Positions 1 through 64,000 of a stretch of 64,000 nucleotides of DNA are shown one piece after another. The position numbers were made by a program, and so were the translations under genes. Under the pieces are notes generated by a model. It had not been told where the DNA came from and ran no database searches. It worked only from the letters and a program-made list of their open reading frames with translations. The stretch comes from a bacterium (lineage in GTDB: Bacteria; Myxococcota_A; UBA9160; UBA4427). The stretch's first letter is position 1, and every line of letters begins with the position of its first letter. The stretch spans positions 248,001 to 312,000 of the forward strand of contig JANSYR010000007.1 in the NCBI GenBank assembly GCA_024742285.1. Direction: 5' to 3'.

Positions 1-2
1 CG

Positions 3-389
3 GAGGAGGACCGCGCCCTCGCGAACGAGTTCGCGGAAGCGGGCATCGAGTCGACGGAGGACATCAAGGACGTCTTCGAGCAGAAGTACTTCTTCGGATG
101 TGAAGCGGACGATCCGATGAACGCGATCGCGTTCGACAAGGCGAAGATCCCGATGGGTGCCCGGCTCAACGCGATCTTCGCCAGCGACATCGGCCACTGG
201 GACGTGCCGGATTTCCGGGAGGTCCTGCCCGAGGCCTGGGAGCTCGTCGACGACGGCCATCTCGACCGGGAGGACTTCCGCGCCTTCACCTGCGACAACG
301 CGATCGCGCTGCTCGGCGGTGCGCGACCGGACTTCTTCGAGGGAACGGTCGTCGAGGACTACGCGAAGCAGAGGCTCGGCGGCGCCTGA
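3..389 (+). CDS. Amidohydrolase (amidohydrolase_2 family), C-terminal part
   Basis: The reading frame is open from the left edge to a TGA, giving the last ~128 residues of a protein whose start lies outside the window. The segment FFGCEADDP, the metal-site-like ASDIGHWDVPD and the ending DNAIALLGGARPDFFEGT are typical of the C-terminal end of amidohydrolase_2 TIM-barrel metal-dependent hydrolases, where a late Asp of the SDIGHWD type is a metal ligand. These enzymes hydrolyse or decarboxylate small cyclic or carboxylated substrates; the substrate here cannot be told. An internal ATG at 117 is in frame but would remove part of the conserved domain, so I do not treat it as the start. Convergent with the NUDIX gene, 36 bp away. 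Confidence 0.75.
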   Translation, partial: EEDRALANEFAEAGIESTEDIKDVFEQKYFFGCEADDPMNAIAFDKAKIPMGARLNAIFASDIGHWDVPDFREVLPEAWELVDDGHLDREDFRAFTCDNAIALLGGARPDFFEGTVVEDYAKQRLGGA

Positions 390-425
390 GCCGCGCGGCG
401 GAGCGAGTCCCCGCTCGAGCGTCGC

Positions 426-1163
426 TCAGCGACTCCGCTCGAAAGTCCAGGGCCCGCCCTTCGCCATCGTGAGGCGATGGCGCGGACCGGTGACGTGGGG
501 ATTCCCTTCGGCGTAGCCCGCGTCCCCGTGCCAGATCGACACCGGCCCGACTCCGTCGAGCACGCCGATCTTCGTCGCGTAACGCTCCGGCGTCCGATCT
601 GCCGCGGCGGCGAGCGCGGAATCCACGGCGTCGAAGGCCATCAGATCCATGAGCGTCACGAAGGTCGGCGGCGCGAGTTCGATCTCCTTGGTCGCCTGCC
701 GCTCGAGGGCCGCGCGCGGCGAGAGCCACTCGGACTGCTTGATCTCCCCGTCGTCGATCGCGACCTCACCCGAACCCGCCCGCGCGGCGAAGAACCAGGT
801 CAGGAACCGCTTGGGCTGGATCGGCGGCGGCGTCCAATGGGAGAAGGGCACCATCGAATCGACCTCGACGGCGAGCCCCGACTCCTCCATCGCTTCACGA
901 GAAGCGGCTTGTCGCGAGGCGGCGAGCTCGTCGCCGGCGGGCACGCCGGACCAGTCGGCGTCGTCGAGTCGGCCTCCCGGGAAGACCCACATCCCGCCGA
1001 AGACGATCTTCGAGTTCCGCTTCAACATCAGCGTCTCGAGCCCCGTCGGTCCGTCGCGCAACAGGATCACCGTCGCCGCGAGGATGGGCGGAAGCCCGGT
1101 CCTGCCTTCCTTCGCCCACCGTTCGAGGCGGGCGGCGTGTTCTTGCTGGGTCTCTTCCGCCAT
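426..1163 (-). CDS. NUDIX hydrolase (NUDT19/RP2-like)
   Basis: A 245-residue protein with a NUDIX fold. The box is split: FPGGRLDDAD comes first, then after about 18 extra residues REAMEESGL, which supplies the metal-binding Glu residues. An insertion inside the NUDIX box is characteristic of the NUDT19 (RP2p) branch, some of which hydrolyse CoA and acyl-CoA diphosphate bonds. The sequence WTPPPIQPKRFLTWFF after the box is also typical of that branch. Likely a cytoplasmic Mg-dependent diphosphatase acting on CoA derivatives, but substrate assignment is inference. The start at 1163 is the first ATG of the frame; no strong ribosome binding site is visible. It lies downstream of, and on the same strand as, the CheX-like gene. 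Confidence 0.85.
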   Translation of the reverse strand: MAEETQQEHAARLERWAKEGRTGLPPILAATVILLRDGPTGLETLMLKRNSKIVFGGMWVFPGGRLDDADWSGVPAGDELAASRQAASREAMEESGLAVEVDSMVPFSHWTPPPIQPKRFLTWFFAARAGSGEVAIDDGEIKQSEWLSPRAALERQATKEIELAPPTFVTLMDLMAFDAVDSALAAAADRTPERYATKIGVLDGVGPVSIWHGDAGYAEGNPHVTGPRHRLTMAKGGPWTFERSR

Positions 1164-1261
1164 CGCACGATCGTAACACGCAGCCCGGCGCGAACCTGCG
1201 CCTCGGACCGAAGCACGAGCGCGTGGTCGGTGGCGCGCTCGCGGCGCGCAGACCAGCAGGA

Positions 1262-2095
1262 TCAGAACGTGCTGAGCACCAGGGCCGCTCGCCCGGTGCC
1301 GACCGCGAGCTCGACGATCCAGCCGTCCGCGAGCTGCGCATCGTAGTCCGGCGGACCGAGCTCGACCCGCTGGCCTTCCTTCGTCACCGCGCTCACGGCG
1401 TTGCCGCCGAGGACGTTCAGGAACTCGCCCACCCCGTCCGCGACCATCTCGGGATCGAGGTCGGAGGGCTGGAGGCCGCTGGCGGCCATGGCGAGCGCCT
1501 CGGCGAACGCGTTGTCCGAGACGAGGGCGACCTCGAGACCGCGCACGCCCTTCACGTGGACCGAGACGCAGACCTCGGCGAAGGGGGGCACGCTCGCGAA
1601 TGCCTGGATCTCGCCGAGCTTCGCCTGCATGCGCGCGACCCGCATGAGGAAGCGCGGGAGCAGCTCGAGGACGTACTTGGTCGCGCGGTGATTCGCGAGG
1701 GCGTCCGGCAGGTCCGGTTCCGCGACGTCGTAGGGAGCCTGGTCCGCCTTGTACGCGTCGAGCAGCATGCCGAGGCGGTCGGCGTCGAGGTAGCCGAGCC
1801 GGACCAGTGCCTGACCGACCGGCAGGCGCTGGGTCGCCTGGCGCTGCACGACGTCGACCAGCTGATCCGAGCCGAGGAAGCCCATCTTCACGGCGAGATC
1901 ACCGAAGGGAAGATCTTGATTCCGCTGCGCGGCGCTGACCTGGGTGGCCTGGCGCTGCGTCATGTAGCCGCACTCGATCGCGAGCTCGCCGAGCGTGGGA
2001 TTCGTGTCCTCCATCAGATCGAGGGCTTCGCGAAGGTGGCTCGCGTCGATCTCTCCCTGGTCGATGAGGAACTGGCCGAAGAACTTGACCGCCAT
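1262..2095 (-). CDS. MshEN-like repeats plus CheX-like phosphatase domain protein
   Basis: 277 residues. The first ~120 contain three repeats of a ~40-residue helical motif with LGELAIECGYMTQRQ, FGDLAVKMGFLGSDQ and VGQALVRLGYLDADR; this resembles the N-terminal GspE/MshE (MshEN) domain, members of which can bind c-di-GMP. The C-terminal half resembles CheX/CheC-type phosphatases: the segment GVGEFLNVLGGNA carries the ExxN pattern that in CheX holds the Glu and Asn attacking phospho-CheY. The ATG at 2095 shares its A with the TGA of the upstream response regulator (TGATG), so the two are translationally coupled and this protein probably dephosphorylates or is controlled by that regulator. The domain calls are by motif only. 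Confidence 0.75.
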   Translation of the reverse strand: MAVKFFGQFLIDQGEIDASHLREALDLMEDTNPTLGELAIECGYMTQRQATQVSAAQRNQDLPFGDLAVKMGFLGSDQLVDVVQRQATQRLPVGQALVRLGYLDADRLGMLLDAYKADQAPYDVAEPDLPDALANHRATKYVLELLPRFLMRVARMQAKLGEIQAFASVPPFAEVCVSVHVKGVRGLEVALVSDNAFAEALAMAASGLQPSDLDPEMVADGVGEFLNVLGGNAVSAVTKEGQRVELGPPDYDAQLADGWIVELAVGTGRAALVLSTF

Positions 2096-2511
2096 CAGCC
2101 CTCCCCCTCTTCCATCGAAGCCGGAGGATTCCCGGCGGCGACGCGCACGTTCTCGACGAGCGACTCGATCACCTCGGGATCGAAGGGCTTGCCCAGGACC
2201 TGACAGGCACCGAGCCTGAACGCCTCTTCGGCCTTCTGCGCATCCCCGCTCACGGACGACACCATCGCGACCTCGATCCGGGGATGCATCGACTTGATCG
2301 TGCGGAGCGCGGAGAGTCCGTCGAGACCCGGCATCACGATGTCGAGGAGGACGAGGTCGGGCGAGACCTCGGACGCCATGCGGATCGCGGCCGCGCCGTC
2401 GCGCGCCGTGCCGACGATCGCGACACCGTCGACCTCCTCGAGAATCCGCTCGAGCTGCGCCAGCACCGTACGGCTGTCGTCCACCAGCAAGACGTTGATC
2501 TTTCGCGCCAT
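2095..2511 (-). CDS. CheY-like single-domain response regulator
   Basis: 138 residues comprising only a receiver domain: the acidic pair in VLLVDDSRTV near the N-terminus, the phospho-acceptor Asp in LVLLDIVMPGLDGL, a conserved Ser in AMVSSVSG and the Lys in LGKPFDP. No output domain follows, so it should act by protein contact, as CheY does. I chose the ATG at 2511 because a strong Shine-Dalgarno (GGAGGAG) lies 5 nt upstream; the longer frame to 2637 adds 42 residues with no recognisable domain. Its stop overlaps the start of the CheX-like protein by one base, making a regulator-phosphatase pair. Confidence 0.9.
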   Translation of the reverse strand: MARKINVLLVDDSRTVLAQLERILEEVDGVAIVGTARDGAAAIRMASEVSPDLVLLDIVMPGLDGLSALRTIKSMHPRIEVAMVSSVSGDAQKAEEAFRLGACQVLGKPFDPEVIESLVENVRVAAGNPPASMEEGEG

Positions 2512-2942
2512 GATCTCCTCCGACTGCCGTCCGGTCGCGCGCGCGACCCGGACCGGCGCGGCCGATCCGACACCGGCCCGCGAAGAATCTTTCGACGCGA
2601 AGCCGGTCCCGATTGAGCGGGACCCGGCCCCTCGCAACCCGAATCCGAGGACGCTGCGCGCGGCTTGCCTTCGGAACGCCGGTCAGTGCTGTCGTTCTTG
2701 CCGTTGCTTACGAAAAGTCATAGAGTCCGCGACCTTACGGGTTCCCCGCTCCGTCCGGGGCGGCGCTCCGGGCGACGCTTGGGAACGCCTGTGAACAGGG
2801 AACCCCCGAGAACTGCCAGCCAGACCTCACTTCGCCTCGACGGGCCGCCGGAACGCGGGCCCCCCGAGGCGGCGCTCGTCGACCGACCGAGCGCATGGAA
2901 GCGGCGCGACCGGTCCGGCGCGCACGCGAGGAGACCCCCAGG
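2512..2942. other. Divergent intergenic region, 431 bp
   Basis: Lies between the response regulator (minus) and mcl (plus), so it should hold both promoters. Composition drops in GC around 2690-2730 (ttgcttacgaaaagtcatagag), a plausible promoter zone for mcl. I see no convincing RNA gene, riboswitch or protein-coding frame. Confidence 0.5.
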
Positions 2943-3992
2943 ATGCGAAGCGCGAAAGACTTCTTTCAGCCGATGGCGCTCGGTGCGCCCGAGCCCCTCC
3001 GCGAGATCCCCTTCAAGCCCTCGCGGATGATCCACTTCTTCGATCCCAGCAACGCGAAGATGGCGACGAAGATCCCGGACATCGCCAAGAAGTGCGACGT
3101 CCTGCTCGGAAACCTCGAGGATGCGATCCAGGCGGACAACAAGATCGCGGCGCGCGAGGGCCTCGTGAAGATCGGCAACGAGACCGACTTCGGGAGCTGC
3201 CAGCTCTGGACCCGCGTGAACAGCCTCGACTCGCCCTGGTTCCTCGACGACGTCATGACCCTCGTCGAAGGGCTCGGCAACAAGCTCGACGTGATCATGG
3301 TCCCGAAGGTCGAGGGGGCCTGGGACATCCACTACGTCGACCGCCTGCTGGCCCAGCTCGAGGCGCGCCACCGCCTCGAGAAGCCGCTGATGATCCACGC
3401 GATCCTCGAGACGGCCCTCGGCGTCGCGAACGTCGAGGAGATCTGCGCCGCGAGCCCGCGGATGCAGGGCCTCTCGCTCGGGCCGGCGGACCTCGCCGCC
3501 AGCCGCCGCATGAAGACGACCCGCGTCGGCGGCGGCCACCCGGGATACGTCGTCCGCACGGACCCCGACGCCGCGAACCCCGACGCCCCGCGCCCGACCG
3601 CGCAGCAGGACCTCTGGCACTACACGATGGCCCGCATGGTCGACGCGTGTAACGCCAACGGCATCCTCCCCTACTACGGCCCCTTCGGCGACATCAAGGA
3701 CACGGTCGCCTGCGAGGACCAGTTCCGGAACGCCTTCCTGATGGGCTGCGTCGGCACCTGGAGCCTCCACCCCGTTCAGATCGACATCGCCAAGAAGGTA
3801 TTCTCGCCACCGGTCGACGAGGTCCTCTGGGCCAAGAAGGTCATCGACGAGATGGGCGACGGCACCGGCGCGGTCATGATCGACGGCAAGATGCAGGACG
3901 ACGCGACGGTCAAGCAGTGTCGCGTCATGGTCGAGCTCGCGCGCATGCTCTGCGAGAACGACGACGAGCTGCGGGAAGCGTACGGGTTCTAG
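2943..3992 (+). CDS. mcl: L-malyl-CoA / beta-methylmalyl-CoA lyase, Chloroflexus type
   Basis: 349 residues, HpcH/HpaI aldolase-citrate lyase beta superfamily. It looks like the Chloroflexus aurantiacus trifunctional malyl-CoA lyase rather than the shorter Rhodobacter Mcl1: the N-terminus ([18 protein letters not shown]), [42 protein letters not shown] and [11 protein letters not shown] all fit that family as I know it. It cleaves or condenses malyl-CoA (acetyl-CoA plus glyoxylate) and beta-methylmalyl-CoA (propionyl-CoA plus glyoxylate) with a divalent metal held by Glu/Asp residues (the E of GNLEDAI). The start at 2943 follows GAGGAG by about 10 nt; an in-frame ATG at 2895 lacks a better site. 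No operon partner; the pathway partner ecm is 15 kb away. Confidence 0.9.
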
Positions 3993-4033
3993 CTTGCTCG
4001 AATGATGTGGCGGCCGTGCTCGGTCGTCGCGCG

Positions 4034-4555
4034 CTACTCGCTCGAAGCGGGCGCGTCGAGGGTCGGATAGCGCGCCTTCGCCCGCGACGTGACGATGTCT
4101 GCGTGCATCGGCGCGAGCCGGGCGAGCAGGCGGTTCTGAGCGGGCACTGGCACCCGGAGCGACTCCATCGCCCGGATCAGACACTCCACGGTGGCGTTGA
4201 ACGCGCGCTGATCGATCTCCATCCCCCGATGGACTTCGAGCATCGAGTCGCCGTCGTAGGTGCAGGGGCCATCCGCGATCTCGCAGAGATGGGCCGCGAT
4301 CTGAGAACGGAAGCGACGCGCATCGATCCCCTCGAAGTGCGGTCGGGTGTTCGGGTCGGTCGCGAGCTCGCGCACGAAACGGTCCGCGACCCGATCGACG
4401 CCCTCGACGCCCCCGAGCTGGACGTAGAGCGGTCGCCGGTCGAGCTGAGGAATCTCGGCGCAGCCCGTCACGAACGTCGAGAGCGCGAGCCAAAGGGTCG
4501 CCCCCAGCACGGCGCGCGCCCGGAGACTCGTCGTTCGATGGGTGTGGTTCCGCAT
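4034..4555 (-). CDS. Truncated haemoglobin (group 1) as a predicted lipoprotein
   Basis: 173 residues. A signal peptide ends in the lipobox FVTGC (Cys about residue 32), predicting a membrane-anchored lipoprotein. The mature part is a 2/2 globin: YVQLGGVEGVDRVADRFV, then GPCTYDGDSMLEVHRGM, whose His fits the haem-ligating proximal His of trHbs, then a C-terminal helix. In most group 1 trHbs the B10 position is Tyr (..FY..); here the aligned segment reads DRFV, so B10 may not be Tyr. Last gene of a four-gene operon; its ATG overlaps the DUF3034 stop by one base (TGATG). The role may be O2 or NO sensing/handling in the periplasm; that is inference from context. Confidence 0.85.
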   Translation of the reverse strand: MRNHTHRTTSLRARAVLGATLWLALSTFVTGCAEIPQLDRRPLYVQLGGVEGVDRVADRFVRELATDPNTRPHFEGIDARRFRSQIAAHLCEIADGPCTYDGDSMLEVHRGMEIDQRAFNATVECLIRAMESLRVPVPAQNRLLARLAPMHADIVTSRAKARYPTLDAPASSE

Positions 4556-5430
4556 CAGAAGCTCCCCTGGATCGAGAGATAGCCCCCGTCCTGGTGCCCC
4601 AGGCCGGCGACCTGCCCGAAGCGTCCGTAGGCCGCGACGAGCTTGAAGTGGTGACTCGGAACGACGGCCAGGAAGACGTCGTGCCACGGGTCTTCGTCGA
4701 AGGCGCGCAGATTGCTGTTCTTGTGGCGGAAGTCGTAGCCCAGGAGCACGCGGCGCGTGAGGAAGATCGCCGCGGTCCCCTCGAAGTGGAACTGGTAGTT
4801 GTCGCGACCGGGTCCGCCGAATCCGAGCAGCCCGAGCTCGTTGGCCCGGCTCGCTCGGACGACGCCGTTGAGCAGCACGTTGTGCCCCGCCAGCGCGCCC
4901 AGGTAGACCTTGCTCACTCCCGCGTAGAGATCGACGCCCCAGTCGTCGTCCGCGCCGACCAGCCGCGGGACGTCGAAGTCGAGGACGTGTTTGAACTGCG
5001 CACCGACCGCGATCGCCGGCAGCGATCCGTAGACGAGGTCACCCGCGACGCGCACCTTCACGCCGAACACGTTCTGCTTGATCAGCTCGTCGAGGGGGCG
5101 GACCTCGAGGCGCTGGTGCGCGAAGGAGAGCTCCACGCGGTCGTAGAGCCCGATCGCAGCGCCGAAGCTCGCGAGCCGCAGATCATCCACGAAGACGCCC
5201 GTACCGAAGGCCGATCCGCCGACCTCGGAGTCCGTCCCGGTCCCCGCGATCACGGCCCACGGGACGATCCCACTCCCGGCGGAGCCCTCGATCTGGGTCG
5301 CGCCTCCGGTCGCCAGCAGACGCCCGCCCGCCGCCGCCGGTGACGCCGCCAGGAGCGCGGCGATCACGCCCAGCGCGATGCGAGGGCCCGCCCGTCTCAT
5401 CCGCCCTCGTTTCGCTCGACGATCACGCAT
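4555..5430 (-). CDS. DUF3034 family outer-membrane-like protein
   Basis: 291 residues. After a signal peptide (IALGVIAALLAASPAAA) comes the DUF3034 signature GGRLLATGGATQIEG followed by GIVPWAVIAG, then a series of amphipathic strands with aromatic ends, ending in LSIQGSF with a terminal Phe as in beta-barrel outer-membrane proteins. The function of DUF3034 is unknown. I chose the ATG at 5430 because AAGGAGG lies about 7 nt upstream inside the end of the preceding gene; an ATG ten codons later (5400) is a weaker alternative. The gene overlaps its upstream neighbour by 8 bp and its downstream neighbour by 1 bp, so it is an obligate operon member. Confidence 0.85.
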   Translation of the reverse strand: MRDRRAKRGRMRRAGPRIALGVIAALLAASPAAAGGRLLATGGATQIEGSAGSGIVPWAVIAGTGTDSEVGGSAFGTGVFVDDLRLASFGAAIGLYDRVELSFAHQRLEVRPLDELIKQNVFGVKVRVAGDLVYGSLPAIAVGAQFKHVLDFDVPRLVGADDDWGVDLYAGVSKVYLGALAGHNVLLNGVVRASRANELGLLGFGGPGRDNYQFHFEGTAAIFLTRRVLLGYDFRHKNSNLRAFDEDPWHDVFLAVVPSHHFKLVAAYGRFGQVAGLGHQDGGYLSIQGSF

Positions 5431-7774
5431 CGAGGCCCTCCTTCTCGAATCGATCGAGCCAGATCGAGAACTCGTCTTCCGGCATGGGCCGCCCCATCCA
5501 GTAGCCCTGCGCGACGTCGCAGCCGTTTCGCTGCAGGATCTTCCAACTGATGCGGTCTTCGACGCCCTCGGCGACAACCTTGAGTCCGAGACTGTGTCCG
5601 AGCTCGACGGTCGCCCGGATGATGGCCTCGTCGGCGGAGGCTTCCCGGAGATTCCGGACGAAGGCCTGATCGATCTTGAGTTCGTCCACCGGGAGGGTCC
5701 GCAGCTGCGCCAGCGACGAATGCCCCGTCCCGAAGTCGTCGATCGAGACGCCGACGCCCATCTCGCGCACTCGCGCCAGGACGTCCGCCGCCTGCTCGGG
5801 GTGATCCATGATCGCGCTCTCGGTCACCTCGATCGTGAGCCGTTCGGGCGGCGCACCGCTCTCTCGGAGCACCTCGGCGATCCGCTCGGGCAGATCTGGC
5901 TCGCCGGCGTCGTGGGCGGAAAGATTGATGCTCACGACGAGATCGATCCCGCTCGCCGACCACTGAGCGATCCGTCGACACGCGACCTCGAGAACCCAGC
6001 GCGAGACGTTCCCGATGAAGCCGGTCTGCTCGGCGATCCCGATGAACTCCTCCGGATTCATTCGCCCCATGACCGGATGGGTCCAACGAATCAAGGCCTC
6101 GACGCCGACGACCCGCGCCGAGACGAGGTCGAGCTTCGGCTGGTAGTGGAGCTCGAGCTGGCCTTCTTCGAGCGCACGTTCCAGCTCGATCGCGATTCCG
6201 ATCCGACGTTGATTCGCCTCTTCCAGACCAGGCAGGTAGGCGGCGATCCCGGACGGCGATTGTTTCGCCAGCCCGAGCGCCATCTCCGCCCTGCGCATGA
6301 CCTCGTCGACGGCGCGACCATCCGCGGGAACGCTGGCCGTTCCGACGCGAACACCGACCGACACCTGGACGTCGCGAATCTCGTGCGGCGCCTCGAGCTG
6401 CTCACACGCCGCGCGGGTGACTTCTTCGAGCGCGACGGCGTCCCGCGCCTCGGTGATCGCGAGGAACTCGTCACCCCCGACGCGGCCGAGCCACGTGATT
6501 CCAGCCGTCGCCGCGAGTCGCTCCGCGCTCCGCACCAGCAGCTCGTCGCCGATCGTGGCGCCGAACGCGCCATTGATGTCCTTCAGCTGCGCCACGTCGA
6601 TGTGGAGCACGCAGAAGGCCTCGTCTCCCGAGAGACGTCGGTCGAGCTCGTTCTCGACTGCGGCGCGATTCGGCAGGCGCGTCAGCCGATCGTGAAGACT
6701 CTCGTGCAGGATCCGCTCCTCGCGATCCGCGACGGTCTCCTGCATGATCCGAAACGTACGCGCGAGCGCACCGAACTCGTCGCGCGATTCCGGCAGGTCG
6801 ATCTCGGCACGGACGTCGCCCGCCGAGACGGCCTCGACGGCATTGGCGAGCATCGAGACCGGACGCGTCACGCGTCGCGCGACCGCGAGGGAAGACGCGA
6901 GCGCGAGCGCGACGGCGGCCGCGAAGAAGGTCACGAGTTCGCGTCGCTGTTCGACGACCGGCGCCATCGCGGCGGCATAGGACGTCTGCAACACCGCCCC
7001 GAAGCTCGCGTCGGAACCTCCGCCCAGCTCGACCGCCTGCGCGAACCAGCCCAGCGCCTCGAAGTTCTCGGAGCCTGCGGCGCGGGCGTCGAGTTCGTCG
7101 AGCGCGAGCCGCGCGGCGAGCGCCCTGCGGTCCGGCAGGGGGAGCGTCGACGAGAGTCGAACGGATCCGTTCGGAGAGCGACGCGACCAGAACGAGACGT
7201 GGAGTCCGGTGAGCCCCTGCAGCTCGCGCGCAAGATCGACGTCGAGCTCGAAGCCCATGCCCACCCAACCGACCGTGATCGGCGCCTTGACGGGGACCAA
7301 CACGATCTGTTGCAGCTGCCCACGGAGGAAGACGACCCCGCTGGCCGCGCCGGCATCTCGGGCCTCGGCGACGACGCGATCGAGGCGCTCGGTGTCCGTG
7401 TCGAGACTCGCCTGCGCCGGATCGACCGCCACCAGGTCGCCGTCGACGTCGAGCAGGAAGGCCAGGCTCGCGCCGACGCGACGACCATGGTTGGCGAGCG
7501 CCGACGCGACCGTCGCCGCGTCCTTCGTCGCGACCGCACTCCGCAACCCGAAGTCGGTGACCAGGACGCCGACGGTCGAGAGCAGGCGTTGCTCCCGATC
7601 TTCGAACAGCCGCTCGAAGACGCGACGACCGGCGTCGAGCTCGGCGATGGCACGTGCCTCCCCCTGCCGCTCGGCGCGGGCGAGGACGACGTAGCTCGTC
7701 GCCGCGTGCAGCCCGACGATCACGACGAGCATCGCCGCGAGCAGCCGGGCGCGGAAGCCGAGTGACTCGATCAA
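5423..7774 (-). CDS. Membrane GGDEF-EAL c-di-GMP enzyme with periplasmic sensor and HAMP
   Basis: 783 residues. Transmembrane helix 9-30, periplasmic sensor about 31-280, second helix about 281-300, HAMP about 301-355, GGDEF domain about 365-520 with intact GGDEF at 433-437, then EAL domain about 535-775 with intact EAL (559-561), DDFGTGHSSL and KIDQAFV. Both signature motifs are present, so it could make and break c-di-GMP. The GGDEF substrate segment (KDINGAFGATIGD) departs from the usual NDxxGHxxGD, so cyclase activity may be weak and the EAL half dominant. The ATG overlaps the stop of the cupredoxin-like gene (ATGA). The operon suggests it reads out a periplasmic redox or gas signal. Confidence 0.92.
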   Translation of the reverse strand: MIESLGFRARLLAAMLVVIVGLHAATSYVVLARAERQGEARAIAELDAGRRVFERLFEDREQRLLSTVGVLVTDFGLRSAVATKDAATVASALANHGRRVGASLAFLLDVDGDLVAVDPAQASLDTDTERLDRVVAEARDAGAASGVVFLRGQLQQIVLVPVKAPITVGWVGMGFELDVDLARELQGLTGLHVSFWSRRSPNGSVRLSSTLPLPDRRALAARLALDELDARAAGSENFEALGWFAQAVELGGGSDASFGAVLQTSYAAAMAPVVEQRRELVTFFAAAVALALASSLAVARRVTRPVSMLANAVEAVSAGDVRAEIDLPESRDEFGALARTFRIMQETVADREERILHESLHDRLTRLPNRAAVENELDRRLSGDEAFCVLHIDVAQLKDINGAFGATIGDELLVRSAERLAATAGITWLGRVGGDEFLAITEARDAVALEEVTRAACEQLEAPHEIRDVQVSVGVRVGTASVPADGRAVDEVMRRAEMALGLAKQSPSGIAAYLPGLEEANQRRIGIAIELERALEEGQLELHYQPKLDLVSARVVGVEALIRWTHPVMGRMNPEEFIGIAEQTGFIGNVSRWVLEVACRRIAQWSASGIDLVVSINLSAHDAGEPDLPERIAEVLRESGAPPERLTIEVTESAIMDHPEQAADVLARVREMGVGVSIDDFGTGHSSLAQLRTLPVDELKIDQAFVRNLREASADEAIIRATVELGHSLGLKVVAEGVEDRISWKILQRNGCDVAQGYWMGRPMPEDEFSIWLDRFEKEGLDA

Positions 7775-8475
7775 CGGAGCGCCCCGAAGACATCGCCCAG
7801 ATCGTCGTCGTGCTCCTCACGCGGTGCGGCGCGCGGTGGGGGCCGGGAAGGCAGGGTCAGCTGGAGGTGGTCGTCCGCGCCGAGCGATCGTTCCGACTCG
7901 AGCACGATGCTCTCCTCGAGGCGAGGGTGTCGCACACGCACGCGGTAGCGAGCAGCGACGACCCCGTCGATCCGGGCCCGCCCGTCCGACCCGGTTACCG
8001 CGAAATGCTTCGTCTCGAGGACGTAGACGTAGGCGAGCATGTCGTCGTGAATGTTGCAGCCGAGCACGGCGAGGCCCGCGCGACCGAACTGGATCGGAGG
8101 CACTTCGCTGCCGCGGTAGAGCTTGATCTCGAAGGTGCGTGCGGCGCTGAACGAATAGATGCTGTGGCGGACCTGGTCGCTGTTCGGAAAGTCGATCCAT
8201 GTGCCCGCCTCGACGGCGAGTACGTGCGGCTCGAAGGCGAGGTCGATCTGATCCATCACGGCGCGCGGCCCGGACCGTTCGGACGACGACGCGGGGCCTT
8301 CGCTCGAGACGACGAGGCCGCTCGCTTCGTCGATCCGCTCGAGCGAGACGACCGCATCGCGTACTGGCGACCCGTCGAGCGCCGACACCTCGACGGTCAG
8401 GCCGGAGATCGCCTGTCGGCTCGTCAGAAGGGCGGCCAGCAGGACCCACACGCCGAGCCCCCCGCGTCGGCGCAT
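7771..8475 (-). CDS. Cupredoxin-like periplasmic protein (methylamine utilization protein-like)
   Basis: 234 residues with a signal peptide (VWVLLAALLTSRQAIS). The segment FEPHVLAVEAGTWIDFPNSD, VRHSIYSFS and GCNIHDDMLAYVYV is a cupredoxin fold with candidate type 1 copper ligands His (VRHS), Cys, His and Met (CNIHDDM); the Cys-x2-His-x2-Met spacing is shorter than in plastocyanin. Proteins of this type are often annotated as methylamine utilization proteins although no mau genes are near. The C-terminal ~30 residues are Pro/Asp rich. First gene of the operon with the GGDEF-EAL, DUF3034 and globin genes. An in-frame ATG 11 codons upstream (8508) is possible, but the signal peptide is better formed from 8475. 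Confidence 0.8.
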   Translation of the reverse strand: MRRRGGLGVWVLLAALLTSRQAISGLTVEVSALDGSPVRDAVVSLERIDEASGLVVSSEGPASSSERSGPRAVMDQIDLAFEPHVLAVEAGTWIDFPNSDQVRHSIYSFSAARTFEIKLYRGSEVPPIQFGRAGLAVLGCNIHDDMLAYVYVLETKHFAVTGSDGRARIDGVVAARYRVRVRHPRLEESIVLESERSLGADDHLQLTLPSRPPPRAAPREEHDDDLGDVFGALR

Positions 8476-8617
8476 GCGTGCAGTCCGACGTGAAGACGCT
8501 GCTTCCATGGGGTCTTTTTCGACGCTGCGTGGTCCCGGCTTGAGGGCCGCGGCCCCCGGTCGCGTCGTCGGGAGTGCACTACCCTCGATCTGAGCGCCGA
8601 TCGCTACAGTCACGGAG

Positions 8618-9823
8618 ATGAAAATGGAAGCGCCGGCACGTGCGCACATCGCGCTCATGGGCCTTCTTGCCGTCTCGATCATGATGCCGGTGACGTTGCC
8701 GGTGCCGATCCTGCGTGAGCTGGTCGGCGAACGCTTCGCGGTCTCGGAGCTGCTGACCTCGCTCTTCATGTCGATCAACATGATCGGCGCGGCGATCGCA
8801 GCACCGATCGCGGGGGCGCTGGCGGACCGGATCGGCAAGCGTCGGCCGCTGGTAATCGGCGCCCTCGTGGTCGACGCGCTCTGCTTCGTCGCGATGTCCC
8901 TCGACACGTCCTTCCCGGTCTTCCTGGGCATCCGCTTCATCGAGGGCTGCGCCCACATCTTCGCGCTCTCGCTGCTGCTCTCGATCTCGGCGAGCCTCGG
9001 CGGCGAAGACGGGCGCGGGTTCACGATGGGCATGACCGGCGCCGGGATGATGCTCGGCGTCGCGATCGGCGCGCCGATCGGCGGCGTCCTCGGGCGGGAG
9101 GACGTGCTTCGGCCCCTGATGACCGGCGCCGGGCTGCTGGTGGGCGCGGCCCTCCTCGCCTCGTTCGCCCTGCTCGACCCGAAGAGCACGGAATCACGGC
9201 CTGGCGCGAGCGAGATCTGGCAGGCGATCAAGCGCCACCGCTCGATGATCGCGCCCCTCGTCTTCGCCTTCGCCGACCGCTTCACCGTCGGCTTCTACAC
9301 GACCACCTTCTCGCTCTTCGCCTCGGGGCTCCACGGCGCCGACCCGCCGCAGGTGGGGATGTGGATCGCGGTGTTCATGCTGCCCTTCGCGCTCCTCTCC
9401 TTCCCCTTCGGCGTCCTCGCCGACCGTCTCTCGAAAACGGCGCTCCTGTGCGGCGGCTCGGCGATCTACGGCGTCCTGACGGCGAGCCTCGGGTTCTGGC
9501 CGACGGAGTGGATCGCGCCCGGCATGGCGATCATCGGCATGTCCGCGGCGGTCATGTTCGTGCCGTCGATGCTGATGACGACGGATCTGACCCCGCCGGA
9601 GATCCGTTCGACCGCCCTCGGCGCGTTCAATACCGCCGGCAGTCTCGGCTTCATCCTGGGACCGCTCACCGGCGGCTTCGTGAGCGACACGGTTCGCGCG
9701 AGCCACGGGGCCGCGGCCGGCTACCAGGCGGCCTTCGTCGTCGCGGGGGCCGCGGAGATGCTCTGCGTCGCCGTTTCCCTGCCCTTCCTGCTTCGACTGC
9801 GCGCGCGGGGACTGACCACCTGA
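8618..9823 (+). CDS. Major facilitator superfamily transporter
   Basis: 401 residues with about 12 hydrophobic helices. The cytoplasmic loop between helices 2 and 3 carries the MFS motif A (GALADRIGKRRPL), and a related loop (GVLADRLSKT) recurs in the second half, as expected from the internal duplication. The family moves small solutes or drugs by proton antiport or symport; the substrate cannot be deduced. It starts divergently from the cupredoxin operon with ~140 bp between them, so regulation may be shared. A second ATG two codons in (8624) is possible. A hairpin overlaps the stop codon. Confidence 0.85.
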   Translation: MKMEAPARAHIALMGLLAVSIMMPVTLPVPILRELVGERFAVSELLTSLFMSINMIGAAIAAPIAGALADRIGKRRPLVIGALVVDALCFVAMSLDTSFPVFLGIRFIEGCAHIFALSLLLSISASLGGEDGRGFTMGMTGAGMMLGVAIGAPIGGVLGREDVLRPLMTGAGLLVGAALLASFALLDPKSTESRPGASEIWQAIKRHRSMIAPLVFAFADRFTVGFYTTTFSLFASGLHGADPPQVGMWIAVFMLPFALLSFPFGVLADRLSKTALLCGGSAIYGVLTASLGFWPTEWIAPGMAIIGMSAAVMFVPSMLMTTDLTPPEIRSTALGAFNTAGSLGFILGPLTGGFVSDTVRASHGAAAGYQAAFVVAGAAEMLCVAVSLPFLLRLRARGLTT

Positions 9824-9846
9824 TCCGCACGCGCCGTGCGCGGATC
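9822..9846 (+). terminator. Hairpin overlapping the MFS stop codon
   Basis: GATCCGC (9822-9828) pairs with GCGGATC (9840-9846), with a further ACG/CGT pair inside. No T-run follows, so it is a weak intrinsic terminator at best. Confidence 0.4.
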
Positions 9847-10377
9847 GAACGTCGGACTCCATGGGGCGCAGAGTCCGACGAACTGTCGTACCGACCGGCG
9901 CCCCGCACCCGCGCAACCGGCCTGTGCGCGAAAATACCACGAGATACCGGATAGTTACGAGAACATTTCAGATCGGGGTCGGATCGGTTCCCTCTAATCA
10001 ATAAAGCATGACGGCGGGGACAATATTTCCCACCCAAGTGGTTCATTCCTGTAGGGTCGAATGTGCAGGATCCCTGGATCCCGCACTGGGAAGGCAGCGT
10101 GAATTCGGCTTCACGCGGTTGCGACATCCATTTATCGTTCGGCGCGTCCCTGGCTCGCGAGAGTCAGGAGGCACAGACGACCGTCGCCCGCGAGATCCCG
10201 CCCCGCTCGACACGACCGGTGCGTTCGATCCCTCCTCGTGCTGCGAGGTGACGGAGTCCTGCCTCACCAAGCATGCGGCCCGCGGAGCATGCAAGGTCAC
10301 GTGGTGAGTCGAACCTCTGCAGAAGTATCGGCGCCCTACTGGGAAGGGGGCGCTCATCGTTGAGAAGGACCTGTTCA
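9847..10377. other. Intergenic region, 531 bp, upstream of the first PEP-CTERM gene
   Basis: The part from about 9940 to 10060 is clearly lower in GC than the surroundings (aaaataccacgagatacc; ctaatcaataaagcatg). A pair of GCATGC hexamers flanks 10 bp at about 10272-10293. Short open frames exist on both strands but none has a recognisable product, codon pattern or ribosome site. Likely a promoter/leader region for the PEP-CTERM gene. No sigma-54 type -24/-12 element was convincing. Confidence 0.45.
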
Positions 10378-11043
10378 ATGCTGAGAGATCTGGCTGTTCG
10401 TTGCGCCGTATTCGTTGGGCTCCTGCTGCTCGCACCTACGTTTGCGTCCGCTGCCACCTACACCTTCACCGGCGGCTCGATGTCGCTCCGCGCGGAGCTC
10501 GCGGGGACGAGCACGTCCGTGATCGAGCCCGGTGCGGCGGATCCGGTGATCCTCACCCTGGGCGGATCCTTCGTGGAGTTCGACCCCGGCACGGACACGC
10601 TGTCGGGGCTCGAGCTGATCCCGACCGGGACGTTCGTTCTCGATCTCGACCAGACCGTGGTCGGACTCGACATCGTCGAGGTGAGCAACGCGATGCTCGT
10701 CGAGGCCCCCGGAGCGACCGCCCTGGTGAGCGGCGCAGGCTCCTTCAACATTGCCACGGTCATGAGCGGCGACGTCCAGGCCGTCGGAGCGCCGCCGCCG
10801 CCGACCTACTACGAGTCCACGAACTCGTCGACGGGCGGATCGCTCTTCGTCTCGGGGACGCAGCTCGACCTGGCGATCTTCGGCGTCACGCTGGCGACCT
10901 TCGACGCCCCCATGGGCCAGACCATCGACGTGAAGGCCGACTTCACCTTCTTCGGCGTCGTCCCCGAGCCGGGAACGGCTCTGCTCCTCGGCCTCGGTCT
11001 GGCGGGACTCTCTGCCTCCGGTCGCCGCACCGAGCAGCGCTGA
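10378..11043 (+). CDS. PEP-CTERM sorting-domain protein
   Basis: 221 residues, exported. A signal peptide (VRCAVFVGLLLLAPTFASA) is followed by a beta-rich, Ser/Thr/Gly-rich body and a C-terminal VPEPGTALLLGLGLAGLS plus a basic end (GRRTEQR), the PEP-CTERM signal recognised by an exosortase/archaeosortase-like enzyme (EpsH family). Such proteins are tied to extracellular polymer production. The start is at 10378 with GAGAAGGAC about 5 nt upstream; the longer frame from 10273 has no signal peptide at its start. No exosortase is in the window. It forms a pair with the PEP-CTERM gene at 11329, which has a near-identical C-terminus but an unrelated body. Confidence 0.85.
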   Translation: MLRDLAVRCAVFVGLLLLAPTFASAATYTFTGGSMSLRAELAGTSTSVIEPGAADPVILTLGGSFVEFDPGTDTLSGLELIPTGTFVLDLDQTVVGLDIVEVSNAMLVEAPGATALVSGAGSFNIATVMSGDVQAVGAPPPPTYYESTNSSTGGSLFVSGTQLDLAIFGVTLATFDAPMGQTIDVKADFTFFGVVPEPGTALLLGLGLAGLSASGRRTEQR

Positions 11044-11063
11044 CGCAGGGATCGGGAAGCAGG

Positions 11064-11097
11064 TCCCCGAGCCGAGGGCTCGGCGCTCGCTCGGGGA
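11064..11097 (+). terminator. Hairpin after first PEP-CTERM gene
   Basis: TCCCCGAGC (11064-11072) and GCTCGGGGA (11089-11097) are perfect complements, with a smaller CGAG/CTCG hairpin in the loop. It sits 21 bp past the stop codon and likely ends transcription, although no long T-run follows. Confidence 0.5.
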
Positions 11098-11328
11098 TTC
11101 GCTGCCCAGGGGTTCCGTCCGTCGCGATACCCGCCCTCGTCCCCCGCCCGTGGGGGCCCCGAGGGTAGCCGCGCGCGCGGAGCAGTTCGGGTCGGCAAAG
11201 ACACGTTTCGGGTGCGGAAATCATGCTCTGCGCCTCAGAAAGTCTGACATTTTCGAGAGCGCGTGGTTTAAGCTTCTCGGCGTACCCGCTGACCTGACAA
11301 TGCTCGATTCCGGTAGAGGAACCTCCCG

Positions 11329-11970
11329 ATGCGACTGCGATTCTCGAAGGCTGTTCCGGTACTTGCACTGAGTGGCTTGCTCTTCTCGGCCAGCTCGGCG
11401 CTCGCCGGCCCGATCGATCCCGCCTCGAGTGGGCTCGATCAGGCGCAGGGCTGCGGCGATTCGCCCTGCGCCTTCGACGTGATCTACAACCTGGATGCCT
11501 CCGCCCCCGTGACGGGCGACCTGGAGATCACCGGGAGCACCCTCGACTTCACGATCAGCCTCGCCTCGGCGACGCTGTCGGGTTCGGACGGCGCCGTCTC
11601 GTCGATCGACTTCTCCGGGGTGACCTACTCCGGCTCGTTCGCGATCACCCTCGACGGAAGCGGTGGCGCGACCATCACGGACCAGATCGCGACCATCACC
11701 GGGACCGTGACGCCGGACATCGGTGGCGCCGTGGTCTTCAACGCGATCAACGTGAACACCACCGGGCTGTGCACCGGCGTCGACACGGCTTCGCCGACGT
11801 GCGGGCTGATCTTCGGCGGGCCGACCTCGGACTTCAGCGCGAGCGTCGACGGCAACACCCGCTACTTCCGCCACACGGTCGACGTCTCGGTCGTTCCCGA
11901 GCCCGGGACGGCCCTGCTGCTCGGTCTCGGCCTGAGCGGCCTCGCGAGCCTCAACCGCCGTCGCAGCTAG
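11329..11970 (+). CDS. PEP-CTERM sorting-domain protein
   Basis: 213 residues. Signal peptide ending SASSALAG, then a beta-rich body with two Cys pairs (CGDSPC near the N-terminus; CTGVDTASPTC later) that could form disulfides outside the cell, then VPEPGTALLLGLGLSGLASL and RRRS, a typical PEP-CTERM exosortase signal. GAGG about 9 nt before the ATG is the likely ribosome site. The 280-bp gap before it is lower in GC (11170-11300) and separates it from the first PEP-CTERM gene by a hairpin, so it is probably transcribed on its own. The body is not recognised beyond its fold-like composition. Confidence 0.85.
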   Translation: MRLRFSKAVPVLALSGLLFSASSALAGPIDPASSGLDQAQGCGDSPCAFDVIYNLDASAPVTGDLEITGSTLDFTISLASATLSGSDGAVSSIDFSGVTYSGSFAITLDGSGGATITDQIATITGTVTPDIGGAVVFNAINVNTTGLCTGVDTASPTCGLIFGGPTSDFSASVDGNTRYFRHTVDVSVVPEPGTALLLGLGLSGLASLNRRRS

Positions 11971-12015
11971 TCCTTCGCGCCGCTCGACGAAGCGGCGTTC
12001 GAAGACCTGGAATCG

Positions 12016-12045
12016 ACGCCCGACATCGCCTGCGATGTCGGGCGT
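12016..12045 (+). terminator. Strong hairpin after second PEP-CTERM gene
   Basis: ACGCCCGACATCG (12016-12028) pairs perfectly with CGATGTCGGGCGT (12033-12045) across a 4-nt loop: a 13-bp stem 46 bp past the stop. It is followed by tcgcgtttcgg, only a short T-run. Being palindromic, it could also serve as a protein site. Confidence 0.6.
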
Positions 12046-12103
12046 TCGCGTTTCGGACGTCCGGTTTCTTGCGCGGGACCGGTGCGTCCGTCATCGTCGC
12101 CGG

Positions 12104-12985
12104 ATGCCGCACACGACCGCTCCCCTCGCGAAGAAGAAGATCGAGATCCTCGGCTACGAGATGGCCTATCACGAGCGGGGTTCGGGCGATCCGATCGTCC
12201 TGCTTCACGGCAATCCGACGTCCTCGTACCTCTGGCGCGACGTCGTCCCTCATCTCGAGGGCTCCGGTCGGTGCATCGTCCCCGATCTGATCGGGATGGG
12301 CGACTCAGAGAAGCTCCGCGACCCCGGCCCCGATTCGTACACCTTCGTCGAGCATCGCCGCTTCCTGGACGCGCTCCTCGAAGCCCTCGACGTCCGTGAG
12401 AACGTGACCCTCGTGATCCACGACTGGGGCTCCGCCCTCGGTTTCGACTGGGCGAACCGCCATCGCGACGCGGTCAAGGGCATCGCCTACATGGAAGCGA
12501 TCGTGGGTCCCGTCGACTCCTGGGACCAGTGGCCCAAGCCGGTCCAGCCCGTCTTCCAGGGCTTCCGCTCCGAGAAGGGCGAAGAGATGATCCTCGAGAA
12601 CAACCTGTTCATCGAGGGAGTCCTCCCGAGCTCGATCCTCCGCAAGCTGTCGGACGAAGAGATGGACGAGTACCGCCGCCCCTTCGCGAACCCCGGCGAG
12701 GACCGACGCCCGACGCTGACCTGGCCGCGGCAGATCCCGATCGAGGGCGAGCCGCCCGGGATGGTGGAGATCGTCGGCGCCTACGCCGAGTGGCTCGCGA
12801 CGAGCGAAGTGCCGAAGCTCTTCTTCGACGCGAAGCCCGGCGCGATCCTGCGCAAGGCGCTGCGGGACGGCTGCCTCGCGTGGCCCAACCAGAAGGTGAT
12901 CGAGATCCCGGGCATCCACTTCGTCCAGGAAGACGCACCGGACGAAATCGGACAGGGCGTCCGCGACTGGCTCGCCGCGCTCTGA
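12104..12985 (+). CDS. dhaA: Haloalkane dehalogenase, subfamily II (DhaA/LinB-like)
   Basis: 293 residues, alpha/beta hydrolase. HGNPTSSYLWRD gives the oxyanion/halide Asn, IHDWGSALGFDWANRH the nucleophile Asp (residue 107), YMEAIVGP the catalytic acid Glu (131), and GIHFVQEDAP the base His (272). This Asp-Glu-His arrangement and spacing match HLD-II enzymes such as DhaA (106/130/272) and differ from HLD-I, in which the acid lies after strand 7. It should hydrolyse halogenated alkanes to alcohols, halide and a proton; the natural substrate is unknown. Start 12104 gives the usual family length; no strong ribosome site. Convergent with nadA, with no linked alcohol or aldehyde dehydrogenase nearby. 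Confidence 0.9.
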   Translation: MPHTTAPLAKKKIEILGYEMAYHERGSGDPIVLLHGNPTSSYLWRDVVPHLEGSGRCIVPDLIGMGDSEKLRDPGPDSYTFVEHRRFLDALLEALDVRENVTLVIHDWGSALGFDWANRHRDAVKGIAYMEAIVGPVDSWDQWPKPVQPVFQGFRSEKGEEMILENNLFIEGVLPSSILRKLSDEEMDEYRRPFANPGEDRRPTLTWPRQIPIEGEPPGMVEIVGAYAEWLATSEVPKLFFDAKPGAILRKALRDGCLAWPNQKVIEIPGIHFVQEDAPDEIGQGVRDWLAAL

Positions 12986-13010
12986 CGCGAGACGCTCGGA
13001 CCGTGCGCGC

Positions 13011-13964
<954 letters not shown>

Positions 13965-14085
13965 CTTCGGGGGTCTCCGAGAAGGGGCGCCGTTCGGGAG
14001 GGAAGAGGTTAACCCCACCCGACGTGGACGCGCGAATACACGTCTCCGGGACGCCCGCGCGGCGCGAGAACCGGCCGAAGCGCGC

Positions 14086-14952
14086 CTAGATCGGCTGCAC
14101 GGGCTCGATCAGAAGGGTCGGTACACCGTGGACGGGGCCACGCACGGTGCAGACCCGCGTCCCGGGCTTGTTCCCCGAGCGGACCTCCGAGACGTCGAAG
14201 CCCTCGCCGGCCAGGCGCGCCCGGATCGCGTCGACGTCCGGCACCTGCCAGGCCAGCCCACCGAAGCGGTCGGCCTTCTCCGGCGCCGGATCCGCGCCCG
14301 CGCGCGCACCGATCTCGATCGTGAGCCCCGCCAGACGAAAGAAGAGGAGCCGCACCCCACGCTCGTCGAAGGTCTTGTCGAGGGCGAGGCGGATCCCGAG
14401 CCCGTCGCCGTAGAACGCGCGGGTGGCTTCCGGGGACGGGCTCATCACGACGACGTGATCGAGCCCGTGGACCCTGGCTTCCCGGGCCTCGGCCCCGGCG
14501 ACCGGAACCGGCGCCCCTCCGAGCAGCCCGGCTTCGGGCGTCTCGTCGACGATCAGCTCGACCGGCAATCGGCGGGACGCCTCCGGTGCGAGCGCATAGC
14601 GGGTCCAGGTCCGATCGCCCTCCGCCGAGTCGCCCTCGGCGGCGGCCCGAAGCTCGCACCGGGACGTGACGGCGATTCCCGCCGCCGCCAGCGCTTCGGT
14701 CGGGTCCCCGTCCTCCCAGACGAGCCGCAGCGCCGCCTGCCCCGTTCGCGGGGGCTCCCCCTCGGCGGCGGGCTCGGCAGAGCACGCGCGAAGCTCGAGC
14801 GCCATGTTCGCGAAGACGAAGAAGGCGCTGCGGCGTCCTGCGGCGTCGCGTTCCTGCCGGACGGGCGCGAAGCCCACCAGCCGCGCATAGTCCGAGACCG
14901 CCCCTTCGAAATCGGCGACATCGACCAGCGCGCTGTGGAGTCGAGTGATCAT
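14086..14952 (-). CDS. VOC-family protein with two glyoxalase-like domains
   Basis: 288 residues made of two vicinal-oxygen-chelate modules: the first begins MITRLHSALVDVADFEGAV, the second HGLDHVVVMSPSPEATRAFYGDGLG at about residue 168. The N-terminal module lacks the early metal His (LHSALVD), whereas the second has LDHVVV and a late Glu (LIEPV), so any metal site is probably in the second domain. Family members include dioxygenases, glyoxalases and resistance proteins; no substrate can be assigned. It is divergent from the sulfatase-like lipoprotein with only 40 bp between the starts. An upstream in-frame ATG at 14994 would overlap that divergent gene. Confidence 0.75.
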   Translation of the reverse strand: MITRLHSALVDVADFEGAVSDYARLVGFAPVRQERDAAGRRSAFFVFANMALELRACSAEPAAEGEPPRTGQAALRLVWEDGDPTEALAAAGIAVTSRCELRAAAEGDSAEGDRTWTRYALAPEASRRLPVELIVDETPEAGLLGGAPVPVAGAEAREARVHGLDHVVVMSPSPEATRAFYGDGLGIRLALDKTFDERGVRLLFFRLAGLTIEIGARAGADPAPEKADRFGGLAWQVPDVDAIRARLAGEGFDVSEVRSGNKPGTRVCTVRGPVHGVPTLLIEPVQPI

Positions 14953-14992
14953 GTCCCGAACATCGCACGTCTCATTCGCTATGCCCTCCGAC

Positions 14993-16264
14993 ATGAGCGG
15001 AACGCCGGTCGTGCCCGACCCGTCCTCGACACAAGCCCGCCACCACGGTCGCGCGCCGTCCGCGCGCCCGACCGGTCCCGTCGCGGTCGTCGCGCTGCTC
15101 ACCCTCCTCCTCGCCTGCGCCGAGGACGTGCCGGACCACCCCGATCTCGTCCTCGTCACCCTCGATGCCCTGCCTGCTTCCGCCCTGTCGTGCTTCGGCG
15201 GCCCCGCCGAGTCGGGACGTGGGCTCTGCGCTCAGGCCGAGGGCGGCACGCGCTTCGCGTGGGCCGTGAGCGCAGCCCGCGGCGAAGCCTCCGCGGCCGC
15301 CACGGTCCATTCGGGGCTGCCGCCGCAGCTGCATCCGGTGCGGGACGACGGTGCGACCTTCCTGCCCCACCACTTCGAGACGATCGCCGAGCGGCTCGTG
15401 GCGAGCGGCTTCCGTGCGGCCGCCTTCGTGACCAGTCCCCGGCTCAATCGCACGCGGCGACTCGACCAGGGCTTCGAGCACTACGACGATCGTCTGGCCG
15501 GACTCTCCGACCCCGGCGCCCCCGATGCGCTGGCGGATGCCTTGCAACGATGGATCGGCAGGGCCCCGGGGCCGCGCTTCGTCTGGCTCCATCTGAGCGG
15601 CGCGTCCGACCTCGGCGCGGTCGAGCGCGCCGTCGCGCGGGTCGACGTCGCGCTCGGCGACCGGCGGCGCGGGATGCTCGTGGCGGGCCTCCTCGGGGAT
15701 GCCGAGGGAGCGGCACTCGACTGGGAGCGCCACCGCATTCCGCTGCTCTGGCGGCCCCCCACGCCGGGTCCGCGAGACGGCCCCGGCGTCTCGTTCCGCC
15801 TCGCCGGACTCGAGGACGTCCGACCGACCCTGCTCGGCGCAGTCGGGACGACGGCGACCGCGACACCGGATGCGACGGCCCCCGTCGCCCGGGGACGCGA
15901 CCTCGGAGATCTCTCGCGGGCCCCTCGAGCCACCGAGGCCGAGGACGAGCGACGCATCCTGCTCGGCGGCGGGTCCGCGGCGGCGACGGTCGGCCTCGCG
16001 ACGGCGACCCACGTCTATGCCCGAGGCGAAGCCCCCTCCGACGGCAGTGGCACCCCGATCCCGACCGAGCACCTCCCTGCCCTCGAGGCTCGCTTCGTCC
16101 CTCTTCCGCTCCCGGACCCGGTGCGCGATCCTGCGCCGCGCTCGGCGGCGCTCCGTCCCGGGCCCTGGCGACGGGACGTGCTCGCCTCCGACAGTCCCGT
16201 TCCTGCCCTCGAATTCCATCTCGCCCGCCGCCTCGCCGAAGGTCGGCGGGAGGACCCCCGATGA
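14993..16264 (+). CDS. Sulfatase/alkaline-phosphatase-superfamily-like lipoprotein
   Basis: 423 residues. A long basic N-terminus, hydrophobic helix (VAVVALLTLLLAC) and lipobox LLLAC predict a lipoprotein. DLVLVTLDALPASALSCFGG resembles the first metal-binding strand of sulfatases, VHSGLPPQLHPVRDDG resembles the segment after the catalytic residue, and HFETIAERLVASGFRAAAFV is also typical. The catalytic Cys/Ser-x-Pro-x-Arg motif is not seen, so activity is doubtful. The C-terminal third is low complexity (Ala/Pro/Arg). The stop overlaps the next ATG (ATGA), coupling it to the metalloprotease-like gene. In-frame ATGs at 14945 and 14981 are alternatives. Confidence 0.65.
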   Translation: MSGTPVVPDPSSTQARHHGRAPSARPTGPVAVVALLTLLLACAEDVPDHPDLVLVTLDALPASALSCFGGPAESGRGLCAQAEGGTRFAWAVSAARGEASAAATVHSGLPPQLHPVRDDGATFLPHHFETIAERLVASGFRAAAFVTSPRLNRTRRLDQGFEHYDDRLAGLSDPGAPDALADALQRWIGRAPGPRFVWLHLSGASDLGAVERAVARVDVALGDRRRGMLVAGLLGDAEGAALDWERHRIPLLWRPPTPGPRDGPGVSFRLAGLEDVRPTLLGAVGTTATATPDATAPVARGRDLGDLSRAPRATEAEDERRILLGGGSAAATVGLATATHVYARGEAPSDGSGTPIPTEHLPALEARFVPLPLPDPVRDPAPRSAALRPGPWRRDVLASDSPVPALEFHLARRLAEGRREDPR

Positions 16265-17634
16265 GCTCCCCGCACGAGACCCCGATCACCCCCTTGCCGC
16301 CGAGACCGACCGACGACGGATCCGACGGCCGCGGCGGCACCTTCCTCGCGATCGTCGGCGGCCTGGTGATCGGGCTCGTGATCGTGTTCTTCGGCGTCCG
16401 CCAGGAGCGCTTCGCCGGCCTCGAGGAGGCCGAGATCGAGATCCGGATCAACGACCTCGGGACTCGCGTCGGGCGCGATGTCCTCGTTCCCCCCTCCGGT
16501 TGGACGCTCCAGGTCGAGCTACCCGCGGATCTGCCCGCCGGCGTACGCGACACCCTGAAAGTCGTGATCCGCGAGGAACGAACCGGCGCCGTCGTCGAGA
16601 TCACCGACCGGTTCGGATTCGAAGGGGACGTCGGCACTTTCGTCGTCCCCGAGAACCTGGGACTGATCGAAGGTCTCTTCTCGGTCAGCGCGACCCTCGT
16701 CGACGCCCAGGAACGCGAGCTCACGACCTTCCGCCGCCAGCGGATCCGAACCTGGCTCGGCGGCCCTCCGATCGGCTCGCGACAGATCATCCACTTCGAT
16801 TTCGGCGTCGATCGCGACCGCGATGGGCGAGCGGACTTCGAGACCGACCTGGAAGACCTCGGCCTCGTCGGCTCGGCGACGGCCGACGACACGCGACGCT
16901 TCGCGGACGCCGTCGCCGAGCGCGCCCTCGCCCGCGTTCGACGTGCCTACGACCGACGCGACGACCCGAACCGGACCGGCCGCGGGCGCGACCAGGTCTT
17001 CGTGCGCTTCGAGCTCGAGGTCGAGGTCGAGGACGGTCCTTTCGTGACACGCGTGTGTGTCGGCGGGCGAAACGCGAAGCACCCGGACTCGATCGGCTTC
17101 GTCCGCTTCGACTCGGAGAACGGCACGAAGGGGAGCGAGGAGTGCATCGGAACCGCCGAAGACGGCAGCGACGCCGGCATCTTCCCGGCCGCCTTCGCCG
17201 TGTACGCCGACGATCCGCTCTGGGCCGAAGCGTTCGGCCCGCTGCTCGAGCGGCCTCTCGGCACCGAGCCCGGCGACGCCGCGCGCCTCGCGGCTCCGGA
17301 CGGCAGCCCGCGCAGCCTCGCCCTCTCGAACGCGGTCGCGCGTCTCGGCGATGCGCTCGGTACGGTGATGGCCCACGAAGGGGCCCATGCGCTCGGACTG
17401 GTCGCGCCCGGCAAGCCGGGCCTCGGGCTCTTCGCCGGGAGCGAGAAACGCGGCGAGGGCTACGCCCACAACCTGACCGTCGACGACGCGGTGCCGAGCG
17501 AGCCCTGGCTGATGAATCCGGGCGGGACCTTCGAGTTCGCCGACCTGACGGGCCAGGGTGAATCCGGCGAGCTCCGCTTCCGCCCGCTCAACTGGGCCTA
17601 CCTGAAAGATCGCATCGTCCTCAAGAAGCGATAG
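16261..17634 (+). CDS. Membrane-anchored putative zinc metalloprotease (HEGAH)
   Basis: 457 residues. Residues about 25-47 form one transmembrane helix (FLAIVGGLVIGLVIVFFGV), placing the rest in the periplasm. The middle is beta-rich and acidic and contains DFGVDRDRDGRADFETDL, which resembles a Ca-binding Asp loop. Near residue 375, MAHEGAHALGLV is an HExxH zinc site with a following Gly, and a later LMNPGGTFEF could be the Met-turn of a metzincin-like protease. I do not recognise the family further. The ATG overlaps the stop of the lipoprotein gene, so the pair is likely co-expressed. Its last codons are duplicated just after the stop (see the repeat at 17623). Confidence 0.65.
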   Translation: MSSPHETPITPLPPRPTDDGSDGRGGTFLAIVGGLVIGLVIVFFGVRQERFAGLEEAEIEIRINDLGTRVGRDVLVPPSGWTLQVELPADLPAGVRDTLKVVIREERTGAVVEITDRFGFEGDVGTFVVPENLGLIEGLFSVSATLVDAQERELTTFRRQRIRTWLGGPPIGSRQIIHFDFGVDRDRDGRADFETDLEDLGLVGSATADDTRRFADAVAERALARVRRAYDRRDDPNRTGRGRDQVFVRFELEVEVEDGPFVTRVCVGGRNAKHPDSIGFVRFDSENGTKGSEECIGTAEDGSDAGIFPAAFAVYADDPLWAEAFGPLLERPLGTEPGDAARLAAPDGSPRSLALSNAVARLGDALGTVMAHEGAHALGLVAPGKPGLGLFAGSEKRGEGYAHNLTVDDAVPSEPWLMNPGGTFEFADLTGQGESGELRFRPLNWAYLKDRIVLKKR

Positions 17635-17680
17635 ACCCGGCGCGGACCCGCCATTGCGAAGAAGCGATCGGCCCGGCGCG
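17623..17680 (+). repeat. 36-bp direct duplication across a stop codon
   Basis: The last codons and stop of the metalloprotease gene (AAGAAGCGATAG at 17623) begin a 36-bp unit. The next copy begins at 17659 with AAGAAGCGATCG and matches 20 of 22 bases. The unit is 12 codons long, and the stop TAG of copy 1 is TCG in copy 2. Confidence 0.7.
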
Positions 17681-17686
17681 TCCTCG

Positions 17687-18751
17687 CTAGAGATCCCAGA
17701 AGAAGTCCGCGTTCGTGAGCTCTTCCCCGCCCTCGCCCGCGCGCTCCCCCTGCTCCGCCGGCGCGAGAAGATCGTCCCCGCGCTCGATGCGATCGACGAG
17801 CTCCTCGAGGTCCCGCGTCTCGTCCTCCCAGTAGGCGTCGGTCCCGAAATGCGGGAACGCATCCGGGAAGGCCGGATCGTCCCATCGGCGAGCGATCCAC
17901 CCGGCATAGAAGACGAACCGGAATCCGCGCAGGGGCTCGATCAGGGAGAACGTTCCCTCGTCGAAATCGCGGAACGTCCGATAGGCGTCGACCAGGAGAC
18001 GGCGTTGGCGATCCGCCTCCGCGTCGCGCCCGGGCACGAGCATCCAGACGTCCTGGACCGGCGGGCCGATCACCATGTCGTCGAAGTCGAGGAAGAACCA
18101 GCCTTCGTCGCCACGCAGCAGATTGCCCGCATGGCAGTCCCCGTGGATCGGCTGGACGGCGACCCCTCGACTCCGCTCCCGGTAGATCGCGACCAGCCGC
18201 TCCACCGCCCCCGCGTAGCGGGCATGGCACGAAGGCGGCAGCCAGCCTCCGTCTTCGAGCAGCGCGAGCGCGTCGAGCGGCCCCTGCTCCGGATCGAGAG
18301 GGCGACGGTTCGGCGCGCCCAAGTCCGCGGCGATCGCGTGGATCCGCGCCATCAGGCGCCCGAGCACGCCGAGCTCGTCGTCCGCCAGCTCGTCCGGGGA
18401 GCGGCCGCCGGTGCGCGGCCAGATCGCGTAGTGGATGTCGTCGTCGGTATGGAGCGTGTCGCCGTCGGGGAAGCGGAGCGGCGCGCAGACCGGAATCTCC
18501 GCCTCGACCAGCGCCGAGAGAAGTCGATGCTCGTCCAGGATGGTCTCCCGGGACCAGCGACCGGGCCGGTAGAACTTCGCGACCACGTGACGACCGTCTT
18601 CGAGCCGGACGTCGTAGACCCGGTTCTCGAGCGCATTCAGCGCGAAGCAGTGGCCCGAGGGGGCGTGCCCCGCCGCCTCGACCGCCGCGAGGACCCGCGC
18701 GGGCGTGAGCCCCAGGAAGGAAGCGCGCAGATCCTGGGTGGGCTGACTCAT
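17687..18751 (-). CDS. srkA: Stress response kinase A (YihE/RdoA family)
   Basis: 354 residues, choline/aminoglycoside-kinase-like fold. ALNALENRVYDV near the N-terminus is the SrkA hallmark; VVAKFYRPGRWS carries the ATP-binding Lys; IHGDCHAGNLL is the catalytic loop, and WFFLDFDDMVIGPP the metal-binding Asp segment. In E. coli SrkA is a Ser/Thr kinase that counters MazEF-type killing and envelope stress; it is often paired with dsbA, which is not seen here. The acidic tail after residue ~320 is poorly conserved. An ATG four codons upstream (18763) is an alternative. Convergent with the metalloprotease gene. Confidence 0.9.
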   Translation of the reverse strand: MSQPTQDLRASFLGLTPARVLAAVEAAGHAPSGHCFALNALENRVYDVRLEDGRHVVAKFYRPGRWSRETILDEHRLLSALVEAEIPVCAPLRFPDGDTLHTDDDIHYAIWPRTGGRSPDELADDELGVLGRLMARIHAIAADLGAPNRRPLDPEQGPLDALALLEDGGWLPPSCHARYAGAVERLVAIYRERSRGVAVQPIHGDCHAGNLLRGDEGWFFLDFDDMVIGPPVQDVWMLVPGRDAEADRQRRLLVDAYRTFRDFDEGTFSLIEPLRGFRFVFYAGWIARRWDDPAFPDAFPHFGTDAYWEDETRDLEELVDRIERGDDLLAPAEQGERAGEGGEELTNADFFWDL

Positions 18752-18968
18752 GGTTCGGAGCATACCCCGGCCCGGATTTGCCCCGCAGGAGGTGTTTCGA
18801 TAAGTTTTTCAGCCACTTAGGGGTAGTACCGCCCCCCGCTCGTGGCCATGGAGCAAGCTCGTCGGCCCTCGCCGGATCGATCGCCCCCCACGTAGGCCCG
18901 GCCAGCTCCCATCCCAGCCTCGCTCCTCTCGTCTTCCCACCCCCGACCGCCCATGAACGGAGCCCCCC

Positions 18969-20960
18969 GTGTCCTCGATCGACTCCCGCCCCGAACGCGA
19001 CCGCCCGTGGATGTTCCGGACCTACTCCGGACACAGCTCCGCCAAGGCGAGCAACGCTCTCTATCGAAGCAATCTGGCCAAGGGCCAGACGGGTCTCTCC
19101 GTCGCCTTCGATCTCCCGACCCAGACCGGCTACGACTCGGACCACCCGCTCTCCCGCGGCGAGGTCGGCAAGGTCGGCGTCCCGATCTGCCACATCGACG
19201 ACATGCAGGTCCTCTTCGACGAGATCCCGCTCGAGAAGATGAACACGTCGATGACGATCAACGCGACCGCGGCGTGGCTCCTCTCGCTCTACATCGCGAC
19301 CGCCGAGCGCCAGGGCACGGATCAGAGCGCCCTCCGCGGCACGACCCAGAACGACATCATCACGGAGTACCTGTCGCGCGGCACGTTCGTATTCCCTCCG
19401 GAGGCGTCCATGCGCCTCACGAGCGAGATCGTCTCGTACACCGTCGACCACGTTCCGAACTGGAACCCGATGAACGTCTGCTCCTACCACCTCCAGGAAG
19501 CAGGGGCGACGCCGGTCCAGGAGATCGCCTACTCGATGGCGAACGCGATCTCGATCCTCGACGTCGTGCGCGCCATGCCCGAGGTCGACGACGAGACGCT
19601 GTCGCGGGTCTTCGGTCGGATCTCGTTCTTCCTGAACGCGGGCATCCGCTTCGTGGAAGAGATGTGCAAGTGCCGCGCGATGAACCAGCTCTGGGAGGAG
19701 ATCGGTCGGGATCGCTACGGCATCACGAACGAGAAGATGCTCCGACTCCGCTACGGCGTGCAGGTCAACAGCCTGGGCCTGACCGAGGCGCAGCCCGAGA
19801 ACAACATCATCCGGATCGCCCTCGAGGCCCTCGGCGTGACGCTCAGCAAGCGCGCCCGGGCGCGTTCGCTCCAGCTTCCGGCCTGGAACGAGGCCCTTGG
19901 CCTGCCGCGCCCATGGGACCAGCAGCTCTCCCTGCGCACCCAGCAGATCCTCGCCTACGAGACGGACCTGCTCGAGTACGGTGATCTCTTCGACGGCTCC
20001 CACGTGGTCGAGGCCAAGACGGCGGCGCTGCTCGAAGAGGCGCGCGCCGAGCTCCAAAGCGTCCTCGACATGGGGGGCGCGGTCACGGCGGTCGAGAACG
20101 CGTACATGAAGCAGAAGCTCGTCGAGAGCCAGACGGAACGGCTGCGCGCGATCGAGAGCGGGGAGATGACCGTCGTCGGCGTGAACGAGTACATCGAAGC
20201 CGTCGACTCGCCGCTCGTCGAGGAAGGTGCGGGCTCGATCCTCAAGGTCGACGAGAGCGCCGAGCGCGAGCAGATCGCGTCCCTCGAAGCCTTCCGCAAC
20301 CGCCGCAACGCGGCGGACGCCGCCGCCGCGCTCAAGAACCTCGAGGACGTGATCAAGAACGGCGGCAACATCATGGCGCCTTCGATCGCGGCCGCGAAGG
20401 CGGGCGTGACGACCGGCGAGTGGTCGCAGATCCTGCGGGACGTGTTCGGGGAATACCGTGCCCCGACCGGCGTCGTCGCGGCGCCGGTCGCGGAAGCCAG
20501 CGAGGACGTGAATCAGGTCCGCAAGCGCGTGGACGCACTGTCCGAGACCCTCGGCCGTCGACTCAAGATCCTCGTCGGCAAGCCGGGCCTCGACGGCCAC
20601 AGCAACGGCGCCGAGCAGATCGCGGTGAAGGCCCGCGACGTCGGCATGGAGGTCGTCTACGACGGCATCCGTCTCACGCCCCAGGAGATCGTGCAGTCGG
20701 CCCAGGACGAGGGCGTGCACGTGATCGGTCTCTCGATCCTCTCGGGCTCCCACGGCGTCCTGGTGACCGACGTGGTCGAGCAGCTGAAGGACGCGGGCAT
20801 GGGCACGATCCCCGTCGTGGTGGGCGGGATCATCCCGGACGACGACGCCGAGAAGCTCGAGGCAGCCGGCGTCCGCCGGGTCTATACGCCCAAGGACTTC
20901 GACTTGACCCGGATCATGGACGAGATCGTCGACGTGGTCGCCGAGTCGAATGACGGCTGA
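18969..20960 (+). CDS. ecm: Ethylmalonyl-CoA mutase (MeaA/Ecm), adenosylcobalamin-dependent
   Basis: 663 residues in one chain, with a substrate domain (about 1-510) and a C-terminal B12-binding domain (about 525-655) carrying DGHSNG (the DxHxxG cobalt-ligand motif) and SILSGSH. The near-N-terminal RPWMFRTYSGHSSAKASNALYR and WNEALGLPRPWDQQ, and the single ~660-residue chain, fit MeaA/Ecm rather than the larger (~720 residue) methylmalonyl-CoA mutases. Ecm converts (2R)-ethylmalonyl-CoA to (2S)-methylsuccinyl-CoA in the ethylmalonyl-CoA pathway of acetyl-CoA assimilation. It is followed 26 bp later by its chaperone meaB. The 217-bp upstream gap must hold the promoter. A related acyl-CoA mutase of unknown specificity is the alternative. 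Confidence 0.9.
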   Translation: MSSIDSRPERDRPWMFRTYSGHSSAKASNALYRSNLAKGQTGLSVAFDLPTQTGYDSDHPLSRGEVGKVGVPICHIDDMQVLFDEIPLEKMNTSMTINATAAWLLSLYIATAERQGTDQSALRGTTQNDIITEYLSRGTFVFPPEASMRLTSEIVSYTVDHVPNWNPMNVCSYHLQEAGATPVQEIAYSMANAISILDVVRAMPEVDDETLSRVFGRISFFLNAGIRFVEEMCKCRAMNQLWEEIGRDRYGITNEKMLRLRYGVQVNSLGLTEAQPENNIIRIALEALGVTLSKRARARSLQLPAWNEALGLPRPWDQQLSLRTQQILAYETDLLEYGDLFDGSHVVEAKTAALLEEARAELQSVLDMGGAVTAVENAYMKQKLVESQTERLRAIESGEMTVVGVNEYIEAVDSPLVEEGAGSILKVDESAEREQIASLEAFRNRRNAADAAAALKNLEDVIKNGGNIMAPSIAAAKAGVTTGEWSQILRDVFGEYRAPTGVVAAPVAEASEDVNQVRKRVDALSETLGRRLKILVGKPGLDGHSNGAEQIAVKARDVGMEVVYDGIRLTPQEIVQSAQDEGVHVIGLSILSGSHGVLVTDVVEQLKDAGMGTIPVVVGGIIPDDDAEKLEAAGVRRVYTPKDFDLTRIMDEIVDVVAESNDG

Positions 20961-20986
20961 AAACGGCGACGGCGTCGCGGCTTCGC

Positions 20987-22024
20987 ATGACGGCTGATTC
21001 CGCGAACCCGGGGTCTCGGGCCGAGCTGGAGGCCGCCCGGAAGCTCGCGGAGCGCGTCTGCGCGGGCGAGCGATCGGCGATCAGCCAGGCGCTCAATGCC
21101 GTCGACGACAACCGCCCGGACCATCGGGAGGCGCGGCTCGCCCTCCTCGATGCGGTGGCGTCCCACGCCCGGGGTGTCCGGATCGGCGTGACCGGGGCCC
21201 CCGGCGCAGGCAAGTCGACGCTGCTCGATGCGCTGGTGTCCGGGCTGCGGGAACGCGACCGGTCGGTCGGCGTGCTCGCCGTCGATCCTTCGAGCCAGCG
21301 GACCGGGGGCGCACTGCTGGGCGACCGGATGCGGCTCAGCTCCTCGGCCCGCGACGCAGGCGTCTTCCTCCGCTCCCTCGCGGCGCGGGACCAGCTGGGC
21401 GGCCTCTCCGAGGTGACCGGTCCCTCCCTCGACATCCTCTCCGCCGCACTCGACTACGTGTTCGTCGAGACGGTCGGTGTGGGCCAGTCCGAGGCGCAGG
21501 TGATCGACGTGGTCGACACCCTCGTCTTCGTGGCCCAGCCCGCGGCCGGAGATCTGATCCAGTTCATGAAGGCGGGCATCCTCGAGTGGCCCGACCTCTT
21601 CTTCGTGAACAAGTCGGACCTGGGCGACGTCGCCACCCGGGCCGCGGCCGAGCTCCGCGCGGGCCTCGACCTGGGCCAGCGCCGCGACCCCGATCGCGTC
21701 CCGCCGGTGCTCACGGGCTCGGCCCGCGACGGCCTCGGCATCGATGCATTGATCGACGGCCTCGAGGAGCACACGGCCTACCTCGCGGCGCGCGGTCTCG
21801 GGGAGGCGCGCCGCCGCGAAGGGCGAAGCAAGCGCATCGAGCACGCGCTCCAGGTCCGGTACGGCCGGTTCGGGGTGGCGAAGCTCGGCTCGGCGAAGGA
21901 CCTCGCCACGGCGATCGAGGCGGATCCGAGCGTCTCCGTCGATCGCATGGTCGATGCACTCGGTCGGCGGATCGAGCGCGCCCTGACCCGGGCCGAGGCG
22001 CCGGACGACCCGCGTGGCGCGTGA
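20987..22024 (+). CDS. meaB: MeaB-type G-protein chaperone of the B12 mutase
   Basis: 345 residues, ArgK/MeaB family P-loop GTPase. Walker A GVTGAPGAGKSTLLDAL, the following VLAVDPSSQRTGGALLGDRMR, switch region FVETVGVGQSE, and NKSD (FVNKSDLGD) for guanine specificity are all intact. MeaB protects and reloads adenosylcobalamin-dependent mutases; its position 26 bp after ecm makes that mutase its partner. The sequence ATGACGGCTGA at its start also occurs at the end of ecm (20950), an 11-bp direct repeat 37 bp apart. The last 11 bp overlap the next small gene. Confidence 0.95.
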   Translation: MTADSANPGSRAELEAARKLAERVCAGERSAISQALNAVDDNRPDHREARLALLDAVASHARGVRIGVTGAPGAGKSTLLDALVSGLRERDRSVGVLAVDPSSQRTGGALLGDRMRLSSSARDAGVFLRSLAARDQLGGLSEVTGPSLDILSAALDYVFVETVGVGQSEAQVIDVVDTLVFVAQPAAGDLIQFMKAGILEWPDLFFVNKSDLGDVATRAAAELRAGLDLGQRRDPDRVPPVLTGSARDGLGIDALIDGLEEHTAYLAARGLGEARRREGRSKRIEHALQVRYGRFGVAKLGSAKDLATAIEADPSVSVDRMVDALGRRIERALTRAEAPDDPRGA

Positions 22025-22217
22025 TCCGCTCCGACCGCCGGGCCGCGGAGGCCTTTTCGGCCGGGTCGTACGGACCGTGCTGATCGCGCTGCTCGTCGCC
22101 TTCACGGTCGGCTTCGTGATCGGCACGCTCCTGCGTCGCCAGCTCGAAGAACCCGTCCGGTACTACGGCCACCTGGACGAGCGACACTACGAAGCGACAC
22201 GCGCGCTCCAGACCTGA
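22014..22217 (+). CDS. Small single-pass membrane protein, unknown
   Basis: 67 residues from a GTG that overlaps the end of meaB by 11 bp. It has one clear transmembrane helix (VLIALLVAFTVGFVIGTLL, about residues 22-40), a basic flank before and after it (RR), and a short charged tail (YYGHLDERHYEATRALQT). I do not recognise a family. The overlap with meaB suggests it is the last gene of the ecm-meaB transcription unit. It may be real or a chance frame; the helix flanked by basic residues favours a real gene. Confidence 0.5.
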   Translation: MARDPLRPPGRGGLFGRVVRTVLIALLVAFTVGFVIGTLLRRQLEEPVRYYGHLDERHYEATRALQT

Positions 22218-22409
22218 ACGACCGACGCCCTCTCGCCCGCACCTTCTCCCGCACGGTGTGCCGCGCTCCGCTCGCGCCCCTCCGTCGAAACGCGTAGACG
22301 CCTTCGGCGAAAGAGTCGCATTCGGCGGACGCTCGTCGAATCCGCGCGATTCCCTCGTTCCGAGCGACCGAAACCCGCTACCTTGCCAGGGCATTGGGGG
22401 GCGACGGTG

Positions 22410-23918
22410 ATGGAACGATCTCGCCAGACGGCGTCCGAGCCACCGCGATCGGAGAGCCCCTTCCCGGGTCGGTCGACATCCGGGGAGCGACCGGCGCACG
22501 CGCCCACCGGACATCGGGTCGAGGGCGGACCGCTGCGGGCCGTCGACTGGTTCCTCCCGGAATCGGCCACGCTGCCGGACCACGACGCGCTGCGACGCGC
22601 GCGCCTCACGATCAGCGTCTCCTTCGTCGCCGGGTGCACCGTGCTCGCGACGCTGATCGCGGCGACCGACCAACCCGACTCGTGGAAGATCCGGCTCCTC
22701 TCCTACGCCCTCGGCCTCCTGCTCGTCGCCACGCCCCTCGCGTTCAAGGCGGGCGTGCCGGTTCGATGGCTGGGGCACGGCGTCGTCGCGATCATGGCGG
22801 GCTACGCGCTCTCGCTGGCCGGGGCGACTGGCGGGCGGGATACCGGCGGGTTCTTCCTCGCCATGCTCACACCGCTGCCCGCGGTGCTCCTGCTCGGCCG
22901 CCGCGCCGGCACGTACTGGGCCGTCGGCCTCGCGCTCGGCATGGGCGCCCTCGCAACCGCCTTCCAGCTCGGCGCGCAAGAGATCGTGTCGCCGTTGCAG
23001 AGCGAGGTCGCTCGTTGGAGCTTCTGGGGATGCATCGCGGGCATCGCCGGAACCTGCGGCGTCGCGTCGATCTACGAGTCGCTCCAGGCACGCACCCTCG
23101 CGCGACTCGTCGAGGCGAAGCGGCTCGCCGACCGCGAGCACGAGCGACGCCTCGAGCTCGAAGCCGGCTTCCGGGCCGACCTCGAGCGACTCGTCGAGGA
23201 ACGCACCCGGGAGCTCCGGGAGTCTCGCGAGCAGCTGCGTCACGCGGACCGGCTGGCCTCGATCGGCACCCTCGCCGCCGGCGTCGCGCACCAGATCAAC
23301 AATCCGGTCGGTGCGATTCTGCTCGGCTCGGAGCTCGCCCTCAGCGACGACGACGCGGGAGCGGGCGAGGAGCGCTATCGCGAGACGTTGGAACGGATCC
23401 GGATCGACGCCGAACGGTGCGGGGAGATCGTGCGCAACCTGCTTCGGTTCTCGCGACGCGCCGTCGCAAATCACGACGACCTGGACCTGAACGAAGTCCT
23501 CGAGCGCGCGATCGAGACGCTCGGGACCTCGGGTCGGCAGGTCGAGCTCGTTCGATCCGGAGAGGCGTTACCGCTTCTCGCGAACGCGATCGAGCTCGAA
23601 CAGGTGATCCTGAACCTGGTGACCAACGCGGTCCAATCGGGCGCGGAGACGATCTCGGTCTCGGCACGCCGCGTCCAGGACGAGGCCCAGCTGGAGGTCG
23701 CCGACGACGGGTGCGGGATCCGCGAAGACGACCGGGACAGAGTCTTCGACCCCTTCTTCACGACCCGCCCGACGGAGGGCGGAACCGGCCTCGGCCTGAG
23801 CATGGCCCACCGCATCGTCGAAGATCACGGCGGGCGGATCGGGGTCGACTCCAAGCCCGGGCGCGGCACCCGGTTCTTCGTGTCGTTGCCCCTGCGTGGC
23901 GAGTCGTGCGAGCCCTGA
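22410..23918 (+). CDS. Membrane sensor histidine kinase (HisKA/HATPase, NtrB-like)
   Basis: 502 residues. A disordered N-terminus (about 1-55), then roughly six hydrophobic helices (about 70-235), a coiled coil (ARLVEAKRLADREHERRLELE, about 240-280), the H-box GVAHQINNPVGAIL with the phospho-acceptor His, and a HATPase domain with N-box LVTNAVQS, G1 DDGCGI, F-box DPFFTTRP and G2 GGTGLGLS. The HQINNP motif is typical of kinases that feed NtrC-like or orphan regulators. No response regulator is adjacent, so it is an orphan kinase. The membrane helices with no periplasmic domain suggest an intramembrane sensor. The in-frame ATG at 22383 is an alternative start. Confidence 0.85.
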   Translation: MERSRQTASEPPRSESPFPGRSTSGERPAHAPTGHRVEGGPLRAVDWFLPESATLPDHDALRRARLTISVSFVAGCTVLATLIAATDQPDSWKIRLLSYALGLLLVATPLAFKAGVPVRWLGHGVVAIMAGYALSLAGATGGRDTGGFFLAMLTPLPAVLLLGRRAGTYWAVGLALGMGALATAFQLGAQEIVSPLQSEVARWSFWGCIAGIAGTCGVASIYESLQARTLARLVEAKRLADREHERRLELEAGFRADLERLVEERTRELRESREQLRHADRLASIGTLAAGVAHQINNPVGAILLGSELALSDDDAGAGEERYRETLERIRIDAERCGEIVRNLLRFSRRAVANHDDLDLNEVLERAIETLGTSGRQVELVRSGEALPLLANAIELEQVILNLVTNAVQSGAETISVSARRVQDEAQLEVADDGCGIREDDRDRVFDPFFTTRPTEGGTGLGLSMAHRIVEDHGGRIGVDSKPGRGTRFFVSLPLRGESCEP

Positions 23919-24190
23919 TCCGGAACGCCAACCTCTTCGATACGGACACCCTCGACTTCGTCGGCGAGCGCACGCTCGTGATCCAAGACCGGAGGATCGA
24001 CGCCATCGAAGGCGCCGCGCCCGCGAGCGCGGACCGGGTCGTCGAGGCCGCCGGTCGATTCGCCTTGCCGGGACTGATCGACGCCCACGTCCACTTCCGG
24101 CTCGTGAGTCTCGACTTCCGCCGCCGGTCGATCATGACCGAGGTCGAGTTCGGGATCCTCATGGCCCGCCTCACGCGACCGCGTCGCTAG
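23906..24190 (+). pseudogene. Truncated amidohydrolase (N-terminal fragment)
   Basis: 94 residues from a GTG that overlaps the kinase gene by 13 bp. RNANLFDTDTLDFVGE, VIQDRRIDAIEG and ALPGLIDAHVHF are the N-terminal strands and metal-binding HxH of the imidazolonepropionase/dihydroorotase-like amidohydrolases, which are normally ~400 residues. The frame keeps the family pattern to MTEVEFGILMARLT, then becomes Arg-rich and stops after RPRR. The stop TAG (24188-24190) shares a CTAG with the stop of the opposite-strand adenosyltransferase (24187-24189). The rest of the enzyme is absent downstream, so this is a remnant, truncated at a boundary with the next operon. Confidence 0.7.
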
Positions 24191-24756
24191 TCCCCGCCCG
24201 TCCGCCCCACCCAGGCCACGTCCGCGACGCCCAGCCGCGCGTTCTCGTGGCGCGCGACCACGAAGAGCGCGTCGGAGAGCCGATTGAGGTACCGGAGCGA
24301 GTTCTCCTCGACGGACTCACCGTCGATCCTCGCCAGCCGGACCACCGCGCGCTCCGCCCGTCGACACACGGTCCGAGCGGCATGGAAGGCCGCCGCCGAG
24401 GGCGAGCCACCGGGCAGGATGAAGGTCTTCAGCTCCTCGAGGTCCGCCTCGAGCCGGTCGATGAGCGATTCGAGTGCTTCGATGTCGGCCTCCGCGATTC
24501 CGGCGATCCCGTACTTCTCGCGGTGCGCCGGGTCCGGCGTCGCCAGGGACGAGCCGAGATCGAAGAGTGCGCTCTGGACGCTCTGCAGCGTGTCCGCCAG
24601 CGCCGTGTCGCAACCGCTCGCCGCGGCGACCCCGACGACGGAGTTCAGCTCGTCCACGTCGCCATAGGCCGCGACGCGCAGCTCGTCCTTGCCGACGCGC
24701 TCGCCCCCGAAGAGGTCGGTCTGCCCGGCGTCGCCGCGCTTCGTATAGATCTTCAT
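24187..24756 (-). CDS. ATP:cob(I)alamin adenosyltransferase, PduO type
   Basis: 189 residues, PduO/MMAB family. The N-terminus KIYTKRGDAGQTDLFGGERVGKD contains the ATP-binding loop (TKxGDxGxT); GDVDELNS, the late RRAERAVV and LNRLSDALFVVAR are the conserved helix segments that hold ATP and cobalamin. It makes adenosylcobalamin, the cofactor of the Ecm mutase encoded 3 kb away. Start 24756 matches the family. It is the last gene of a minus-strand operon cysE-ccmH-adenosyltransferase, 16 bp after ccmH. The linkage to ecm-meaB is by proximity only; they are on opposite strands. Confidence 0.93.
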   Translation of the reverse strand: MKIYTKRGDAGQTDLFGGERVGKDELRVAAYGDVDELNSVVGVAAASGCDTALADTLQSVQSALFDLGSSLATPDPAHREKYGIAGIAEADIEALESLIDRLEADLEELKTFILPGGSPSAAAFHAARTVCRRAERAVVRLARIDGESVEENSLRYLNRLSDALFVVARHENARLGVADVAWVGRTGGD

Positions 24757-24772
24757 GAGTCCTGCTTCTCGC

Positions 24773-25288
24773 CTAGCGCCGGTTCGACAGCTCTTCGTCG
24801 ACGAGGCGCGCGAGCTCGTCGTCCTCGGGCGAAGTCGGCCCCGAGGGCGGTGCGGGCGGCGCCGAGTCGTCGTCCGGGTCGTCATCGTCTTCGTCGTCGT
24901 CGTCCCGCCGACCGACGATCCGCCGGAGTACGACGGCGACGAGTCCGCCGCCACCCAGGAAGCCAGCGACCGGGAAGACGTAGGCCCAGAGCGTGATCCC
25001 CTCCGCGGGCGGAGCGCCCTGGATCTCCTCACCGAAGCGGTCGATCAACATCGCGACCACCTCGTCCTTGGTCGCGCCGGCGGCCTCCTGGACCTGGATC
25101 CACTGGATCAGCTCACCCGCCTGCGGACTCGGACAGGACGCCAGCGTCCGCCCGGGACAGAAGGGGCTCATCAGCTCGGACGAGAGGTCCTGCGTGTACG
25201 GCCCCTCGTCCGCGCAGCCCGACAGAGCGAGCGCGAGCGCAGCGACGAGCACACCACGAAGCCAGGATTTCGCGCGGGATCGCGTCAC
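24773..25288 (-). CDS. ccmH: CcmH/CycL-like cytochrome c maturation lipoprotein
   Basis: 171 residues. Lipobox LALSGCAD gives a lipoprotein, then LSSELMSPFCPGRTLASCPSPQA, a divergent CcmH motif with two Cys six residues apart (FCPGRTLASC) in place of the usual LRCxxCQ. AGELIQWIQVQ and KDEVVAMLIDRFGEEI match CcmH, and one membrane helix (LWAYVFPVAGFLGGGGLVAVVLRRI) follows. The tail is a long acidic stretch (DDDDEDDDD). CcmH reduces or holds apocytochrome c thiols for System I haem attachment. No other ccm genes are adjacent, so this is an isolated copy. Between cysE and the adenosyltransferase, 4 and 16 bp apart. Confidence 0.8.
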   Translation of the reverse strand: MTRSRAKSWLRGVLVAALALALSGCADEGPYTQDLSSELMSPFCPGRTLASCPSPQAGELIQWIQVQEAAGATKDEVVAMLIDRFGEEIQGAPPAEGITLWAYVFPVAGFLGGGGLVAVVLRRIVGRRDDDDEDDDDPDDDSAPPAPPSGPTSPEDDELARLVDEELSNRR

Positions 25289-25292
25289 GGCT

Positions 25293-26228
25293 CTAGAGGT
25301 CCCATTGGAGCTGCATCGACTCCTCGTCTTCGCCCTTGACCAGCTGCCGCGGTGCCTCGGCCATCACGCGGCTGTTCGCCGGCACGCTCTCGGTCAGGAA
25401 GACGCTTCCGCCGATCACGCTGCCACGACCGATGACTGTATCTCCGCCGAGGATCGTCGCACCCGCGTAGATCGTGACGTCGTCCTCGATCGTCGGATGG
25501 CGCTTCTTCCCGCGCAGCTTCGAAGCATCGCGGAGCGACGCCGCCCCGATCGTCACGCCCTGGTAGAGCCGGACGCGGTCGCCGATGTGGGCGGTCTCGC
25601 CGATCACGATGCCGGTCCCGTGGTCGATGAAGAAATGGCTGCCGATCGTGGCGCCGGGATGGATGTCGATTCCCGTCCGGTCGTGGGCGTACTCGCTCAT
25701 GATCCGCGGCAGGAGCGGCACGCCGTAGCCGTGGAGCTCGTGGGCGATCCGATGGACCGCGAGGGCGCGGATCGCCGGGTAGGCGACGACGATCTCGTCG
25801 TAGCCCGCCGCGGCAGGATCTCCGGCGTAGGCGGCCTCGACGTCGTGGGAGAGCTGTTCCCGGAGCTTGACCAGGTTCTCGACGAAGCGGGTCGTCAGCG
25901 CCGCCGCGTCCGGCCCGTCTTCCGGCAGGTCGACCTGCTCGAGGAGCCTGAACAGACCTTCCGCCACGCCGGGCACCTCGGAGCGGAGCTCCGCCGGATC
26001 CACGCGGAAGCGCAGCAGCCGCTTCGCGCGGTCGACCCACTCGGTCACCAGGTTCGGGTCCAGGATCCCGCCGCACACGGTCTCCGACAGCACCGTCTCG
26101 TCGCAGCCCGCGAGGCCTTCGATCGCCTGCTCAAGGACCTCCTCCGGGCACGTGAACGAGCTCGTGGCGTCGTTTCGGATCGTGCGAAGGGTCGGGGTCG
26201 CCGTTCGCGACCTGGGATTGCTGGCCAT
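25293..26228 (-). CDS. cysE: Serine O-acetyltransferase
   Basis: 311 residues. The N-terminal helical part (about 1-185) and the C-terminal left-handed beta helix (about 190-290) are as in the EpsC/SrpH branch of serine acetyltransferases: IDIHPGATIGSHFFIDHGTGIVIGETA (catalytic His), LYQGVTIGA, KKRHPTIEDDVTIYAGATILGG. It makes O-acetylserine for cysteine synthesis. The longer N-terminal domain matches EpsC types. It heads an operon with ccmH and the cobalamin adenosyltransferase, an unusual combination. No T-box or riboswitch is seen upstream. Confidence 0.93.
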   Translation of the reverse strand: MASNPRSRTATPTLRTIRNDATSSFTCPEEVLEQAIEGLAGCDETVLSETVCGGILDPNLVTEWVDRAKRLLRFRVDPAELRSEVPGVAEGLFRLLEQVDLPEDGPDAAALTTRFVENLVKLREQLSHDVEAAYAGDPAAAGYDEIVVAYPAIRALAVHRIAHELHGYGVPLLPRIMSEYAHDRTGIDIHPGATIGSHFFIDHGTGIVIGETAHIGDRVRLYQGVTIGAASLRDASKLRGKKRHPTIEDDVTIYAGATILGGDTVIGRGSVIGGSVFLTESVPANSRVMAEAPRQLVKGEDEESMQLQWDL

Positions 26229-26560
26229 CGCCTACTCCTGTGCCCGATCCGTCCGGCGTCAAGCGACGGACGATCGAGCGGGCGCGTCGGGGGATCGAGA
26301 ACCGGCGGCAGAGACCCGACGCCCGCCGAGGCGGATCGGGCCCGCCGAACGGGCTGCGGGGAGAGTATGGGCGCGCTGCAGAGTCCCGTCGGGTCGGGAG
26401 CCGAAGCGGCCCATAGGATGCCCCACATCCCGCGCGAGGCCACCTCGACGCGGTCGGACGCCGGGAGATCGCAGGGCGCCGGCAGCGTCTGGAGCGACCC
26501 CCTATCCTGAAGCCGGATCCGCCGCCTTCGGAACGGCGCGGTCACGGACGGGGGGTCCGC
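26229..26560. other. Divergent intergenic region, 332 bp
   Basis: Between cysE (minus) and the nuclease gene (plus). Very GC-rich with no clear promoter boxes, RNA structure or coding frame. The stretch ccggcg-caagcgacggacgatcg near 26260 is unremarkable. Confidence 0.4.
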
Positions 26561-27430
26561 TTGGCGACCATCTACAGCCATTCGCGTCTTTCGAGCTTCG
26601 AGAACTGCCCCAAGCAGTTCGAGTACCGGTACATCCAGAAGATCCCGGCCGAATCCGAGGGGATCGAGGCGTTCGTGGGAAAGCGCGTCCACGAGGTTCT
26701 CGAGCGTCTCTACATCTTCGTCGGCCGCGACCAGATCCCCGGGATCGAGAAGGTCGTCGACCGCTACCACAAGCTCTGGGAAGAGACCTACGACCCCGAG
26801 CGCGTCCGGATCGTCCGCGAGAACACGCCGCTCTCCTACTACCGCCAGCTCGGCGAGGACTGCCTCCGCGGGTACTACCTGCGCCACTATCCCTTCGACG
26901 AGAGCGAGATTCTCGGCCTCGAGAAGCGCGTCGTCTTTCCCCTCGACGACGCGGGCGAGTACAAGATGCAGGGCATCATCGACCGCATCTCGCGCACGCG
27001 CGACGGTGTGATCGAGATCCACGACTACAAGACGGGCGCGCGGGTTCCGTCGCAGCGCATCCTCGACCAGGACCGGCAGCTCGCGCTCTACCAGCTGGGC
27101 CTCGCCCGCACCTACGGCGAGAACACCGAGTTCCGCCTCGTCTGGCACTACGTCGCGAAGAATCGAACCTGTGTCTCGAGCCGGACGAAGGAAGACCTGG
27201 GAAAGCTCCGGACCGAGACGATCGCGCGCATCGAAGAGATCCAGGCGGCGACCGAGTTTCCTGCTCGCAAGATCTCTCTCTGCGGCTGGTGCGAGTACAA
27301 GCGCCGTTGTCCGCTCTGGACGACGCCGGAGGACCGCGCGCGAATCGAGGCCGAGGAGACCGCCGCGCGGGCCGCCCGCGAAGAGGCGGAGGCGGAGGCG
27401 GGCGACGACAGCCAGCTGAGCCTGCTCTGA
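26561..27430 (+). CDS. PD-(D/E)XK nuclease, RecB/AddB-like with Fe-S Cys
   Basis: 289 residues from a TTG. The motifs are those of the RecB nuclease superfamily: GKRVHEVLE, then MQGIIDRISR and EIHDYKTG (the D...DxK core). A first Cys (ENCPKQFEYRY) and a late cluster LCGWCEYKRRCPLW give the four Cys that in Cas4, AddB and related nucleases bind a 4Fe-4S cluster. A stand-alone copy of this kind is common in bacteria and its role is unclear. There is no CRISPR array or cas gene here, so I do not call it Cas4. GGGGGT lies upstream of the TTG. It precedes gloB by 61 bp. Confidence 0.85.
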   Translation: MATIYSHSRLSSFENCPKQFEYRYIQKIPAESEGIEAFVGKRVHEVLERLYIFVGRDQIPGIEKVVDRYHKLWEETYDPERVRIVRENTPLSYYRQLGEDCLRGYYLRHYPFDESEILGLEKRVVFPLDDAGEYKMQGIIDRISRTRDGVIEIHDYKTGARVPSQRILDQDRQLALYQLGLARTYGENTEFRLVWHYVAKNRTCVSSRTKEDLGKLRTETIARIEEIQAATEFPARKISLCGWCEYKRRCPLWTTPEDRARIEAEETAARAAREEAEAEAGDDSQLSLL

Positions 27431-27491
27431 TCGAGGACCGCGCGACGCCCGGTCGCCCCGACGAGCCCCTGCGCTCTGCTAGCTTCGCCGC

Positions 27492-28256
27492 ATGGGCCTG
27501 ACCATCGAACGCATTCCGACCTTCGGCGACAACTACACCTATCTGGTGATCTGCGACGAGACGCAGGACGCCGCGATCATCGACGCACCGGAAGAGGATC
27601 CGGTCGTCGAGCGAGTCGCCGCGACCGGGGCGAACGTCAAGCTGATCCTCTCCACGCACCACCACTTCGACCACTCGATGGCGAATCCGCAGCTCGCGGA
27701 GCGCTACGGCGTCCCGGTCTATGGACACGTCTCGGACCAGGAGCAGGATCGCCTGCCCGGCCAGACGATCGGGATCGACGAAGGCGACACGATCCAGCTC
27801 GGCGACCAGACGGGACGCGTCCTCTTCATCCCGTCCCACACGACGGGCCACGTGGCCTACGTGTTCGACGATGCGAAGGCCGTCTTCACCGGCGACATGC
27901 TCTTCGCCGGCGGCTGCGGTCGCCTCTTCGAGGGCAACGCGCAGATGATGTACGACGCGCTCTGCGTGAAGCTCGCCGCCCTGCCCGACGACTACCTCGT
28001 CTACTGCGGTCACGAGTACACCCAGGGAAACCTCGAGTTCGCGCTGACCGTCGAGCCCGAGAACCCCGAGATCAAGGAGCGCCTCGACCGGGTCGTCTCG
28101 CTTCGGGCGAACGCCGCGGCCGACTGGCACGACGCGACCCCGGCGGAGATGACGATCCCGTCGACGATCGCGGAAGAGAAGGCGACGAACCCCTTCATGC
28201 GCGCGTCCGACGCCGAAGAGCTCGGCCGCATCCGCGAGCTAAAAGACAACTTCTAG
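27492..28256 (+). CDS. gloB: Hydroxyacylglutathione hydrolase (glyoxalase II)
   Basis: 254 residues, metallo-beta-lactamase fold. The binuclear metal site STHHHFDH, the later PSHTTGHV (His) and FTGDMLFAGGCGRLFEG, and YCGHEYT are all hallmarks of GloB, as is the C-terminal NPFMRAS. It hydrolyses S-lactoylglutathione in methylglyoxal detoxification. The family length (~255) matches. Followed by a GC-rich hairpin-containing intergenic element and then the thioesterase gene. Confidence 0.92.
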   Translation: MGLTIERIPTFGDNYTYLVICDETQDAAIIDAPEEDPVVERVAATGANVKLILSTHHHFDHSMANPQLAERYGVPVYGHVSDQEQDRLPGQTIGIDEGDTIQLGDQTGRVLFIPSHTTGHVAYVFDDAKAVFTGDMLFAGGCGRLFEGNAQMMYDALCVKLAALPDDYLVYCGHEYTQGNLEFALTVEPENPEIKERLDRVVSLRANAAADWHDATPAEMTIPSTIAEEKATNPFMRASDAEELGRIRELKDNF

Positions 28257-28260
28257 CCAC

Positions 28261-28328
28261 GGGCGCAGACGCGCCCTGGGCACTCTTTTCAGCGGGCGCG
28301 TGCGCGCCCTTGGGCCGCAGGCGCTCGC
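28261..28328. repeat. Intergenic hairpin element with GGGCCGCAGGCGCTCGC tail
   Basis: Immediately after gloB are two hairpins, GGGCGC-AGAC-GCGCCC (28261-28276) and GGGCGC-GTGC-GCGCCC (28294-28309), then the 17-mer GGGCCGCAGGCGCTCGC (28312-28328) that abuts the ATG of the thioesterase gene. The same hairpin-plus-17-mer layout recurs after etfB at 33826-33859. Likely a dispersed intergenic repeat that may also end or attenuate transcription. Confidence 0.6.
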
Positions 28329-28766
28329 ATGATCCCCGAAGACGCGACGACGATCACGATCCGGCATCGGGTCGGTTTCCACGAGACCGATGCGATGGGG
28401 ATCGTGCATCACTCCAACTATTTGAAGTACTGCGAGAACGCGCGGGTCGTCTGGCTCGAGACCCACGACAAGAGCTATCCGGACTGGATCGAGCTGGGTC
28501 TCCACTTCGCGGTCACGAAGGTCGATCTCGACTACAAGCAGCCGGCCCGCTTCGACGACATGCTCGACGTCGCGACCTGGCTCGAGTGGGTCCGCGGCGC
28601 CTCCCTCGCCATGGCCTACGTGATCGCGCGCGACGGCGAGCTCCTGTGCTCGGGACGAACCGAGCACGCATCGATCAACGACGATGGTCGTGTGCGGCGC
28701 CTGCCCAAAGAGGACAGGAAGCGCCTCGGACGCAGCGCGCTCAGCGAGTACCATCGCGGAGACTGA
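28329..28766 (+). CDS. Acyl-CoA thioesterase, YbgC/4HBT family
   Basis: 145 residues with a single hot-dog fold. HRVGFHETDAMGIVHHSNYLKYCENAR carries the Asp of the YbgC/FcbC thioesterase active site (ETDAMG) and the substrate-binding strands follow (VTKVDLDYKQPARFDD). It hydrolyses acyl-CoA esters; YbgC proteins act with the Tol-Pal system in some species, but no tol genes are near. The ATG directly follows the intergenic repeat element, leaving no room for a normal Shine-Dalgarno site. The stop is followed by a tandem array of the same repeat family. Confidence 0.9.
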   Translation: MIPEDATTITIRHRVGFHETDAMGIVHHSNYLKYCENARVVWLETHDKSYPDWIELGLHFAVTKVDLDYKQPARFDDMLDVATWLEWVRGASLAMAYVIARDGELLCSGRTEHASINDDGRVRRLPKEDRKRLGRSALSEYHRGD

Positions 28767-28767
28767 A

Positions 28768-28872
28768 CCGCCGGCTGCGGGCACTCGCCGGGTACCGCCG
28801 GCTGCGAGCGCTCGCCGGGTACCGCCGGCTGCGAGCGCTCGCCGGGAACCGCCGGCTGCGGGCGCTCGCCGG
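28768..28872. repeat. Tandem array of four 27-bp GC-rich hairpin units
   Basis: Units begin at 28768, 28795, 28822 and 28849. Each starts CCGCCGGCTGCG and ends CGCCGGG plus 2 variable bases; units 2 and 3 differ from units 1 and 4 at one or two loop positions. Each unit folds as CCGGC (positions 4-8) with GCCGG (20-24). The array starts two bases after the thioesterase stop. The unit resembles that at 32580. Confidence 0.8.
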
Positions 28873-28881
28873 CGGCCGCGC

Positions 28882-29352
28882 CTAACGCGCGCCGCGGCCG
28901 GCGAGGAAACGGCGCAGGTCGCTCACGCGCAGCGCCAGCTCGCGCTCGAACCAGCCGGTCGTGTTCTGGATGACCTCGAGGGCATCCCCCCGACCGGACC
29001 AATGGGACCGGACGACGTCGGGGTGGACGTGGTTCACGAGGCGGGAGAGGCAGGCGGCGACGATGAAGAGATCGTCGAGGAGGCCGACGGGGCCCATCAC
29101 GAGGGCGGGCAGGACGTCGATCGGCGAGAAGACGTAGGCGAGCCCCGCGACCGCGAGGCCCTTGTCGAGGAGCGGCACGCGCTCGTCGCGCAGGAGTCGC
29201 AGGAGCAGGATCGTGAGATCCGGCAGGAAGAGCAGGACGTCCCCGAAGCCGGAGGCGTTGCCCGCGGTGGGCGGGGCGAGCCGCTCGCGAAGCTGATCGT
29301 AGAGCCGCTGCTCCTTGGGGTTGAGCTCGATCGTGACGGGCGGCCCGCTCAC
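28882..29352 (-). CDS. DUF1232 (YkvA-like) membrane protein
   Basis: 156 residues from a GTG whose GTGA overlaps the stop of the upstream phosphodiesterase gene. The conserved DUF1232 core is KGLAVAGLAYVFSPIDVLPAL and VGLLDDLFIVAACLSRLV: two hydrophobic stretches around SPIDVLP. Its biochemical role is unknown. The longer frame to 29589 lies entirely inside the upstream gene and has no similarity, so I use the overlapping GTG. The C-terminal part (HPDVVRSHWSGRGDALEVIQ) is charged and likely cytoplasmic. Confidence 0.8.
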   Translation of the reverse strand: MSGPPVTIELNPKEQRLYDQLRERLAPPTAGNASGFGDVLLFLPDLTILLLRLLRDERVPLLDKGLAVAGLAYVFSPIDVLPALVMGPVGLLDDLFIVAACLSRLVNHVHPDVVRSHWSGRGDALEVIQNTTGWFERELALRVSDLRRFLAGRGAR

Positions 29353-30950
29353 GGACTCTCCTCCCGCCCGCGCCGCAGCTCCCGGAGTCTCGAGTCCGCA
29401 TCCCGGTCCTGGCCGAGACGCCGGGGCCCGGCCGGCGGCGGCTCGACCGCCGCCCGAAGGATCCCGAGGATCGGCTCCCCGTCGACGTCCTTGCCCAGGC
29501 GAAGCCCGAGCAGCGCGCTGATCGTCGGGGCCACGTCGAGCAGGTCGACGCTCGGCAGGCGGACGTGATTCCGGACGCCGCGGCCCCACGCGACGAAGCC
29601 GACGCTCGTCTGCTCGGTCCCCTCCCCCAGCACGCCCGGAGCGCCGCGGACGCGCGCGGGCGCCAGCAGCGGGCCGGACAGATCGTCGGAGATCACGATC
29701 CCGGGCGGAGACACCAGGGCGAACCAGGCCTGCGGGTCGCCGCCGAGGATCGCCAGCTCCTTGGCCGAGACCAGCTCGAACGCGCCGGTCCGATCCGCCT
29801 CTTCGCGCAGGACGTCTCGTGCATCGAGGGCATTCGCGGCATCCCGCGCATAGACATAGGCTGATCGCCCGTGTGAGCGCGCAAGGGCGAGCCAGCTCCG
29901 TACGCCCGTCGAGGTCCGCGGATCGCGCCCGACGAGCCCCTTTCGCGCGAGCGCCGTATTCGGAGCGACACGCGTGTGGACGGGATGGTGCGCCGCGTCT
30001 CCGGTCACGAAGATCGCGGTGTCTTCGATCTGTCCGTTCGTGGACAGGCAGTCGACGAGTCGCTCGATTTCCGCGTCGACGCGGTCGAAGGCATCGTCCG
30101 CCTCGACCGAGCCCGGGCCGAAGGCGGCGAGGGGCCCGAGGGTCTGGTCGAGCCGCAGGAGCCAGAGTCCCGCGTCCCGCTCCGAAGCGATCAGGCGGCA
30201 GGCCACCTCGACGAGGACGCCGTCTTCCTCGCGCGCCGACGGCCAGGGCACGGCGCGCTCGAGCTCACCGTCCCTCGCCTCCCGGGTCTCGGCGGCGATC
30301 GTCGCGATCTCCCGTGTCAGCGCCGGACTCGTGCCGGGCCGCGCGAACGCCAGCCCCTCGCCCGTCGGCTCCGGCAGGAGCAGCTCGATCCGAGCCCCGG
30401 TGGTCGTGGGCCAACCGAGGGACACCACGCCCCGGGCAACGGCCGCGTCCCAGAGGGTCGTGCCTTGAAGCAGGCGGCTGTCGTGGAAGGGCAGCGATCG
30501 CGTGCCCTCCCCGTCGAGGGTCGCGTCGGCGACGATCCCGTGGCGCGGCGGCGTGCGACCGGTCACGAGGGTCGCATGGGTGGCCCGCGCGGCACTCGGC
30601 GCCGGCGGAATCGCGGCGAGACCGGTGGCGCCCTCGCGCGCCATGCGGGCGAGGGTCGGCATGTGGACGAGGGCACCCTCCGCCGCGGCATGCCCGAAGG
30701 GGTCGAGGTAGTCGGCAGCGCGAAGCCCCGCGACCGTGATCAGGAAGACGCGCTCCGGCGGGCCCTCCGAGAATCGCGCCTCCTGTCGCGGATCGACGTC
30801 GACGAGGGTGCGCTCGCCCTGGAGGGTGGGCGTCGAGCAGGCGAGGGACGCGACTACGCCCAGGAGGCCCAGGAGGCCCAGGAGGCCGGGGAAGCCGAGA
30901 CCGCTCCGCCCGCCTGAAAGAAACACCGTTTTCCCGTCGGCCCGCTCCAC
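29349..30950 (-). CDS. Alkaline-phosphatase-superfamily phosphodiesterase-like lipoprotein
   Basis: 533 residues, type I phosphodiesterase/nucleotide pyrophosphatase-like. Signal peptide with a GLLGLLGLL core (three 9-bp GGCCTCCTG-type repeats at 30861-30887) and lipobox SLACS. The body has HMPTLARMAREGATGL, ATHATLVTGRTPPRHGI, and a late FVTGDAAHHPVH, all recalling the metal-binding strands of the superfamily; the catalytic Thr/Ser segment (ARATHATLVTG) is present in a recognisable form. Substrate unknown. I chose the GTG at 30950, close to the signal peptide; an ATG at 31061 adds 37 residues of atypical composition. Overlaps the DUF1232 gene. Confidence 0.7.
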   Translation of the reverse strand: MERADGKTVFLSGGRSGLGFPGLLGLLGLLGVVASLACSTPTLQGERTLVDVDPRQEARFSEGPPERVFLITVAGLRAADYLDPFGHAAAEGALVHMPTLARMAREGATGLAAIPPAPSAARATHATLVTGRTPPRHGIVADATLDGEGTRSLPFHDSRLLQGTTLWDAAVARGVVSLGWPTTTGARIELLLPEPTGEGLAFARPGTSPALTREIATIAAETREARDGELERAVPWPSAREEDGVLVEVACRLIASERDAGLWLLRLDQTLGPLAAFGPGSVEADDAFDRVDAEIERLVDCLSTNGQIEDTAIFVTGDAAHHPVHTRVAPNTALARKGLVGRDPRTSTGVRSWLALARSHGRSAYVYARDAANALDARDVLREEADRTGAFELVSAKELAILGGDPQAWFALVSPPGIVISDDLSGPLLAPARVRGAPGVLGEGTEQTSVGFVAWGRGVRNHVRLPSVDLLDVAPTISALLGLRLGKDVDGEPILGILRAAVEPPPAGPRRLGQDRDADSRLRELRRGREESP

Positions 30951-31126
30951 GTTCGTCCCACCCCCCGTGCGATCCGCCGGGCGAGGCGTCCGCGTGCGGG
31001 AACGATGCGGGAGGCGATCGTCCCTGTCGAGCCGGAGCGCGGGATTCTTTTTCTCTTTCATAAACGGATACTTGCGGTCATTCAGGGGAGACTCCCGCCC
31101 TCGTTTTGCGTAGCATGGGCCCCGCC

Positions 31127-31840
31127 ATGGAGCCCTCCGCCACCTTCGAAGAACTCGAGATCCCCCTGCCCGAGCCGGTCCACGGCAAGGACCACGTGAA
31201 GGGGGTCCTCGGCATCCCCGAGTGGTGGCCGACCGGCGAGCGGATCGCCGTCGTCTTCGCCCACGGTGGCGGCAGCGACCACGAAGACCCGCTGATCGCC
31301 GCGGTCTGCAACGCGCTCACCGAACGCAGCTATCTGACCCTGCGCTTCAACTTTCCGTTCGCCGAGGCGGGCAAGCGTGCGACCGCCGACTCCCCGGCGG
31401 TACTCGAGCGCGGCTACCGCGCCGCACTGAACATCCTCGGGCGCGATCCGACCGCCCTGCCCGCGCGCCTGATCGTCGGCGGCATGGGCCTCGGCGGCCG
31501 CGTTGCCGCCGGACTGGTCGCCGACCGACTGCAGGCCGATGGTCTCTTCGTCCTCGGCTTCCCGCTCCACCCGCAGGACAAGCCCGAGAAGAGCGACCCC
31601 GAGGTGCTCTTCCGCTCGACGGCCCCGACACTCTTCGTCCAGGGAACGCGCGACCGCCGCTGTGATCCGACGGCGCTCCGCCAGGCGCTCCGCAGGGTCG
31701 GTGCGCCGATCGAGCTCTACGACGTGGCCGAGGCGGACTCGAACTTCCACGTGCCCCGCAAGTCGGGCCGCACGAACGAGCAGGTCCAGGCCGAGGTCTT
31801 CGGCGTGCTCGCGAACTGGATCGGCCGGCGAACCCGCTAG
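31127..31840 (+). CDS. Alpha/beta hydrolase-like protein (KANL3/TEX30 type), nucleophile missing
   Basis: 237 residues. VVFAHGGGSDHEDPLI gives the oxyanion strand, YLTLRFNFPFAEAGKR the family-typical segment, and TLFVQGTRDRRCD the late acid strand. The nucleophile elbow should be GxSxG; here it reads GGMGLGGR, with Gly (GGC codon) where the Ser is expected, so the protein may be catalytically inactive or use another group. A His remains near the C-terminus (NFHVP). In-frame ATGs at 31106 and 31115 are alternatives. It precedes the MBL-fold gene by 39 bp, probably in one operon. Confidence 0.75.
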   Translation: MEPSATFEELEIPLPEPVHGKDHVKGVLGIPEWWPTGERIAVVFAHGGGSDHEDPLIAAVCNALTERSYLTLRFNFPFAEAGKRATADSPAVLERGYRAALNILGRDPTALPARLIVGGMGLGGRVAAGLVADRLQADGLFVLGFPLHPQDKPEKSDPEVLFRSTAPTLFVQGTRDRRCDPTALRQALRRVGAPIELYDVAEADSNFHVPRKSGRTNEQVQAEVFGVLANWIGRRTR

Positions 31841-31879
31841 CAATCCGCGAGAGCGACCCCGAGGAGTCCGAGGAGAACG

Positions 31880-32578
31880 ATGGCCACCGAGAGCGACCTC
31901 TACTTCGTGCAGCAGGCGGTCGGCGAGATGGCCAACCTCGCCTACCTGATCGGAAGCCGCGAGCAGCGCAAGGCCTACGTCGTCGACCCCGCCTGGAACG
32001 TGCAGGGGCTGCTCGATCAGGCCGCCAACGACGGAATCGAGGTCGTCGGCGCACTGGTCACCCACTATCACCAGGATCACGTCGGCGGTGAGATCTTCGG
32101 CCACAACATCGAGGGGCTCGCGAAGCTCCTCGAGGTCGCGCCGATGCCGATCCACGTGAACAAGCACGAGGCCGAGGGCACGATCAAGGTCACGGGCGTC
32201 TCCGAGGGCGATCTCGTCCAGCACGAAGGGGGCGACGTCCTCGAGCTCGGTGGCGTCGGCATCCGGCTGATCCACACCCCCGGCCACACGCCGGGCAGCC
32301 AGTGCTTCCACGTCGAGGAGCGGGACCAGGCCGGTCATCTCGTCTCGGGCGACACGCTCTTCCTGAACGGCTGCGGACGGGTCGATCTACCGGGGGCGGA
32401 TCCGAAGGCGATGTACGAGAGCCTCGAGACGCTGAAGCAGCTCCCGGACTCGACGAACCTCTTCCCGGGCCATCTCTACTCCCCCGAAGGGCACGACTCG
32501 ATGGAGGCGCAGAAACGGACGAACCCGTATCTCCGCGCCGCCAACGTGGAGATGTTCCTTTCGTTCATGGGGTACTAG
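31880..32578 (+). CDS. MBL-fold metallohydrolase (glyoxalase II-like)
   Basis: 232 residues. Metal site VTHYHQDHVGG (HxHxDH), then HTPGHTPGS (His), SGDTLFLNGCGRVD (bridging Asp) and FPGHLY (His). This set matches glyoxalase II-like and persulfide dioxygenase-like enzymes. Unlike gloB at 27492, it lacks the C-terminal glutathione-binding domain of typical GloB, so its thioester substrate is uncertain. GAGGAG about 5 nt upstream of the ATG is a good ribosome site. The stop is followed directly by the 29-bp tandem array. Confidence 0.85.
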   Translation: MATESDLYFVQQAVGEMANLAYLIGSREQRKAYVVDPAWNVQGLLDQAANDGIEVVGALVTHYHQDHVGGEIFGHNIEGLAKLLEVAPMPIHVNKHEAEGTIKVTGVSEGDLVQHEGGDVLELGGVGIRLIHTPGHTPGSQCFHVEERDQAGHLVSGDTLFLNGCGRVDLPGADPKAMYESLETLKQLPDSTNLFPGHLYSPEGHDSMEAQKRTNPYLRAANVEMFLSFMGY

Positions 32579-32579
32579 T

Positions 32580-32704
32580 CCGCCGCCTGCGGGCGCTCGG
32601 CGGGAGGTCCGCCGCCTGCGGGCGCTCGGCGGGAGGTCCGCCGCCTGCGGGCGCTCGGCGGGAGGTCCGCCGCCTGTTTCCGCCGCCTGCGGGCGCTCGG
32701 CGGG
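32580..32704. repeat. Tandem array of 29-bp GC-rich hairpin units
   Basis: Full units start at 32580, 32609 and 32638, a truncated unit at 32667 (11 bp), then another at 32680. Each begins CCGCCGCCTGCGGGCGCTCG. The pairing is positions 4-8 with 20-24, as in the 28768 array, but positions 7 and 21 are C and G here where they are G and C there: a compensatory swap. Confidence 0.8.
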
Positions 32705-33035
32705 GCTGGCGCTTCGACCGGCATCCTGCACCGGGAACGCCCGGTCGACGGGTGCCCGGGAGTCGGTTTTCGTCGTCGAAATGCCGCGGTAGACGCGCTC
32801 TCCCCGGCGAATCCGGGCGCGCGGCCGCAGCCCTCCGCGGCACCTCGCTGCGTTGAAATCCGGCCCCCCGGGCGGTAGAGTCCGCCGCGTTCGATTTCCC
32901 GGCGAGTCATCCCACGCCGGGATTCCCGACAGACCCAATCCCAACTCGCAACGCTTCGCCCAGGTCGCGTCGCGCTCCCCTGTCTCTACGAGAATTCAGG
33001 AGCGGACGGCGCCTGGCCAGAGGAGGCTCGCCCCC
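32705..33035. other. Intergenic region upstream of etfB, 331 bp
   Basis: Follows the repeat array. It likely holds the promoter for etfBA; I see no clear -35/-10 pair. AGAGGAGG just before 33036 is a strong ribosome site. No other coding frame or RNA was recognised. Confidence 0.45.
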
Positions 33036-33821
33036 ATGAAGGTCATGGTGTGCCTGAAGCAGGTTCCCCATCAGGACGCACGTCTCGACGTGAACGCCGA
33101 CGGAACCTGGATCCAGGAAGACAACATCAAGTTCGAAATCAACTCCTACGACACCTACGCCGTCGAGGAGGCCCTCAAGCTGAAGGACGCCGGCTCGGCC
33201 GACGAGGTCATCGTCGTGTCCATCGGTCCCGACCGCGTGACCCAGGCGCTCCGCACGGCCCTCGGCATGGGTGCGGACCGCGCGATCCACGTCAACGACG
33301 ACGCGGCCGCCGGAGCCGACGCACTCGCCACGGCCAAGATCCTCGCGGCCGTCGCCAAGGAAGAAGGTGCGGACCTCGTCTTCGCCGGCCTGATGGCGGA
33401 CGACGACAACGCATCGGCGATCCCTCCGATGGTCGCCGAGCTCCTCGGCTTCCCGAGCGCGACCGGCGTCCTCGCCACCGACTTCAGCGGCGACGCCGTG
33501 AAGGTCGAGCGCGAGCTCGAGGGCGGCGCCCTCGAGGTGGTCGAGCTGCCGAAGCCCTGCCTGATCGCGATCCAGTCCGGTGCCAACCAGGTCCGGTACG
33601 CGTCGCTCAAGGGCATCATGCAGGCGAAGAAGAAGCCGGTCGACGTGAAGAGCCTCGCCGACCTCGGCGTCGCCGATTCGGCCTCGGCCGCGCAGAACAA
33701 GACCAAGATCAACAAGATCTACGTCCCGCCGAAGGGCGACTCCGCCGAGATCCTCTCCGGATCGACGGACGAGGTCGTCGGCCAGCTCGTGACGAAGATC
33801 AAGGAGCTGGGCCTTCTGTAG
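33036..33821 (+). CDS. etfB: Electron transfer flavoprotein beta subunit
   Basis: 261 residues. MKVMVCLKQVPHQDARLDV and INSYDTYAVEEALKLKD are the EtfB N-terminus and nucleotide-binding fold; VVELPKPCLIAIQSGANQVRYASLKGIMQAKKKP is the family signature in the middle. EtfB with EtfA carries electrons from acyl-CoA dehydrogenases to ETF:quinone oxidoreductase. The upstream AGAGGAGG ribosome site decides this start over the longer frame from 32853. etfA follows 125 bp later across a hairpin element. Confidence 0.95.
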   Translation: MKVMVCLKQVPHQDARLDVNADGTWIQEDNIKFEINSYDTYAVEEALKLKDAGSADEVIVVSIGPDRVTQALRTALGMGADRAIHVNDDAAAGADALATAKILAAVAKEEGADLVFAGLMADDDNASAIPPMVAELLGFPSATGVLATDFSGDAVKVERELEGGALEVVELPKPCLIAIQSGANQVRYASLKGIMQAKKKPVDVKSLADLGVADSASAAQNKTKINKIYVPPKGDSAEILSGSTDEVVGQLVTKIKELGLL

Positions 33822-33859
33822 CCGCGGGTGCATGCGCACCCCGGGCCGCGGGCGCTCGC
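33822..33859. repeat. Intergenic hairpin plus 17-mer between etfB and etfA
   Basis: GGGTGC-ATGC-GCACCC (33826-33841) is a perfect 6-bp hairpin, followed one base later by GGGCCGCGGGCGCTCGC (33843-33859), which matches 16 of 17 bases of the element before the thioesterase gene. The hairpin differs from that copy by a paired change (C-G to T-A). It may attenuate etfBA transcription. Confidence 0.6.
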
Positions 33860-33946
33860 GAGAAGCGACGTCGGGCGGCAGACGGAGCAGCCGAGCAAGA
33901 CTTCCGCGCAGGCCAAACCGGCCGGCGGAACTAGGAGGAGGACACG

Positions 33947-34903
33947 ATGGGAACCGTACTCGTCGTTGCTGAGATTCAGAAGGGCGCGATCCGCGAAGCG
34001 AGCTTTGAACTCGTCGCGGCCGCGCAGGGCATCGACGGTGCCGAGGTCAACGGCCTCGTCATCGGATCCGGTGTCGGAGACCTCGCGAACGAGTTCGCGA
34101 GCAAGGGCGCGGGCAAGACGTACGTCGTCGACGACGCCGCGGCCGAGAACTACAACGTGGACGTCTGGAGCAAGGCGATCAAGGCGGCGGCCGAAGCGTC
34201 GGGCGCCGACCTGATCCTCATCTCGAACACGCCGACCGGCTGGGACGTCGCACCGCGCATCGCCGCGGGCCTCGACTGCGCCTTCACCAGCGACTGCATC
34301 AAGGCCAGCGCCGGCGACGGCGGCTACGACTTCGTGCGCCGCGTCTTCAACGGCAAGCTCGACGCCGAAGTCTCGACGACGGGCAAGACGGTCGCCACGA
34401 TGCAGCCCGGCGCGATGGCGCCCTTCGAGGGCTCGAGCGACGGCGGAACCGAGGCGCTCTCCGCGGACCTCTCCGCGGGCGCCAGGTTCGTCGAGATCAA
34501 GGTCGCCGAGTCGACCGGCGTGGACCTGACCAAGGCCGACGTGATCGTTTCCGGTGGCCGCGGTGTCGGCGACCCGGAGAAGTTCCCGGAAGTCATCCAG
34601 CCGCTGGCCGATGCGCTCGGCGGCGCGATGGGCGCCTCCCGCCCGGTCGTCGACGCGGGCTGGCTGGACCACCCCTACCAGGTCGGTTCGTCGGGTCAGA
34701 TCGTCGCGCCGAAGCTGTACATCGCCGCCGGCATCTCGGGCGCGATCCAGCACCTCGTGGGAATGAAGGCTTCGAACTTCATCGTCGCGATCAACAAGGA
34801 TCCCGACGCGCCGATCTTCGAGGTCGCGGACGTCGGCGTCGTCGCCGATCTCTTCGACATCATCCCGGCACTGACCGAGGCGGTCGGAGGCGCGAAGGGC
34901 TAG
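33947..34903 (+). CDS. etfA: Electron transfer flavoprotein alpha subunit
   Basis: 318 residues. The N-terminal EtfA fold ([23 protein letters not shown]) is followed by the C-terminal FAD-binding domain: [57 protein letters not shown] and [17 protein letters not shown]. The Arg, Ser/Thr and His of the FAD site are present. AGGAGGAGG lies about 5 nt before the ATG. Followed by a strong terminator hairpin. A housekeeping partner for fatty-acid and branched-chain acyl-CoA oxidation. Confidence 0.96.
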
Positions 34904-34938
34904 TCCCCACGCAGCCGAAGATCATTCGATCGATCGAA

Positions 34939-34968
34939 CGAGGTCCGCGGAGCGATCCGCGGGCCTCG
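34939..34968 (+). terminator. Terminator hairpin after etfA
   Basis: A 13-bp stem with one T/G wobble, CGAGGTCCGCGGA (34939-34951) with TCCGCGGGCCTCG (34956-34968), closed by a GCGA (GNRA) loop. Followed by tgtcgtttgggg. Confidence 0.7.
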
Positions 34969-35061
34969 TGTCGTTTGGGGTTCGACTCATCGTCTCTCGG
35001 CAGAACGCCCGACCCGCACGCTCCGGTCGGACCCCCAATCATCTGTTGCGACGTCACGTTG

Positions 35062-35805
35062 ATGGCGCATCGAACCGATGTCTGGCTCGTGGAACCGGAA
35101 CGCCGTCTCCTGATCGTCGACACGCCCGAAGGCGAGCTCCAGCAGCTCGCGATGGATCTGCTCGGGCGCGACTTCGAAGTCCACTACGCCGCCGACATCG
35201 ACGAGGCCCAGCTCCTCGCCGCGGAGTGCGCCGGCCAGATCAATGCCGTCCTGTTGACCGCCGACCTCGACATGGAGCGCGTGCCGGACCTCGCCCGGCG
35301 TCTGCGGGTCGCGCCGGACGCGCTCATCCCCTTCGGCCTTCGACCGGCGGAGCGCGTCGTGAAGGCGCTCCACCACCATGGCGTCCGCTGGCAGCTCTGG
35401 GACGATCCGCCGGACGAATCGATCCGCTTCGTGATCTCGGGTGTCCTCCACGACCACGATCCCTTCGAGCTCCGCTATCACCTCCGCGTTCCGACCCGGA
35501 TCGCCGCCCACTTCGAGATCCCGGGACGGAAGGCCGAGACCACCATTCGGGACGTCGGTCTCGGCGGCGCCTGCCTCGTCGGCGGAACCCTCGGCGAAGA
35601 CGGGACCGAGGGCGAGCTCACCTTCGAGTTCGGCGGCCGGCCCCTCTCGCTTCCGACGCGCACCGTCTGGTCCGCGCCGGCCACGGGCGACGGCCTCTCG
35701 ATCGGCGGCGTGTGTTTCCTGGAAGTGGACCACGAAGCCGGCGAGATCCTCGACGACCTGCTCGGCTCCGTGATCGCACGCCACCGCATCAGCCCGGGCA
35801 CCTGA
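35062..35805 (+). CDS. PilZ-domain protein with receiver-like N-terminus
   Basis: 247 residues. The N-terminal ~120 residues (RLLIVDTPEGELQQLAMDLL.. AVLLTADLDMERV) look like a degenerate receiver fold. The C-terminal half is PilZ: RVPTR is the RxxxR part of the c-di-GMP site and RDVGLGGACLVGG replaces the usual (D/N)xSxxG Ser by Gly, so binding may be altered. In-frame TTG/GTG starts upstream (from 34975) exist; I use the ATG at 35062. It may act downstream of the GGDEF-EAL enzyme elsewhere in the window, but this is inference. Confidence 0.75.
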   Translation: MAHRTDVWLVEPERRLLIVDTPEGELQQLAMDLLGRDFEVHYAADIDEAQLLAAECAGQINAVLLTADLDMERVPDLARRLRVAPDALIPFGLRPAERVVKALHHHGVRWQLWDDPPDESIRFVISGVLHDHDPFELRYHLRVPTRIAAHFEIPGRKAETTIRDVGLGGACLVGGTLGEDGTEGELTFEFGGRPLSLPTRTVWSAPATGDGLSIGGVCFLEVDHEAGEILDDLLGSVIARHRISPGT

Positions 35806-35818
35806 CCCGCCCCCCTCG

Positions 35819-35852
35819 CTGCGGCGACTCGCACCACCTGACGGCGCCGCAG
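35819..35852 (+). terminator. Hairpin after PilZ gene
   Basis: CTGCGGCG (35819-35826) and CGCCGCAG (35845-35852) are perfect complements across an 18-nt loop, 14 bp after the stop. No T-run. Confidence 0.4.
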
Positions 35853-36061
35853 AACCGCACTCCGGGGCGCGGGGTCCTTCCGAGCGAATCCCGAACCACC
35901 CCGGTGTCGCCGGATTCGCAATCGCCTAACACGCGACGTCCAGGCACGAGCCGCCACGACGAGACGCCCGTGATTCCGGCGACGAGGGCCGCGACACCCC
36001 GCATGGCCCTCGTTCGCGCGGTGCAGCGTCCGCGACGGCCGAGCTGCGCCCGGAGAACGCG

Positions 36062-38245
36062 ATGTCCGCCGTACGCCCCCGATCCCTCTTCCTCCTGCTC
36101 TCCCTCATCTTCTTCCCCCTCGTCGCGCTCGCGGCGACGCCGACGCTGGGCCCCGTCCGGGATCCGGGCGAAATGGGCGCCGGGGGGCTCTTGATCCGGG
36201 CCGACGACGGACTCCGGGAGGCGCCGCTCCTCGAGACCGACGTCGCGATCGAGGTTTCCGGACTGATTGCCCGCACCCGCGTGACCCAGCGCTTCACCAA
36301 CCCGACCCGCGACTGGGTCGAAGGCGTCTACGTCTTCCCGCTTCCGGAGGACGCCGCCGTCGACACGCTCACGATGCGGATCGGCGAGCGCGTGATCGCC
36401 GGACGCGTCGAGGAGCGCGCTCGCGCGAAACGCACCTACGAGAAGGCGAAGTCCGAAGGCCGGAAAGCGAGCCTCGTCGAGCAGGAGCGCCCCAACGTCT
36501 TCACCACCTCGATCGCGAACCTCGGTCCCGACGAGACCGTCGAAGTCACCATCGCCTACCAGGAAGACGCAAGGTACGACCGGGGACGCTTCAGCTTGCG
36601 CTTCCCCCTCGTCGTCGGCCCGCGCTACGTCCCGGGCACGCCCATCGCAAGCGGCTTCGCAGGGACGGGTTGGGGCGTGAACACCGACGAGGTCCCGGAC
36701 GCGGCTCGGATCACGCCCCCCGTCGCGAAGCCCGGCGACGGGCGCGAACACCCCGTGACCGTGCGTGCGGAGATCGATGCCGGCTTTCCCCTCGACTCGG
36801 TCTCGAGTCCGAGCCATCCGCTCAGGATCCGCGCGCAGCGCGGCGACGTCTACGCGATCGGGCTCGACGACCCCGACGCACAGGCGGATCGCGACTTCGT
36901 CCTCGAATGGGTCCCCGCCGTCGGCAACGCGCCGAACGCCGCCCTCTTCCGCGAGTCGATGGACGGCGACGAGTACGCGCTCCTGATGGTGATGCCGCCG
37001 CAGGTCGAGACCCAGGCGACCCGCGTCTCGCGCGAGACGATCATCGTGATCGACACCTCCGGCTCGATGTCCGGAGAGTCGATCGTGCAGGCCCGGCGCG
37101 CCGTCCGGGAAGCCCTCGCGACCCTTCGCCCCGAGGACGCCTTCAACGTGATCGAGTTCGACTCGGGCTTCCGGAGTCTCTTCCCCGAGGCGCGACCGGC
37201 GACGCCGGAGGCCGTGGCGAGGGCGAACCAGTGGGTCGAGGGCCTCGACGCGGAAGGCGGGACGAACATGCTCCCCGCCCTCGTCGCGGCGCTGCAGCCC
37301 GGAGCCGAATCCCGCGCGGTCCGCCAGGTCGTCTTCGTGACCGACGGCGCGGTGGGGAACGAACGCGGCCTCTTCTCGGCGATCGAGCGCCATCTCGGTC
37401 GCAGCCGGCTCTACACCGTCGGGATCGGCTCCGCCCCGAACGGCCACTTCATGTCGAAGGCCGCGGAGTTTGGCCGCGGGACCTTCACCTACATCGGCAA
37501 CCCCGCCGAGGTCGTGCCGAAGATGGCCGCGCTCTTCGAGAAGATCGACAGTCCCGTCCTCCACGACCTCCACGTCGACTGGGGCGACCCGTCGGTCGAG
37601 AGCTGGCCCGCGCGAATCCCGGACGTCTACGCCGGCGAGCCGGTCGTGGTCGCGGCCCGGCTCCCGCGAGAAGCGAAGCGCGTCGTCGTGTCCGGCAAGC
37701 GCGGCGGCGAGGACGTCCGCCTCGAGCTCGACCTCGGCGGCGGTGCGGATCACGAAGGCGTCTCGCGCCTCTGGGCCCGGCGCAAGGTCGCGGGCCTGAT
37801 GGACTCGCTCCACGAGGGTCGGTCCATGGACGAGGTCTCGGCGGAGGTCGCCGCCATCGGTGTCCGCCATCAGCTCGTGACGCGCTGGAGCAGCCTGGTC
37901 GCCGTCGACGTGACCCCGACAGCGCCGGTCGACGCCGAGCCGACGACGCGCCGGGTCCCGTCGCTTCTGCCCGCCGGCTGGGACTTCTCGAAGATCTTCG
38001 GTCGCCGTGGGCGACGCGAGCGCGCCGACGCATCGCCGGCTCCGATGGCCGTGGCGCCCCCCGCCGCGGACGCCGTCGCGATCGGCCAGCAGATCGCCTC
38101 CGTCCGGATCGGCCGCCTGCCCCAGGGCGGGACCCCGGCCGCCCTGCTGATCACGCTCGGCGCGAGTGGACTGGGACTCGGCGGAACGCTGCTGGCGTTC
38201 GCGAGCGGTCGAAGGCGGGATCGCCGGGCCGAGGAGGCGGGCTAG
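36062..38245 (+). CDS. VIT/vWA sortase target protein (TIGR03788-like)
   Basis: 727 residues. Signal peptide (LFLLLSLIFFPLVALA), VIT domain (about 45-170: TRVTQRFTNPTRDWVEGVYVFPLPEDAAVD, RAKRTYEKAKSEGRKASLVEQERPNVFTTSIANLGP), vWA domain (about 320-500) with an intact MIDAS DTSGSMS, then a C-terminal IGRLPQGGTP, hydrophobic helix (ALLITLGASGLGLGGTLLAFA) and basic tail (GRRRDRR). This is the marine proteobacterial sortase target, with the sorting motif reading LPQGG instead of LPxTG. Its gene overlaps the sortase gene by one base. It should be anchored by that sortase, on the cell envelope. Confidence 0.93.
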   Translation: MSAVRPRSLFLLLSLIFFPLVALAATPTLGPVRDPGEMGAGGLLIRADDGLREAPLLETDVAIEVSGLIARTRVTQRFTNPTRDWVEGVYVFPLPEDAAVDTLTMRIGERVIAGRVEERARAKRTYEKAKSEGRKASLVEQERPNVFTTSIANLGPDETVEVTIAYQEDARYDRGRFSLRFPLVVGPRYVPGTPIASGFAGTGWGVNTDEVPDAARITPPVAKPGDGREHPVTVRAEIDAGFPLDSVSSPSHPLRIRAQRGDVYAIGLDDPDAQADRDFVLEWVPAVGNAPNAALFRESMDGDEYALLMVMPPQVETQATRVSRETIIVIDTSGSMSGESIVQARRAVREALATLRPEDAFNVIEFDSGFRSLFPEARPATPEAVARANQWVEGLDAEGGTNMLPALVAALQPGAESRAVRQVVFVTDGAVGNERGLFSAIERHLGRSRLYTVGIGSAPNGHFMSKAAEFGRGTFTYIGNPAEVVPKMAALFEKIDSPVLHDLHVDWGDPSVESWPARIPDVYAGEPVVVAARLPREAKRVVVSGKRGGEDVRLELDLGGGADHEGVSRLWARRKVAGLMDSLHEGRSMDEVSAEVAAIGVRHQLVTRWSSLVAVDVTPTAPVDAEPTTRRVPSLLPAGWDFSKIFGRRGRRERADASPAPMAVAPPAADAVAIGQQIASVRIGRLPQGGTPAALLITLGASGLGLGGTLLAFASGRRRDRRAEEAG

Positions 38246-38871
38246 TGCCCCGGGGTCGGGGCGGCCGGCTCCGGTCGGCCGCCCTCGCCCTCGTCGTCGT
38301 GAGCGCGGCGGCGATCGTCTACGGCGGCTGGATCCCGGCGAAGGCGTTGCTGGCCCAGCACCTGATCGCCCGGGCCTGGGCCCACGCCGAGCCGGGCGCC
38401 GCCCCGCCGAAGCCCTGGCCGTGGGCGGACACGGGACCGATCGCCAGGCTCTGGCTCGCGCCAGACGCGGACCCGCTCTACGTCCTCGCCGGGGCGAGCG
38501 GCGAAGCGATGGCCTTCGGGCCGGCCCACGTCTCTTCGAGCGCGCGCCCCGGAGAGGCGGACAACGTGGCGATCGCGGGCCATCGGGACACGCACTTCGC
38601 GGCGCTTCGCTGGTTGAGGACCGGAGATCTCCTTCGACTGGAGAACGAAACGGGGGCGGTGCGCGACTACGAGGTCGTCGCGACCACGGTCGTCCACGAG
38701 TCGCGCACAGAGCTGCTCGAACGGACCGGACGCCCGGAGCTCACCCTGATCACGTGCTTTCCCTTCGACGCGGTCGTGCCGGGCGGGCCGGAGCGGTACG
38801 TCGTCCAGGCGCGTGCGCTCGACGGAGCCGGAGCACTCGGATCGACGGTTCCGGCCGGCGCTAGACCGTGA
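38245..38871 (+). CDS. Class GN (marine proteobacterial) sortase
   Basis: 208 residues from a GTG that shares its G with the TAG of the target gene (TAGTG); GAGGAGG just upstream is a strong ribosome site. One N-terminal membrane helix (ALALVVVSAAAIVYGGWIPAKALL). Catalytic His in AIAGHRDTHFAALRWL, Cys in LTLITCFPFDAV, and Arg in GPERYVVQA; the GHRDTHF and TCFPFD pattern is typical of the TIGR03784 class. It cleaves the sorting signal of the upstream protein and transfers it to an unknown envelope acceptor. Overlaps the opposite-strand thiolase gene by 11 bp (convergent). Confidence 0.92.
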   Translation: MPRGRGGRLRSAALALVVVSAAAIVYGGWIPAKALLAQHLIARAWAHAEPGAAPPKPWPWADTGPIARLWLAPDADPLYVLAGASGEAMAFGPAHVSSSARPGEADNVAIAGHRDTHFAALRWLRTGDLLRLENETGAVRDYEVVATTVVHESRTELLERTGRPELTLITCFPFDAVVPGGPERYVVQARALDGAGALGSTVPAGARP

Positions 38872-40345
38872 ACGTAGGCGGGCTCGCGCCGGTCACCCGG
38901 ATCGTCTGCCCTTCGAGGACTCGCCCCGACAGGGTCGGCAGCGTCGCCTCGTCGGCCACGGCGCAGATCCGCCTTCCGTCCGGCAGCGTCGCGATCACGG
39001 GCGCGAAGGCGGGCGAGCCATCCCGCCCATAGACGACCGTCCCCGCGTCGACCACGGCCTCGCCTTCCGCCTCGCTGGTCCACTCGAGGGCCGAGTCCTG
39101 GATCGCCTGCTGGGCCGCGCTCGTGTCTGCGATCTGGAAGGGCCGCTCGGGCGCTTCGTTCGAGTAGATGCCGATCGAGTGCTTCGAGAGGATCCCGCCG
39201 TTGCCGGTCACGTAGCCCAGGCGGCCGCCTTCGCGGAGGCGGAGGGCGACCGCGGCGATGCCGTGGGTCGTGTAGTTGTTCCCCGGACCGCCGAAGAAGG
39301 ACATGCCGCCGGTCTGGGTCAGGCCACGCGGGTCGTCGAGCTCGAGGCCGATCTCGCGGGCGCTGATCTGGACCGCGATCGGGAAGCAGGAATAGAGGTC
39401 GATGAAGTCGATGTCGTCGAGGGTCACGCCGGCCGCCTCGAAGGTCGCGGCCGCGGCGGCGCGGATCGCCGGCGAGGCGGCGAGGTCTTCTCGCTCGATC
39501 GGCACGAGGTCCGCGCTGTTCGCGCCGGCCCATGGGAAGATCGCCTGACGCTCGAGACCGAGCTCCCGGGCGACGGCGAGGGTCGTCACGATCAACGCGG
39601 CACCCTGGTCGACGTTCATGAAGCTGTTCATGCACTTCGTGTAGGGCTCGGCGGTCATCCGGTTCGCCGGGGTCGGCGTCGCGATGTCCTCCGCGGAGCG
39701 GACGTCCTGGAACCAGGCCATCGGGTTCTTCGCCGCGACCTCGCTCGAGCGCGACATGAACGCGGCGATCCGCGCGCGGGAGCCTTCCGGGTCGGTCCCG
39801 AGCTTCGCGGCCAGGGCGTTCTCGAAGATCGGATAGGTGTCCGCGGGGCGAACGAGCTTCGCCTCGATCTCGGGCGGGCTGAGCATGCCCCGCATGGTCG
39901 CGCCGACGACCTCGTCCGTCGGGCCCCCTTCCTCACGCGTCTCGAGCCCCGCACGCATGAAGTCCTGATCCGGGTCCGCCTTCCGCATCGACCGCGTCGA
40001 CTCCGCGCCGACCAGGATCGTCGTCTCGAGCTCGCCGGCGACGATCTGCTCGCACGCCCGGTTCATCAGCCATTGCGGCGTATTGCCGCCGGGCGTCGTC
40101 ATCTCGCGTTTCACGTCGGGCAGCGAGAGTAGGTCGCAGACCTCGGTCGCCGCCCCTTCGCTCGCGGGCGAGAAGATCACGGACACCATGCTCAGGCGCT
40201 GGATCCGCTCCCGGGTTCCGGGCGCGTCCTCGAAGGCGAGCTCCGCGGCGCGGGCGCAGAGCTCGACGGTCGAGACGATCCCGTCGCGTTCGAGGCATTG
40301 GCCGATGCCGAGGAGGACGGGGGTGCGGGTGGGGTCGAGGGACAT
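38861..40345 (-). CDS. Thiolase-like acetyl-CoA acetyltransferase family protein
   Basis: 494 residues. GIGQCLERDG, GGNTPQWLMNRACEQIVAGELETTILVGAE, and DFIDLYSCFPIAVQISAREIGL with TGGMSFFGGPGNNYTTHGIAA mark the thiolase fold of the lipid-transfer/SCP-x-like branch. The usual first Cys (in CxS/T) is not evident at the NTPQWLMN segment; the later Cys (SCFP) and His (NNYTTHG) are present, so catalysis may differ from classic thiolases. The C-terminal ~90 residues look like an added OB-like domain. Convergent with the sortase gene. 89 bp separate it from the MATE gene. Confidence 0.8.
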   Translation of the reverse strand: MSLDPTRTPVLLGIGQCLERDGIVSTVELCARAAELAFEDAPGTRERIQRLSMVSVIFSPASEGAATEVCDLLSLPDVKREMTTPGGNTPQWLMNRACEQIVAGELETTILVGAESTRSMRKADPDQDFMRAGLETREEGGPTDEVVGATMRGMLSPPEIEAKLVRPADTYPIFENALAAKLGTDPEGSRARIAAFMSRSSEVAAKNPMAWFQDVRSAEDIATPTPANRMTAEPYTKCMNSFMNVDQGAALIVTTLAVARELGLERQAIFPWAGANSADLVPIEREDLAASPAIRAAAAATFEAAGVTLDDIDFIDLYSCFPIAVQISAREIGLELDDPRGLTQTGGMSFFGGPGNNYTTHGIAAVALRLREGGRLGYVTGNGGILSKHSIGIYSNEAPERPFQIADTSAAQQAIQDSALEWTSEAEGEAVVDAGTVVYGRDGSPAFAPVIATLPDGRRICAVADEATLPTLSGRVLEGQTIRVTGASPPTFTV

Positions 40346-40434
40346 GAGGGTCTCCGGCTTGGGGTCGATTCCGATCTTAGAGATTCGGGGCGGAGCGCGA
40401 GAGGCCCCCGACGAACCCGGCGTCTCGTGCCGAT

Positions 40435-41823
40435 TCAGACCACGCGGCGCTTCCACGAGCCTCGCCGGAAGCGCTCGACGAAGAGGACGGCCTTGAGCGC
40501 GTAGTCGAGGATCAGGACGGACCAGACCCACGCGATTGGTGCCCCCAGGAAGACCACGAGGCCGGTCGCGATTCCGAGCCGGACGACGACGAGCCCCGAG
40601 AAGACGCAGAGGAGCGGGAAGACCGTGTCGCCGGCCCCGCGCAGCCCGCCGCCGAGGGCGAACTCGATCGCCATCAGCGGATGCGCGACCGCGAAGATCG
40701 TCAGCGCGACGATCGAGAGCTCCACGACCTCGGGATCGGTCGTGAAGCCCTCCGCGATCGGGCGCGCGAAGATCGCGAGGGCGAGTCCGATCCCGGTCAT
40801 CGTCACGATCGCCCAGAACATCGCCCGCCAGCCCTCGCGCGCGGCGCGGTCCGGATCGCGCGCGCCCAGGTGCTGGCCGACGAGGGTCGACGCCGCGATC
40901 GAGAACCCCACGCCCGGCATGAACGAGAAGCTGAGCAGCATCGACCCGACGTTGTAGGCCGCGATCACGTTCGTCCCGAAGGTCGACATGACGCGCTGGA
41001 AGAGCATCAGCCCGATCTGGAAGAGGCCGCCCTCGAGACCGGAGGGGAAGCCGACCCGGAAGATCCGGCGCTGAAGGTCGAAGTCCGGTCGCCACGAGCC
41101 CTCGTCCGGCACGATCGTCATCCGCTTCGTGAGCCAGAGGAAGACGAAGTGGATCATCATGACGGTGAGCGCCAGATTCGAAGCGATCGCGGCCCCGGTG
41201 ACGCCGAGCGCGGGCGCGCCGAGCTTCCCGTAGATCAGGACCCAGTTCATGAACACGTTCACGACGCCGGCGACGAGCCCCGCCCAGAGCGGCGTGCGCA
41301 CGTCGCCCGCCGCGCGCAGCGCGCTGCCGAAGCTCATCGCGATCGCGAGGGGAACGGTCCCCCAGAGCCGCCACCAGAGATAGTCGGAAGCCAGCGCGAC
41401 GACGTCCGACTCGACCCCGTAGATCCCGATCGCCAGCTCGGTCGCCGGGAAGACGAGCGCGCCGCCCAGCAGCGCGAGCACGATTCCCTGCAGGTGGGCC
41501 TGTCGGTGGGAGGCGCCCGCGAGCGCCCGGTCGCCCGCCCCGACGGCGCGGGCGACGATCGCCATCAGCCCGAGCGAAGGCACCGAGGCGAGCGACTCGA
41601 TCAGCCAGTAGAAGTTGCCGCCGACGCCGATCGCGGCGGTCGCGCTCGGCCCGAGCTCCCGGACCATCGCGAAGTCGGTCATCCGCACGATCGTCGCGGA
41701 GCCCATCGCGAGCATCGTCGGCCAGGCGAGGGCCCAGATCCCGAGCGGCGTAACGCCCAGGTCGCTCGCTTCTCCTTCGCGATCGCGCGAAGCGTCGGAA
41801 CCCGGAGCTTCGGGGGAGGACAT
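40435..41823 (-). CDS. MATE family efflux transporter
   Basis: 462 residues, about 12 helices in two repeats. SATIVRMTDFAMVRELGPSATAAIGVGGN near the start and ALRAAGDVRTPLWAGLVAGVVNVFMN in the middle are typical of MATE/DinF proteins; GLRGAGDT occurs again in the C-terminal half at the equivalent position. It exports small cationic or xenobiotic compounds by Na+ or H+ antiport; the substrate is unknown. The N-terminal ~25 residues are low complexity. Divergent from the dehydrogenase gene at 41947. Confidence 0.9.
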   Translation of the reverse strand: MSSPEAPGSDASRDREGEASDLGVTPLGIWALAWPTMLAMGSATIVRMTDFAMVRELGPSATAAIGVGGNFYWLIESLASVPSLGLMAIVARAVGAGDRALAGASHRQAHLQGIVLALLGGALVFPATELAIGIYGVESDVVALASDYLWWRLWGTVPLAIAMSFGSALRAAGDVRTPLWAGLVAGVVNVFMNWVLIYGKLGAPALGVTGAAIASNLALTVMMIHFVFLWLTKRMTIVPDEGSWRPDFDLQRRIFRVGFPSGLEGGLFQIGLMLFQRVMSTFGTNVIAAYNVGSMLLSFSFMPGVGFSIAASTLVGQHLGARDPDRAAREGWRAMFWAIVTMTGIGLALAIFARPIAEGFTTDPEVVELSIVALTIFAVAHPLMAIEFALGGGLRGAGDTVFPLLCVFSGLVVVRLGIATGLVVFLGAPIAWVWSVLILDYALKAVLFVERFRRGSWKRRVV

Positions 41824-41946
41824 GGGTGGACTCCGGGGAGGGGCGAGCGGCCCGGCAGCTTAGCAGGCGCCCCGTCCGTGCGATCGCGCGCACGAGCCCT
41901 CCGCTCACTATGCTCGGGGCCTTCTCCGATCCGAGGGGTTCTTTCG

Positions 41947-43014
41947 ATGAGCGGATGCCGAGCGGCCGTCTTCAACGGCGACGGGACCTACGAACTGCGC
42001 CAGTTCCCGATCCCCGAGCCGGGACCGGGCGGCGCCGTCCTCGAGGTCGAGGCGGTCGGCATGTGCGGCAGCGACGTCGCGCAGCTGAACGGCCACCACC
42101 ACGTTCCGGGCGAAGTCGCGCCGATCGTCCCCGGCCACGAAATCGTCGGCCGGATCCACGCGCTCGCGCCCGACGCCGATCTCGGGGTCGAGGTCGGCGA
42201 CCGCGTCGCCGTCGAGATCATGGTGCTCGAGACGCCTTCCGCGAAGAACCCGACCGGGATCATCGCCGGCTATTCCTACACCCTCGGCGTCGAACACGAG
42301 CACGGCCTCTGGGGCGGCTACGGCGAGTACATGGGATTGATCCCCGGGACGCGCCTGCACAAGCTGACCGACGACCTGCCCGCGTCGGAGCTCACTCTCT
42401 TCGAAGGCCTGGCGAGCGCCGTCAACTGGGTCGACGTGGCCGGTGTCCGCGAGGGCGACACCGTCGTGGTTCAGGGGCCCGGCCACATGGGTCTCTGCTG
42501 CATCGTGATGGCGAAGCTCCGCGGCGCCGCGCGGGTGATCGTGACCGGAACGACCCAGGACGAAGCGCGCTTCGAGATCGCGCGCGCCGTCGGCGCCGAC
42601 GACTGCGTCGACGTCCTGAAGGAGGACGCCATCGGTCGCGTCCGCGAGATCACCGGCGGCGCGATGGCGCGGATCGTCATGGACATGGCCGCGGTCGCGA
42701 CCTCGACCGTCCCGCAGGCGATCGCGCTGGCGAGCCACGGGGGTCACATCCTGCTCGGCGGCCTCAAGAACGAGCAGCCGGTCGAGATCATCAGTGACCA
42801 CCTGATCTTCCGATCGCTCACGATCCACGGGGGCTCGGGCTCGACGACCGCGTCCTGCGCGGAGGCCTGTCGGCTCCTCAACGAGGGACGCATCCCCGCC
42901 AAGCAGCTGCTCGGCCAGACCTGCACCCTCGACGATCTGGATCGGGGAATGGCGCTCTTGCAGCGCCAGGTTCCGGGGGACGACGCGGTCCGGGTGGTTC
43001 TGACCCATCGGTGA
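41947..43014 (+). CDS. Zinc-binding (MDR) dehydrogenase
   Basis: 355 residues, medium-chain dehydrogenase/reductase. Catalytic zinc ligands: Cys in GMCGSDVAQ and His-Glu in VPGHEIVG. The GVREGDTVVVQGPGHMGL segment is the Rossmann nucleotide site (GxGxxG-like). The four-Cys structural zinc lobe of many alcohol dehydrogenases is missing; at that place the protein reads MVLETPSAKNPTGIIAG. So a sorbitol/threonine-dehydrogenase-like enzyme lacking structural zinc. Substrate unknown. Good match in length to family. Confidence 0.85.
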   Translation: MSGCRAAVFNGDGTYELRQFPIPEPGPGGAVLEVEAVGMCGSDVAQLNGHHHVPGEVAPIVPGHEIVGRIHALAPDADLGVEVGDRVAVEIMVLETPSAKNPTGIIAGYSYTLGVEHEHGLWGGYGEYMGLIPGTRLHKLTDDLPASELTLFEGLASAVNWVDVAGVREGDTVVVQGPGHMGLCCIVMAKLRGAARVIVTGTTQDEARFEIARAVGADDCVDVLKEDAIGRVREITGGAMARIVMDMAAVATSTVPQAIALASHGGHILLGGLKNEQPVEIISDHLIFRSLTIHGGSGSTTASCAEACRLLNEGRIPAKQLLGQTCTLDDLDRGMALLQRQVPGDDAVRVVLTHR

Positions 43015-43293
43015 GCGCGCTTCGGGCGAAAGGCCACGACTCGACGGCGCCCCGCGCCCGGCACGAACGCGACACGCCCCACGCGCCCCCCACGAACGAC
43101 CACCCGTCTGCGCTCAATTTTCGACCGGATCCGTCCGATCGTCCCCCCAGCGGCCCGTTTCCTGGCCTGGGGCCGCCCCTCCGCTAGACTCGGCGCCCGT
43201 TCGGACCGGCCCGGACCCCTCTCCCGACACATCCCGTCTTTGATGCGCACTCGCTCGACCGCGTGACGGACGCACAGGATTCCACCGACAGAC

Positions 43294-43863
43294 ATGGCGA
43301 CCACCGACACTTCGCAGTTCAAGAACGGCCTCAAGCTCGAGCTCGATGGCCAGCCCTTCACCATCACCTACTTCCAGCACGTGAAGCCGGGCAAGGGCGG
43401 CGCCTTCGTCCGCACCAAGATCAAGAACCTCCTGAACGGTCGGACCGTCGAGCGCACCTTCCGCTCCGGGGAGAAGGCCGAGGTCGCCGACATCAGCGAG
43501 AAGTCGATGCAGTACCTCTACAACGACGGCGAGTCGATGATCTTCATGGACCAGGAGACCTACGACCAGATCCCGATCCCGCCGGACGTGATCGGCGACC
43601 AGGAGAAGTTCATGATGGAGGAGATGGTCGTCGACGTGCTCTTCTGGAAGGGCAACCCGGTCAACGTCGATCTCCCCAACTACATCGAGTCCAAGGTCGT
43701 CCAGTCGGATCCCGCCGTGAAGGGCGACACGAGCTCCGGCGCGGTCAAGCCCGCGACCCTCGAGTGCGGCGCCACCCTCGACGTCCCGCTCTTCATCAAG
43801 GAAGGCGACGTCCTTCGCGTCGACACGCGGACCGGCGAGTACGCCGAGCGCGTGAGCGGCTAG
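43294..43863 (+). CDS. efp: Elongation factor P
   Basis: 189 residues. The three OB-type domains are present: the N-terminal domain with the modified Lys loop (KPGKGGAFVRTKIKNLL), VERTFRSGEKAEVADI, and the C-terminal GDTSSGAVKPATLECGATLDVPLFIKEGDVLRVDTRTGEYAERV. EF-P helps ribosomes through polyproline. The Lys in PGKGG is the site beta-lysylated by EpmA in some bacteria and modified differently in others; no epmA, epmB or earP is nearby. 279 bp of promoter region lies upstream. The patatin gene follows 18 bp later. Confidence 0.95.
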   Translation: MATTDTSQFKNGLKLELDGQPFTITYFQHVKPGKGGAFVRTKIKNLLNGRTVERTFRSGEKAEVADISEKSMQYLYNDGESMIFMDQETYDQIPIPPDVIGDQEKFMMEEMVVDVLFWKGNPVNVDLPNYIESKVVQSDPAVKGDTSSGAVKPATLECGATLDVPLFIKEGDVLRVDTRTGEYAERVSG

Positions 43864-43881
43864 GCCGCTCCCCCGAGCCCG

Positions 43882-45156
43882 ATGGCCACAGCGACCGCAC
43901 CCGGTCCGTCCAGCTCGCCCGCGCACGGTGAGAAGCCGAAGCGCGCGATCGTGCTCTCCGGCGGCGGTGCGCGCGGGGCCTACGAGGCCGGCGTCCTCCG
44001 CTTCATCCTCGACGAGCTCCCGCGGCGGACCGGCATCCAGCCCGACTTCGACATCATCTGCGGAACGAGCGTCGGTGCGATCCACGCCTGCTTCCTCGCC
44101 GCGACCGCGGACGAGACGGAGAAGCGGGGCGAGCACCTGGTCGACATCTGGCACCGGATGAAGGTCCACGAGATCTTCGAGTTCACGACCCGGGACTTCT
44201 TCCGCCTCCCGCGGCGGATGCTCGGCGTGAAGCGCGTCGCCCAGCAGCTGCGCGAGGGCCAACGCCCGGATCGCCTCTACGGCCTCCTCGACACGGAGCC
44301 CCTCGAGCGCCTCGTCCTCCAGTCGATCCCCTGGCGCGGGATCCGCCGCAACCTGCGGACCGGCCGGGTCGACACCGTCTGCATCGCCGCGACCCAGATC
44401 GCGACCGGCCGCGCCGTCGTCTTCTGCGACTCGGCGCGCCCCGAGCTCCCGCCCTGGGCCTCCGTCTCGAACATCCGCATGCAGCGCATCCGACTCTCCC
44501 CGCTCCACGCCCTCGCCTCCGCGGCGATTCCGCTGCTCTTCCCCTCCGTTCGCGTCGGGGCGCGCTACTACGCGGACGGCGGGCTGCGTCTGAACACCCC
44601 CCTCGCCCCCGCGGTCCGCCTCGGCGCGGATCGCATCATGGTGATCGGCCTGACCCACCCGACGGAGCCTTCGGTCAACGAGGCGATCGCCCAGGAGCGG
44701 ACGGCCGAGTTCGGCAACCCGATGTACCTCTTCGGCAAGGTGCTGAACGCGCTCATGCTGTCCCCGATCGAGGCGGACGTCGCGCGGATGCACTTCATCA
44801 ACGACATCCTCGACGCGGGGCGCGACGTCTACGGCGACGACTTCCTGGCGCGAATCAACGCGAAGCTCCAGACGGAGGGAGACCGGGACCTCAAGCGGAT
44901 CGACGACCTGGTGATCCGCCCGTCCGAGGACCTCGGCGTGCTGGCGGCAGAGGTCGTGCGGGACGATCCGGATCTCGACTTCGGGCCCTTCCTGGGCCTG
45001 CTCCGACGGGCCAGCGGCGCCGGCACGACCGCCCGCGAAGCCGACCTGCTGTCCTATCTGCTCTTCGACGCCTCCTACGCGCGACGCTGTGAAGAGGTCG
45101 GGTACAAGGACGCGGAAGGCCGGGAAGACGAGCTCGCCGCCTTTTTCGACGCTTAG
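43882..45156 (+). CDS. Patatin-like phospholipase
   Basis: 424 residues. The patatin domain begins with AIVLSGGGARGAYEAGVL (oxyanion GGGARG), the nucleophile GTSVGA (GxSxG) and the dyad Asp in YYADGGLRLNTPL (DGG). It hydrolyses acyl esters of phospholipids or neutral lipids. A C-terminal extension of about 120 residues (DFLARINAKLQTEGDRDLKRIDDLVIRPSEDLGVLA) belongs to the bacterial patatin branch. The last codons (TTCGACGCTTAG) begin the 22-bp repeat at 45145. The N-terminus of ~18 residues is Ala/Pro/Ser rich. Confidence 0.9.
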   Translation: MATATAPGPSSSPAHGEKPKRAIVLSGGGARGAYEAGVLRFILDELPRRTGIQPDFDIICGTSVGAIHACFLAATADETEKRGEHLVDIWHRMKVHEIFEFTTRDFFRLPRRMLGVKRVAQQLREGQRPDRLYGLLDTEPLERLVLQSIPWRGIRRNLRTGRVDTVCIAATQIATGRAVVFCDSARPELPPWASVSNIRMQRIRLSPLHALASAAIPLLFPSVRVGARYYADGGLRLNTPLAPAVRLGADRIMVIGLTHPTEPSVNEAIAQERTAEFGNPMYLFGKVLNALMLSPIEADVARMHFINDILDAGRDVYGDDFLARINAKLQTEGDRDLKRIDDLVIRPSEDLGVLAAEVVRDDPDLDFGPFLGLLRRASGAGTTAREADLLSYLLFDASYARRCEEVGYKDAEGREDELAAFFDA

Positions 45157-45202
45157 CCGCAGCGCCTTCGACGCTCAGCCGCGGCGCTTTCGACGCTTGG
45201 CC
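45145..45202 (+). repeat. 22-bp tandem repeat across a stop codon
   Basis: Units begin at 45145, 45167 and 45189 (the last 14 bp only), each starting TTCGACGCT. The patatin stop is in unit 1 (CTTAG); units 2 and 3 have CTCAG and CTTGG. Confidence 0.75.
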
Positions 45203-45225
45203 GGGGAGCCGGTACTGTCCTCGCC

Positions 45226-46197
45226 ATGCGGGGGGACCAGCTCGCACGACAGTGGCAGTTGATCCAGCGTCTGGCACGGAGCCGTGCGGGCGTCGGCCTC
45301 GACGAGCTCGCCGAGGATCTCGGCTGCGTCCGGCGCACCGTCTACCGCGACCTCGATGCGCTCATGTACGCGGGCTTCCCGGTCACGAGCGAGAAGCGGG
45401 ACGGCAAGGCCTACTACCGCTTCCTCGACACGTTCCAGATGGGCCAGGTCCCCTTCACGCCGGACGAGCTGCTCGCCCTCGCGTTCTCGGAAGACCTGCT
45501 CAAGACCCTCGAAGGAACGGTCTTCCACGACTCGATCCAGGCGGCGCTCGCCAAGGTCCGCGCAGGCCTCGGCCCCGAGCTCTCGGGCTACCTCGAGCGG
45601 CTGGGCGACGGATTTCGCGTCCTGCCCGGGCCACACAAGCGCTACGCCGCCTTCCACGACACGATCCGGGTCCTGAACGAGGGCGTGCTCGAGAACCGGA
45701 CCCTCGAGATGACCTACCGGACCGGTCGCACGGGCGAGGAGTCGACCCGACGGATCGATCCCTACAAGGTCTGGTACCACGGCGGTGCGCTCTACGTGAT
45801 CGGACACGACCACCGGAGCGAGGAGATCCGGACCTTCGCCGTCGACCGGATCCTCGCGATCTCCGCGACGAGCGACGCCTTCGAGGTCGATCCGGAGTTC
45901 GACTTCGATGCCTACACGGCTTCCAGCTTCGGCGTCGTCGCGGAGCCCGCCGTCCCGATCCGCATCCGGTTCACGGCGCAATGGGCGTCCTACGTGAGCG
46001 AGCGCGAATGGCACGCGAGTCAGAAGACGGAAGCGCTCGCAGACGGGGGCCTCGAGCTCACGATGGAGGTCGGGGGAAGCCAGGAGCTCGCCAACTGGGT
46101 GCTCTCCTTCGGCGGCGGCGCCGAAGTCGTCGAGCCCGAGTCGCTGCGCAGCGAGGTGCGCGCCTCCCTCGAAGCGGCGCTCGCCCGCTATTCGTGA
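45226..46197 (+). CDS. WYL-domain transcriptional regulator
   Basis: 323 residues. N-terminal winged HTH of the DeoR-like HTH_11 type (about 5-60: LAEDLGCVRRTVYRDLDALMYAGFPV), a linker, and a WYL domain (about 135-225) with RIDPYKVWYHGGALYVIGHD, whose pattern differs slightly from the canonical W-Y-L. A C-terminal WCX domain follows. WYL proteins bind ligands or nucleic acids and regulate stress or phage-defence genes; no defence genes are near. Preceded by 22-bp repeats. Convergent with the di-iron protein gene. The target is unknown. Confidence 0.88.
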   Translation: MRGDQLARQWQLIQRLARSRAGVGLDELAEDLGCVRRTVYRDLDALMYAGFPVTSEKRDGKAYYRFLDTFQMGQVPFTPDELLALAFSEDLLKTLEGTVFHDSIQAALAKVRAGLGPELSGYLERLGDGFRVLPGPHKRYAAFHDTIRVLNEGVLENRTLEMTYRTGRTGEESTRRIDPYKVWYHGGALYVIGHDHRSEEIRTFAVDRILAISATSDAFEVDPEFDFDAYTASSFGVVAEPAVPIRIRFTAQWASYVSEREWHASQKTEALADGGLELTMEVGGSQELANWVLSFGGGAEVVEPESLRSEVRASLEAALARYS

Positions 46198-46246
46198 CCG
46201 GCCAGGCCGGGGCGAACGAGCGCCCGGAGAGAGAGCCGGGCCGCGC

Positions 46247-47299
46247 CTATGCGGCCGTCGCCGCGGACGCATCGTAGATCATGCCGACGCGCTTCCAGTG
46301 GTCCTCGGTCCGCCCGGTGATCAAGCCGAGGTTGCGCAGGTTCGGCACGACCGTGTGCATGTAGATCGGGCTGTTCAGCTCCGCGAAATTCGGCAGCTGA
46401 GTCGCGACCGCGACGACGCCTTCCGGGTCGTAGCCGTACTTGTCCGCGAAGGTCCGGAGCATCTCGAGCTGCTGGTTCGCGTTCAGCGTCTCGAGGATGT
46501 TGAAGGCCCAGTCCTCCATTTCGTCCATCTCGTCCTTCGACGCTTCCGTGACGATCCGACGCATGTTGAGGACGCCGAAGGCCGCGTGTCGCGATTCGTC
46601 CTGCTCGACCCGGTGGATCATCGTCGACAGCAGCTCGTTCCGGCTCTCCTTGCGGATCGTGTCCATGATCCCGACGGCCATGCCTTCGAAGAGGGTCTGC
46701 ATGCCGAGCACCTTCTTCTGCATGCCCTCCGCCTGGAGCAGGATGTCGAGCAGCGTCTTGAGATCGGCGCCGATCGGATGGATCTCGCCGACCTTCTCGT
46801 GCAGGAACTTCGCGAGGACTTCCACGTGGCGCGCTTCGTCGATCACCTGGCTCGCGGCGTAGAACTTCTGGTCGATCTCGCTGCAGACGTTCGTCAGCTG
46901 GCCGCAGAGCTGGAGCGCCGCCTGCTCGCCGTGGAGCAGCTGCGAGAGCGTGTACGCGACCTCGTCGTGGGTCGCTTCCTTCTGGGCCGCCTCGCTGCCG
47001 CCGCTCATCTTCACGCAATTCGCCATCAGCGAGAAATCGGGGTTCATCATCCATTCGTCGCGATCGATCGGCGTGTCCCAGTCGAGGTCGGTCTGGGCGT
47101 TCCACTGGCCCGCCTTGCCCTTCTCGTAGAGACGGCGCAGCTCGTCGATCTCGCTCTCGTAGGACCAGGTCCAGTGGAGCTCGACCGGCACGTCGACGTC
47201 GACGCGACTGCGCACGCCCTGGACGACGGCCTCGTCCTCGAAGTCGATGACCTCGAAGCCACCGATCTTCTTTCGCTGTTCACTGAGAATCTTGTCCAT
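46247..47299 (-). CDS. Ferritin-like di-iron protein (putative oxygenase)
   Basis: 350 residues, mostly helical. Candidate di-iron ligands: Glu in LLHGEQAAL, Glu and His in DEARHVEVL, Glu in QTLFEGMAV, and Glu and His in DESRHAAFG, the E, ExxH, E, ExxH arrangement of ferritin-like di-iron enzymes. The proteins most like it in layout are R2-like or AurF-like N-oxygenases, but I cannot assign a substrate. The N-terminal ~50 residues and the C-terminal tail are not recognised. It lies next to a TetR-type regulator on the same strand; the intervening DNA carries 19-bp tandem repeats. Confidence 0.75.
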   Translation of the reverse strand: MDKILSEQRKKIGGFEVIDFEDEAVVQGVRSRVDVDVPVELHWTWSYESEIDELRRLYEKGKAGQWNAQTDLDWDTPIDRDEWMMNPDFSLMANCVKMSGGSEAAQKEATHDEVAYTLSQLLHGEQAALQLCGQLTNVCSEIDQKFYAASQVIDEARHVEVLAKFLHEKVGEIHPIGADLKTLLDILLQAEGMQKKVLGMQTLFEGMAVGIMDTIRKESRNELLSTMIHRVEQDESRHAAFGVLNMRRIVTEASKDEMDEMEDWAFNILETLNANQQLEMLRTFADKYGYDPEGVVAVATQLPNFAELNSPIYMHTVVPNLRNLGLITGRTEDHWKRVGMIYDASAATAA

Positions 47300-47314
47300 G
47301 GGTTTCCTCTGTTG

Positions 47315-47378
47315 GGGAGCCCTCAGCGGGCATGGGAGCCCTCAGCGGGCAGAAGAGCCCTCAGCGGGCATGGGAGCC
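47315..47378. repeat. 19-bp tandem repeats before the di-iron gene
   Basis: Three near-perfect units start at 47315, 47334 and 47353, with a partial fourth at 47372. Each reads GAGCCCTCAGCGGGCA at its core. They lie between 15 and 80 bp upstream of the di-iron gene start, in its leader or promoter. Confidence 0.75.
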
Positions 47379-47411
47379 GAGAGGGGCGTAAGAAGACGCT
47401 GGGGTCCGACG

Positions 47412-48074
47412 TCAGGCCACGAGCCCGCGCCGGATGAACTGGGCGACCTCGCGGCGACGGCGTTCGACCGCCGGGCCGGAGAAGACGGACTCCCCGAGCA
47501 GCGCTTCGCCGAGCTCGCCCGAGGAGAAGTGGAAGGTGATCGCCCCGATCACCGTCAGCAGCGTGTCGGGGATCGAGACCGGCCGAAAGGCACCGGAGGC
47601 GATCCCCGCCTCCAACAGCGCCGCGAAGCGCTCGAGGATTCCGGCGAGCCGCAGCTCGAAGTCCTCGAGGTCGCGATCGAGCCCCTCGGCGGCCTGGAGC
47701 ACGATCGCCGGGAAGGGCTCCTCGTCGACCAGCGCCCGCATCATCAGACGGCCCGCCGGCACGTCCTCCGAGAGCGTGCAGACGACGGCATCGATCCAGG
47801 CCTCGAGCTGCTCCACCGGCGATCCGTCCGTCGCGACGGACAGCAGCGCCCCCTCGATCCGTATCAGCGAGCGGTCGAGGACGGCGCTGTAGAGCTCCTG
47901 CTTGTTCGGGAAGTGGTGGAAGAGCGCCGATTTCGAGAGCCCCACCGTCGTCGCGAGCTCTCGCATGCCCACGCCGGCGTAGCCGCCGATCGCGAACAGG
48001 CCCTCGGCGGTCTCGAGGATCTTGTCGCGGCTGTCCGGGGGCCGGGGGTGGGGGGATTCGTCGCTCGGGATCAT
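47412..48074 (-). CDS. TetR/AcrR family regulator
   Basis: 220 residues. The N-terminal HTH (about 15-65: ILETAEGLFAIGGYAGVGMRELATTVGLSKSALFHHFPNKQELYSAVLD) is the typical TetR DNA-binding domain; the C-terminal helical domain binds an unknown ligand. A perfect 18-bp palindrome sits 15 bp before the start codon, an expected auto-operator. The di-iron gene follows on the same strand and may be its target. The TetR C-terminal domain has no recognisable signature. Confidence 0.9.
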   Translation of the reverse strand: MIPSDESPHPRPPDSRDKILETAEGLFAIGGYAGVGMRELATTVGLSKSALFHHFPNKQELYSAVLDRSLIRIEGALLSVATDGSPVEQLEAWIDAVVCTLSEDVPAGRLMMRALVDEEPFPAIVLQAAEGLDRDLEDFELRLAGILERFAALLEAGIASGAFRPVSIPDTLLTVIGAITFHFSSGELGEALLGESVFSGPAVERRRREVAQFIRRGLVA

Positions 48075-48088
48075 GGTGGAGAGACTAT

Positions 48089-48106
48089 CGACCGACCGGT
48101 CGGTCG
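48089..48106. promoter_or_regulatory. Predicted TetR operator (18-bp palindrome)
   Basis: CGACCGACCGGTCGGTCG is a perfect palindrome 15 bp before the TetR start codon. GACCGACCGGTCGGTC-type sites are a common TetR-family operator. Confidence 0.75.
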
Positions 48107-48510
48107 GTCAACTGGAAAGCCGATCGCGGATCGTGACCTCGAGTCGATTCCGGGACGGACGGAACCATTCCGAGGCCCCGCTCCTCCAAGGAAATCGGGG
48201 GAGCATCGACCGCAACAAAGCCGTAATTCTGAAGCGGAATTCGCTGCGAACCGGGGGAGTTGCGAGGCGGATCTCGCTATCGTCCGCCGCCCCGGCCGCG
48301 GCCGTTCCAGCCTGACCGCGCCGCGCCGAATCGAGGGGCGCGTCTCCATCGAGGCGCGGGCCGCGATCGAGGGGCGCGCCGCTGGCCTCCACAGACCGTT
48401 CGCGTCCGCATGCCCGCTCGAATGTCCGGAGCGGCGCGCCCGCCCCTTCACATTGGCCGACTCCGGCCCGAACCCGCTTCCCAGCGATCCCAGAGCGACC
48501 CGAGAAAACC
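48107..48510. other. Intergenic region upstream of tpsB, 404 bp
   Basis: Shared with the TetR gene. From 48330 to 48383 there are three imperfect 18-bp units (ATCGAGG-type starts at 48330, 48348 and 48366). Somewhat lower GC lies at 48200-48260 (caaagccgtaattctgaagcggaattcg), a plausible promoter. No other gene was recognised. Confidence 0.45.
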
Positions 48511-50565
48511 TTGCCGCCCCTTCCGCGACGCGCCACCGCCCCGAGTCGACCGACCCCCCTGCGTGTCGGAGTCCTGCTCGCCGTGGGGCTCGCGGCGCTG
48601 GTCGGCGCCTCGGGCGCCCCCGCCCAGGTGCTCCTCGACGAGGCCGATGGGCGGCCGGTCTTCCCGGTCGGCGATCTCGAGCTCGTGTATCCGACCGCCC
48701 ACACGGACCACCCCGCGATCGAGGGTCTGCTCCCGATCGAGGTCGCCCTGCGCGAGACCGCCAACGGGTTCACGGCCGCGCGTCCCGACGCGCCGACGAT
48801 CCCCCACGTCTTCCGCGCGAGCGGGACCGAACCGATCGACCTCGACGCGGAAGGCCTCGTCGCCGTCCTGACCGCCGTCGTGAAACGGCTCCACGCCGCC
48901 GGCTACTACGGCGTCGACGTCCGCCCGGCCGCCCGCGACTTCGACCTCGTCGAAGCGCGCGACCTGCGAACCGGAGGACGAACCGCCCTCGGCCTCGAGA
49001 TCCGGATCGGACGCGTCGGGCAGGTCCGCACCATCGCCGCCGGCGACCGCGTGAAGAGCGACTGGAAGATCGACAACGAAATCCACGAACGGATCCGCCT
49101 CGCCTCCCCGCTCCAGCCGGCCAGCGTCGGGGACGAAGCCGCGACGGACCTGCTCGATCGACACGCCCTCGAGGACTATCTCCATCGCTTGAACCGCCAC
49201 TCGGGCCGACGGGTCGAAGCGGCGCTGTCCCCCGGCGAAGAGCCCGGCGAGGTCATCCTCGACTACCGCATCCTCGAGACGAAGCCCTGGTTCGTCTACG
49301 GCCAGGGCAGCAATACGGGAACCAGCCGAACGAACCTCTGGCAGCAGCGGTACGGCTTCAGCCATCGTCAGCTCACGGATCGCGACGACGTCCTCTCGTT
49401 CGAGTACCTGAACACGGGCCTCGACGACGTGAACGCCGTCGCCGCGCGCTACCAGGCTCCCTTCTTCGGTTCGGATCGCCCGGACTGGATGAACCACCGG
49501 CGCGGTGACCCCGAGTGGCTCGAGTGGATCCCGCGCGACGACATCCCGTGGTGGGGCGTCGATCGGCTGCGTTGGGAGGCGGAGTTCAGCTGGAGCCTGT
49601 CGGAAGTCGGTTCCGCCGCCACCTTCCTCAATCTGGCCAACGACATCGTGCGCAGCGAGAGCTTTCTCTACGGCGGGCGCTTCGTCTACGAGGTGTACCA
49701 GCACCGGAACTTCTTCGTCGACGTCTGGGGCGGACTCCGACTGCAGGACCTCGACGTCGACAACAAGAGCCCCGCCTCCCCGACCCGCGGACAGGCGCTT
49801 CTCGTCGTTCCCCGGGTCGGTGTCCACGCGGAGCGGATCAACGAGCTCTCCGCGTTCTCCGCCGACCTCGACATCTCGGGCCAGACGAACGAGATCGACC
49901 CATCGAACCGGACCGCCCTGGGCCGAACGGACGTCGTCGACCGCTATGCCCAGCTCGGATTCAGCGTGAACTGGTCCGGCTACCTCGAACCGATCGTGAA
50001 CCCCGATGCCTGGCGCGACCCGGCGACGCACACGAGCTCCACCCTCGCCCACGAGCTGGCTCTCAGCTTCCGCTCCCAGTACACCTTCGACGACGCACGG
50101 GTGATCCCGCAGGCGAACGCCACCCTCGGCGGTCTGTACAGCGTGCGCGGCTACCCTCAGTCGGTGGCGGTCGGCGACGATCTCTACGTCGGATCGGTCG
50201 AGTACCGCTTCCACGTTCCGCGGGCGCTGCCGATCCGCCGGAAGCCGCTCACGATGCCGCTGCTCGGCGACTTCCGCGCCTCGCCCCAGCAGGTCTACGG
50301 TCGCCCGGACTGGGACTTCGTCTTTCGCGCTTTCTTCGACGTCGGTCGGACCGAGCGGAACGAGTCGAGCCTCCAACCCGGCGAGCGGGACCAGACCCTG
50401 ATGAGCGCGGGCATCGGTGCCGAGCTCCAGATCCTCTCGAACGTGCGCGCGCGCGTCGACTGGGCCGTCGCACTCGAAGACGAGCTCGGCGTGGGCGGCA
50501 ACGGACGCGAAGTCGTCAACAGCGGAGACAGCGAGATCCATGCGTTGTTCAGCATCGTCTACTGA
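48511..50565 (+). CDS. TpsB outer-membrane transporter (ShlB/FhaC family)
   Basis: 684 residues from a TTG. Signal peptide (LRVGVLLAVGLAALVGASGAPA), periplasmic POTRA-like regions (about 40-250; AVVKRLHAAGYYGVDVRPAA), and a 16-strand barrel. GGLYSVRGYPQSVAVGDD is the VRGY/F motif of the L6 loop that gates TpsB pores. It translocates the TpsA partner across the outer membrane. The last residues (HALFSIVY) have a terminal aromatic residue, as in outer membrane barrels. tpsA starts 26 bp inside its end or 76 bp after it. Confidence 0.9.
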   Translation: MPPLPRRATAPSRPTPLRVGVLLAVGLAALVGASGAPAQVLLDEADGRPVFPVGDLELVYPTAHTDHPAIEGLLPIEVALRETANGFTAARPDAPTIPHVFRASGTEPIDLDAEGLVAVLTAVVKRLHAAGYYGVDVRPAARDFDLVEARDLRTGGRTALGLEIRIGRVGQVRTIAAGDRVKSDWKIDNEIHERIRLASPLQPASVGDEAATDLLDRHALEDYLHRLNRHSGRRVEAALSPGEEPGEVILDYRILETKPWFVYGQGSNTGTSRTNLWQQRYGFSHRQLTDRDDVLSFEYLNTGLDDVNAVAARYQAPFFGSDRPDWMNHRRGDPEWLEWIPRDDIPWWGVDRLRWEAEFSWSLSEVGSAATFLNLANDIVRSESFLYGGRFVYEVYQHRNFFVDVWGGLRLQDLDVDNKSPASPTRGQALLVVPRVGVHAERINELSAFSADLDISGQTNEIDPSNRTALGRTDVVDRYAQLGFSVNWSGYLEPIVNPDAWRDPATHTSSTLAHELALSFRSQYTFDDARVIPQANATLGGLYSVRGYPQSVAVGDDLYVGSVEYRFHVPRALPIRRKPLTMPLLGDFRASPQQVYGRPDWDFVFRAFFDVGRTERNESSLQPGERDQTLMSAGIGAELQILSNVRARVDWAVALEDELGVGGNGREVVNSGDSEIHALFSIVY

Positions 50566-53500
50566 CGCTGGGCGGCGCGAAGGCCGCCCCCGGGACGCCC
50601 GCGCGCGCACGCGAGGCAAGCGATCCGCGTTCGAGCGCGCCGTGGCGCGGCTGCTCGTCGCGGCGATCGTGTCGCTCACGCCCGCGACCGGCTTCGCCGG
50701 TGAGGAGTTCCAGTCCGCGGACCAGGCGGTGATGCTCACGCCGGGCGAGATCGACAACTCCCAGCGAGGGCTCACGGTCATCCACTCGGCCGAGCAGGAG
50801 GGCGTGACGGACTGGCGGGGCGGCTTCGACCAGCCCGTCGACAACACGCTGATCTTCTCGCTGACCGCCGAGGGCGCGCAGCACCTGAACCTGATCGGCG
50901 GCGATCAGATCGCGATGATCCACGGCCAGGTCCGCTCCGGCGCCGACGACACGATCATCTTCGCCGCCCCCAACGGCATCTACATCGGCACGACCGCCAT
51001 CATCGACGTCGGCAACCTCGTGGCCGTCGGAGCCGACCTGACGGACATCGATTCGATCGGCGGGCGGGATCTCGAGCTGACCGGGCGCGTCGTCGCAGCG
51101 CCGGGCAGCGTGATCGCGGCCGAAGAGAACGTGCTCCTCTACGGCACCGACGTCCTGCTGGCCGGCGAGATCTTCACGCCGGGCGGACGCCTCCTCGCGG
51201 TCGGTGCCGACTCGATCCACTTCCTCGACGCCGACACGATCACGGAGGGCTTGACCAACCCGATGGACCTGATCGCCCTCACGGGCAACGGCGGCGTCCA
51301 GAACCTCGGGGAGCTGACCGCGGAGACGGCGGCGCTGATCGGCCGGCGCGTCGTGAACACCGGGCACATCGAGATCGAAGACGGCACGCTCATGATGCTC
51401 GGCGGCGAGGCCGTCCGGCTCGTCGAGTTCGACAATCCGGTCGTGGTCGAGATCCCCCGCGCGAACGGACCCGACAACCACGTCGAGGCCCCCGAGTACG
51501 CCGTGGAGAACCGCGGCACGATCGACGCCGGTCGCGGGCGCGTGCGTCTGGCCGCCGCGGATCCCCTCGGCTGGGGCATCCGACAGATCGCCGAGGCCGG
51601 CGGCGACACGCCGTCGATCCGTGCCGGCACCATCGAGATCGCCGGGGGCGAGAACGGCCGGGTCGAGATCGCGGGCGTGCTCGACGCGAGCGACCGGTCG
51701 GACGATGGCCTCGGCGGCACGATCGACGTGACCGGCGAGACGATCGTGCTGGCGGGAGACGTCCGGGCCGACGACGGAACGATCATCGCCGAGGGCGCGA
51801 CCCTCGACGCGTCCGGTGGCGCGGGCGGCGGCTCGATCCGCGTGGGTGGCGACGAGCTGGGCAAGGGCGAGCTGCAGCGCGCCCGGGGCCTCGTCGTCGC
51901 CGAGGGCGCCGAGGTCCGCGCCGACGCGATCACGAATGGCGACGGCGGGCGGGTCATCCTCTTCGCCGAGTCCCTGACCCACATCGCCGGCGCGGTCTCG
52001 GCGCGCGGCGGGGCCGAGGGCGGCGACGGCGGCTTCGTCGAGACCTCGGGCCTCGAGCGGCTCTCCCTCGAAACGACCCCGGACCTCTCCGCACCGGAGG
52101 GCGAAGGCGGGCACTGGCTGATCGACCCCTTCTCGATCCGGCTCGTCGACGAAGACAATGATCTCGACTGCGGCTTCGGCCAACCGGCTTGTCTGAACCG
52201 GGCCGTCGAAGCGATCCTCGACCCGAATTTCGACAGCGCGGGCTTCGATGACGTGCTGCGGGCCATCGACTTCGAAGTGGGCGGCACGGACCCCAACACG
52301 GTCGACGTCGCGCTGATCGTCCGCGCGCTCTCGGTCGGCACCGACGTCACGCTCTCGACCGAAGCCTTCGATCCGCGGGTCGAGAGCAGGGACGAGATCG
52401 CCGACGGCGCCGGCAACATCGACGTCGAAGCCGACATCCTGATCCCCGATGGTGCCGCCGCGCCGGGAACCCGCGCCACGCTGACCCTTCTCGCCGCCGG
52501 CGACATCAACATCGACGCGAACATCCTCGTCGGAGACGGCGACACCACCGTCACGCCTAACATGTCCCTCGGCCTGGTGTTCAATGCAAACGACCAGGCC
52601 CAGCGCGACCCGAACGAAGACTTCGACCGGGACCAGGTCAACGGCGACGTGAACATCCGCGCCGACATGCGGACCGGCGGCGGCGGCTTCGTCGCCCGCG
52701 GCATCAGCGTGCGCCAGGACGCCGGATTCACCCTCGAGACCGACGGGGGCTCCGTGTTCCTGCAGTCCGGATCGATCGATCGGTTCGGCAACGTCGGCGA
52801 GTTCGAGGCGTCCTCCCGCTCGGAATTCGATCCCACGACGGCCGGAATCTCGACGGGCATCGACATCGACGGAACGATCGACACCGCACGCCCGGACGAC
52901 GACGCCCTCGAAGGGGGAGCCATCACCCTCGAGGCCGCGAGCGTGAACGTCCGCCGCCGACTCAGCCCGACCGAGATCTTCATCGAGGCCGGCGAGCTCG
53001 ACGTCTCGGGCACGCTCCGATCCGGCGGCGGCGCGATGTCCCTGCGCGCCGGCGTGAGTGGAACGACGAGCGTCGGCAACGCGCGCTTCGATGGCGCGAC
53101 CCTCGACGCCCGCTTCACGAATCCCGCGGTCGACTCGGACGGCGGTCCCATCTCGATCGTCGCGAACCGCCTCGACCCGGAGGACCGCCAACTCCGTTCG
53201 GTCGACGTCGTCGACGACATGTCGCCGGACGCCCAGGGCGGCGTCATCGCGATGAGCGGCGCGAACGACGTCCGGACCGAAGGCGGACTGCTCACGATCG
53301 GCAGCGCGACCACGCGAAGCGTCAGCCTGGAAGGCACGTTCGACACGACCGGCGGCGACGACGGTGAGAACGGCCTCCTCGCGGTCTTCGCCGGAGACCG
53401 CAGCGGAATCGACACCGACGACGATCTCTACGGGAACGGAGAGATCACGATCGGCGGAAGCACGCCGACCACGCTCGCCGCCGCCGGCATCACGCTGCGC

Positions 53501-56500
53501 GCACGAGACGTCGTCACCAGCACGAACGCGGGCGCCGCCGCAGTCCAGATCCTCGCGAGTGGCGAGAGCCTCCAGTCGCTCCCCTTCGCGATCGTCGGCG
53601 CGCAGGACGACGTCAACGACGGGGACGACGCCTTCGTCACTTCGGGCACGCTCCAGATCGACGCGGAGCGGCAGGCGTCCTTCGCCCGAAACACGCTGCT
53701 GGCCGCCGAGACCTTCGATCTGAACGTCGCGATCGACCCGACTGCGCTGACCCTGGAAGAACAGGGGACCATGCCCCCCACTGGCTTCGACCCGGACGTC
53801 CGCCTCGTCTTCGACGGATCCGGCGGCGCGAACGCGGCCGGGGGTGTCCGCATCCAGGCGGACTCGGTCTCGATCGAGACCGCGCCGGTCCTGGCGGTCA
53901 CCTCGGATCTCGCCGACCCGGTCGACGACCGCGAGACGGAGCTCGCTCGAGAGGCCGGCGCGAACTACGAAGGCTTGCAGCTACGCGACTTCTCCGGCGC
54001 GCTCCGTCCCGAAGCGGTCACGATCACGCAGGCGGAAGCGTTCGCGGTGACGAGCGCGGCCGCGACCGGGGACAACGAGATCTTCTTCGGCGGTCGGTCC
54101 GGTGGCGCGGGCGCCGGAGGCGTCTTCGACACGGCGCAGATCGGCGCCGACGGCCAGCGGATCACGCTGACGAGCGAGTCCGGAACGCTCACGATCGAGG
54201 ATGCCGCCGGCCTGAACGACGACGCGGGGCGAACGCCCGGCGCGGACGCCGGCGCCAGCTGGGTCACGCTGAACGGCGGGCTCCTGCTCGACTCCCAGCT
54301 CCCGGCCCCGGCGGTCGACTTCTCGTCGATCGTGAACCCCTTCGACGTGGCCAGCCTCGCGGTCACGTCCCCGCGCAGCTTCACGATCGACACGAGCGTG
54401 ACCGGCGCGATCCTGGACGCCGACGAACTCTCCTTCACGGCGGGACGCCAGACGGGCATCGAGCAATCCGGCTTCGACGTCGGCCAGCTCGGCGGGACCC
54501 TCGAGGTCCAGGCCGGGCTGACCCTCGCGGCGACGGACGTCCTGTCGCTCCACGCGGGGGCGACCGGCTTCGGCGATCTCGAATTCGATTCGACCGGCGC
54601 GCCGATCCGGCTGCAGGCGAACTCGATCGCACTCCGAGCGGGGGCCGGCGGCGAGACCGAGGGAAGCGAGGCCGAGGGCCGCTCGGCCATCGTCGGCCTC
54701 GCGGCGACGGCCGCGACGCCGATCGAGCTCCGCGACGGGGCCGGCGGTGCGTTCGTCGCCGACGGGACCGAGAAGTCCTTCTCGTTCCGACAAGACGCGG
54801 CGATCGATGCGGCGACCCATCTCCCCACGATCGACCAGTTCGGAATCACGATCGGCAACGGCTTCGGACTCGACGACGAGCGCGTCGACTATGCGCTCCA
54901 GTCCGATTTCGGCGCAATCGACCTGTCGACCGGCGGTTTCGATGCCTCGCAGTTCCGGGACGTCGACATCACGCTGATCGGCCGCGAGACCGGGAGCGGC
55001 GACGCGATCCAGCTGCCGGCGGGATTCGTCTTCGACGGGCGCCACGTGACCCTCGGCGGCGCCACCCGCTTCCTGTACACGACGGAGCTCGCCGACGCCT
55101 TCGCGCCGGCGGGAACCGACGCCGACGGCAAAGAGCTCACCCTTCGCGCCGGCTCCCAGGGCGTCGGAAGCCTGACCTTCCAGAGCGGCGTCGTCGTCCG
55201 GGCCCCGCACATCCGACTGGTCTCCGGCGACGGCTCCAGCGGCAGTACGGGCTCCCGGGTCTCGGTCAGCGGCGCGACCTTCGACCTGACGGACGATCCG
55301 GCCGCCGGTTCGGGTCGAAGCTTCGTGTTCCAGGAAGACCAGACCTTCTCGGAAAGCGACCTCCCGGACCGCGACCAGTTCGTCGAATCAGGCGGCGCGC
55401 CGGTCCTGCCGTCGATCCTCGTGATCCGCAACGACGCCGGCGCGATCGACTGGCGCAACCCCGACTTCACCGACCTGCCCCTCGATCTGGATTCGGGTGC
55501 CGGGCGGCTCGTCCTCGAAGCGGAGGTGATCACGCTCCGCGCGACCCTCTCGGACAGCGACCTGGTGCTCACGTCGGATACCGGCGCCCTCGCGAATCTT
55601 CGCCTCCGCCTGCGCGCGAACGATCTCGACCTGATCGCCACCGGGAACGAGGACGCGGGCTTCGGACGACTCCTCGCGGGCGAGCGAGCCGGCGATACGA
55701 CCGGTGCGATCCCCGCCGGCGGCGACGACACCTTCGACGACGAACGCCTGCTGATCGAAGCCTTCCAGGCGGACGCCGACGCGACGACCCGGAACCTGAG
55801 CGACCTCGCTGCCACGGAAGCCGACCCCGACGTCTTCGACCTCGCGATCGGACGCGGCCCCGAGAGCATCCTCGTCGACGTGGACGGTCAGATCACCGGC
55901 GACGAGCTCTTCGAGAGCTTCAACGTCGGCGGTCACCTCGGCCGTGGACCGACCGACGATGCCTTCGGCGACGACGACCCGACCGACCTCTTCCTCTTCA
56001 CGAGCTTCGACAGCGACGACGACGACCCGCTGGACCCGACGTTCGCCGCGATCACCTTCGGCGCCAACAACGTCACGGGGAGCAACCTCTTCATCGGCAA
56101 CGAGTTCACCCCGATCGAAGACGAAGTCTTCCTCGAAACAGGCGCGTACGAGTTCGGCAGCGTCTCGATCTTCACCGAGGGGAGCATCGTCCTCCGGCCC
56201 GATACGGACATCGATGCCGAGTCCATCGTGCTCGAGGCCGGCTTCCTCGAACAACAGCCCTTCGACGAGATCAACGACGAGAACCCGATGGGTGATCTGA
56301 TCTTCGAGACCTCGGGAGCGGCCGCCTCGGAGCTGACCGCCCGACGGATCGCCCTTCGCGCCGGCAATCTGCGAGACGGCCCGCCCTTCCGTGTCACGAA
56401 CCGGGACTTCGATGGGGACGGCGAACGGGATCCGCTGGTCGACGAGACCCCCGCCGACGACTTCCGGGCCGAGATCGACTTCAGCGGGCTCGAGTCCATC

Positions 56501-59170
56501 TCCGTCCGCGCAGGCGACGGTGAAGGCGACGGCGACACCTCTCTGACCGTTTCGTCGACGGCGGACCTCGACACCGAGCCGATCGTCGCCGCGCTGAACG
56601 CGGGCACCGGCCGCTTCGGCCGCGTCGAGCTCGCCTCGGTCCAGGCGGAGACCACGGTCGCGGACGCCGGCGGTCTGGTCGCGCTCGACGTCCTCGCGAA
56701 TTCCGCCGAAACCCTCTCGCTCGGCTCCGACGAGGAAGACGCGAGCCTGCGCATCGTCCTGGGCGCGGGAACCGCTCCCGCTCCCTTCTCGACCGCCGCC
56801 GGCTTCGGGGGCACCGTCGAGCTCCGCTCGAACGACATCACGATCGATGCGACCGGCGCGGGCGTGCAGCTCCAGCTCGACGACCCGAACCTGCGGATCG
56901 TCAGCCGCGCGCTTCGCAGCGACTTCGACGACGTGGACGAACTCGGCCGTGTCGCGAGCGACCCCGACGTGCTCGAACGCTCGCGTTTCACCCTCATCCA
57001 GGACAACGACTTCTCGACGACGACGCTGCCGCGCCTCGATCGCTACTTCCGCCGCGGCTTCGCCTTCGGCTCGTCGGAGCTCGAGACCGACCGCCGCGTG
57101 GATCTCCGCTTCGTCGAGATCCGACTCCAGACGGACGACGACCTCGTCTTCACCGACGACCTCCGCAACGGCGTGATCGGATCGAACCTCGTGCTGGAGA
57201 CCACCGGGCCGGGCGGCGTGCTCGACCTCGCGCTCACGGACTTCCGCCCCGGCATCTCGAACTACGCCTTCGAGTCGCTCACCGACGTCGAAAACGCCAA
57301 CAACGCCGCGATCGAGCTCGCCTCCTTCCAGATCGCCGGCTTCGACGAGGTCACGGTCCCCGACTTCGCCCCGACCCTCGCGGCCCCGAACGGCGCCCCC
57401 CCGACCTCCGACTCGATCGACTTCACGGTCGAGACGACGGGCGACCAGCTCTGGGACACCGACGTGCGTCTCGCCGGCACCCTCGACGTCGTCGGCCGGG
57501 ATCTGACCTTCGGCGGCGACGTCTTCCGTGACGGGGGTGCCCCGATCGGGGCCGGCCTCGTCGTCCAGACCCGCGGCCAGGTCTTCTTCGAAGGGGATCT
57601 CGGCTTCGACAACGACACCGGCACGCCCACCAACGGCAGCACGCCCGCCGAGCGACTCGCGTTCCTCCATGTCCTCTTCGACGACGCCGACGACGCCGAC
57701 GGCCGGGTGCAGTTCGGTCGGCGCATCGACGACGACAACGGAAACGGGATCGACGACCAGCAAGACATCCTGGACGAGGGAATGGGCGATCCCGACTTCG
57801 AGCTCCCCGGCGATCGCGACACGATCGCCGAGACGCCGATCGACGAAGACCGCTTCGTCTTCGTCGAGGGCGACACCGTCTTCGCGAGCCTCGCTCTGAG
57901 CGAACCGGGCGACCCGACCGAGGCCGACGCCGATCCGGCGGAGGACTTCCGGAGCGCGATTGCCGGCGCCGTCGGTCTCGACGCCATCGAGAGCGTCCTG
58001 ACCGGCTTCCGGGAAGACGGCGTCGGCCGCGAGGACACGTCCCCGCTCGCGACGATCGGCCAGGGCGCCGGCAACCTCACGTTCCGCAGCACGGGTGGCG
58101 GGTCCTTCGTGATGGCCTCCGGCGAACGCCTCGCCGTCGCGGGGGACCTCCGGATCGACCACGCGGGTCAGGCGGTCACGCTCGGGGACGTCGCCGCGGG
58201 CGGCGCGAACGGCATCACCGTCGTCGCCAACGAGATCGGCCTCGTCCGGCGCAACGCCGGGGTGACCTTCCTCCCGAACGGCGCGTCGACCCAGGACGGC
58301 GGCCCGGTCATCGTCGCGAACGCCCTGGACTTCGGCGGCGTCACGCCGAGCGCGATCGGTCGCGGAAAGCAGATCGGCTTCGGCCTGCCGGATCCCTTCG
58401 ACCCCGCGCTGCCCGCCTTCCTCTCGCGCTTCCCCGCCGCGGCGATCTCGGCCGACGGCACGGGTCTCGACGCCTCCGATTTCCGCTTCACACGGGGGTC
58501 GAGCCTGCTCGACCAGGTCGCCGCGCCGATTCCCCTCGGCGCCTCGCGCTCCGAGCTGACGGGCGCGATTCCGCCTCACGATCGGGCTCGAGCCGACCGG
58601 AAGCGGCGCGACCTCCCTCCGCTCCAGAATCCGGAGCGGATGGCCGAGCTCGGCGTCGATGCGCGGGAGACCCCGGTCGAGACCCTGGTCGCTCGCCTCG
58701 AGGGGGGTGCCATCCTCGACGACACCGGTCAGTACCCGAAGGACGGCAACGTCCCGGTCACCGACAGCCGACTGAACCCGACGGACGCCGAGGCGGCGAT
58801 CGCGCTCTACGAATCGCTCTTCGGGAGCGAAGGCGAGCGGGCCCCGGAGGTCAAGGCGGTCCTGCAGGACGCGCTCGACCGATACCGGGCACAGACCCGC
58901 TCGCGACGGATCGTCGGCTTCGAGCTGCGCCGCTTCGTGAAGAACCGGCCGAGCACGCTGCTCGAGGCCTACGGGACCCTCGATCAGCTCGACGCCCTCT
59001 TCCGCTACCACCGCCGACTCGGCCTCTCCCGGGGCGAGTTCCGGGTGATCCAGCGGGAATGGCTCGAGGCCATCCAGCCCGAGGGCATCACCCTCGACGA
59101 GCTGTCCGAGGCGATCCACCCGTCGCGCTACGTCCGCGGCTCGGACATTCTCGACATCTTCGGACGCTAG
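50540..59170 (+). CDS. TpsA: very large filamentous haemagglutinin-like exoprotein
   Basis: About 2876 residues from the ATG at 50540, or 2842 from the GTG at 50642. After a long basic n-region and signal (ARLLVAAIVSLTPATGFAG) comes the TPS secretion domain with APNGIYIGTTAIIDVGNLVAVGADL, the NPNGI-type motif of TpsA proteins. Then ~2,400 residues of acidic, Asp/Gly-rich beta-helical repeats. A recurrent motif of the type F-x-F/L-x-Q/E-D with LPxxD(Q/R)(F/Y) appears at about 54776, 55320 and 56988. The C-terminal ~220 residues are non-repetitive, with no recognised toxin or Ig domain. Adhesin or surface-layer role is likely; the TpsB partner is just upstream. Confidence 0.88.
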   Translation: MRCSASSTDAGRREGRPRDARARTRGKRSAFERAVARLLVAAIVSLTPATGFAGEEFQSADQAVMLTPGEIDNSQRGLTVIHSAEQEGVTDWRGGFDQPVDNTLIFSLTAEGAQHLNLIGGDQIAMIHGQVRSGADDTIIFAAPNGIYIGTTAIIDVGNLVAVGADLTDIDSIGGRDLELTGRVVAAPGSVIAAEENVLLYGTDVLLAGEIFTPGGRLLAVGADSIHFLDADTITEGLTNPMDLIALTGNGGVQNLGELTAETAALIGRRVVNTGHIEIEDGTLMMLGGEAVRLVEFDNPVVVEIPRANGPDNHVEAPEYAVENRGTIDAGRGRVRLAAADPLGWGIRQIAEAGGDTPSIRAGTIEIAGGENGRVEIAGVLDASDRSDDGLGGTIDVTGETIVLAGDVRADDGTIIAEGATLDASGGAGGGSIRVGGDELGKGELQRARGLVVAEGAEVRADAITNGDGGRVILFAESLTHIAGAVSARGGAEGGDGGFVETSGLERLSLETTPDLSAPEGEGGHWLIDPFSIRLVDEDNDLDCGFGQPACLNRAVEAILDPNFDSAGFDDVLRAIDFEVGGTDPNTVDVALIVRALSVGTDVTLSTEAFDPRVESRDEIADGAGNIDVEADILIPDGAAAPGTRATLTLLAAGDINIDANILVGDGDTTVTPNMSLGLVFNANDQAQRDPNEDFDRDQVNGDVNIRADMRTGGGGFVARGISVRQDAGFTLETDGGSVFLQSGSIDRFGNVGEFEASSRSEFDPTTAGISTGIDIDGTIDTARPDDDALEGGAITLEAASVNVRRRLSPTEIFIEAGELDVSGTLRSGGGAMSLRAGVSGTTSVGNARFDGATLDARFTNPAVDSDGGPISIVANRLDPEDRQLRSVDVVDDMSPDAQGGVIAMSGANDVRTEGGLLTIGSATTRSVSLEGTFDTTGGDDGENGLLAVFAGDRSGIDTDDDLYGNGEITIGGSTPTTLAAAGITLRARDVVTSTNAGAAAVQILASGESLQSLPFAIVGAQDDVNDGDDAFVTSGTLQIDAERQASFARNTLLAAETFDLNVAIDPTALTLEEQGTMPPTGFDPDVRLVFDGSGGANAAGGVRIQADSVSIETAPVLAVTSDLADPVDDRETELAREAGANYEGLQLRDFSGALRPEAVTITQAEAFAVTSAAATGDNEIFFGGRSGGAGAGGVFDTAQIGADGQRITLTSESGTLTIEDAAGLNDDAGRTPGADAGASWVTLNGGLLLDSQLPAPAVDFSSIVNPFDVASLAVTSPRSFTIDTSVTGAILDADELSFTAGRQTGIEQSGFDVGQLGGTLEVQAGLTLAATDVLSLHAGATGFGDLEFDSTGAPIRLQANSIALRAGAGGETEGSEAEGRSAIVGLAATAATPIELRDGAGGAFVADGTEKSFSFRQDAAIDAATHLPTIDQFGITIGNGFGLDDERVDYALQSDFGAIDLSTGGFDASQFRDVDITLIGRETGSGDAIQLPAGFVFDGRHVTLGGATRFLYTTELADAFAPAGTDADGKELTLRAGSQGVGSLTFQSGVVVRAPHIRLVSGDGSSGSTGSRVSVSGATFDLTDDPAAGSGRSFVFQEDQTFSESDLPDRDQFVESGGAPVLPSILVIRNDAGAIDWRNPDFTDLPLDLDSGAGRLVLEAEVITLRATLSDSDLVLTSDTGALANLRLRLRANDLDLIATGNEDAGFGRLLAGERAGDTTGAIPAGGDDTFDDERLLIEAFQADADATTRNLSDLAATEADPDVFDLAIGRGPESILVDVDGQITGDELFESFNVGGHLGRGPTDDAFGDDDPTDLFLFTSFDSDDDDPLDPTFAAITFGANNVTGSNLFIGNEFTPIEDEVFLETGAYEFGSVSIFTEGSIVLRPDTDIDAESIVLEAGFLEQQPFDEINDENPMGDLIFETSGAAASELTARRIALRAGNLRDGPPFRVTNRDFDGDGERDPLVDETPADDFRAEIDFSGLESISVRAGDGEGDGDTSLTVSSTADLDTEPIVAALNAGTGRFGRVELASVQAETTVADAGGLVALDVLANSAETLSLGSDEEDASLRIVLGAGTAPAPFSTAAGFGGTVELRSNDITIDATGAGVQLQLDDPNLRIVSRALRSDFDDVDELGRVASDPDVLERSRFTLIQDNDFSTTTLPRLDRYFRRGFAFGSSELETDRRVDLRFVEIRLQTDDDLVFTDDLRNGVIGSNLVLETTGPGGVLDLALTDFRPGISNYAFESLTDVENANNAAIELASFQIAGFDEVTVPDFAPTLAAPNGAPPTSDSIDFTVETTGDQLWDTDVRLAGTLDVVGRDLTFGGDVFRDGGAPIGAGLVVQTRGQVFFEGDLGFDNDTGTPTNGSTPAERLAFLHVLFDDADDADGRVQFGRRIDDDNGNGIDDQQDILDEGMGDPDFELPGDRDTIAETPIDEDRFVFVEGDTVFASLALSEPGDPTEADADPAEDFRSAIAGAVGLDAIESVLTGFREDGVGREDTSPLATIGQGAGNLTFRSTGGGSFVMASGERLAVAGDLRIDHAGQAVTLGDVAAGGANGITVVANEIGLVRRNAGVTFLPNGASTQDGGPVIVANALDFGGVTPSAIGRGKQIGFGLPDPFDPALPAFLSRFPAAAISADGTGLDASDFRFTRGSSLLDQVAAPIPLGASRSELTGAIPPHDRARADRKRRDLPPLQNPERMAELGVDARETPVETLVARLEGGAILDDTGQYPKDGNVPVTDSRLNPTDAEAAIALYESLFGSEGERAPEVKAVLQDALDRYRAQTRSRRIVGFELRRFVKNRPSTLLEAYGTLDQLDALFRYHRRLGLSRGEFRVIQREWLEAIQPEGITLDELSEAIHPSRYVRGSDILDIFGR

Positions 59171-59284
59171 GCCTCGACGGAATCGGGCCGTCCGATCGTG
59201 GGACGCTCGGCCCCAACCGGATCGGGCCGTCCGGTCGTGGGACGCTCGGCCCCAACGGGATCGGTTCGTTGGAGCGTCGGACGC
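59162..59284 (+). repeat. 39-bp tandem repeat across the tpsA stop codon
   Basis: Units start at 59162, 59201 and 59240, each beginning GGACGCT and sharing GATCGGGCCGTCCG-type sequence; a fragment follows at 59279. Unit 1 includes the TAG of tpsA; units 2 and 3 have TCG there. 39 bp is 13 codons, so reading through would stay in frame. Confidence 0.8.
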
Positions 59285-59343
59285 GGAAACGGGAACGGGC
59301 CCGTCGGGACGCGACGGCGCCGACCGTCGCGCCCGGGATCCGG

Positions 59344-60801
59344 CTACCAGACCTCGACTTCGCCGAGCGACTCGAGCTGGGGGACGATCTCGGCCGCGGG
59401 GCCGAGCACGACGATCGCGGCGCGATCCGGGGCCAGCCGTTTGCGCGTGACCGCGTGCACGGTCTCGAGGTCGACCGCACGGAGCCGTCCGCGATAGGTG
59501 TCCAGGGAATCGTCGGGCAGGCCGTGCACCTCGAGATCGACGAGGGACGAGAGGACCGACTGGCTGGTCTCGAGCGAGAGCCCGAACCGTCCGACGTTGT
59601 ACGAGACGAACTTCGCGAGCTCTTCCGGCGAGACGGGCCGGGTCTCCCGGATCGCCGACATCTCCGCGAGGACGAGATCCACCACGCGGCGGACCTGATC
59701 CTTGCGCGTGAAGGTCGAGATCGAGAAGGGTCCCGGAACCGCGCGCAACGAGAAGCCCGAGCCGATTCCGTAGGTCAGCCCCTCGTCGGACCGGATCTTC
59801 TTCATCAGACGCGAGGAGAAACCGCTGCCTCCGAGCGCGTCGTTCATCAGGTCGAGGGGGATCCGCTCGGGCTCGGTTCGCGCGATGCCTTCGTGGGCGA
59901 CGATGATCCGGGCCTGGCCGAGCTCGGGCTTGTCCACCACGACGATCCGCCGGGCCTCCGGCGCGCGCTCCGGGGTCGGCGGCGTCTTCGGCGGCACCGG
60001 GCCCGACTCGAGGCCGCCGAAGAGCGCCTCGACCTCCGCGACGAGGACCTCGGCGTCGATGTCCCCGACGGCCCAGAAGATCGCGTTCGAAGGAACGAGT
60101 CGGTCGGTCCAGTAGGCCATCACGTCGTCGAGGGTCAGCGCGGCGATCGTCTCCTCGGTTCCGGCGCGCGGAACGCCGTAGCGATGGTCCTCGTAGAGCG
60201 CCCGGATCGCGTTCCACCGGATCAGCGTGGCCGGATCGTCCTGCGCCGACACCAGGCCCGCGCGATGTTCCGCGACGGCCTTCGCGAACTCGCCTTCGTC
60301 GAAGCGCGGACGAAGCGCCACGTCGCCGAGGATCTCCATCAGGAGCTCCCGGGTCTCGGCGAGTCCCGCGAGCGAGATCCCCGTCGTGTCCCAGCCGGCG
60401 TCGACCGAGAGCGACGCTCCGGCGTCCTCGACGACCTTCGCCAGCTCGAGGACGTCGCGATCACCGGCACCGCGCTGGAGCACTTCACTCGTGATCGCAG
60501 CCACCCCGGCCTTCCCGGGCGGAACACTCCCGGCCCCGCGGCGAAGCTCGAGGCCGAGCGCGACTCGCGGCAGGTGGTGGTCTTCGAGGATCAGGATCGT
60601 GAGCCCGTTCTCGAGGGTCGCCCGGTGGAGCGCACCGGCCTCGACGATCGGACCTTCCGCGGGCGGCGGCGGCGGCAGCTCCCAGGCCGGCGGCGGAGCG
60701 CCGCCCAGGGCCGGCGGGAGGCTCGCGCAGCCCGAGAGCGCGAGCGGGGCCAGCAGGGACAGGGACGTCGCCCGGAGGAGCTTGCGCGCCGTTCGCTTCA
60801 T
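59344..60801 (-). CDS. M16 peptidase-like lipoprotein without the zinc motif
   Basis: 485 residues. Lipobox PLALSGCAS gives a lipoprotein with a Pro-rich linker. It has the two M16 halves (about 55-245 and 260-470), with the second-half ERIPLDLMNDALGGSGFSSRLMKKIRSDEGLTYGIGSGF. The inverted zinc motif HxxEH is missing: at its place reads GVAAITSEVLQ, so it is not a zinc peptidase alone. In pairs such as YmxG/PqqL-like M16 proteins, one active and one inactive chain form a dimer. Its ATG overlaps the stop of the active partner (ATGA). Confidence 0.88.
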   Translation of the reverse strand: MKRTARKLLRATSLSLLAPLALSGCASLPPALGGAPPPAWELPPPPPAEGPIVEAGALHRATLENGLTILILEDHHLPRVALGLELRRGAGSVPPGKAGVAAITSEVLQRGAGDRDVLELAKVVEDAGASLSVDAGWDTTGISLAGLAETRELLMEILGDVALRPRFDEGEFAKAVAEHRAGLVSAQDDPATLIRWNAIRALYEDHRYGVPRAGTEETIAALTLDDVMAYWTDRLVPSNAIFWAVGDIDAEVLVAEVEALFGGLESGPVPPKTPPTPERAPEARRIVVVDKPELGQARIIVAHEGIARTEPERIPLDLMNDALGGSGFSSRLMKKIRSDEGLTYGIGSGFSLRAVPGPFSISTFTRKDQVRRVVDLVLAEMSAIRETRPVSPEELAKFVSYNVGRFGLSLETSQSVLSSLVDLEVHGLPDDSLDTYRGRLRAVDLETVHAVTRKRLAPDRAAIVVLGPAAEIVPQLESLGEVEVW

Positions 60802-62309
60802 CGGGCACCCCCTTCGTTCACCGCGATTTCTTCTTCGGTCGCTCCCGGCATCTCGACGGGCGGCGCCATGACGCGGACGACGTTCCGTCCGGAATCCGTC
60901 AGGTAGGTCGCGACGACGCGCTGGACGTCCTCCGCATCGACCGCACGGATCGCCGCGATCCGCTCGGAGAGGGGCCGAACGCGCCCGAAGGTCACGATCT
61001 CGCGGCCGAGCCGGCTCGCCATCGCGTGGTTCGTCGCGAAGCGGTTGATGAGGGAGACCTCCATCTGCCGCTTCGCCCGGTTCACTTCCTCGTCGGTCAC
61101 ACCCTCCCGGGCGACCTTCGCGATCTCGGCCATGAAGGCCGCTTCGAGGGTCTCGAGGTCGACGCCCGGCCGCGCACCGGCGGAGGCGTAGAACATGCCA
61201 GCGTCGGTCATCTCCCAGTAGCTGCCGTGGGCGTAGAGGGCGATCTCCTTGTCGTAGACGAGAGAGCGATAGAGGCGACTGGAGCGCCCGCCCGACAGGA
61301 TCTGGCTCGCGACGTCGAGGGCCTCGCCGTCCTCGTGGCCCGTGGGCGGCGTATGCCAACCCGCGAACAGCAGCGGGAGCTGTGCCTCGAAGTAGACGTC
61401 GGAGCGACGCTCGCCGCGCTGGGGAACGACCGTCGTCGGGTTGCGCGGAATCGCCGGCGCGCTCGGCAGCCGCCCGAAGGCGCGCTCGATGTGCGCGAGG
61501 GTCGGTTCGGTCTCGAAGTCGCCGACGATCACGAGCGTCAGGTTGTTGGCGGCATAGTAGGTGTCGAAGAAGGCCTGACAGGCTTCGACGGTCACCTGCT
61601 CGACGTCGGTCCGCCAACCGATCGTGGGCCAGCGGTAGGGATGCGCCTTCCAGACCAGCGCCGCGAGCGCCTCGAAGCCTCGACCGTCCGGGGTGTCCTC
61701 GGTCCGGAGCCGGCGCTCCTCGAGGACGACCTCCCGCTCGCTCTCGAGGGTCTCGTCGTCGATCACCAGGTTGAGGAAGCGCTCCGCCTCGAGGTCGATC
61801 ACGAGGGGCAGGGACTCCGACGTCACGTCCTCGTGGTAGACCGTCACGTCCCGGCTCGTGTAGGCGTTGATCCGCCCGCCGCGCTCGTTGATGAGCTGGG
61901 CGTGGACCTCCTCCCCGATGTTCTCGGAGCCCTTGAACATCATGTGTTCGAAGAGGTGGGCGATCCCGGTATGGAAGGACTCGTCCGCGGAGCCGGCGTC
62001 CACCCAGAGCTGGACCGCCACCACCGGCGTCCGATGATCCTCGAGCAGCACGACCCGGAACCCGTTGTCCAGCCGCGTCTCGAACATCGCCTCGGCCGGA
62101 TCCGCCACGGCGGACGACGTGGCCTGCTCGGCCACCGGATCGACAGTCGCCTCGCCGCTCGCATGAGCGCCCGGAGAAGCGAGCAATCCGGCCGCGGAAA
62201 AGAGCGCAGCCGCGCGCGCAGCGCGGCCGACGATCGATGGCCGGGAGAATCGCGCGGCCACCCCCAGCCGTGCGAAGAGACCCTCGAGAGGGCGTGCTCG
62301 GTCCGTCAT
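60798..62309 (-). CDS. M16 family zinc peptidase
   Basis: 503 residues. Zinc motif GIAHLFEHMMFKG (HxxEH) with the third ligand Glu in REVVLEERRLR is intact. A likely signal or membrane segment covers the N-terminal 45 residues (AARAAALFSAAGLLASPGAHAS). The second half (GSYWEMTDAGMFYASAGARPG, NRAKRQMEVSLINRFATN) is typical. Probably a periplasmic or outer-membrane-associated peptidase that works with the inactive lipoprotein next to it. The start 62309 follows the signal peptide; longer frames upstream lie across the opposite-strand CoA-binding gene. Confidence 0.92.
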   Translation of the reverse strand: MTDRARPLEGLFARLGVAARFSRPSIVGRAARAAALFSAAGLLASPGAHASGEATVDPVAEQATSSAVADPAEAMFETRLDNGFRVVLLEDHRTPVVAVQLWVDAGSADESFHTGIAHLFEHMMFKGSENIGEEVHAQLINERGGRINAYTSRDVTVYHEDVTSESLPLVIDLEAERFLNLVIDDETLESEREVVLEERRLRTEDTPDGRGFEALAALVWKAHPYRWPTIGWRTDVEQVTVEACQAFFDTYYAANNLTLVIVGDFETEPTLAHIERAFGRLPSAPAIPRNPTTVVPQRGERRSDVYFEAQLPLLFAGWHTPPTGHEDGEALDVASQILSGGRSSRLYRSLVYDKEIALYAHGSYWEMTDAGMFYASAGARPGVDLETLEAAFMAEIAKVAREGVTDEEVNRAKRQMEVSLINRFATNHAMASRLGREIVTFGRVRPLSERIAAIRAVDAEDVQRVVATYLTDSGRNVVRVMAPPVEMPGATEEEIAVNEGGAR

Positions 62310-62450
62310 GGCCGGGACCGTATCGATTGCGCCCGGAAGTGTCGAGGATGAGCCGGCCCACGGACGAATCCGCGACGAAGGAAGCCGTGCTGGAAAACGG
62401 CTAATCTGGGGCGCCCCCCTCCCGGAGAGCGGGAACGAGGAACCGGACGA

Positions 62451-62885
62451 ATGAGCGCTGCCATCGAAGAGACCGACGATCAGATGCGTGCCCTGCTCCA
62501 CGACGCGAAGACGATCGCCGTCGTCGGCGCGAAGGACGACGCGGCGGAGGACGCCTACCGCATCCCGCTCTACATGCAGCAGGCCGGCTACCGGATCGTG
62601 CCGGTGAATCCGAAGCTCGAATCGACGCTCGGTGAGGAATGTCATGCGGATCTCCGCACGGTCGACGCGGAGGTCGACATCGTGAACCTCTTCCGGGCGT
62701 CCGAGCACGTCCTCGGCCACGTGGACGAGATCCTGGCCCTCGAGCCGCGGCCGCGGGCGGTCTGGATGCAGCTCGGGATCCACAACGGCGAAGCGGCCCA
62801 GCGCCTCCGCGAGGCGGGAATCGGCGTGATCCAGGACCGCTGCATCATGGTCGACCACCGCCGATTGCTCGGCGCGAGCAACTGA
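62451..62885 (+). CDS. CoA-binding domain protein (YccU family)
   Basis: 144 residues, Rossmann fold. TIAVVGAKDDAAEDAYRIPLYMQQAGYRIVPVNPK is the N-terminal part of the CoA-binding family (as in succinyl-CoA ligase alpha and YccU). Later AVWMQLGIHNGEAAQRLREAGIGVIQDRCIMVDH completes the fold. A stand-alone CoA-binding protein of unknown function. GAGGAA about 10 nt before the ATG. Divergent from the M16 genes; 11 bp before the SUI1 gene. Confidence 0.9.
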   Translation: MSAAIEETDDQMRALLHDAKTIAVVGAKDDAAEDAYRIPLYMQQAGYRIVPVNPKLESTLGEECHADLRTVDAEVDIVNLFRASEHVLGHVDEILALEPRPRAVWMQLGIHNGEAAQRLREAGIGVIQDRCIMVDHRRLLGASN

Positions 62886-62896
62886 GAGCGGCTGGG

Positions 62897-63292
62897 ATGG
62901 CGCGCGGCGACGGGGACCGGCTCGTCTACTCGAGCGAGCAGGGACGGATGTGCCCCGAATGCGGCCGGACCGAGGCCCGCTGCCGCTGTCGCGGCAAGGG
63001 CGCGCGTGCGCGGATCAAGGCCCGCGAGGAGGCGGCCGCTGCCGAGAAGAGCGACGGCATCGTTCGCGTCGGGCGCTCGACCAAGGGTCGCAAGGGCAAG
63101 ACCGTCTCGACCGTGACCGGCGTGCCGGTCGACGCCGACGCGCTTCGCAGCCTCGCCGGCGATCTGAAGCGCAAGTGTGGAACCGGCGGTGCCCTCAAGG
63201 ACGGCGTGATCGAGATCCAGGGCGACCACCGGGACACGCTGGTCGCGGAGCTCGAGGCGCGCGGCTTCCAGGTCAAGAAGGCCGGTGGGTAG
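62897..63292 (+). CDS. yciH: SUI1/eIF1-type translation factor (YciH-like)
   Basis: 131 residues. The N-terminus has a Cys cluster (MCPECGRTEARCRC) that could bind zinc, then a basic region, and the SUI1 domain (about 60-128: VRVGRSTKGRKGKTVSTVTGVP, KRKCGTGGALKDGVIEIQGDHRDTLVAELEARGFQVKKAGG). KxGxGGxxKDGxIEIQGDHR is the eIF1 signature. Bacterial YciH influences start-site fidelity. It follows the CoA-binding gene by 11 bp, likely in one operon. The ATG at 62897 keeps the Cys cluster. Confidence 0.9.
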   Translation: MARGDGDRLVYSSEQGRMCPECGRTEARCRCRGKGARARIKAREEAAAAEKSDGIVRVGRSTKGRKGKTVSTVTGVPVDADALRSLAGDLKRKCGTGGALKDGVIEIQGDHRDTLVAELEARGFQVKKAGG

Positions 63293-63310
63293 CCCGAACC
63301 GCCGAGCCGT

Positions 63311-64000
63311 CTACGCGTCGCTCACCGGACGCGTCGATTCCTTGACGTCGTAGCGATCGATCCGGCGCGACCACCAGAGCATGGCGAGGAGGTCGAGCCA
63401 GACCACCGCCAGCCGGGACCCGACCGAGTAGCTCGACGTGCCGTGTCGCCGCGGGCGATGCGCGACGGGCCGTTCGATGACCCTCGCGCCCTCCATCTTC
63501 AGCATGGAGGGCAGGAAGCGGTGCCCGCCGCGGAAGAGCTTGACCCTCGACAGGGGGCCGGCGCGCATCACGCGCAACGAACAGCCGATGTCGCTCAGCC
63601 CGTCCCCGAGCAGCCTCCCGCGAACGGCGTTCGCGATCCGGGACGCGATCCGCGTGCTCCACACGTCCTGCCGATCGACCCGGACACCACACACGCAGTC
63701 CGCACCCGGGAGCGCCGCGAGCAGGTCCGGAAGATCCGCCGGATCGTTCTGCCCGTCCGCGTCGAGGGTCGCCACGACCTCGCCGCGCGCTGCCCGGAAG
63801 CCGGCCTCGAGCGCCGCCGACTGCCCGGCGTGCGGGGTGACGCGCAGCAGGCGGATCCGCGGGTCGCGCGCCGCCAGCCCCTCGAGAATCGAGGGCCCGT
63901 CGTCCCGGCTCGCATCGTCCACGAAGATCCACTCGATCGGCCGATCGAACGGATCGAGCGCGTCGCAGAGCTCCTCGTAGACCCCGGTCAGGGAAGGCGC
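63311..64000 (-). CDS. Glycosyltransferase family 2, dolichyl-phosphate mannose synthase-like (5' end missing)
   Basis: At least 230 residues; the frame runs off the right edge of the window, so the true start is not here. WIFVDDASRDDG is the nucleotide-sugar binding strand, ATLDADGQNDPADLP the DxD metal motif, and SDIGCSLRVMRAGPL the later GT2 segment. It belongs to the DPM1-like or GtrB branch that moves a sugar from a nucleotide to a polyprenyl phosphate or similar lipid. The C-terminal part (SYSVGSRLAVVWLDLLAMLWW) is hydrophobic, one membrane segment. A GTG at 63922 is internal to the conserved DxD-type strand, so not the start. Confidence 0.85.
   Translation of the reverse strand, partial: APSLTGVYEELCDALDPFDRPIEWIFVDDASRDDGPSILEGLAARDPRIRLLRVTPHAGQSAALEAGFRAARGEVVATLDADGQNDPADLPDLLAALPGADCVCGVRVDRQDVWSTRIASRIANAVRGRLLGDGLSDIGCSLRVMRAGPLSRVKLFRGGHRFLPSMLKMEGARVIERPVAHRPRRHGTSSYSVGSRLAVVWLDLLAMLWWSRRIDRYDVKESTRPVSDA

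Follow-up and report, generated by a model that had tools for sequence, protein, structure and literature searches.

The question that this locus raises is why a putative copper protein, a c-di-GMP enzyme, a protein of the DUF3034 family and an exported globin should be encoded together in one bacterial operon. The window, by which we mean the whole stretch of 64,000 nt that was analysed, comprises positions 248,001-312,000 (forward) of contig JANSYR010000007.1 of assembly GCA_024742285.1 (Myxococcota_A; UBA9160; UBA4427), and all positions below refer to it. Inspection of its open reading frames (ORFs) revealed four ORFs on the minus strand forming an operon from 8475 to 4034, in the order Cup (8475-7771, 234 aa), the membrane GGDEF-EAL protein GE (7774-5423, 783 aa, TTG start), DUF3034 (5430-4555, 291 aa) and the globin Glb (4555-4034, 173 aa). 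Thus, the four-gene operon at 4034-8475 proposed in the initial annotation is found there, on the minus strand and with overlapping genes; the claim that all four junctions overlap is correct with respect to the successive overlaps of 4, 8, and 1 bp, but not to their number, as four genes have three junctions. As the operon is flanked by a divergent MFS transporter gene (start at 8618) and a convergent HpcH/HpaI gene (end at 3992), it is limited to these four genes, and judging from the ORF positions the intergenic region between the operon and the MFS gene (8476-8617, no strand assigned) is presumed to contain the promoter. Near the operon, at 1262-2637 on the minus strand, a gene for a CheX-domain protein overlaps a response-regulator gene by 1 bp, and two consecutive genes for PEP-CTERM surface proteins are located at 10273-11043 and 11329-11970.

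The first gene (7771-8475, minus strand) encodes Cup, which according to its translation, its fold and a partial PF13620 match is predicted to be exported and to combine a type-1 copper (cupredoxin) domain with a carboxypeptidase-regulatory-like domain at its C-terminus. PF13620 was rejected as the identity of Cup, as the match is under the curated cut-off and accounts for the C-terminal part only. No cupredoxin match was obtained for Cup in Pfam, and a phmmer comparison with the PDB sequences gave no useful match. The AlphaFold2 model (pLDDT 88) predicts a cupredoxin beta-sandwich, which matches plastocyanin, amicyanin and related cupredoxins with Z 10-12 and an rmsd of about 2 Å over 80-90 residues. 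The predicted copper ligands lie in one stretch (8038-8166, minus strand), namely H104 (8166-8164), C140 (8058-8056), H143 (8049-8047), and M146 (8040-8038), the latter three forming a C-x2-H-x2-M loop, and each of the four is invariant in 77 of 77 aligned relatives. From these ligands and the structure prediction Cup can be assumed to be a type-1 copper protein, so that its first description as cupredoxin-like stands despite the missing Pfam match. Amicyanin, pseudoazurin, and plastocyanin share the cupredoxin fold and the H...C-x2-H-x2-M ligand pattern with Cup, whereas Cup has the additional C-terminal regulatory-like domain and is genetically tied to signalling proteins instead of a dehydrogenase. 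The name “methylamine utilization protein”, which Cup relatives carry at NCBI, is a misleading annotation; it is used in two plasmid records (L006 and L008; L numbers denote loci), and nothing related to methylamine is present in those clusters.

GE (5423-7774, minus strand) is an inner-membrane sensor enzyme with the Pfam-derived architecture TM, dCache_3, TM, HAMP, GGDEF, EAL. Its periplasmic dCache_3 sensor region covers residues 42-206 (7157-7651; E 5.6e-16 for the whole protein, 59 bits), the GGDEF domain (6257-6697) has an intact motif, and the EAL phosphodiesterase domain (5486-6187) contains all nine catalytic residues that were checked (all on the minus strand; Pfam and alignment for both enzyme domains). 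These nine residues (E, N, E, E, D, D, K, E, Q) are all kept in 74 of 74 GGDEF-EAL proteins including that of the window, whereas a canonical-like GGDEF motif occurs in 33 of the 74 and the motif is degenerate in over half. Given that these EAL residues do not vary while many relatives have a broken GGDEF motif, the activity that has been retained, and hence the conserved output of GE, appears to be the hydrolysis of c-di-GMP by its EAL domain.

The DUF3034 protein (4555-5430, minus strand) matches PF11231 over profile positions 1-255 of 255 with 296 bits against a Pfam cut-off of 25 (E 2.9e-88). It was modelled as a 12-stranded outer-membrane beta-barrel with an N-terminal lumenal segment (pLDDT 89.1; rows from plasmid records were left out of the structure-prediction inputs). 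The best fold matches are the outer-membrane channels FapF (Z 19.7), KdgM (Z 18.6), and COG4313 (Z 17.7), with NanC also among the best and PcoB (Z 12.9) further among the matches. The barrel model, the N-terminal signal and the terminal Phe of the window protein agree with a predicted outer-membrane barrel, in line with the outer-membrane-like protein of the initial annotation, and 72 of 87 DUF3034 proteins end in an aromatic residue. The channels FapF, KdgM/NanC, and COG4313 resemble the model in size and strand number (Z 17.7-19.7, rmsd 2.0-3.2 Å), but the sequence identity is only 6-14% and they have no operon partners in common with DUF3034; the fold alone gives no function. In the alignments, conserved charged residues occupy alternate strand positions, e.g., R98, E100, and S102; K125 and R127; E233, R235, and K237, and from this pattern they should face and line the lumen of the barrel.

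The fourth gene (4034-4555, minus strand) encodes Glb, for which a lipid-anchored truncated hemoglobin had been suggested. This is borne out by a lipobox (VTG-C32, with Cys32 at 4462-4460), a Bac_globin match (PF01152, E 1.7e-13) and best PDB matches to group-1 HbN, as well as by the proximal heme histidine (F8, His109 at 4231-4229), which is invariant in 151 of 151 aligned globins. Two cysteines, C91 (4285-4283) and C98 (4264-4262), are present in 150 of the 151 (residues 91-109 span 4229-4285, minus strand) and may form a periplasmic disulfide. HbN of Mycobacterium tuberculosis has a polar distal pocket with Tyr B10 and Gln E11, which stabilise bound O2 in the trHbN type of NO dioxygenation. 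Such a pocket, which is typical for group 1 though no strict requirement, is not present in Glb, where the distal residues are apolar (B10 Val, E7 Phe, E11 Ile). The same is true throughout the alignment, as E11 is apolar in 151 and E7 in 150 of the 151 globins, while at B10 141 have Leu, Val, Ile, or Met and just two have Tyr. In most of the aligned paralogous truncated globins of the same genomes, B10 is Tyr and the Cys pair is missing. The exported globins linked to DUF3034 are a distinct apolar-pocket subfamily. From what is generally known of heme sensors, an apolar pocket speaks against tight O2 binding and makes NO or CO the likelier ligands of Glb.

In order to be more than a local arrangement, the four families should recur together elsewhere, and this co-occurrence had been named as a test for a common system. 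A first set consisted of 80 loci kept from 535 DUF3034 relatives found in genome contigs. Nearly all of these 80 have a globin adjoining DUF3034 and most also have Cup and GE, in arrangements such as Cup-GE-DUF-Glb, a divergent GE-Cup-Glb / DUF and a divergent GE-Cup / DUF-Glb; plasmids of Caballeronia and Novosphingobium carry DUF-Glb-Cup-GE and a divergent form. Even samples contained DUF3034 in 15 of 274 genomes of Gammaproteobacteria, 10 of 240 of Alphaproteobacteria, and 46 of 151 of Xanthomonadales. Together with the earlier loci this gave 158 scored DUF3034 loci, a few of which are included twice (e.g., L067/L167 and L085/L211). Of the 158, 150 have a globin at most 1.5 kb from DUF3034, and about 116 have Cup at most 6 kb away. 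In the even samples the globin linkage was found in 9 of 14 full-length loci of Gammaproteobacteria, 9 of 10 of Alphaproteobacteria, and all 49 loci fetched from Xanthomonadales. The eight loci without a nearby globin comprise two cut contigs, one with a globin about 10 kb away, the alphaproteobacterial L212, and the four members of a divergent, globin-less DUF3034 clade (L203-L206). In L203, a gene for a pyridine nucleotide-disulphide oxidoreductase adjoins DUF3034. With a globin so close to DUF3034 in 150 of 158 loci, a chance operon can be ruled out. Shared synteny is ruled out as the cause as well, since gene orders and orientations vary by clade among the 158 loci and no further family is consistently linked in the first 80, apart from synteny at the level of Pseudomonas. 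The four families thus recur in distant proteobacteria and in different orders, and the co-occurrence test is clearly passed. In the window's own phylum DUF3034 is rare, being present in 3 of 379 Myxococcota_A genomes, all of the same genus as the window, and therefore it was probably acquired by this lineage; the window protein forms a long branch on the DUF3034 tree. About 30 loci, mostly of Xanthomonadales, contain DUF3034 and the globin with neither Cup nor an output protein found nearby, hence the pair may serve a separate function. In L194 (G475:C54:20343-21101), DUF3034 and its GGDEF-EAL partner are both split by in-frame stops, which suggests either that the system is decaying or that the assembly is poor.

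The observation that decides the interpretation concerns the signalling protein. An EAL output is present in about 88 DUF3034 loci. Next to Cup, DUF3034 and the globin, about 14 loci instead have a Ser/Thr protein kinase of the Cache/CHASE4 type (L029, L053, L060, L067, L159, L163-L169, L171, and L198), about five have a HisKA/HATPase protein (HAMP-PAS histidine kinases in L085/L211, L207, and L208), and two have a dCache_3-HAMP-adenylate/guanylate cyclase (L026 and L035). As exceptions within this set, Cup was not seen in L166, and the globin of L035 would fall past the contig edge. Mapping the known outputs on the DUF3034 tree requires at least seven changes, and for the Ser/Thr kinase loci alone at least three are forced by well-supported branches. 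The frame of the histidine kinase in L208 (L208:5597-7747, minus strand) extends through a signal-like segment to a type-1 copper domain, a possible kinase-cupredoxin fusion. Cup is also paired with a GGDEF-EAL protein where DUF3034 and the globin are absent nearby, in six of six such loci (L126, L132, L133, L134, L136, and L139), and this is an independent two-gene unit; in some Xanthomonadales Cup is accompanied by a sensor-only membrane protein. Genes for ECF sigma factors lie within 5 kb of DUF3034-globin in about 18 loci (L007, L038, L144, L149, L151, L153, L154, L155, L157, L158, L160, L168, L170, L176, L179, L181, L182, and L202), some with anti-sigma genes; this is a raw count without random control, and three of the genes were covered by a Pfam check. 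An ECF sigma factor is thus a possible further output. The sensor slot beside Cup in L176 (L176:4315-5814) is occupied by a repeat protein, propeller-like by eye and with a C-terminal membrane helix, for which no Pfam match was obtained. The observations support a periplasmic input module with interchangeable outputs, and as the output domain is swapped among relatives, the envelope-spanning signalling role proposed in the initial annotation is strongly supported. Its second part, c-di-GMP as the output, agrees with the EAL residues conserved in 74 of 74 proteins but has to be narrowed, since several other outputs occur besides c-di-GMP and the conserved activity is hydrolysis. Since the type of sensor domain varies with the output as well (dCache_3, CHASE4-like, four-helix bundle), a single common contact is not certain.

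We therefore consider it fairly probable that the operon encodes a conserved envelope sensory system, in which barrel and globin are the outer module and Cup reports to an inner-membrane transducer with a swappable output. The gene set, its linkage, the folds, the export signals, the conserved ligands and catalytic residues, and the exchange of outputs come from sequence or structure prediction. As DUF3034 is linked to the globin, and the heme and copper ligands are conserved at the level of the alignments, the idea of envelope sensing withstands the conditions named for its refutation. From this we infer the physical contacts, the direction of signalling and the ligand as follows. The exported heme globin would form the outer module together with the DUF3034 barrel, and the periplasmic Cup would be a redox or ligand reporter in contact with the periplasmic part of the signalling protein in the inner membrane. 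The signal may be copper, O2, NO, or the redox state; a diatomic ligand, with NO as a first guess, or a redox change at the heme or the copper would alter the contact between Cup and dCache, and the HAMP linker would relay this change to the enzyme in the cytoplasm. For the window protein this would mainly mean c-di-GMP hydrolysis by the EAL domain, and in relatives the same input would drive a Ser/Thr kinase, a histidine kinase, a nucleotide cyclase, or perhaps an ECF sigma factor.

Several known systems are similar in part. YfiBNR/TpbB consists of an outer-membrane lipoprotein, a periplasmic regulator and an inner-membrane HAMP-GGDEF enzyme. It is likewise encoded by one operon, and outer-membrane-anchored and periplasmic redox-linked proteins control an inner-membrane c-di-GMP enzyme; however, it has no heme globin, copper protein or DUF3034 barrel, its output is a cyclase and not EAL, and the two sets are not homologous. 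According to Pfam, the operon proteins match families other than the OmpA-like lipoprotein YfiB and the periplasmic repressor YfiR, though the way of working may be alike. In globin-coupled sensors, e.g., BpeGReg/BdcF and DosC, a fused cytoplasmic globin controls c-di-GMP, and the control of c-di-GMP turnover by a heme globin is what we propose for the window; however, those globins are fused to GGDEF in the cytoplasm, whereas Glb is a separate exported truncated globin without a signalling domain (PMC12805831). A globin-output fusion is not present in the operon, as Glb and GE are separate proteins. Periplasmic control by heme or copper has a precedent in the GGDEF-EAL proteins of P. aeruginosa, whose periplasmic CHASE4 domains bind heme or copper (PMC13277305). 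These one-component systems (IsmP/PA2072, PA14_37690, and PA14_53310) share the periplasmic sensor, the GGDEF-EAL output and the heme/copper signal, but the metal or heme binds directly to the sensor, and the passages covered do not mention a cupredoxin, a globin or DUF3034 as partners (PMC13277305).

The copper-binding CHASE4 protein among these (PMC13277305) would also fit another explanation, i.e., that the system senses copper status, with Cup as the copper reporter, a barrel that admits copper or a copper complex, a signalling protein that reads the loading of Cup, and a globin with an accessory redox or NO-protective function. The invariant type-1 site, the Cup/GGDEF-EAL units without DUF3034 and globin, and the PcoB fold match would agree with this. 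However, the most obligate pair is DUF3034 and the globin and does not include Cup, no copper export or resistance genes are linked in 80 clustered loci, and the usual task of type-1 copper sites is electron transfer and not metal sensing, which makes pure copper sensing unlikely. An electron-transfer cupredoxin next to a heme protein is a typical redox pairing, and hence the globin could act as an NO dioxygenase, a nitrite reductase or a peroxidase and, with Cup as electron carrier, detoxify or convert a small molecule entering via the barrel, while the signalling protein only tracks the flux. The roughly 30 loci with DUF3034 and globin alone are in line with such chemistry, but genes for a reductase or an electron donor are absent from the linked families in the 80 loci, and the apolar pocket has neither the Tyr at B10 nor the polar residue at E11 that are found in trHbN, so that we regard this as improbable. 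The similarity of the DUF3034 barrel to the substrate channels KdgM, NanC, and COG4313 might further be taken as a hint to uptake of heme or small molecules, with DUF3034 as nutrient channel, the globin as heme carrier and the remainder as a substrate-responsive regulator. This is very unlikely, as the proximal His and the heme-pocket residues are kept across 151 globins and no gene for a TonB-type or inner-membrane transporter is consistently linked in the 80 loci.

The preferred reading, a sensory system of the envelope, can be taken one step further. Tentatively, and with somewhat less than an even chance of being right, it might represent a new class of envelope receptor, in which a gas or redox stimulus is perceived by barrel and heme globin, a blue-copper protein is its messenger through the periplasm, and the response in the cytoplasm comes from whichever output the lineage uses, be it c-di-GMP hydrolysis, a Ser/Thr or His kinase, a nucleotide cyclase or perhaps an ECF sigma factor. 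A search of the published open literature gave neither a function of DUF3034 nor any description linking a cupredoxin, DUF3034, a truncated globin and a signalling enzyme, and the four-gene cluster seems never to have been described before. DUF3034 is mentioned in two of 5.39 million papers, and both were set aside as apparent misprints or clashes, namely a retron paper whose text says DUF3037 and a Streptomyces entry that refers to an actinobacterial membrane protein. If the reading is true, this type of receptor would be widespread in Proteobacteria, including Pseudomonas, Xanthomonas, and Shewanella, and many EAL, kinase and cyclase proteins without known input would gain signal inputs. Furthermore, the roles of exported truncated globins and orphan cupredoxins, an old question, would become directly testable. 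The recurrence of the set in distant bacteria with an exchanged signalling part suggests a common and unstudied way in which bacteria sense their surroundings.

Follow-up and report, generated by a model that had tools for sequence, protein, structure and literature searches.

The bacterial genome sampled here by a window of 64,000 nucleotides (the whole stretch of DNA that was analysed) contains a family of short hairpin repeats placed directly behind stop codons. The most striking feature of the family is its fixed distance to a C followed by a stop codon, where the original prediction had only adjacency to stop or start codons. Measured from that C and stop codon, the placement is exact to the base; the stem is free in sequence but paired, and the loop is fixed. 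The reading that we tentatively prefer is that of a REP-like family anchored to the 3' ends of genes and kept there as post-stop hairpins with a presumed function.

Two element types in the window

The elements and their anchors, all on the forward (+) strand, are as follows.

28261 to 28289, +: type-2 unit 1, palindrome GGGCGC-AGAC-GCGCCC with a shortened tail, behind a gloB-like gene (stop codon TAG at 28254 to 28256; HAGH_C domain)
28294 to 28328, +: type-2 unit 2, palindrome GGGCGC-GTGC-GCGCCC, then TT and the tail GGGCCGCAGGCGCTCGC, adjoining the ATG at 28329
28763 to 28766, +: C and stop codon TGA of a thioesterase-like gene (28329 to 28766; 4HBT domain), the anchor of array A
28767 to 28872, +: type-1 array A, four 27-bp units, stem CCGGC/GCCGG, loop TGCGRGCRCTC
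32575 to 32578, +: C and stop codon TAG of an MBL-fold gene (31880 to 32578; hydroxyacylglutathione-hydrolase-like by NCBIfam, with a match below the cut-off), the anchor of array B
32579 to 32704, +: type-1 array B, four units of the 29-bp type and one truncated (about 32667 to 32677), stem CCGCC/GGCGG, loop TGCGGGCGCTC
33822 to 33859, +: type-2 unit behind the stop codon TAG (33819 to 33821) of etfB (ETF domain), palindrome GGGTGC-ATGC-GCACCC (33826 to 33841), tail GGGCCGCGGGCGCTCGC (33843 to 33859)

The tandem arrays predicted at 28768 to 28872 (27-bp units) and 32580 to 32704 (29-bp units) were borne out, the second with its one truncated unit, and TRF detected both A and B (94% and 100% matches). 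In the first unit of array A, the loop begins 9 nt past the stop codon. Unit positions 4 to 8 pair with positions 20 to 24 in both arrays, and the pair 7-21 is G-C in array A and C-G in array B, as predicted. The sequence likewise agrees with the proposed hairpin stems GGGCGC/GCGCCC (28294 to 28309) and GGGTGC/GCACCC (33826 to 33841) and with the 16 of 17 matching positions of the 17-mers 3' of both hairpins. The statement that all four loci lie next to stop or start codons needs narrowing: a stop codon lies 5' of every one of them, and a start codon is adjoined only by the element at 28261 to 28328. The four loci do share a core, yet they comprise two element types that have nothing else in common. 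A type-1 unit is a stem of 5 to 6 bp and variable sequence that encloses a conserved 11-nt loop, and such units form head-to-tail arrays of one to five. A type-2 unit consists of a palindrome, then T or TT, then GGGCCGCRGGCGCTY. The core is the loop of the type-1 arrays and the tail 3' of the palindrome in the type-2 hairpin elements.

The bare 11-mer core, allowing one mismatch, is not enriched over the whole window (26 found versus 23.5 expected). Single units fold no better than dinucleotide shuffles (z of 0.91, 0.00, and -0.05), so that folding energy alone is insufficient, and it is genome-wide recurrence and pairing that reveal the family. The swap that distinguishes array A from array B represents one event each, copied along homogenised arrays, and the window alone is therefore thin evidence. 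Rfam gave no match above the gathering score in the window, and only tRNA in nine element-bearing loci.

Recurrence, anchoring, and pairing across the genome

A covariance-model search of the whole genome for more copies, the check proposed with the original prediction, gave 129 matches at an E value of ≤10; one was omitted from clusters, and the other 128 fall into 75 arrays. The loop TGCGGGCGCTC occurs 137 times in this genome, versus 53 times for the reversed control. Of the 75 arrays, 71 immediately follow, on the sense strand, the stop codon of a supported open reading frame (gene calls came from a GC3-based heuristic rather than an annotation); of random positions, 4.5% have such a stop no more than 30 nt away. 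A distance of exactly 9 nt from stop codon to loop start holds for 41 of these 71 arrays, as it does for 18 of 21 arrays in G003 and 4 of 8 in G004, the genomes of two close relatives in the genus. Overall, the loop begins 5 to 20 nt past the stop in 67 of the 71, which places the hairpin 0 to 15 nt from the stop codon as in stop-proximal translational REPs, and 21 nt past it in the other 4; the modal class has 4 nt between stop and stem. All 41 arrays at distance 9 have a C before the stop codon, compared with 88 of 144 array-free gene ends. The genes that carry arrays have unrelated functions. Four arrays are without a supported stop codon. L215 and L018 are probably false model matches; L014 lies at a contig end and has a 34-bp unit identical to that of an array at the end of contig 36, the two probably being one array split by the assembly; and in L063 a truncated unit sits 9 nt behind a TGA.

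The predicted structured intergenic repeat family with paired changes is upheld genome-wide, with 335 of 360 stem cells paired; the shuffled mean was 300 and the maximum 316, and none of 2,000 shuffles was as high. When copies were picked by the exact loop only, all five pairs were present in 80 of 112 array copies versus 2 of 18 copies elsewhere; one of these 2 likewise follows a TAG at 9 nt. In orthologous arrays of sister species, stem letters are switched and pairing is kept, and the type-2 stem behind etfB shows a paired change across four species (GGGTGC/GCACCC versus GGCTGC/GCAGCC). Stop-proximal units are better preserved than later units (P = 7e-5 for loop mismatches, P = 0.002 for stems), in a comparison that is mildly biased because arrays were detected via their best units. 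The earlier claim of selection on structure rather than drift holds in that structure is maintained, but the paired changes do not identify the maintaining agent; they are compatible both with selection by the host on RNA and with a mobilising enzyme that recognises the element.

Distribution among relatives

Type-1 arrays are present in 3 of the 79 genomes of the order, all of one genus (the genome studied here, G003, and G004); six congeners are without them, and G058 gave one weak model match (L067). Array A has orthologous arrays in G003 (L105) and G004 (L066); the counterpart of array B is an orthologous array in G003 (L105/L271) and, in G004 (L272), a lone degenerate unit. Among the loci examined, 8 of 21 arrays in G003 and 4 of 8 in G004 have an array orthologue in the genome studied here. 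Ten array genes, selected since an array-bearing orthologue was known, were compared, and the site was empty at one of them in G003 and at two in G004. The C before the stop codon pre-exists at several empty orthologous sites. The orthologous-site survey, in which 3 of 69 gene ends were cut by contig ends, also gave candidates in G007 and G008 at 16 and 35 nt (up to two mismatches), which we read as chance. A pattern scan of genome contigs gave at least 119 stretches; among the matches listed, only the MAG Co_bin.94 (JAUIMK01) had several per contig, and those elsewhere, one per contig, are taken as chance in GC-rich DNA.

Type 2 has fewer copies than type 1 and a broader taxonomic spread, as surveyed by counts of one exact 15-mer and one sampled genome. 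It lies behind etfB in four species (the genome studied here, G003, G004, and G005), also behind tRNA genes, in other genera, and once 3' of a poly-T hairpin terminator (L356). Its core is not abundant in the 256,696 bases sampled from G012, where 2 exact and 6 one-mismatch noncoding matches were found and the reversed control likewise gave 6 one-mismatch noncoding matches. Both exact matches lie between two tRNA genes.

Resemblance to REP elements and competing explanations

REP-like repeats are common, and whether they function at gene ends or are tolerated there is a long-standing question. REP elements are the nearest known kind, and like them the present family is a multicopy extragenic palindrome forming short hairpins (75 arrays with stems of 5 to 6 bp). 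It is nevertheless not one of them, as it has no GTAG or CGTC tag, no Y1 transposase in its carriers, and head-to-tail arrays, and it has its own conserved core and very precise position. Among 71 first units, 4 have GTAG at the foot of the stem, and of the 71 arrays 1 has an antisense copy, as in opposite-orientation dimers, no more than 300 nt away. The RAYT (Y1) transposase PF01797 is absent from the carriers G000 (the genome studied here), G003, and G004, which are drafts of 76 to 95% completeness, and occurs in one of the nine genus genomes, all drafts, namely G001, itself without arrays.

By the description in PMC3733652, GTAG REPs are short extragenic hairpins (stems of 5 to 13 bp, loops of 2 to 20 nt), mostly 3' of coding regions and patchy among species, whose terminal TAG often doubles as the stop codon of the flanking open reading frame. 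Type 1 resembles them as a short extragenic hairpin mostly behind coding regions with patchy presence; it differs from that description in its 5' flank, a C and any of TAG, TGA, or TAA, in its conserved 11-nt loop, and in its free stem. CGTC REPs, described there with a CGTC tag, stems of 8 to 9 bp, loops of 4 to 5 nt, and mainly opposite-orientation dimers, are similar as hairpin repeats without a dedicated transposase (PMC3733652), whereas type 1 has a stem of 5 to 6 bp, an 11-nt loop, no tag, and tandem units. E. coli REPs within 15 nt of a stop codon, about 11% of the total, are reported to stall ribosomes (PMC12306157). The likeness lies in a hairpin in or near the footprint of the terminating ribosome; as set against that report, nearly all type-1 arrays are stop-proximal, at one modal distance. 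The TAACTGA direct repeats of Beggiatoaceae, suggested to be post-transcriptional signals, are also lineage specific, intergenic, and in direct sets, but they are heptamers and, by their description, not stop-anchored hairpins with a conserved loop (PMC4679880).

Under the preferred reading of post-stop hairpins, type 1 would spread by being copied to genes in which a C already precedes the stop codon, and a unit would then expand and homogenise as a tandem repeat, a scenario suggested by the empty sites and by the variation among arrays. Once transcribed, the copies would probably form the beginning of the 3' untranslated region and act there as folded RNA; by analogy, a hairpin that begins about 4 nt past the stop could delay the final ribosome or impede 3' exonucleases. 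A putative factor would recognise the conserved core. Anatomy, position, pairing, distribution, and orthologous and empty sites are observed directly, and from there we infer transcription, action at the RNA level, a recognising factor, and a copying mechanism. A role in translation cannot cover both types, because type 2 lies behind tRNA genes, which have no stop codon, and once after a terminator. Presence that varies between sister species, with absence from six congeners, argues against an essential role. It is conceivable, though rather unlikely, that a dedicated factor, binding RNA or DNA, reads the core GCYGCRGGCGCTY as a lineage-specific signal of gene ends. In the family, a few copies made up of palindrome and core lie behind protein and tRNA genes; under this view, one subclade has recast the element so that the loop presents the core, and it has spread there to about 70 stops at a set distance.

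Possible, though less probable, is a purely selfish REP-like element whose hairpin is recognised as single-stranded DNA by a putative mobilising enzyme needing a CT(RR) target; loop and pairing would be kept for the enzyme, and the gene-end position would reflect insertion preference and purging elsewhere. The invariable C before the stop at distance 9, pre-existing at several empty sites, would suit such an enzyme, as would the tandem arrays, their patchy presence between sister species, and the description of RAYTs as cleaving at CT dinucleotides and, in some cases, accepting no change at certain REP loop positions (PMC8266576). However, noncoding CTRR sites in the window are about nine times commoner than gene ends with C and stop (244 versus 28), yet copies are nearly all at stops, so that the target sequence alone fails to explain the stop position. 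Many sites are also shared by descent, and the Y1 transposase is absent from all three carriers and present in a congener without arrays.

It is improbable that the elements are transcription terminators, whether as intrinsic hairpins lacking a T tract or as a 3'-end signal specified by sequence, despite their placement at the ends of genes (for type 2, of tRNA genes too) and the description of hairpin clusters as proposed terminators (PMC8355165). Of 71 first units, 5 have TTTT no more than 14 nt from the stem, as does 1 of 71 last units, and there is no bias toward a convergent next gene (33 of 69 array ends versus 61 of 142 array-free ends). In three species, the rpsI array sits between the stop codon and a conserved palindrome distinct from it, and in a congener that lacks arrays only a hairpin with a T tract is present; the array is therefore not simply the terminator. 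Ordinary tandem-repeat drift, with stem symmetry arising from mutation without selection or recognition, can draw on quasipalindrome correction and template switching, which can yield paired changes, and on arrays that are internally homogeneous and vary in unit number and spacer. It is very improbable all the same, since it leaves unexplained the invariant loop, the fixed distance to C and stop, the sense-strand rule, and the recurrence of both in G003. A stop-codon recoding element, by readthrough or as a SECIS-like hairpin, is hardly credible, although the modal distance, 9 nt, preserves the reading frame and a hairpin directly 3' of UGA resembles the bacterial SECIS. In-frame readthrough is rejected in view of the use of all three stops ahead of arrays (TAG 36, TGA 28, TAA 7), of unit spacings such as 26, 28, 29, and 34 nt that break the frame, and of loop variants that, read by eye, are non-synonymous in that frame.

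If the reading of GCYGCRGGCGCTY by a dedicated factor were true, it would amount to a layer of control coupled to stop codons, in which orthologous sites evolve by compensatory change. The family resembles REP repeats, and its role at gene ends becomes testable through its precise placement: with filled, empty, and rewritten versions of one gene end in sister species, function can be tested directly against selfish spread.

Repeat loci of the window and copies across the genome

The original prediction had grouped four intergenic loci of the window into one family, and all four were found in the sequence as described:

28261-28328, type-2 hairpin element (a palindrome followed by a core tail)
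28768-28872, type-1 array A, 27-bp tandem units
32580-32704, type-1 array B, 29-bp tandem units
33822-33859, type-2 hairpin element, behind etfB

Each type-1 unit is a hairpin with a 5- to 6-bp stem of free sequence and a fixed 11-nt loop, and both arrays are also reported by TRF. The paired changes that had been claimed held as well: pair 7-21 is G-C in array A and C-G in array B, the stems of the two hairpin elements are GGGCGC/GCGCCC and GGGTGC/GCACCC, and their tails match at 16 of 17 positions. The window alone is a thin case for a structured family, because the core with one mismatch is not above chance there (26 observed, 23.5 expected) and shuffling does not weaken the folding of single units.

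A covariance-model search of the full genome, the check that had been proposed, was run with a model built from 28 units against 6.55 Mb in 56 contigs (95% complete). It gave 129 matches at E<=10, of which 128 form 75 same-strand clusters, here called arrays. The loop TGCGGGCGCTC occurs 137 times and its reversed pattern 53 times. In a set of 60 genomes, the own one and relatives, matches at E<=0.001 numbered 79 in the own genome (G000), 86 and 12 in the sister species G003 and G004, and one, weak, in G058. Order-wide, in 79 genomes at E<=1e-4, matches were confined to G000, G003, and G004, all of one genus; six further congeners gave weak matches only, under a laxer threshold (best E 0.002). 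In a pattern scan of wider genome contigs, the MAG Co_bin.94 was the sole multi-copy record set among the matches listed.

Since the 28 units had been filtered for stems, the initial pairing count was redone on sets chosen otherwise. In a 72-unit set (71 from model-match clusters, picked by loop and stop position, and 1 by loop only), standard pairs fill 335 of 360 stem cells, versus a mean of 300.1 and a maximum of 316 in 2000 shuffles; sliding controls gave 131/288, 164/360, and 128/360. All five pairs form in 56 of the 72 units, which carry seven different stems. When copies were selected by the exact loop only (130 of 137 assessed), those in arrays had five pairs in 80/112 and four in 20 more; elsewhere, five pairs formed in 2/18. 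One of these two escaped the model; it is 9 nt past a TAG and has the stem TTGCC/GGCAA, which is new and paired. Units nearest the stop are better preserved than those further on (47 versus 81 units), a comparison to be read with the fact that arrays were detected via their best units.

Other tandem repeats lie at gene ends in the window:

45145-45203, 22-bp repeat across stop TAG 45154-45156 of gene 43882-45156; the unit includes GCCGCAGCGCC, close to the type-2 core
47315-47378, 19-bp repeat (sense ATGCCCGCTGAGGGCTCCC), which starts some 34 nt past the stop codon of minus-strand gene 47412-48074
59156-59284, 39-bp repeat across stop TAG 59168-59170 of the very long ORF 50417-59170; the unit has GGAC..GGCCC / GGGCC..GTCC, possibly a further gene-end hairpin array in different letters

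Type-1 arrays and stop codons

In the own genome, 71 of the 75 arrays lie directly behind the stop of a long high-GC3 ORF on the sense strand; such a stop is found within 30 nt of 4.5% of random positions. The loop begins exactly 9 nt from the stop in 41 of the 71, 5 nt in 7, and 8 to 21 nt in the remainder, and the 9-nt distance recurs in 18/21 arrays of G003 and 4/8 of G004. A C precedes the stop at 63/71 array ends (41/41 at 9 nt) versus 88/144 array-free gene ends (Fisher p 1.7e-5), and GAC is the last codon at 19/71 versus 6/144 (Fisher p 3.5e-6). The 41 sequences at 9 nt give, in order, the profile G-N-C, T-R-R, N-C-C-K-Y-C-G-S-C, TGCGGGCGCTC, G-S-C-G-R-G, which fades beyond about +29. 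CTRR tetramers in noncoding DNA of the window outnumber C-plus-stop ends by 244 to 28, and therefore a CTRR target by itself cannot explain the position at stops. The next gene is convergent at 33/69 array ends and 61/142 array-free ends. In some 5-nt arrays (L251, L231, L238), an out-of-frame CTRR takes the usual place, and the stop in frame lies inside the 5' part of the element.

Orthologous and empty gene ends

Arrays occupy the same place in orthologous genes of G003 and G004 (most 82-96% identical), with different spacers and copy numbers. The stop codon often differs too, in many orthologues (TAG/TGA/TAA is an example). Stems that changed remain paired at a DUF1302 gene (own GTCGCC/GGCGAC, G004 GTCGGC/GCCGAC), at C13:212109 (own CCCGC/GCGGG, G003 CCGGC/GCCGG), and at C27:5209 (TTCGCC/GGCGAA versus CCGGC/GCCGG); broken stems also occur, e.g., CCGCC with GCCGG at own C4:9129. 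Among the loci examined, an orthologue with an own-genome array is known for 8/21 arrays of G003 and 4/8 of G004. Ten gene ends, picked because an array-bearing orthologue was already known, were compared in eight congeners: arrays are present at 9/10 in G003 and 7/9 in G004, and 45/47 readable ends in the other six are empty, the two flagged ends looking like chance. At several empty ends, C plus stop is already in place. At rpsI, the array comes first after the stop and is followed by a separate palindrome that G000, G003, and G004 all conserve, so that, at least there, arrays are insertions into the 3' UTR and not the terminator itself. In the array-free congener G001, the rpsI stop is closely followed by a hairpin that has a T tract.

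Type-2 elements, REP elements, and function

In the type-2 elements of the window, a palindrome is followed by T or TT (one C instead at 33842) and then by GGGCCGCRGGCGCTC. This exact 15-mer has 7 copies in the own genome versus 1 for the reversed control, and 5 of the 7 lie within 55 nt behind a supported stop. Four genomes have type 2 behind etfB, namely the own one, G003, G004, and G005, which lacks arrays; the loops vary, and the stems are GGGTGC/GCACCC (own, G005) versus GGCTGC/GCAGCC (G003, G004). It also follows an AAA-ATPase gene in G000, G003, and G008; these genes are putative orthologues on the basis of a common C-terminus only. In other genera it stands after tRNA genes (G012, G022, G025), after protein stops (G010, G025), and once after a poly-T hairpin (G021). 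At L361, L353, and L357 (G025, G022, G012), a palindrome plus GGGCCGCRGGCGCTY immediately follows tRNA-Ser and tRNA-Val genes, in sense orientation and within spacers between tRNA genes. Type 2 is not abundant in the G012 sample, and both of its exact copies there have a tRNA gene on either side. In further genera belonging to the family, the type-2 core also forms short tandem arrays lacking the palindrome, mostly of 18-21 bp (L354/L381 in G011; L376, L378, and L363 in G010). Types 1 and 2 have the core YGCRGGCGCTC in common, and we infer that they are of one origin.

In its way of working, the family may be likened to REP elements, short extragenic hairpin repeats. It fails their defining tests as given in PMC3733652: the GTAG tag is at the stem foot in just 4/71, the units form head-to-tail arrays, unlike the REP definition, and no Y1 transposase was found in array-carrying genomes. 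A purely selfish element is a close rival explanation, and the C and T that never vary at the junction are reminiscent of the CT sites at which RAYT, the REP transposase, cleaves (PMC8266576). The literature searched, with coverage of subscription papers mostly lacking, held no account of this family.

REPs lying up to 15 nt from a stop lower translation via ribosome stalling (PMC12306157), and GTAG REPs often provide a stop codon (PMC3733652); both traits reach an extreme form in the present family. Its array genes are functionally mixed, the 20 scanned including rpsO, exonuclease III, a RelA/SpoT domain protein, glutamate-cysteine ligase, and dehydrogenases. A purely translational role of type 2 is counted against because type 2 also lies behind tRNA genes. 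We favor the reading that copies would be retained as RNA hairpins positioned after the stop, the core serving as the recognition site.
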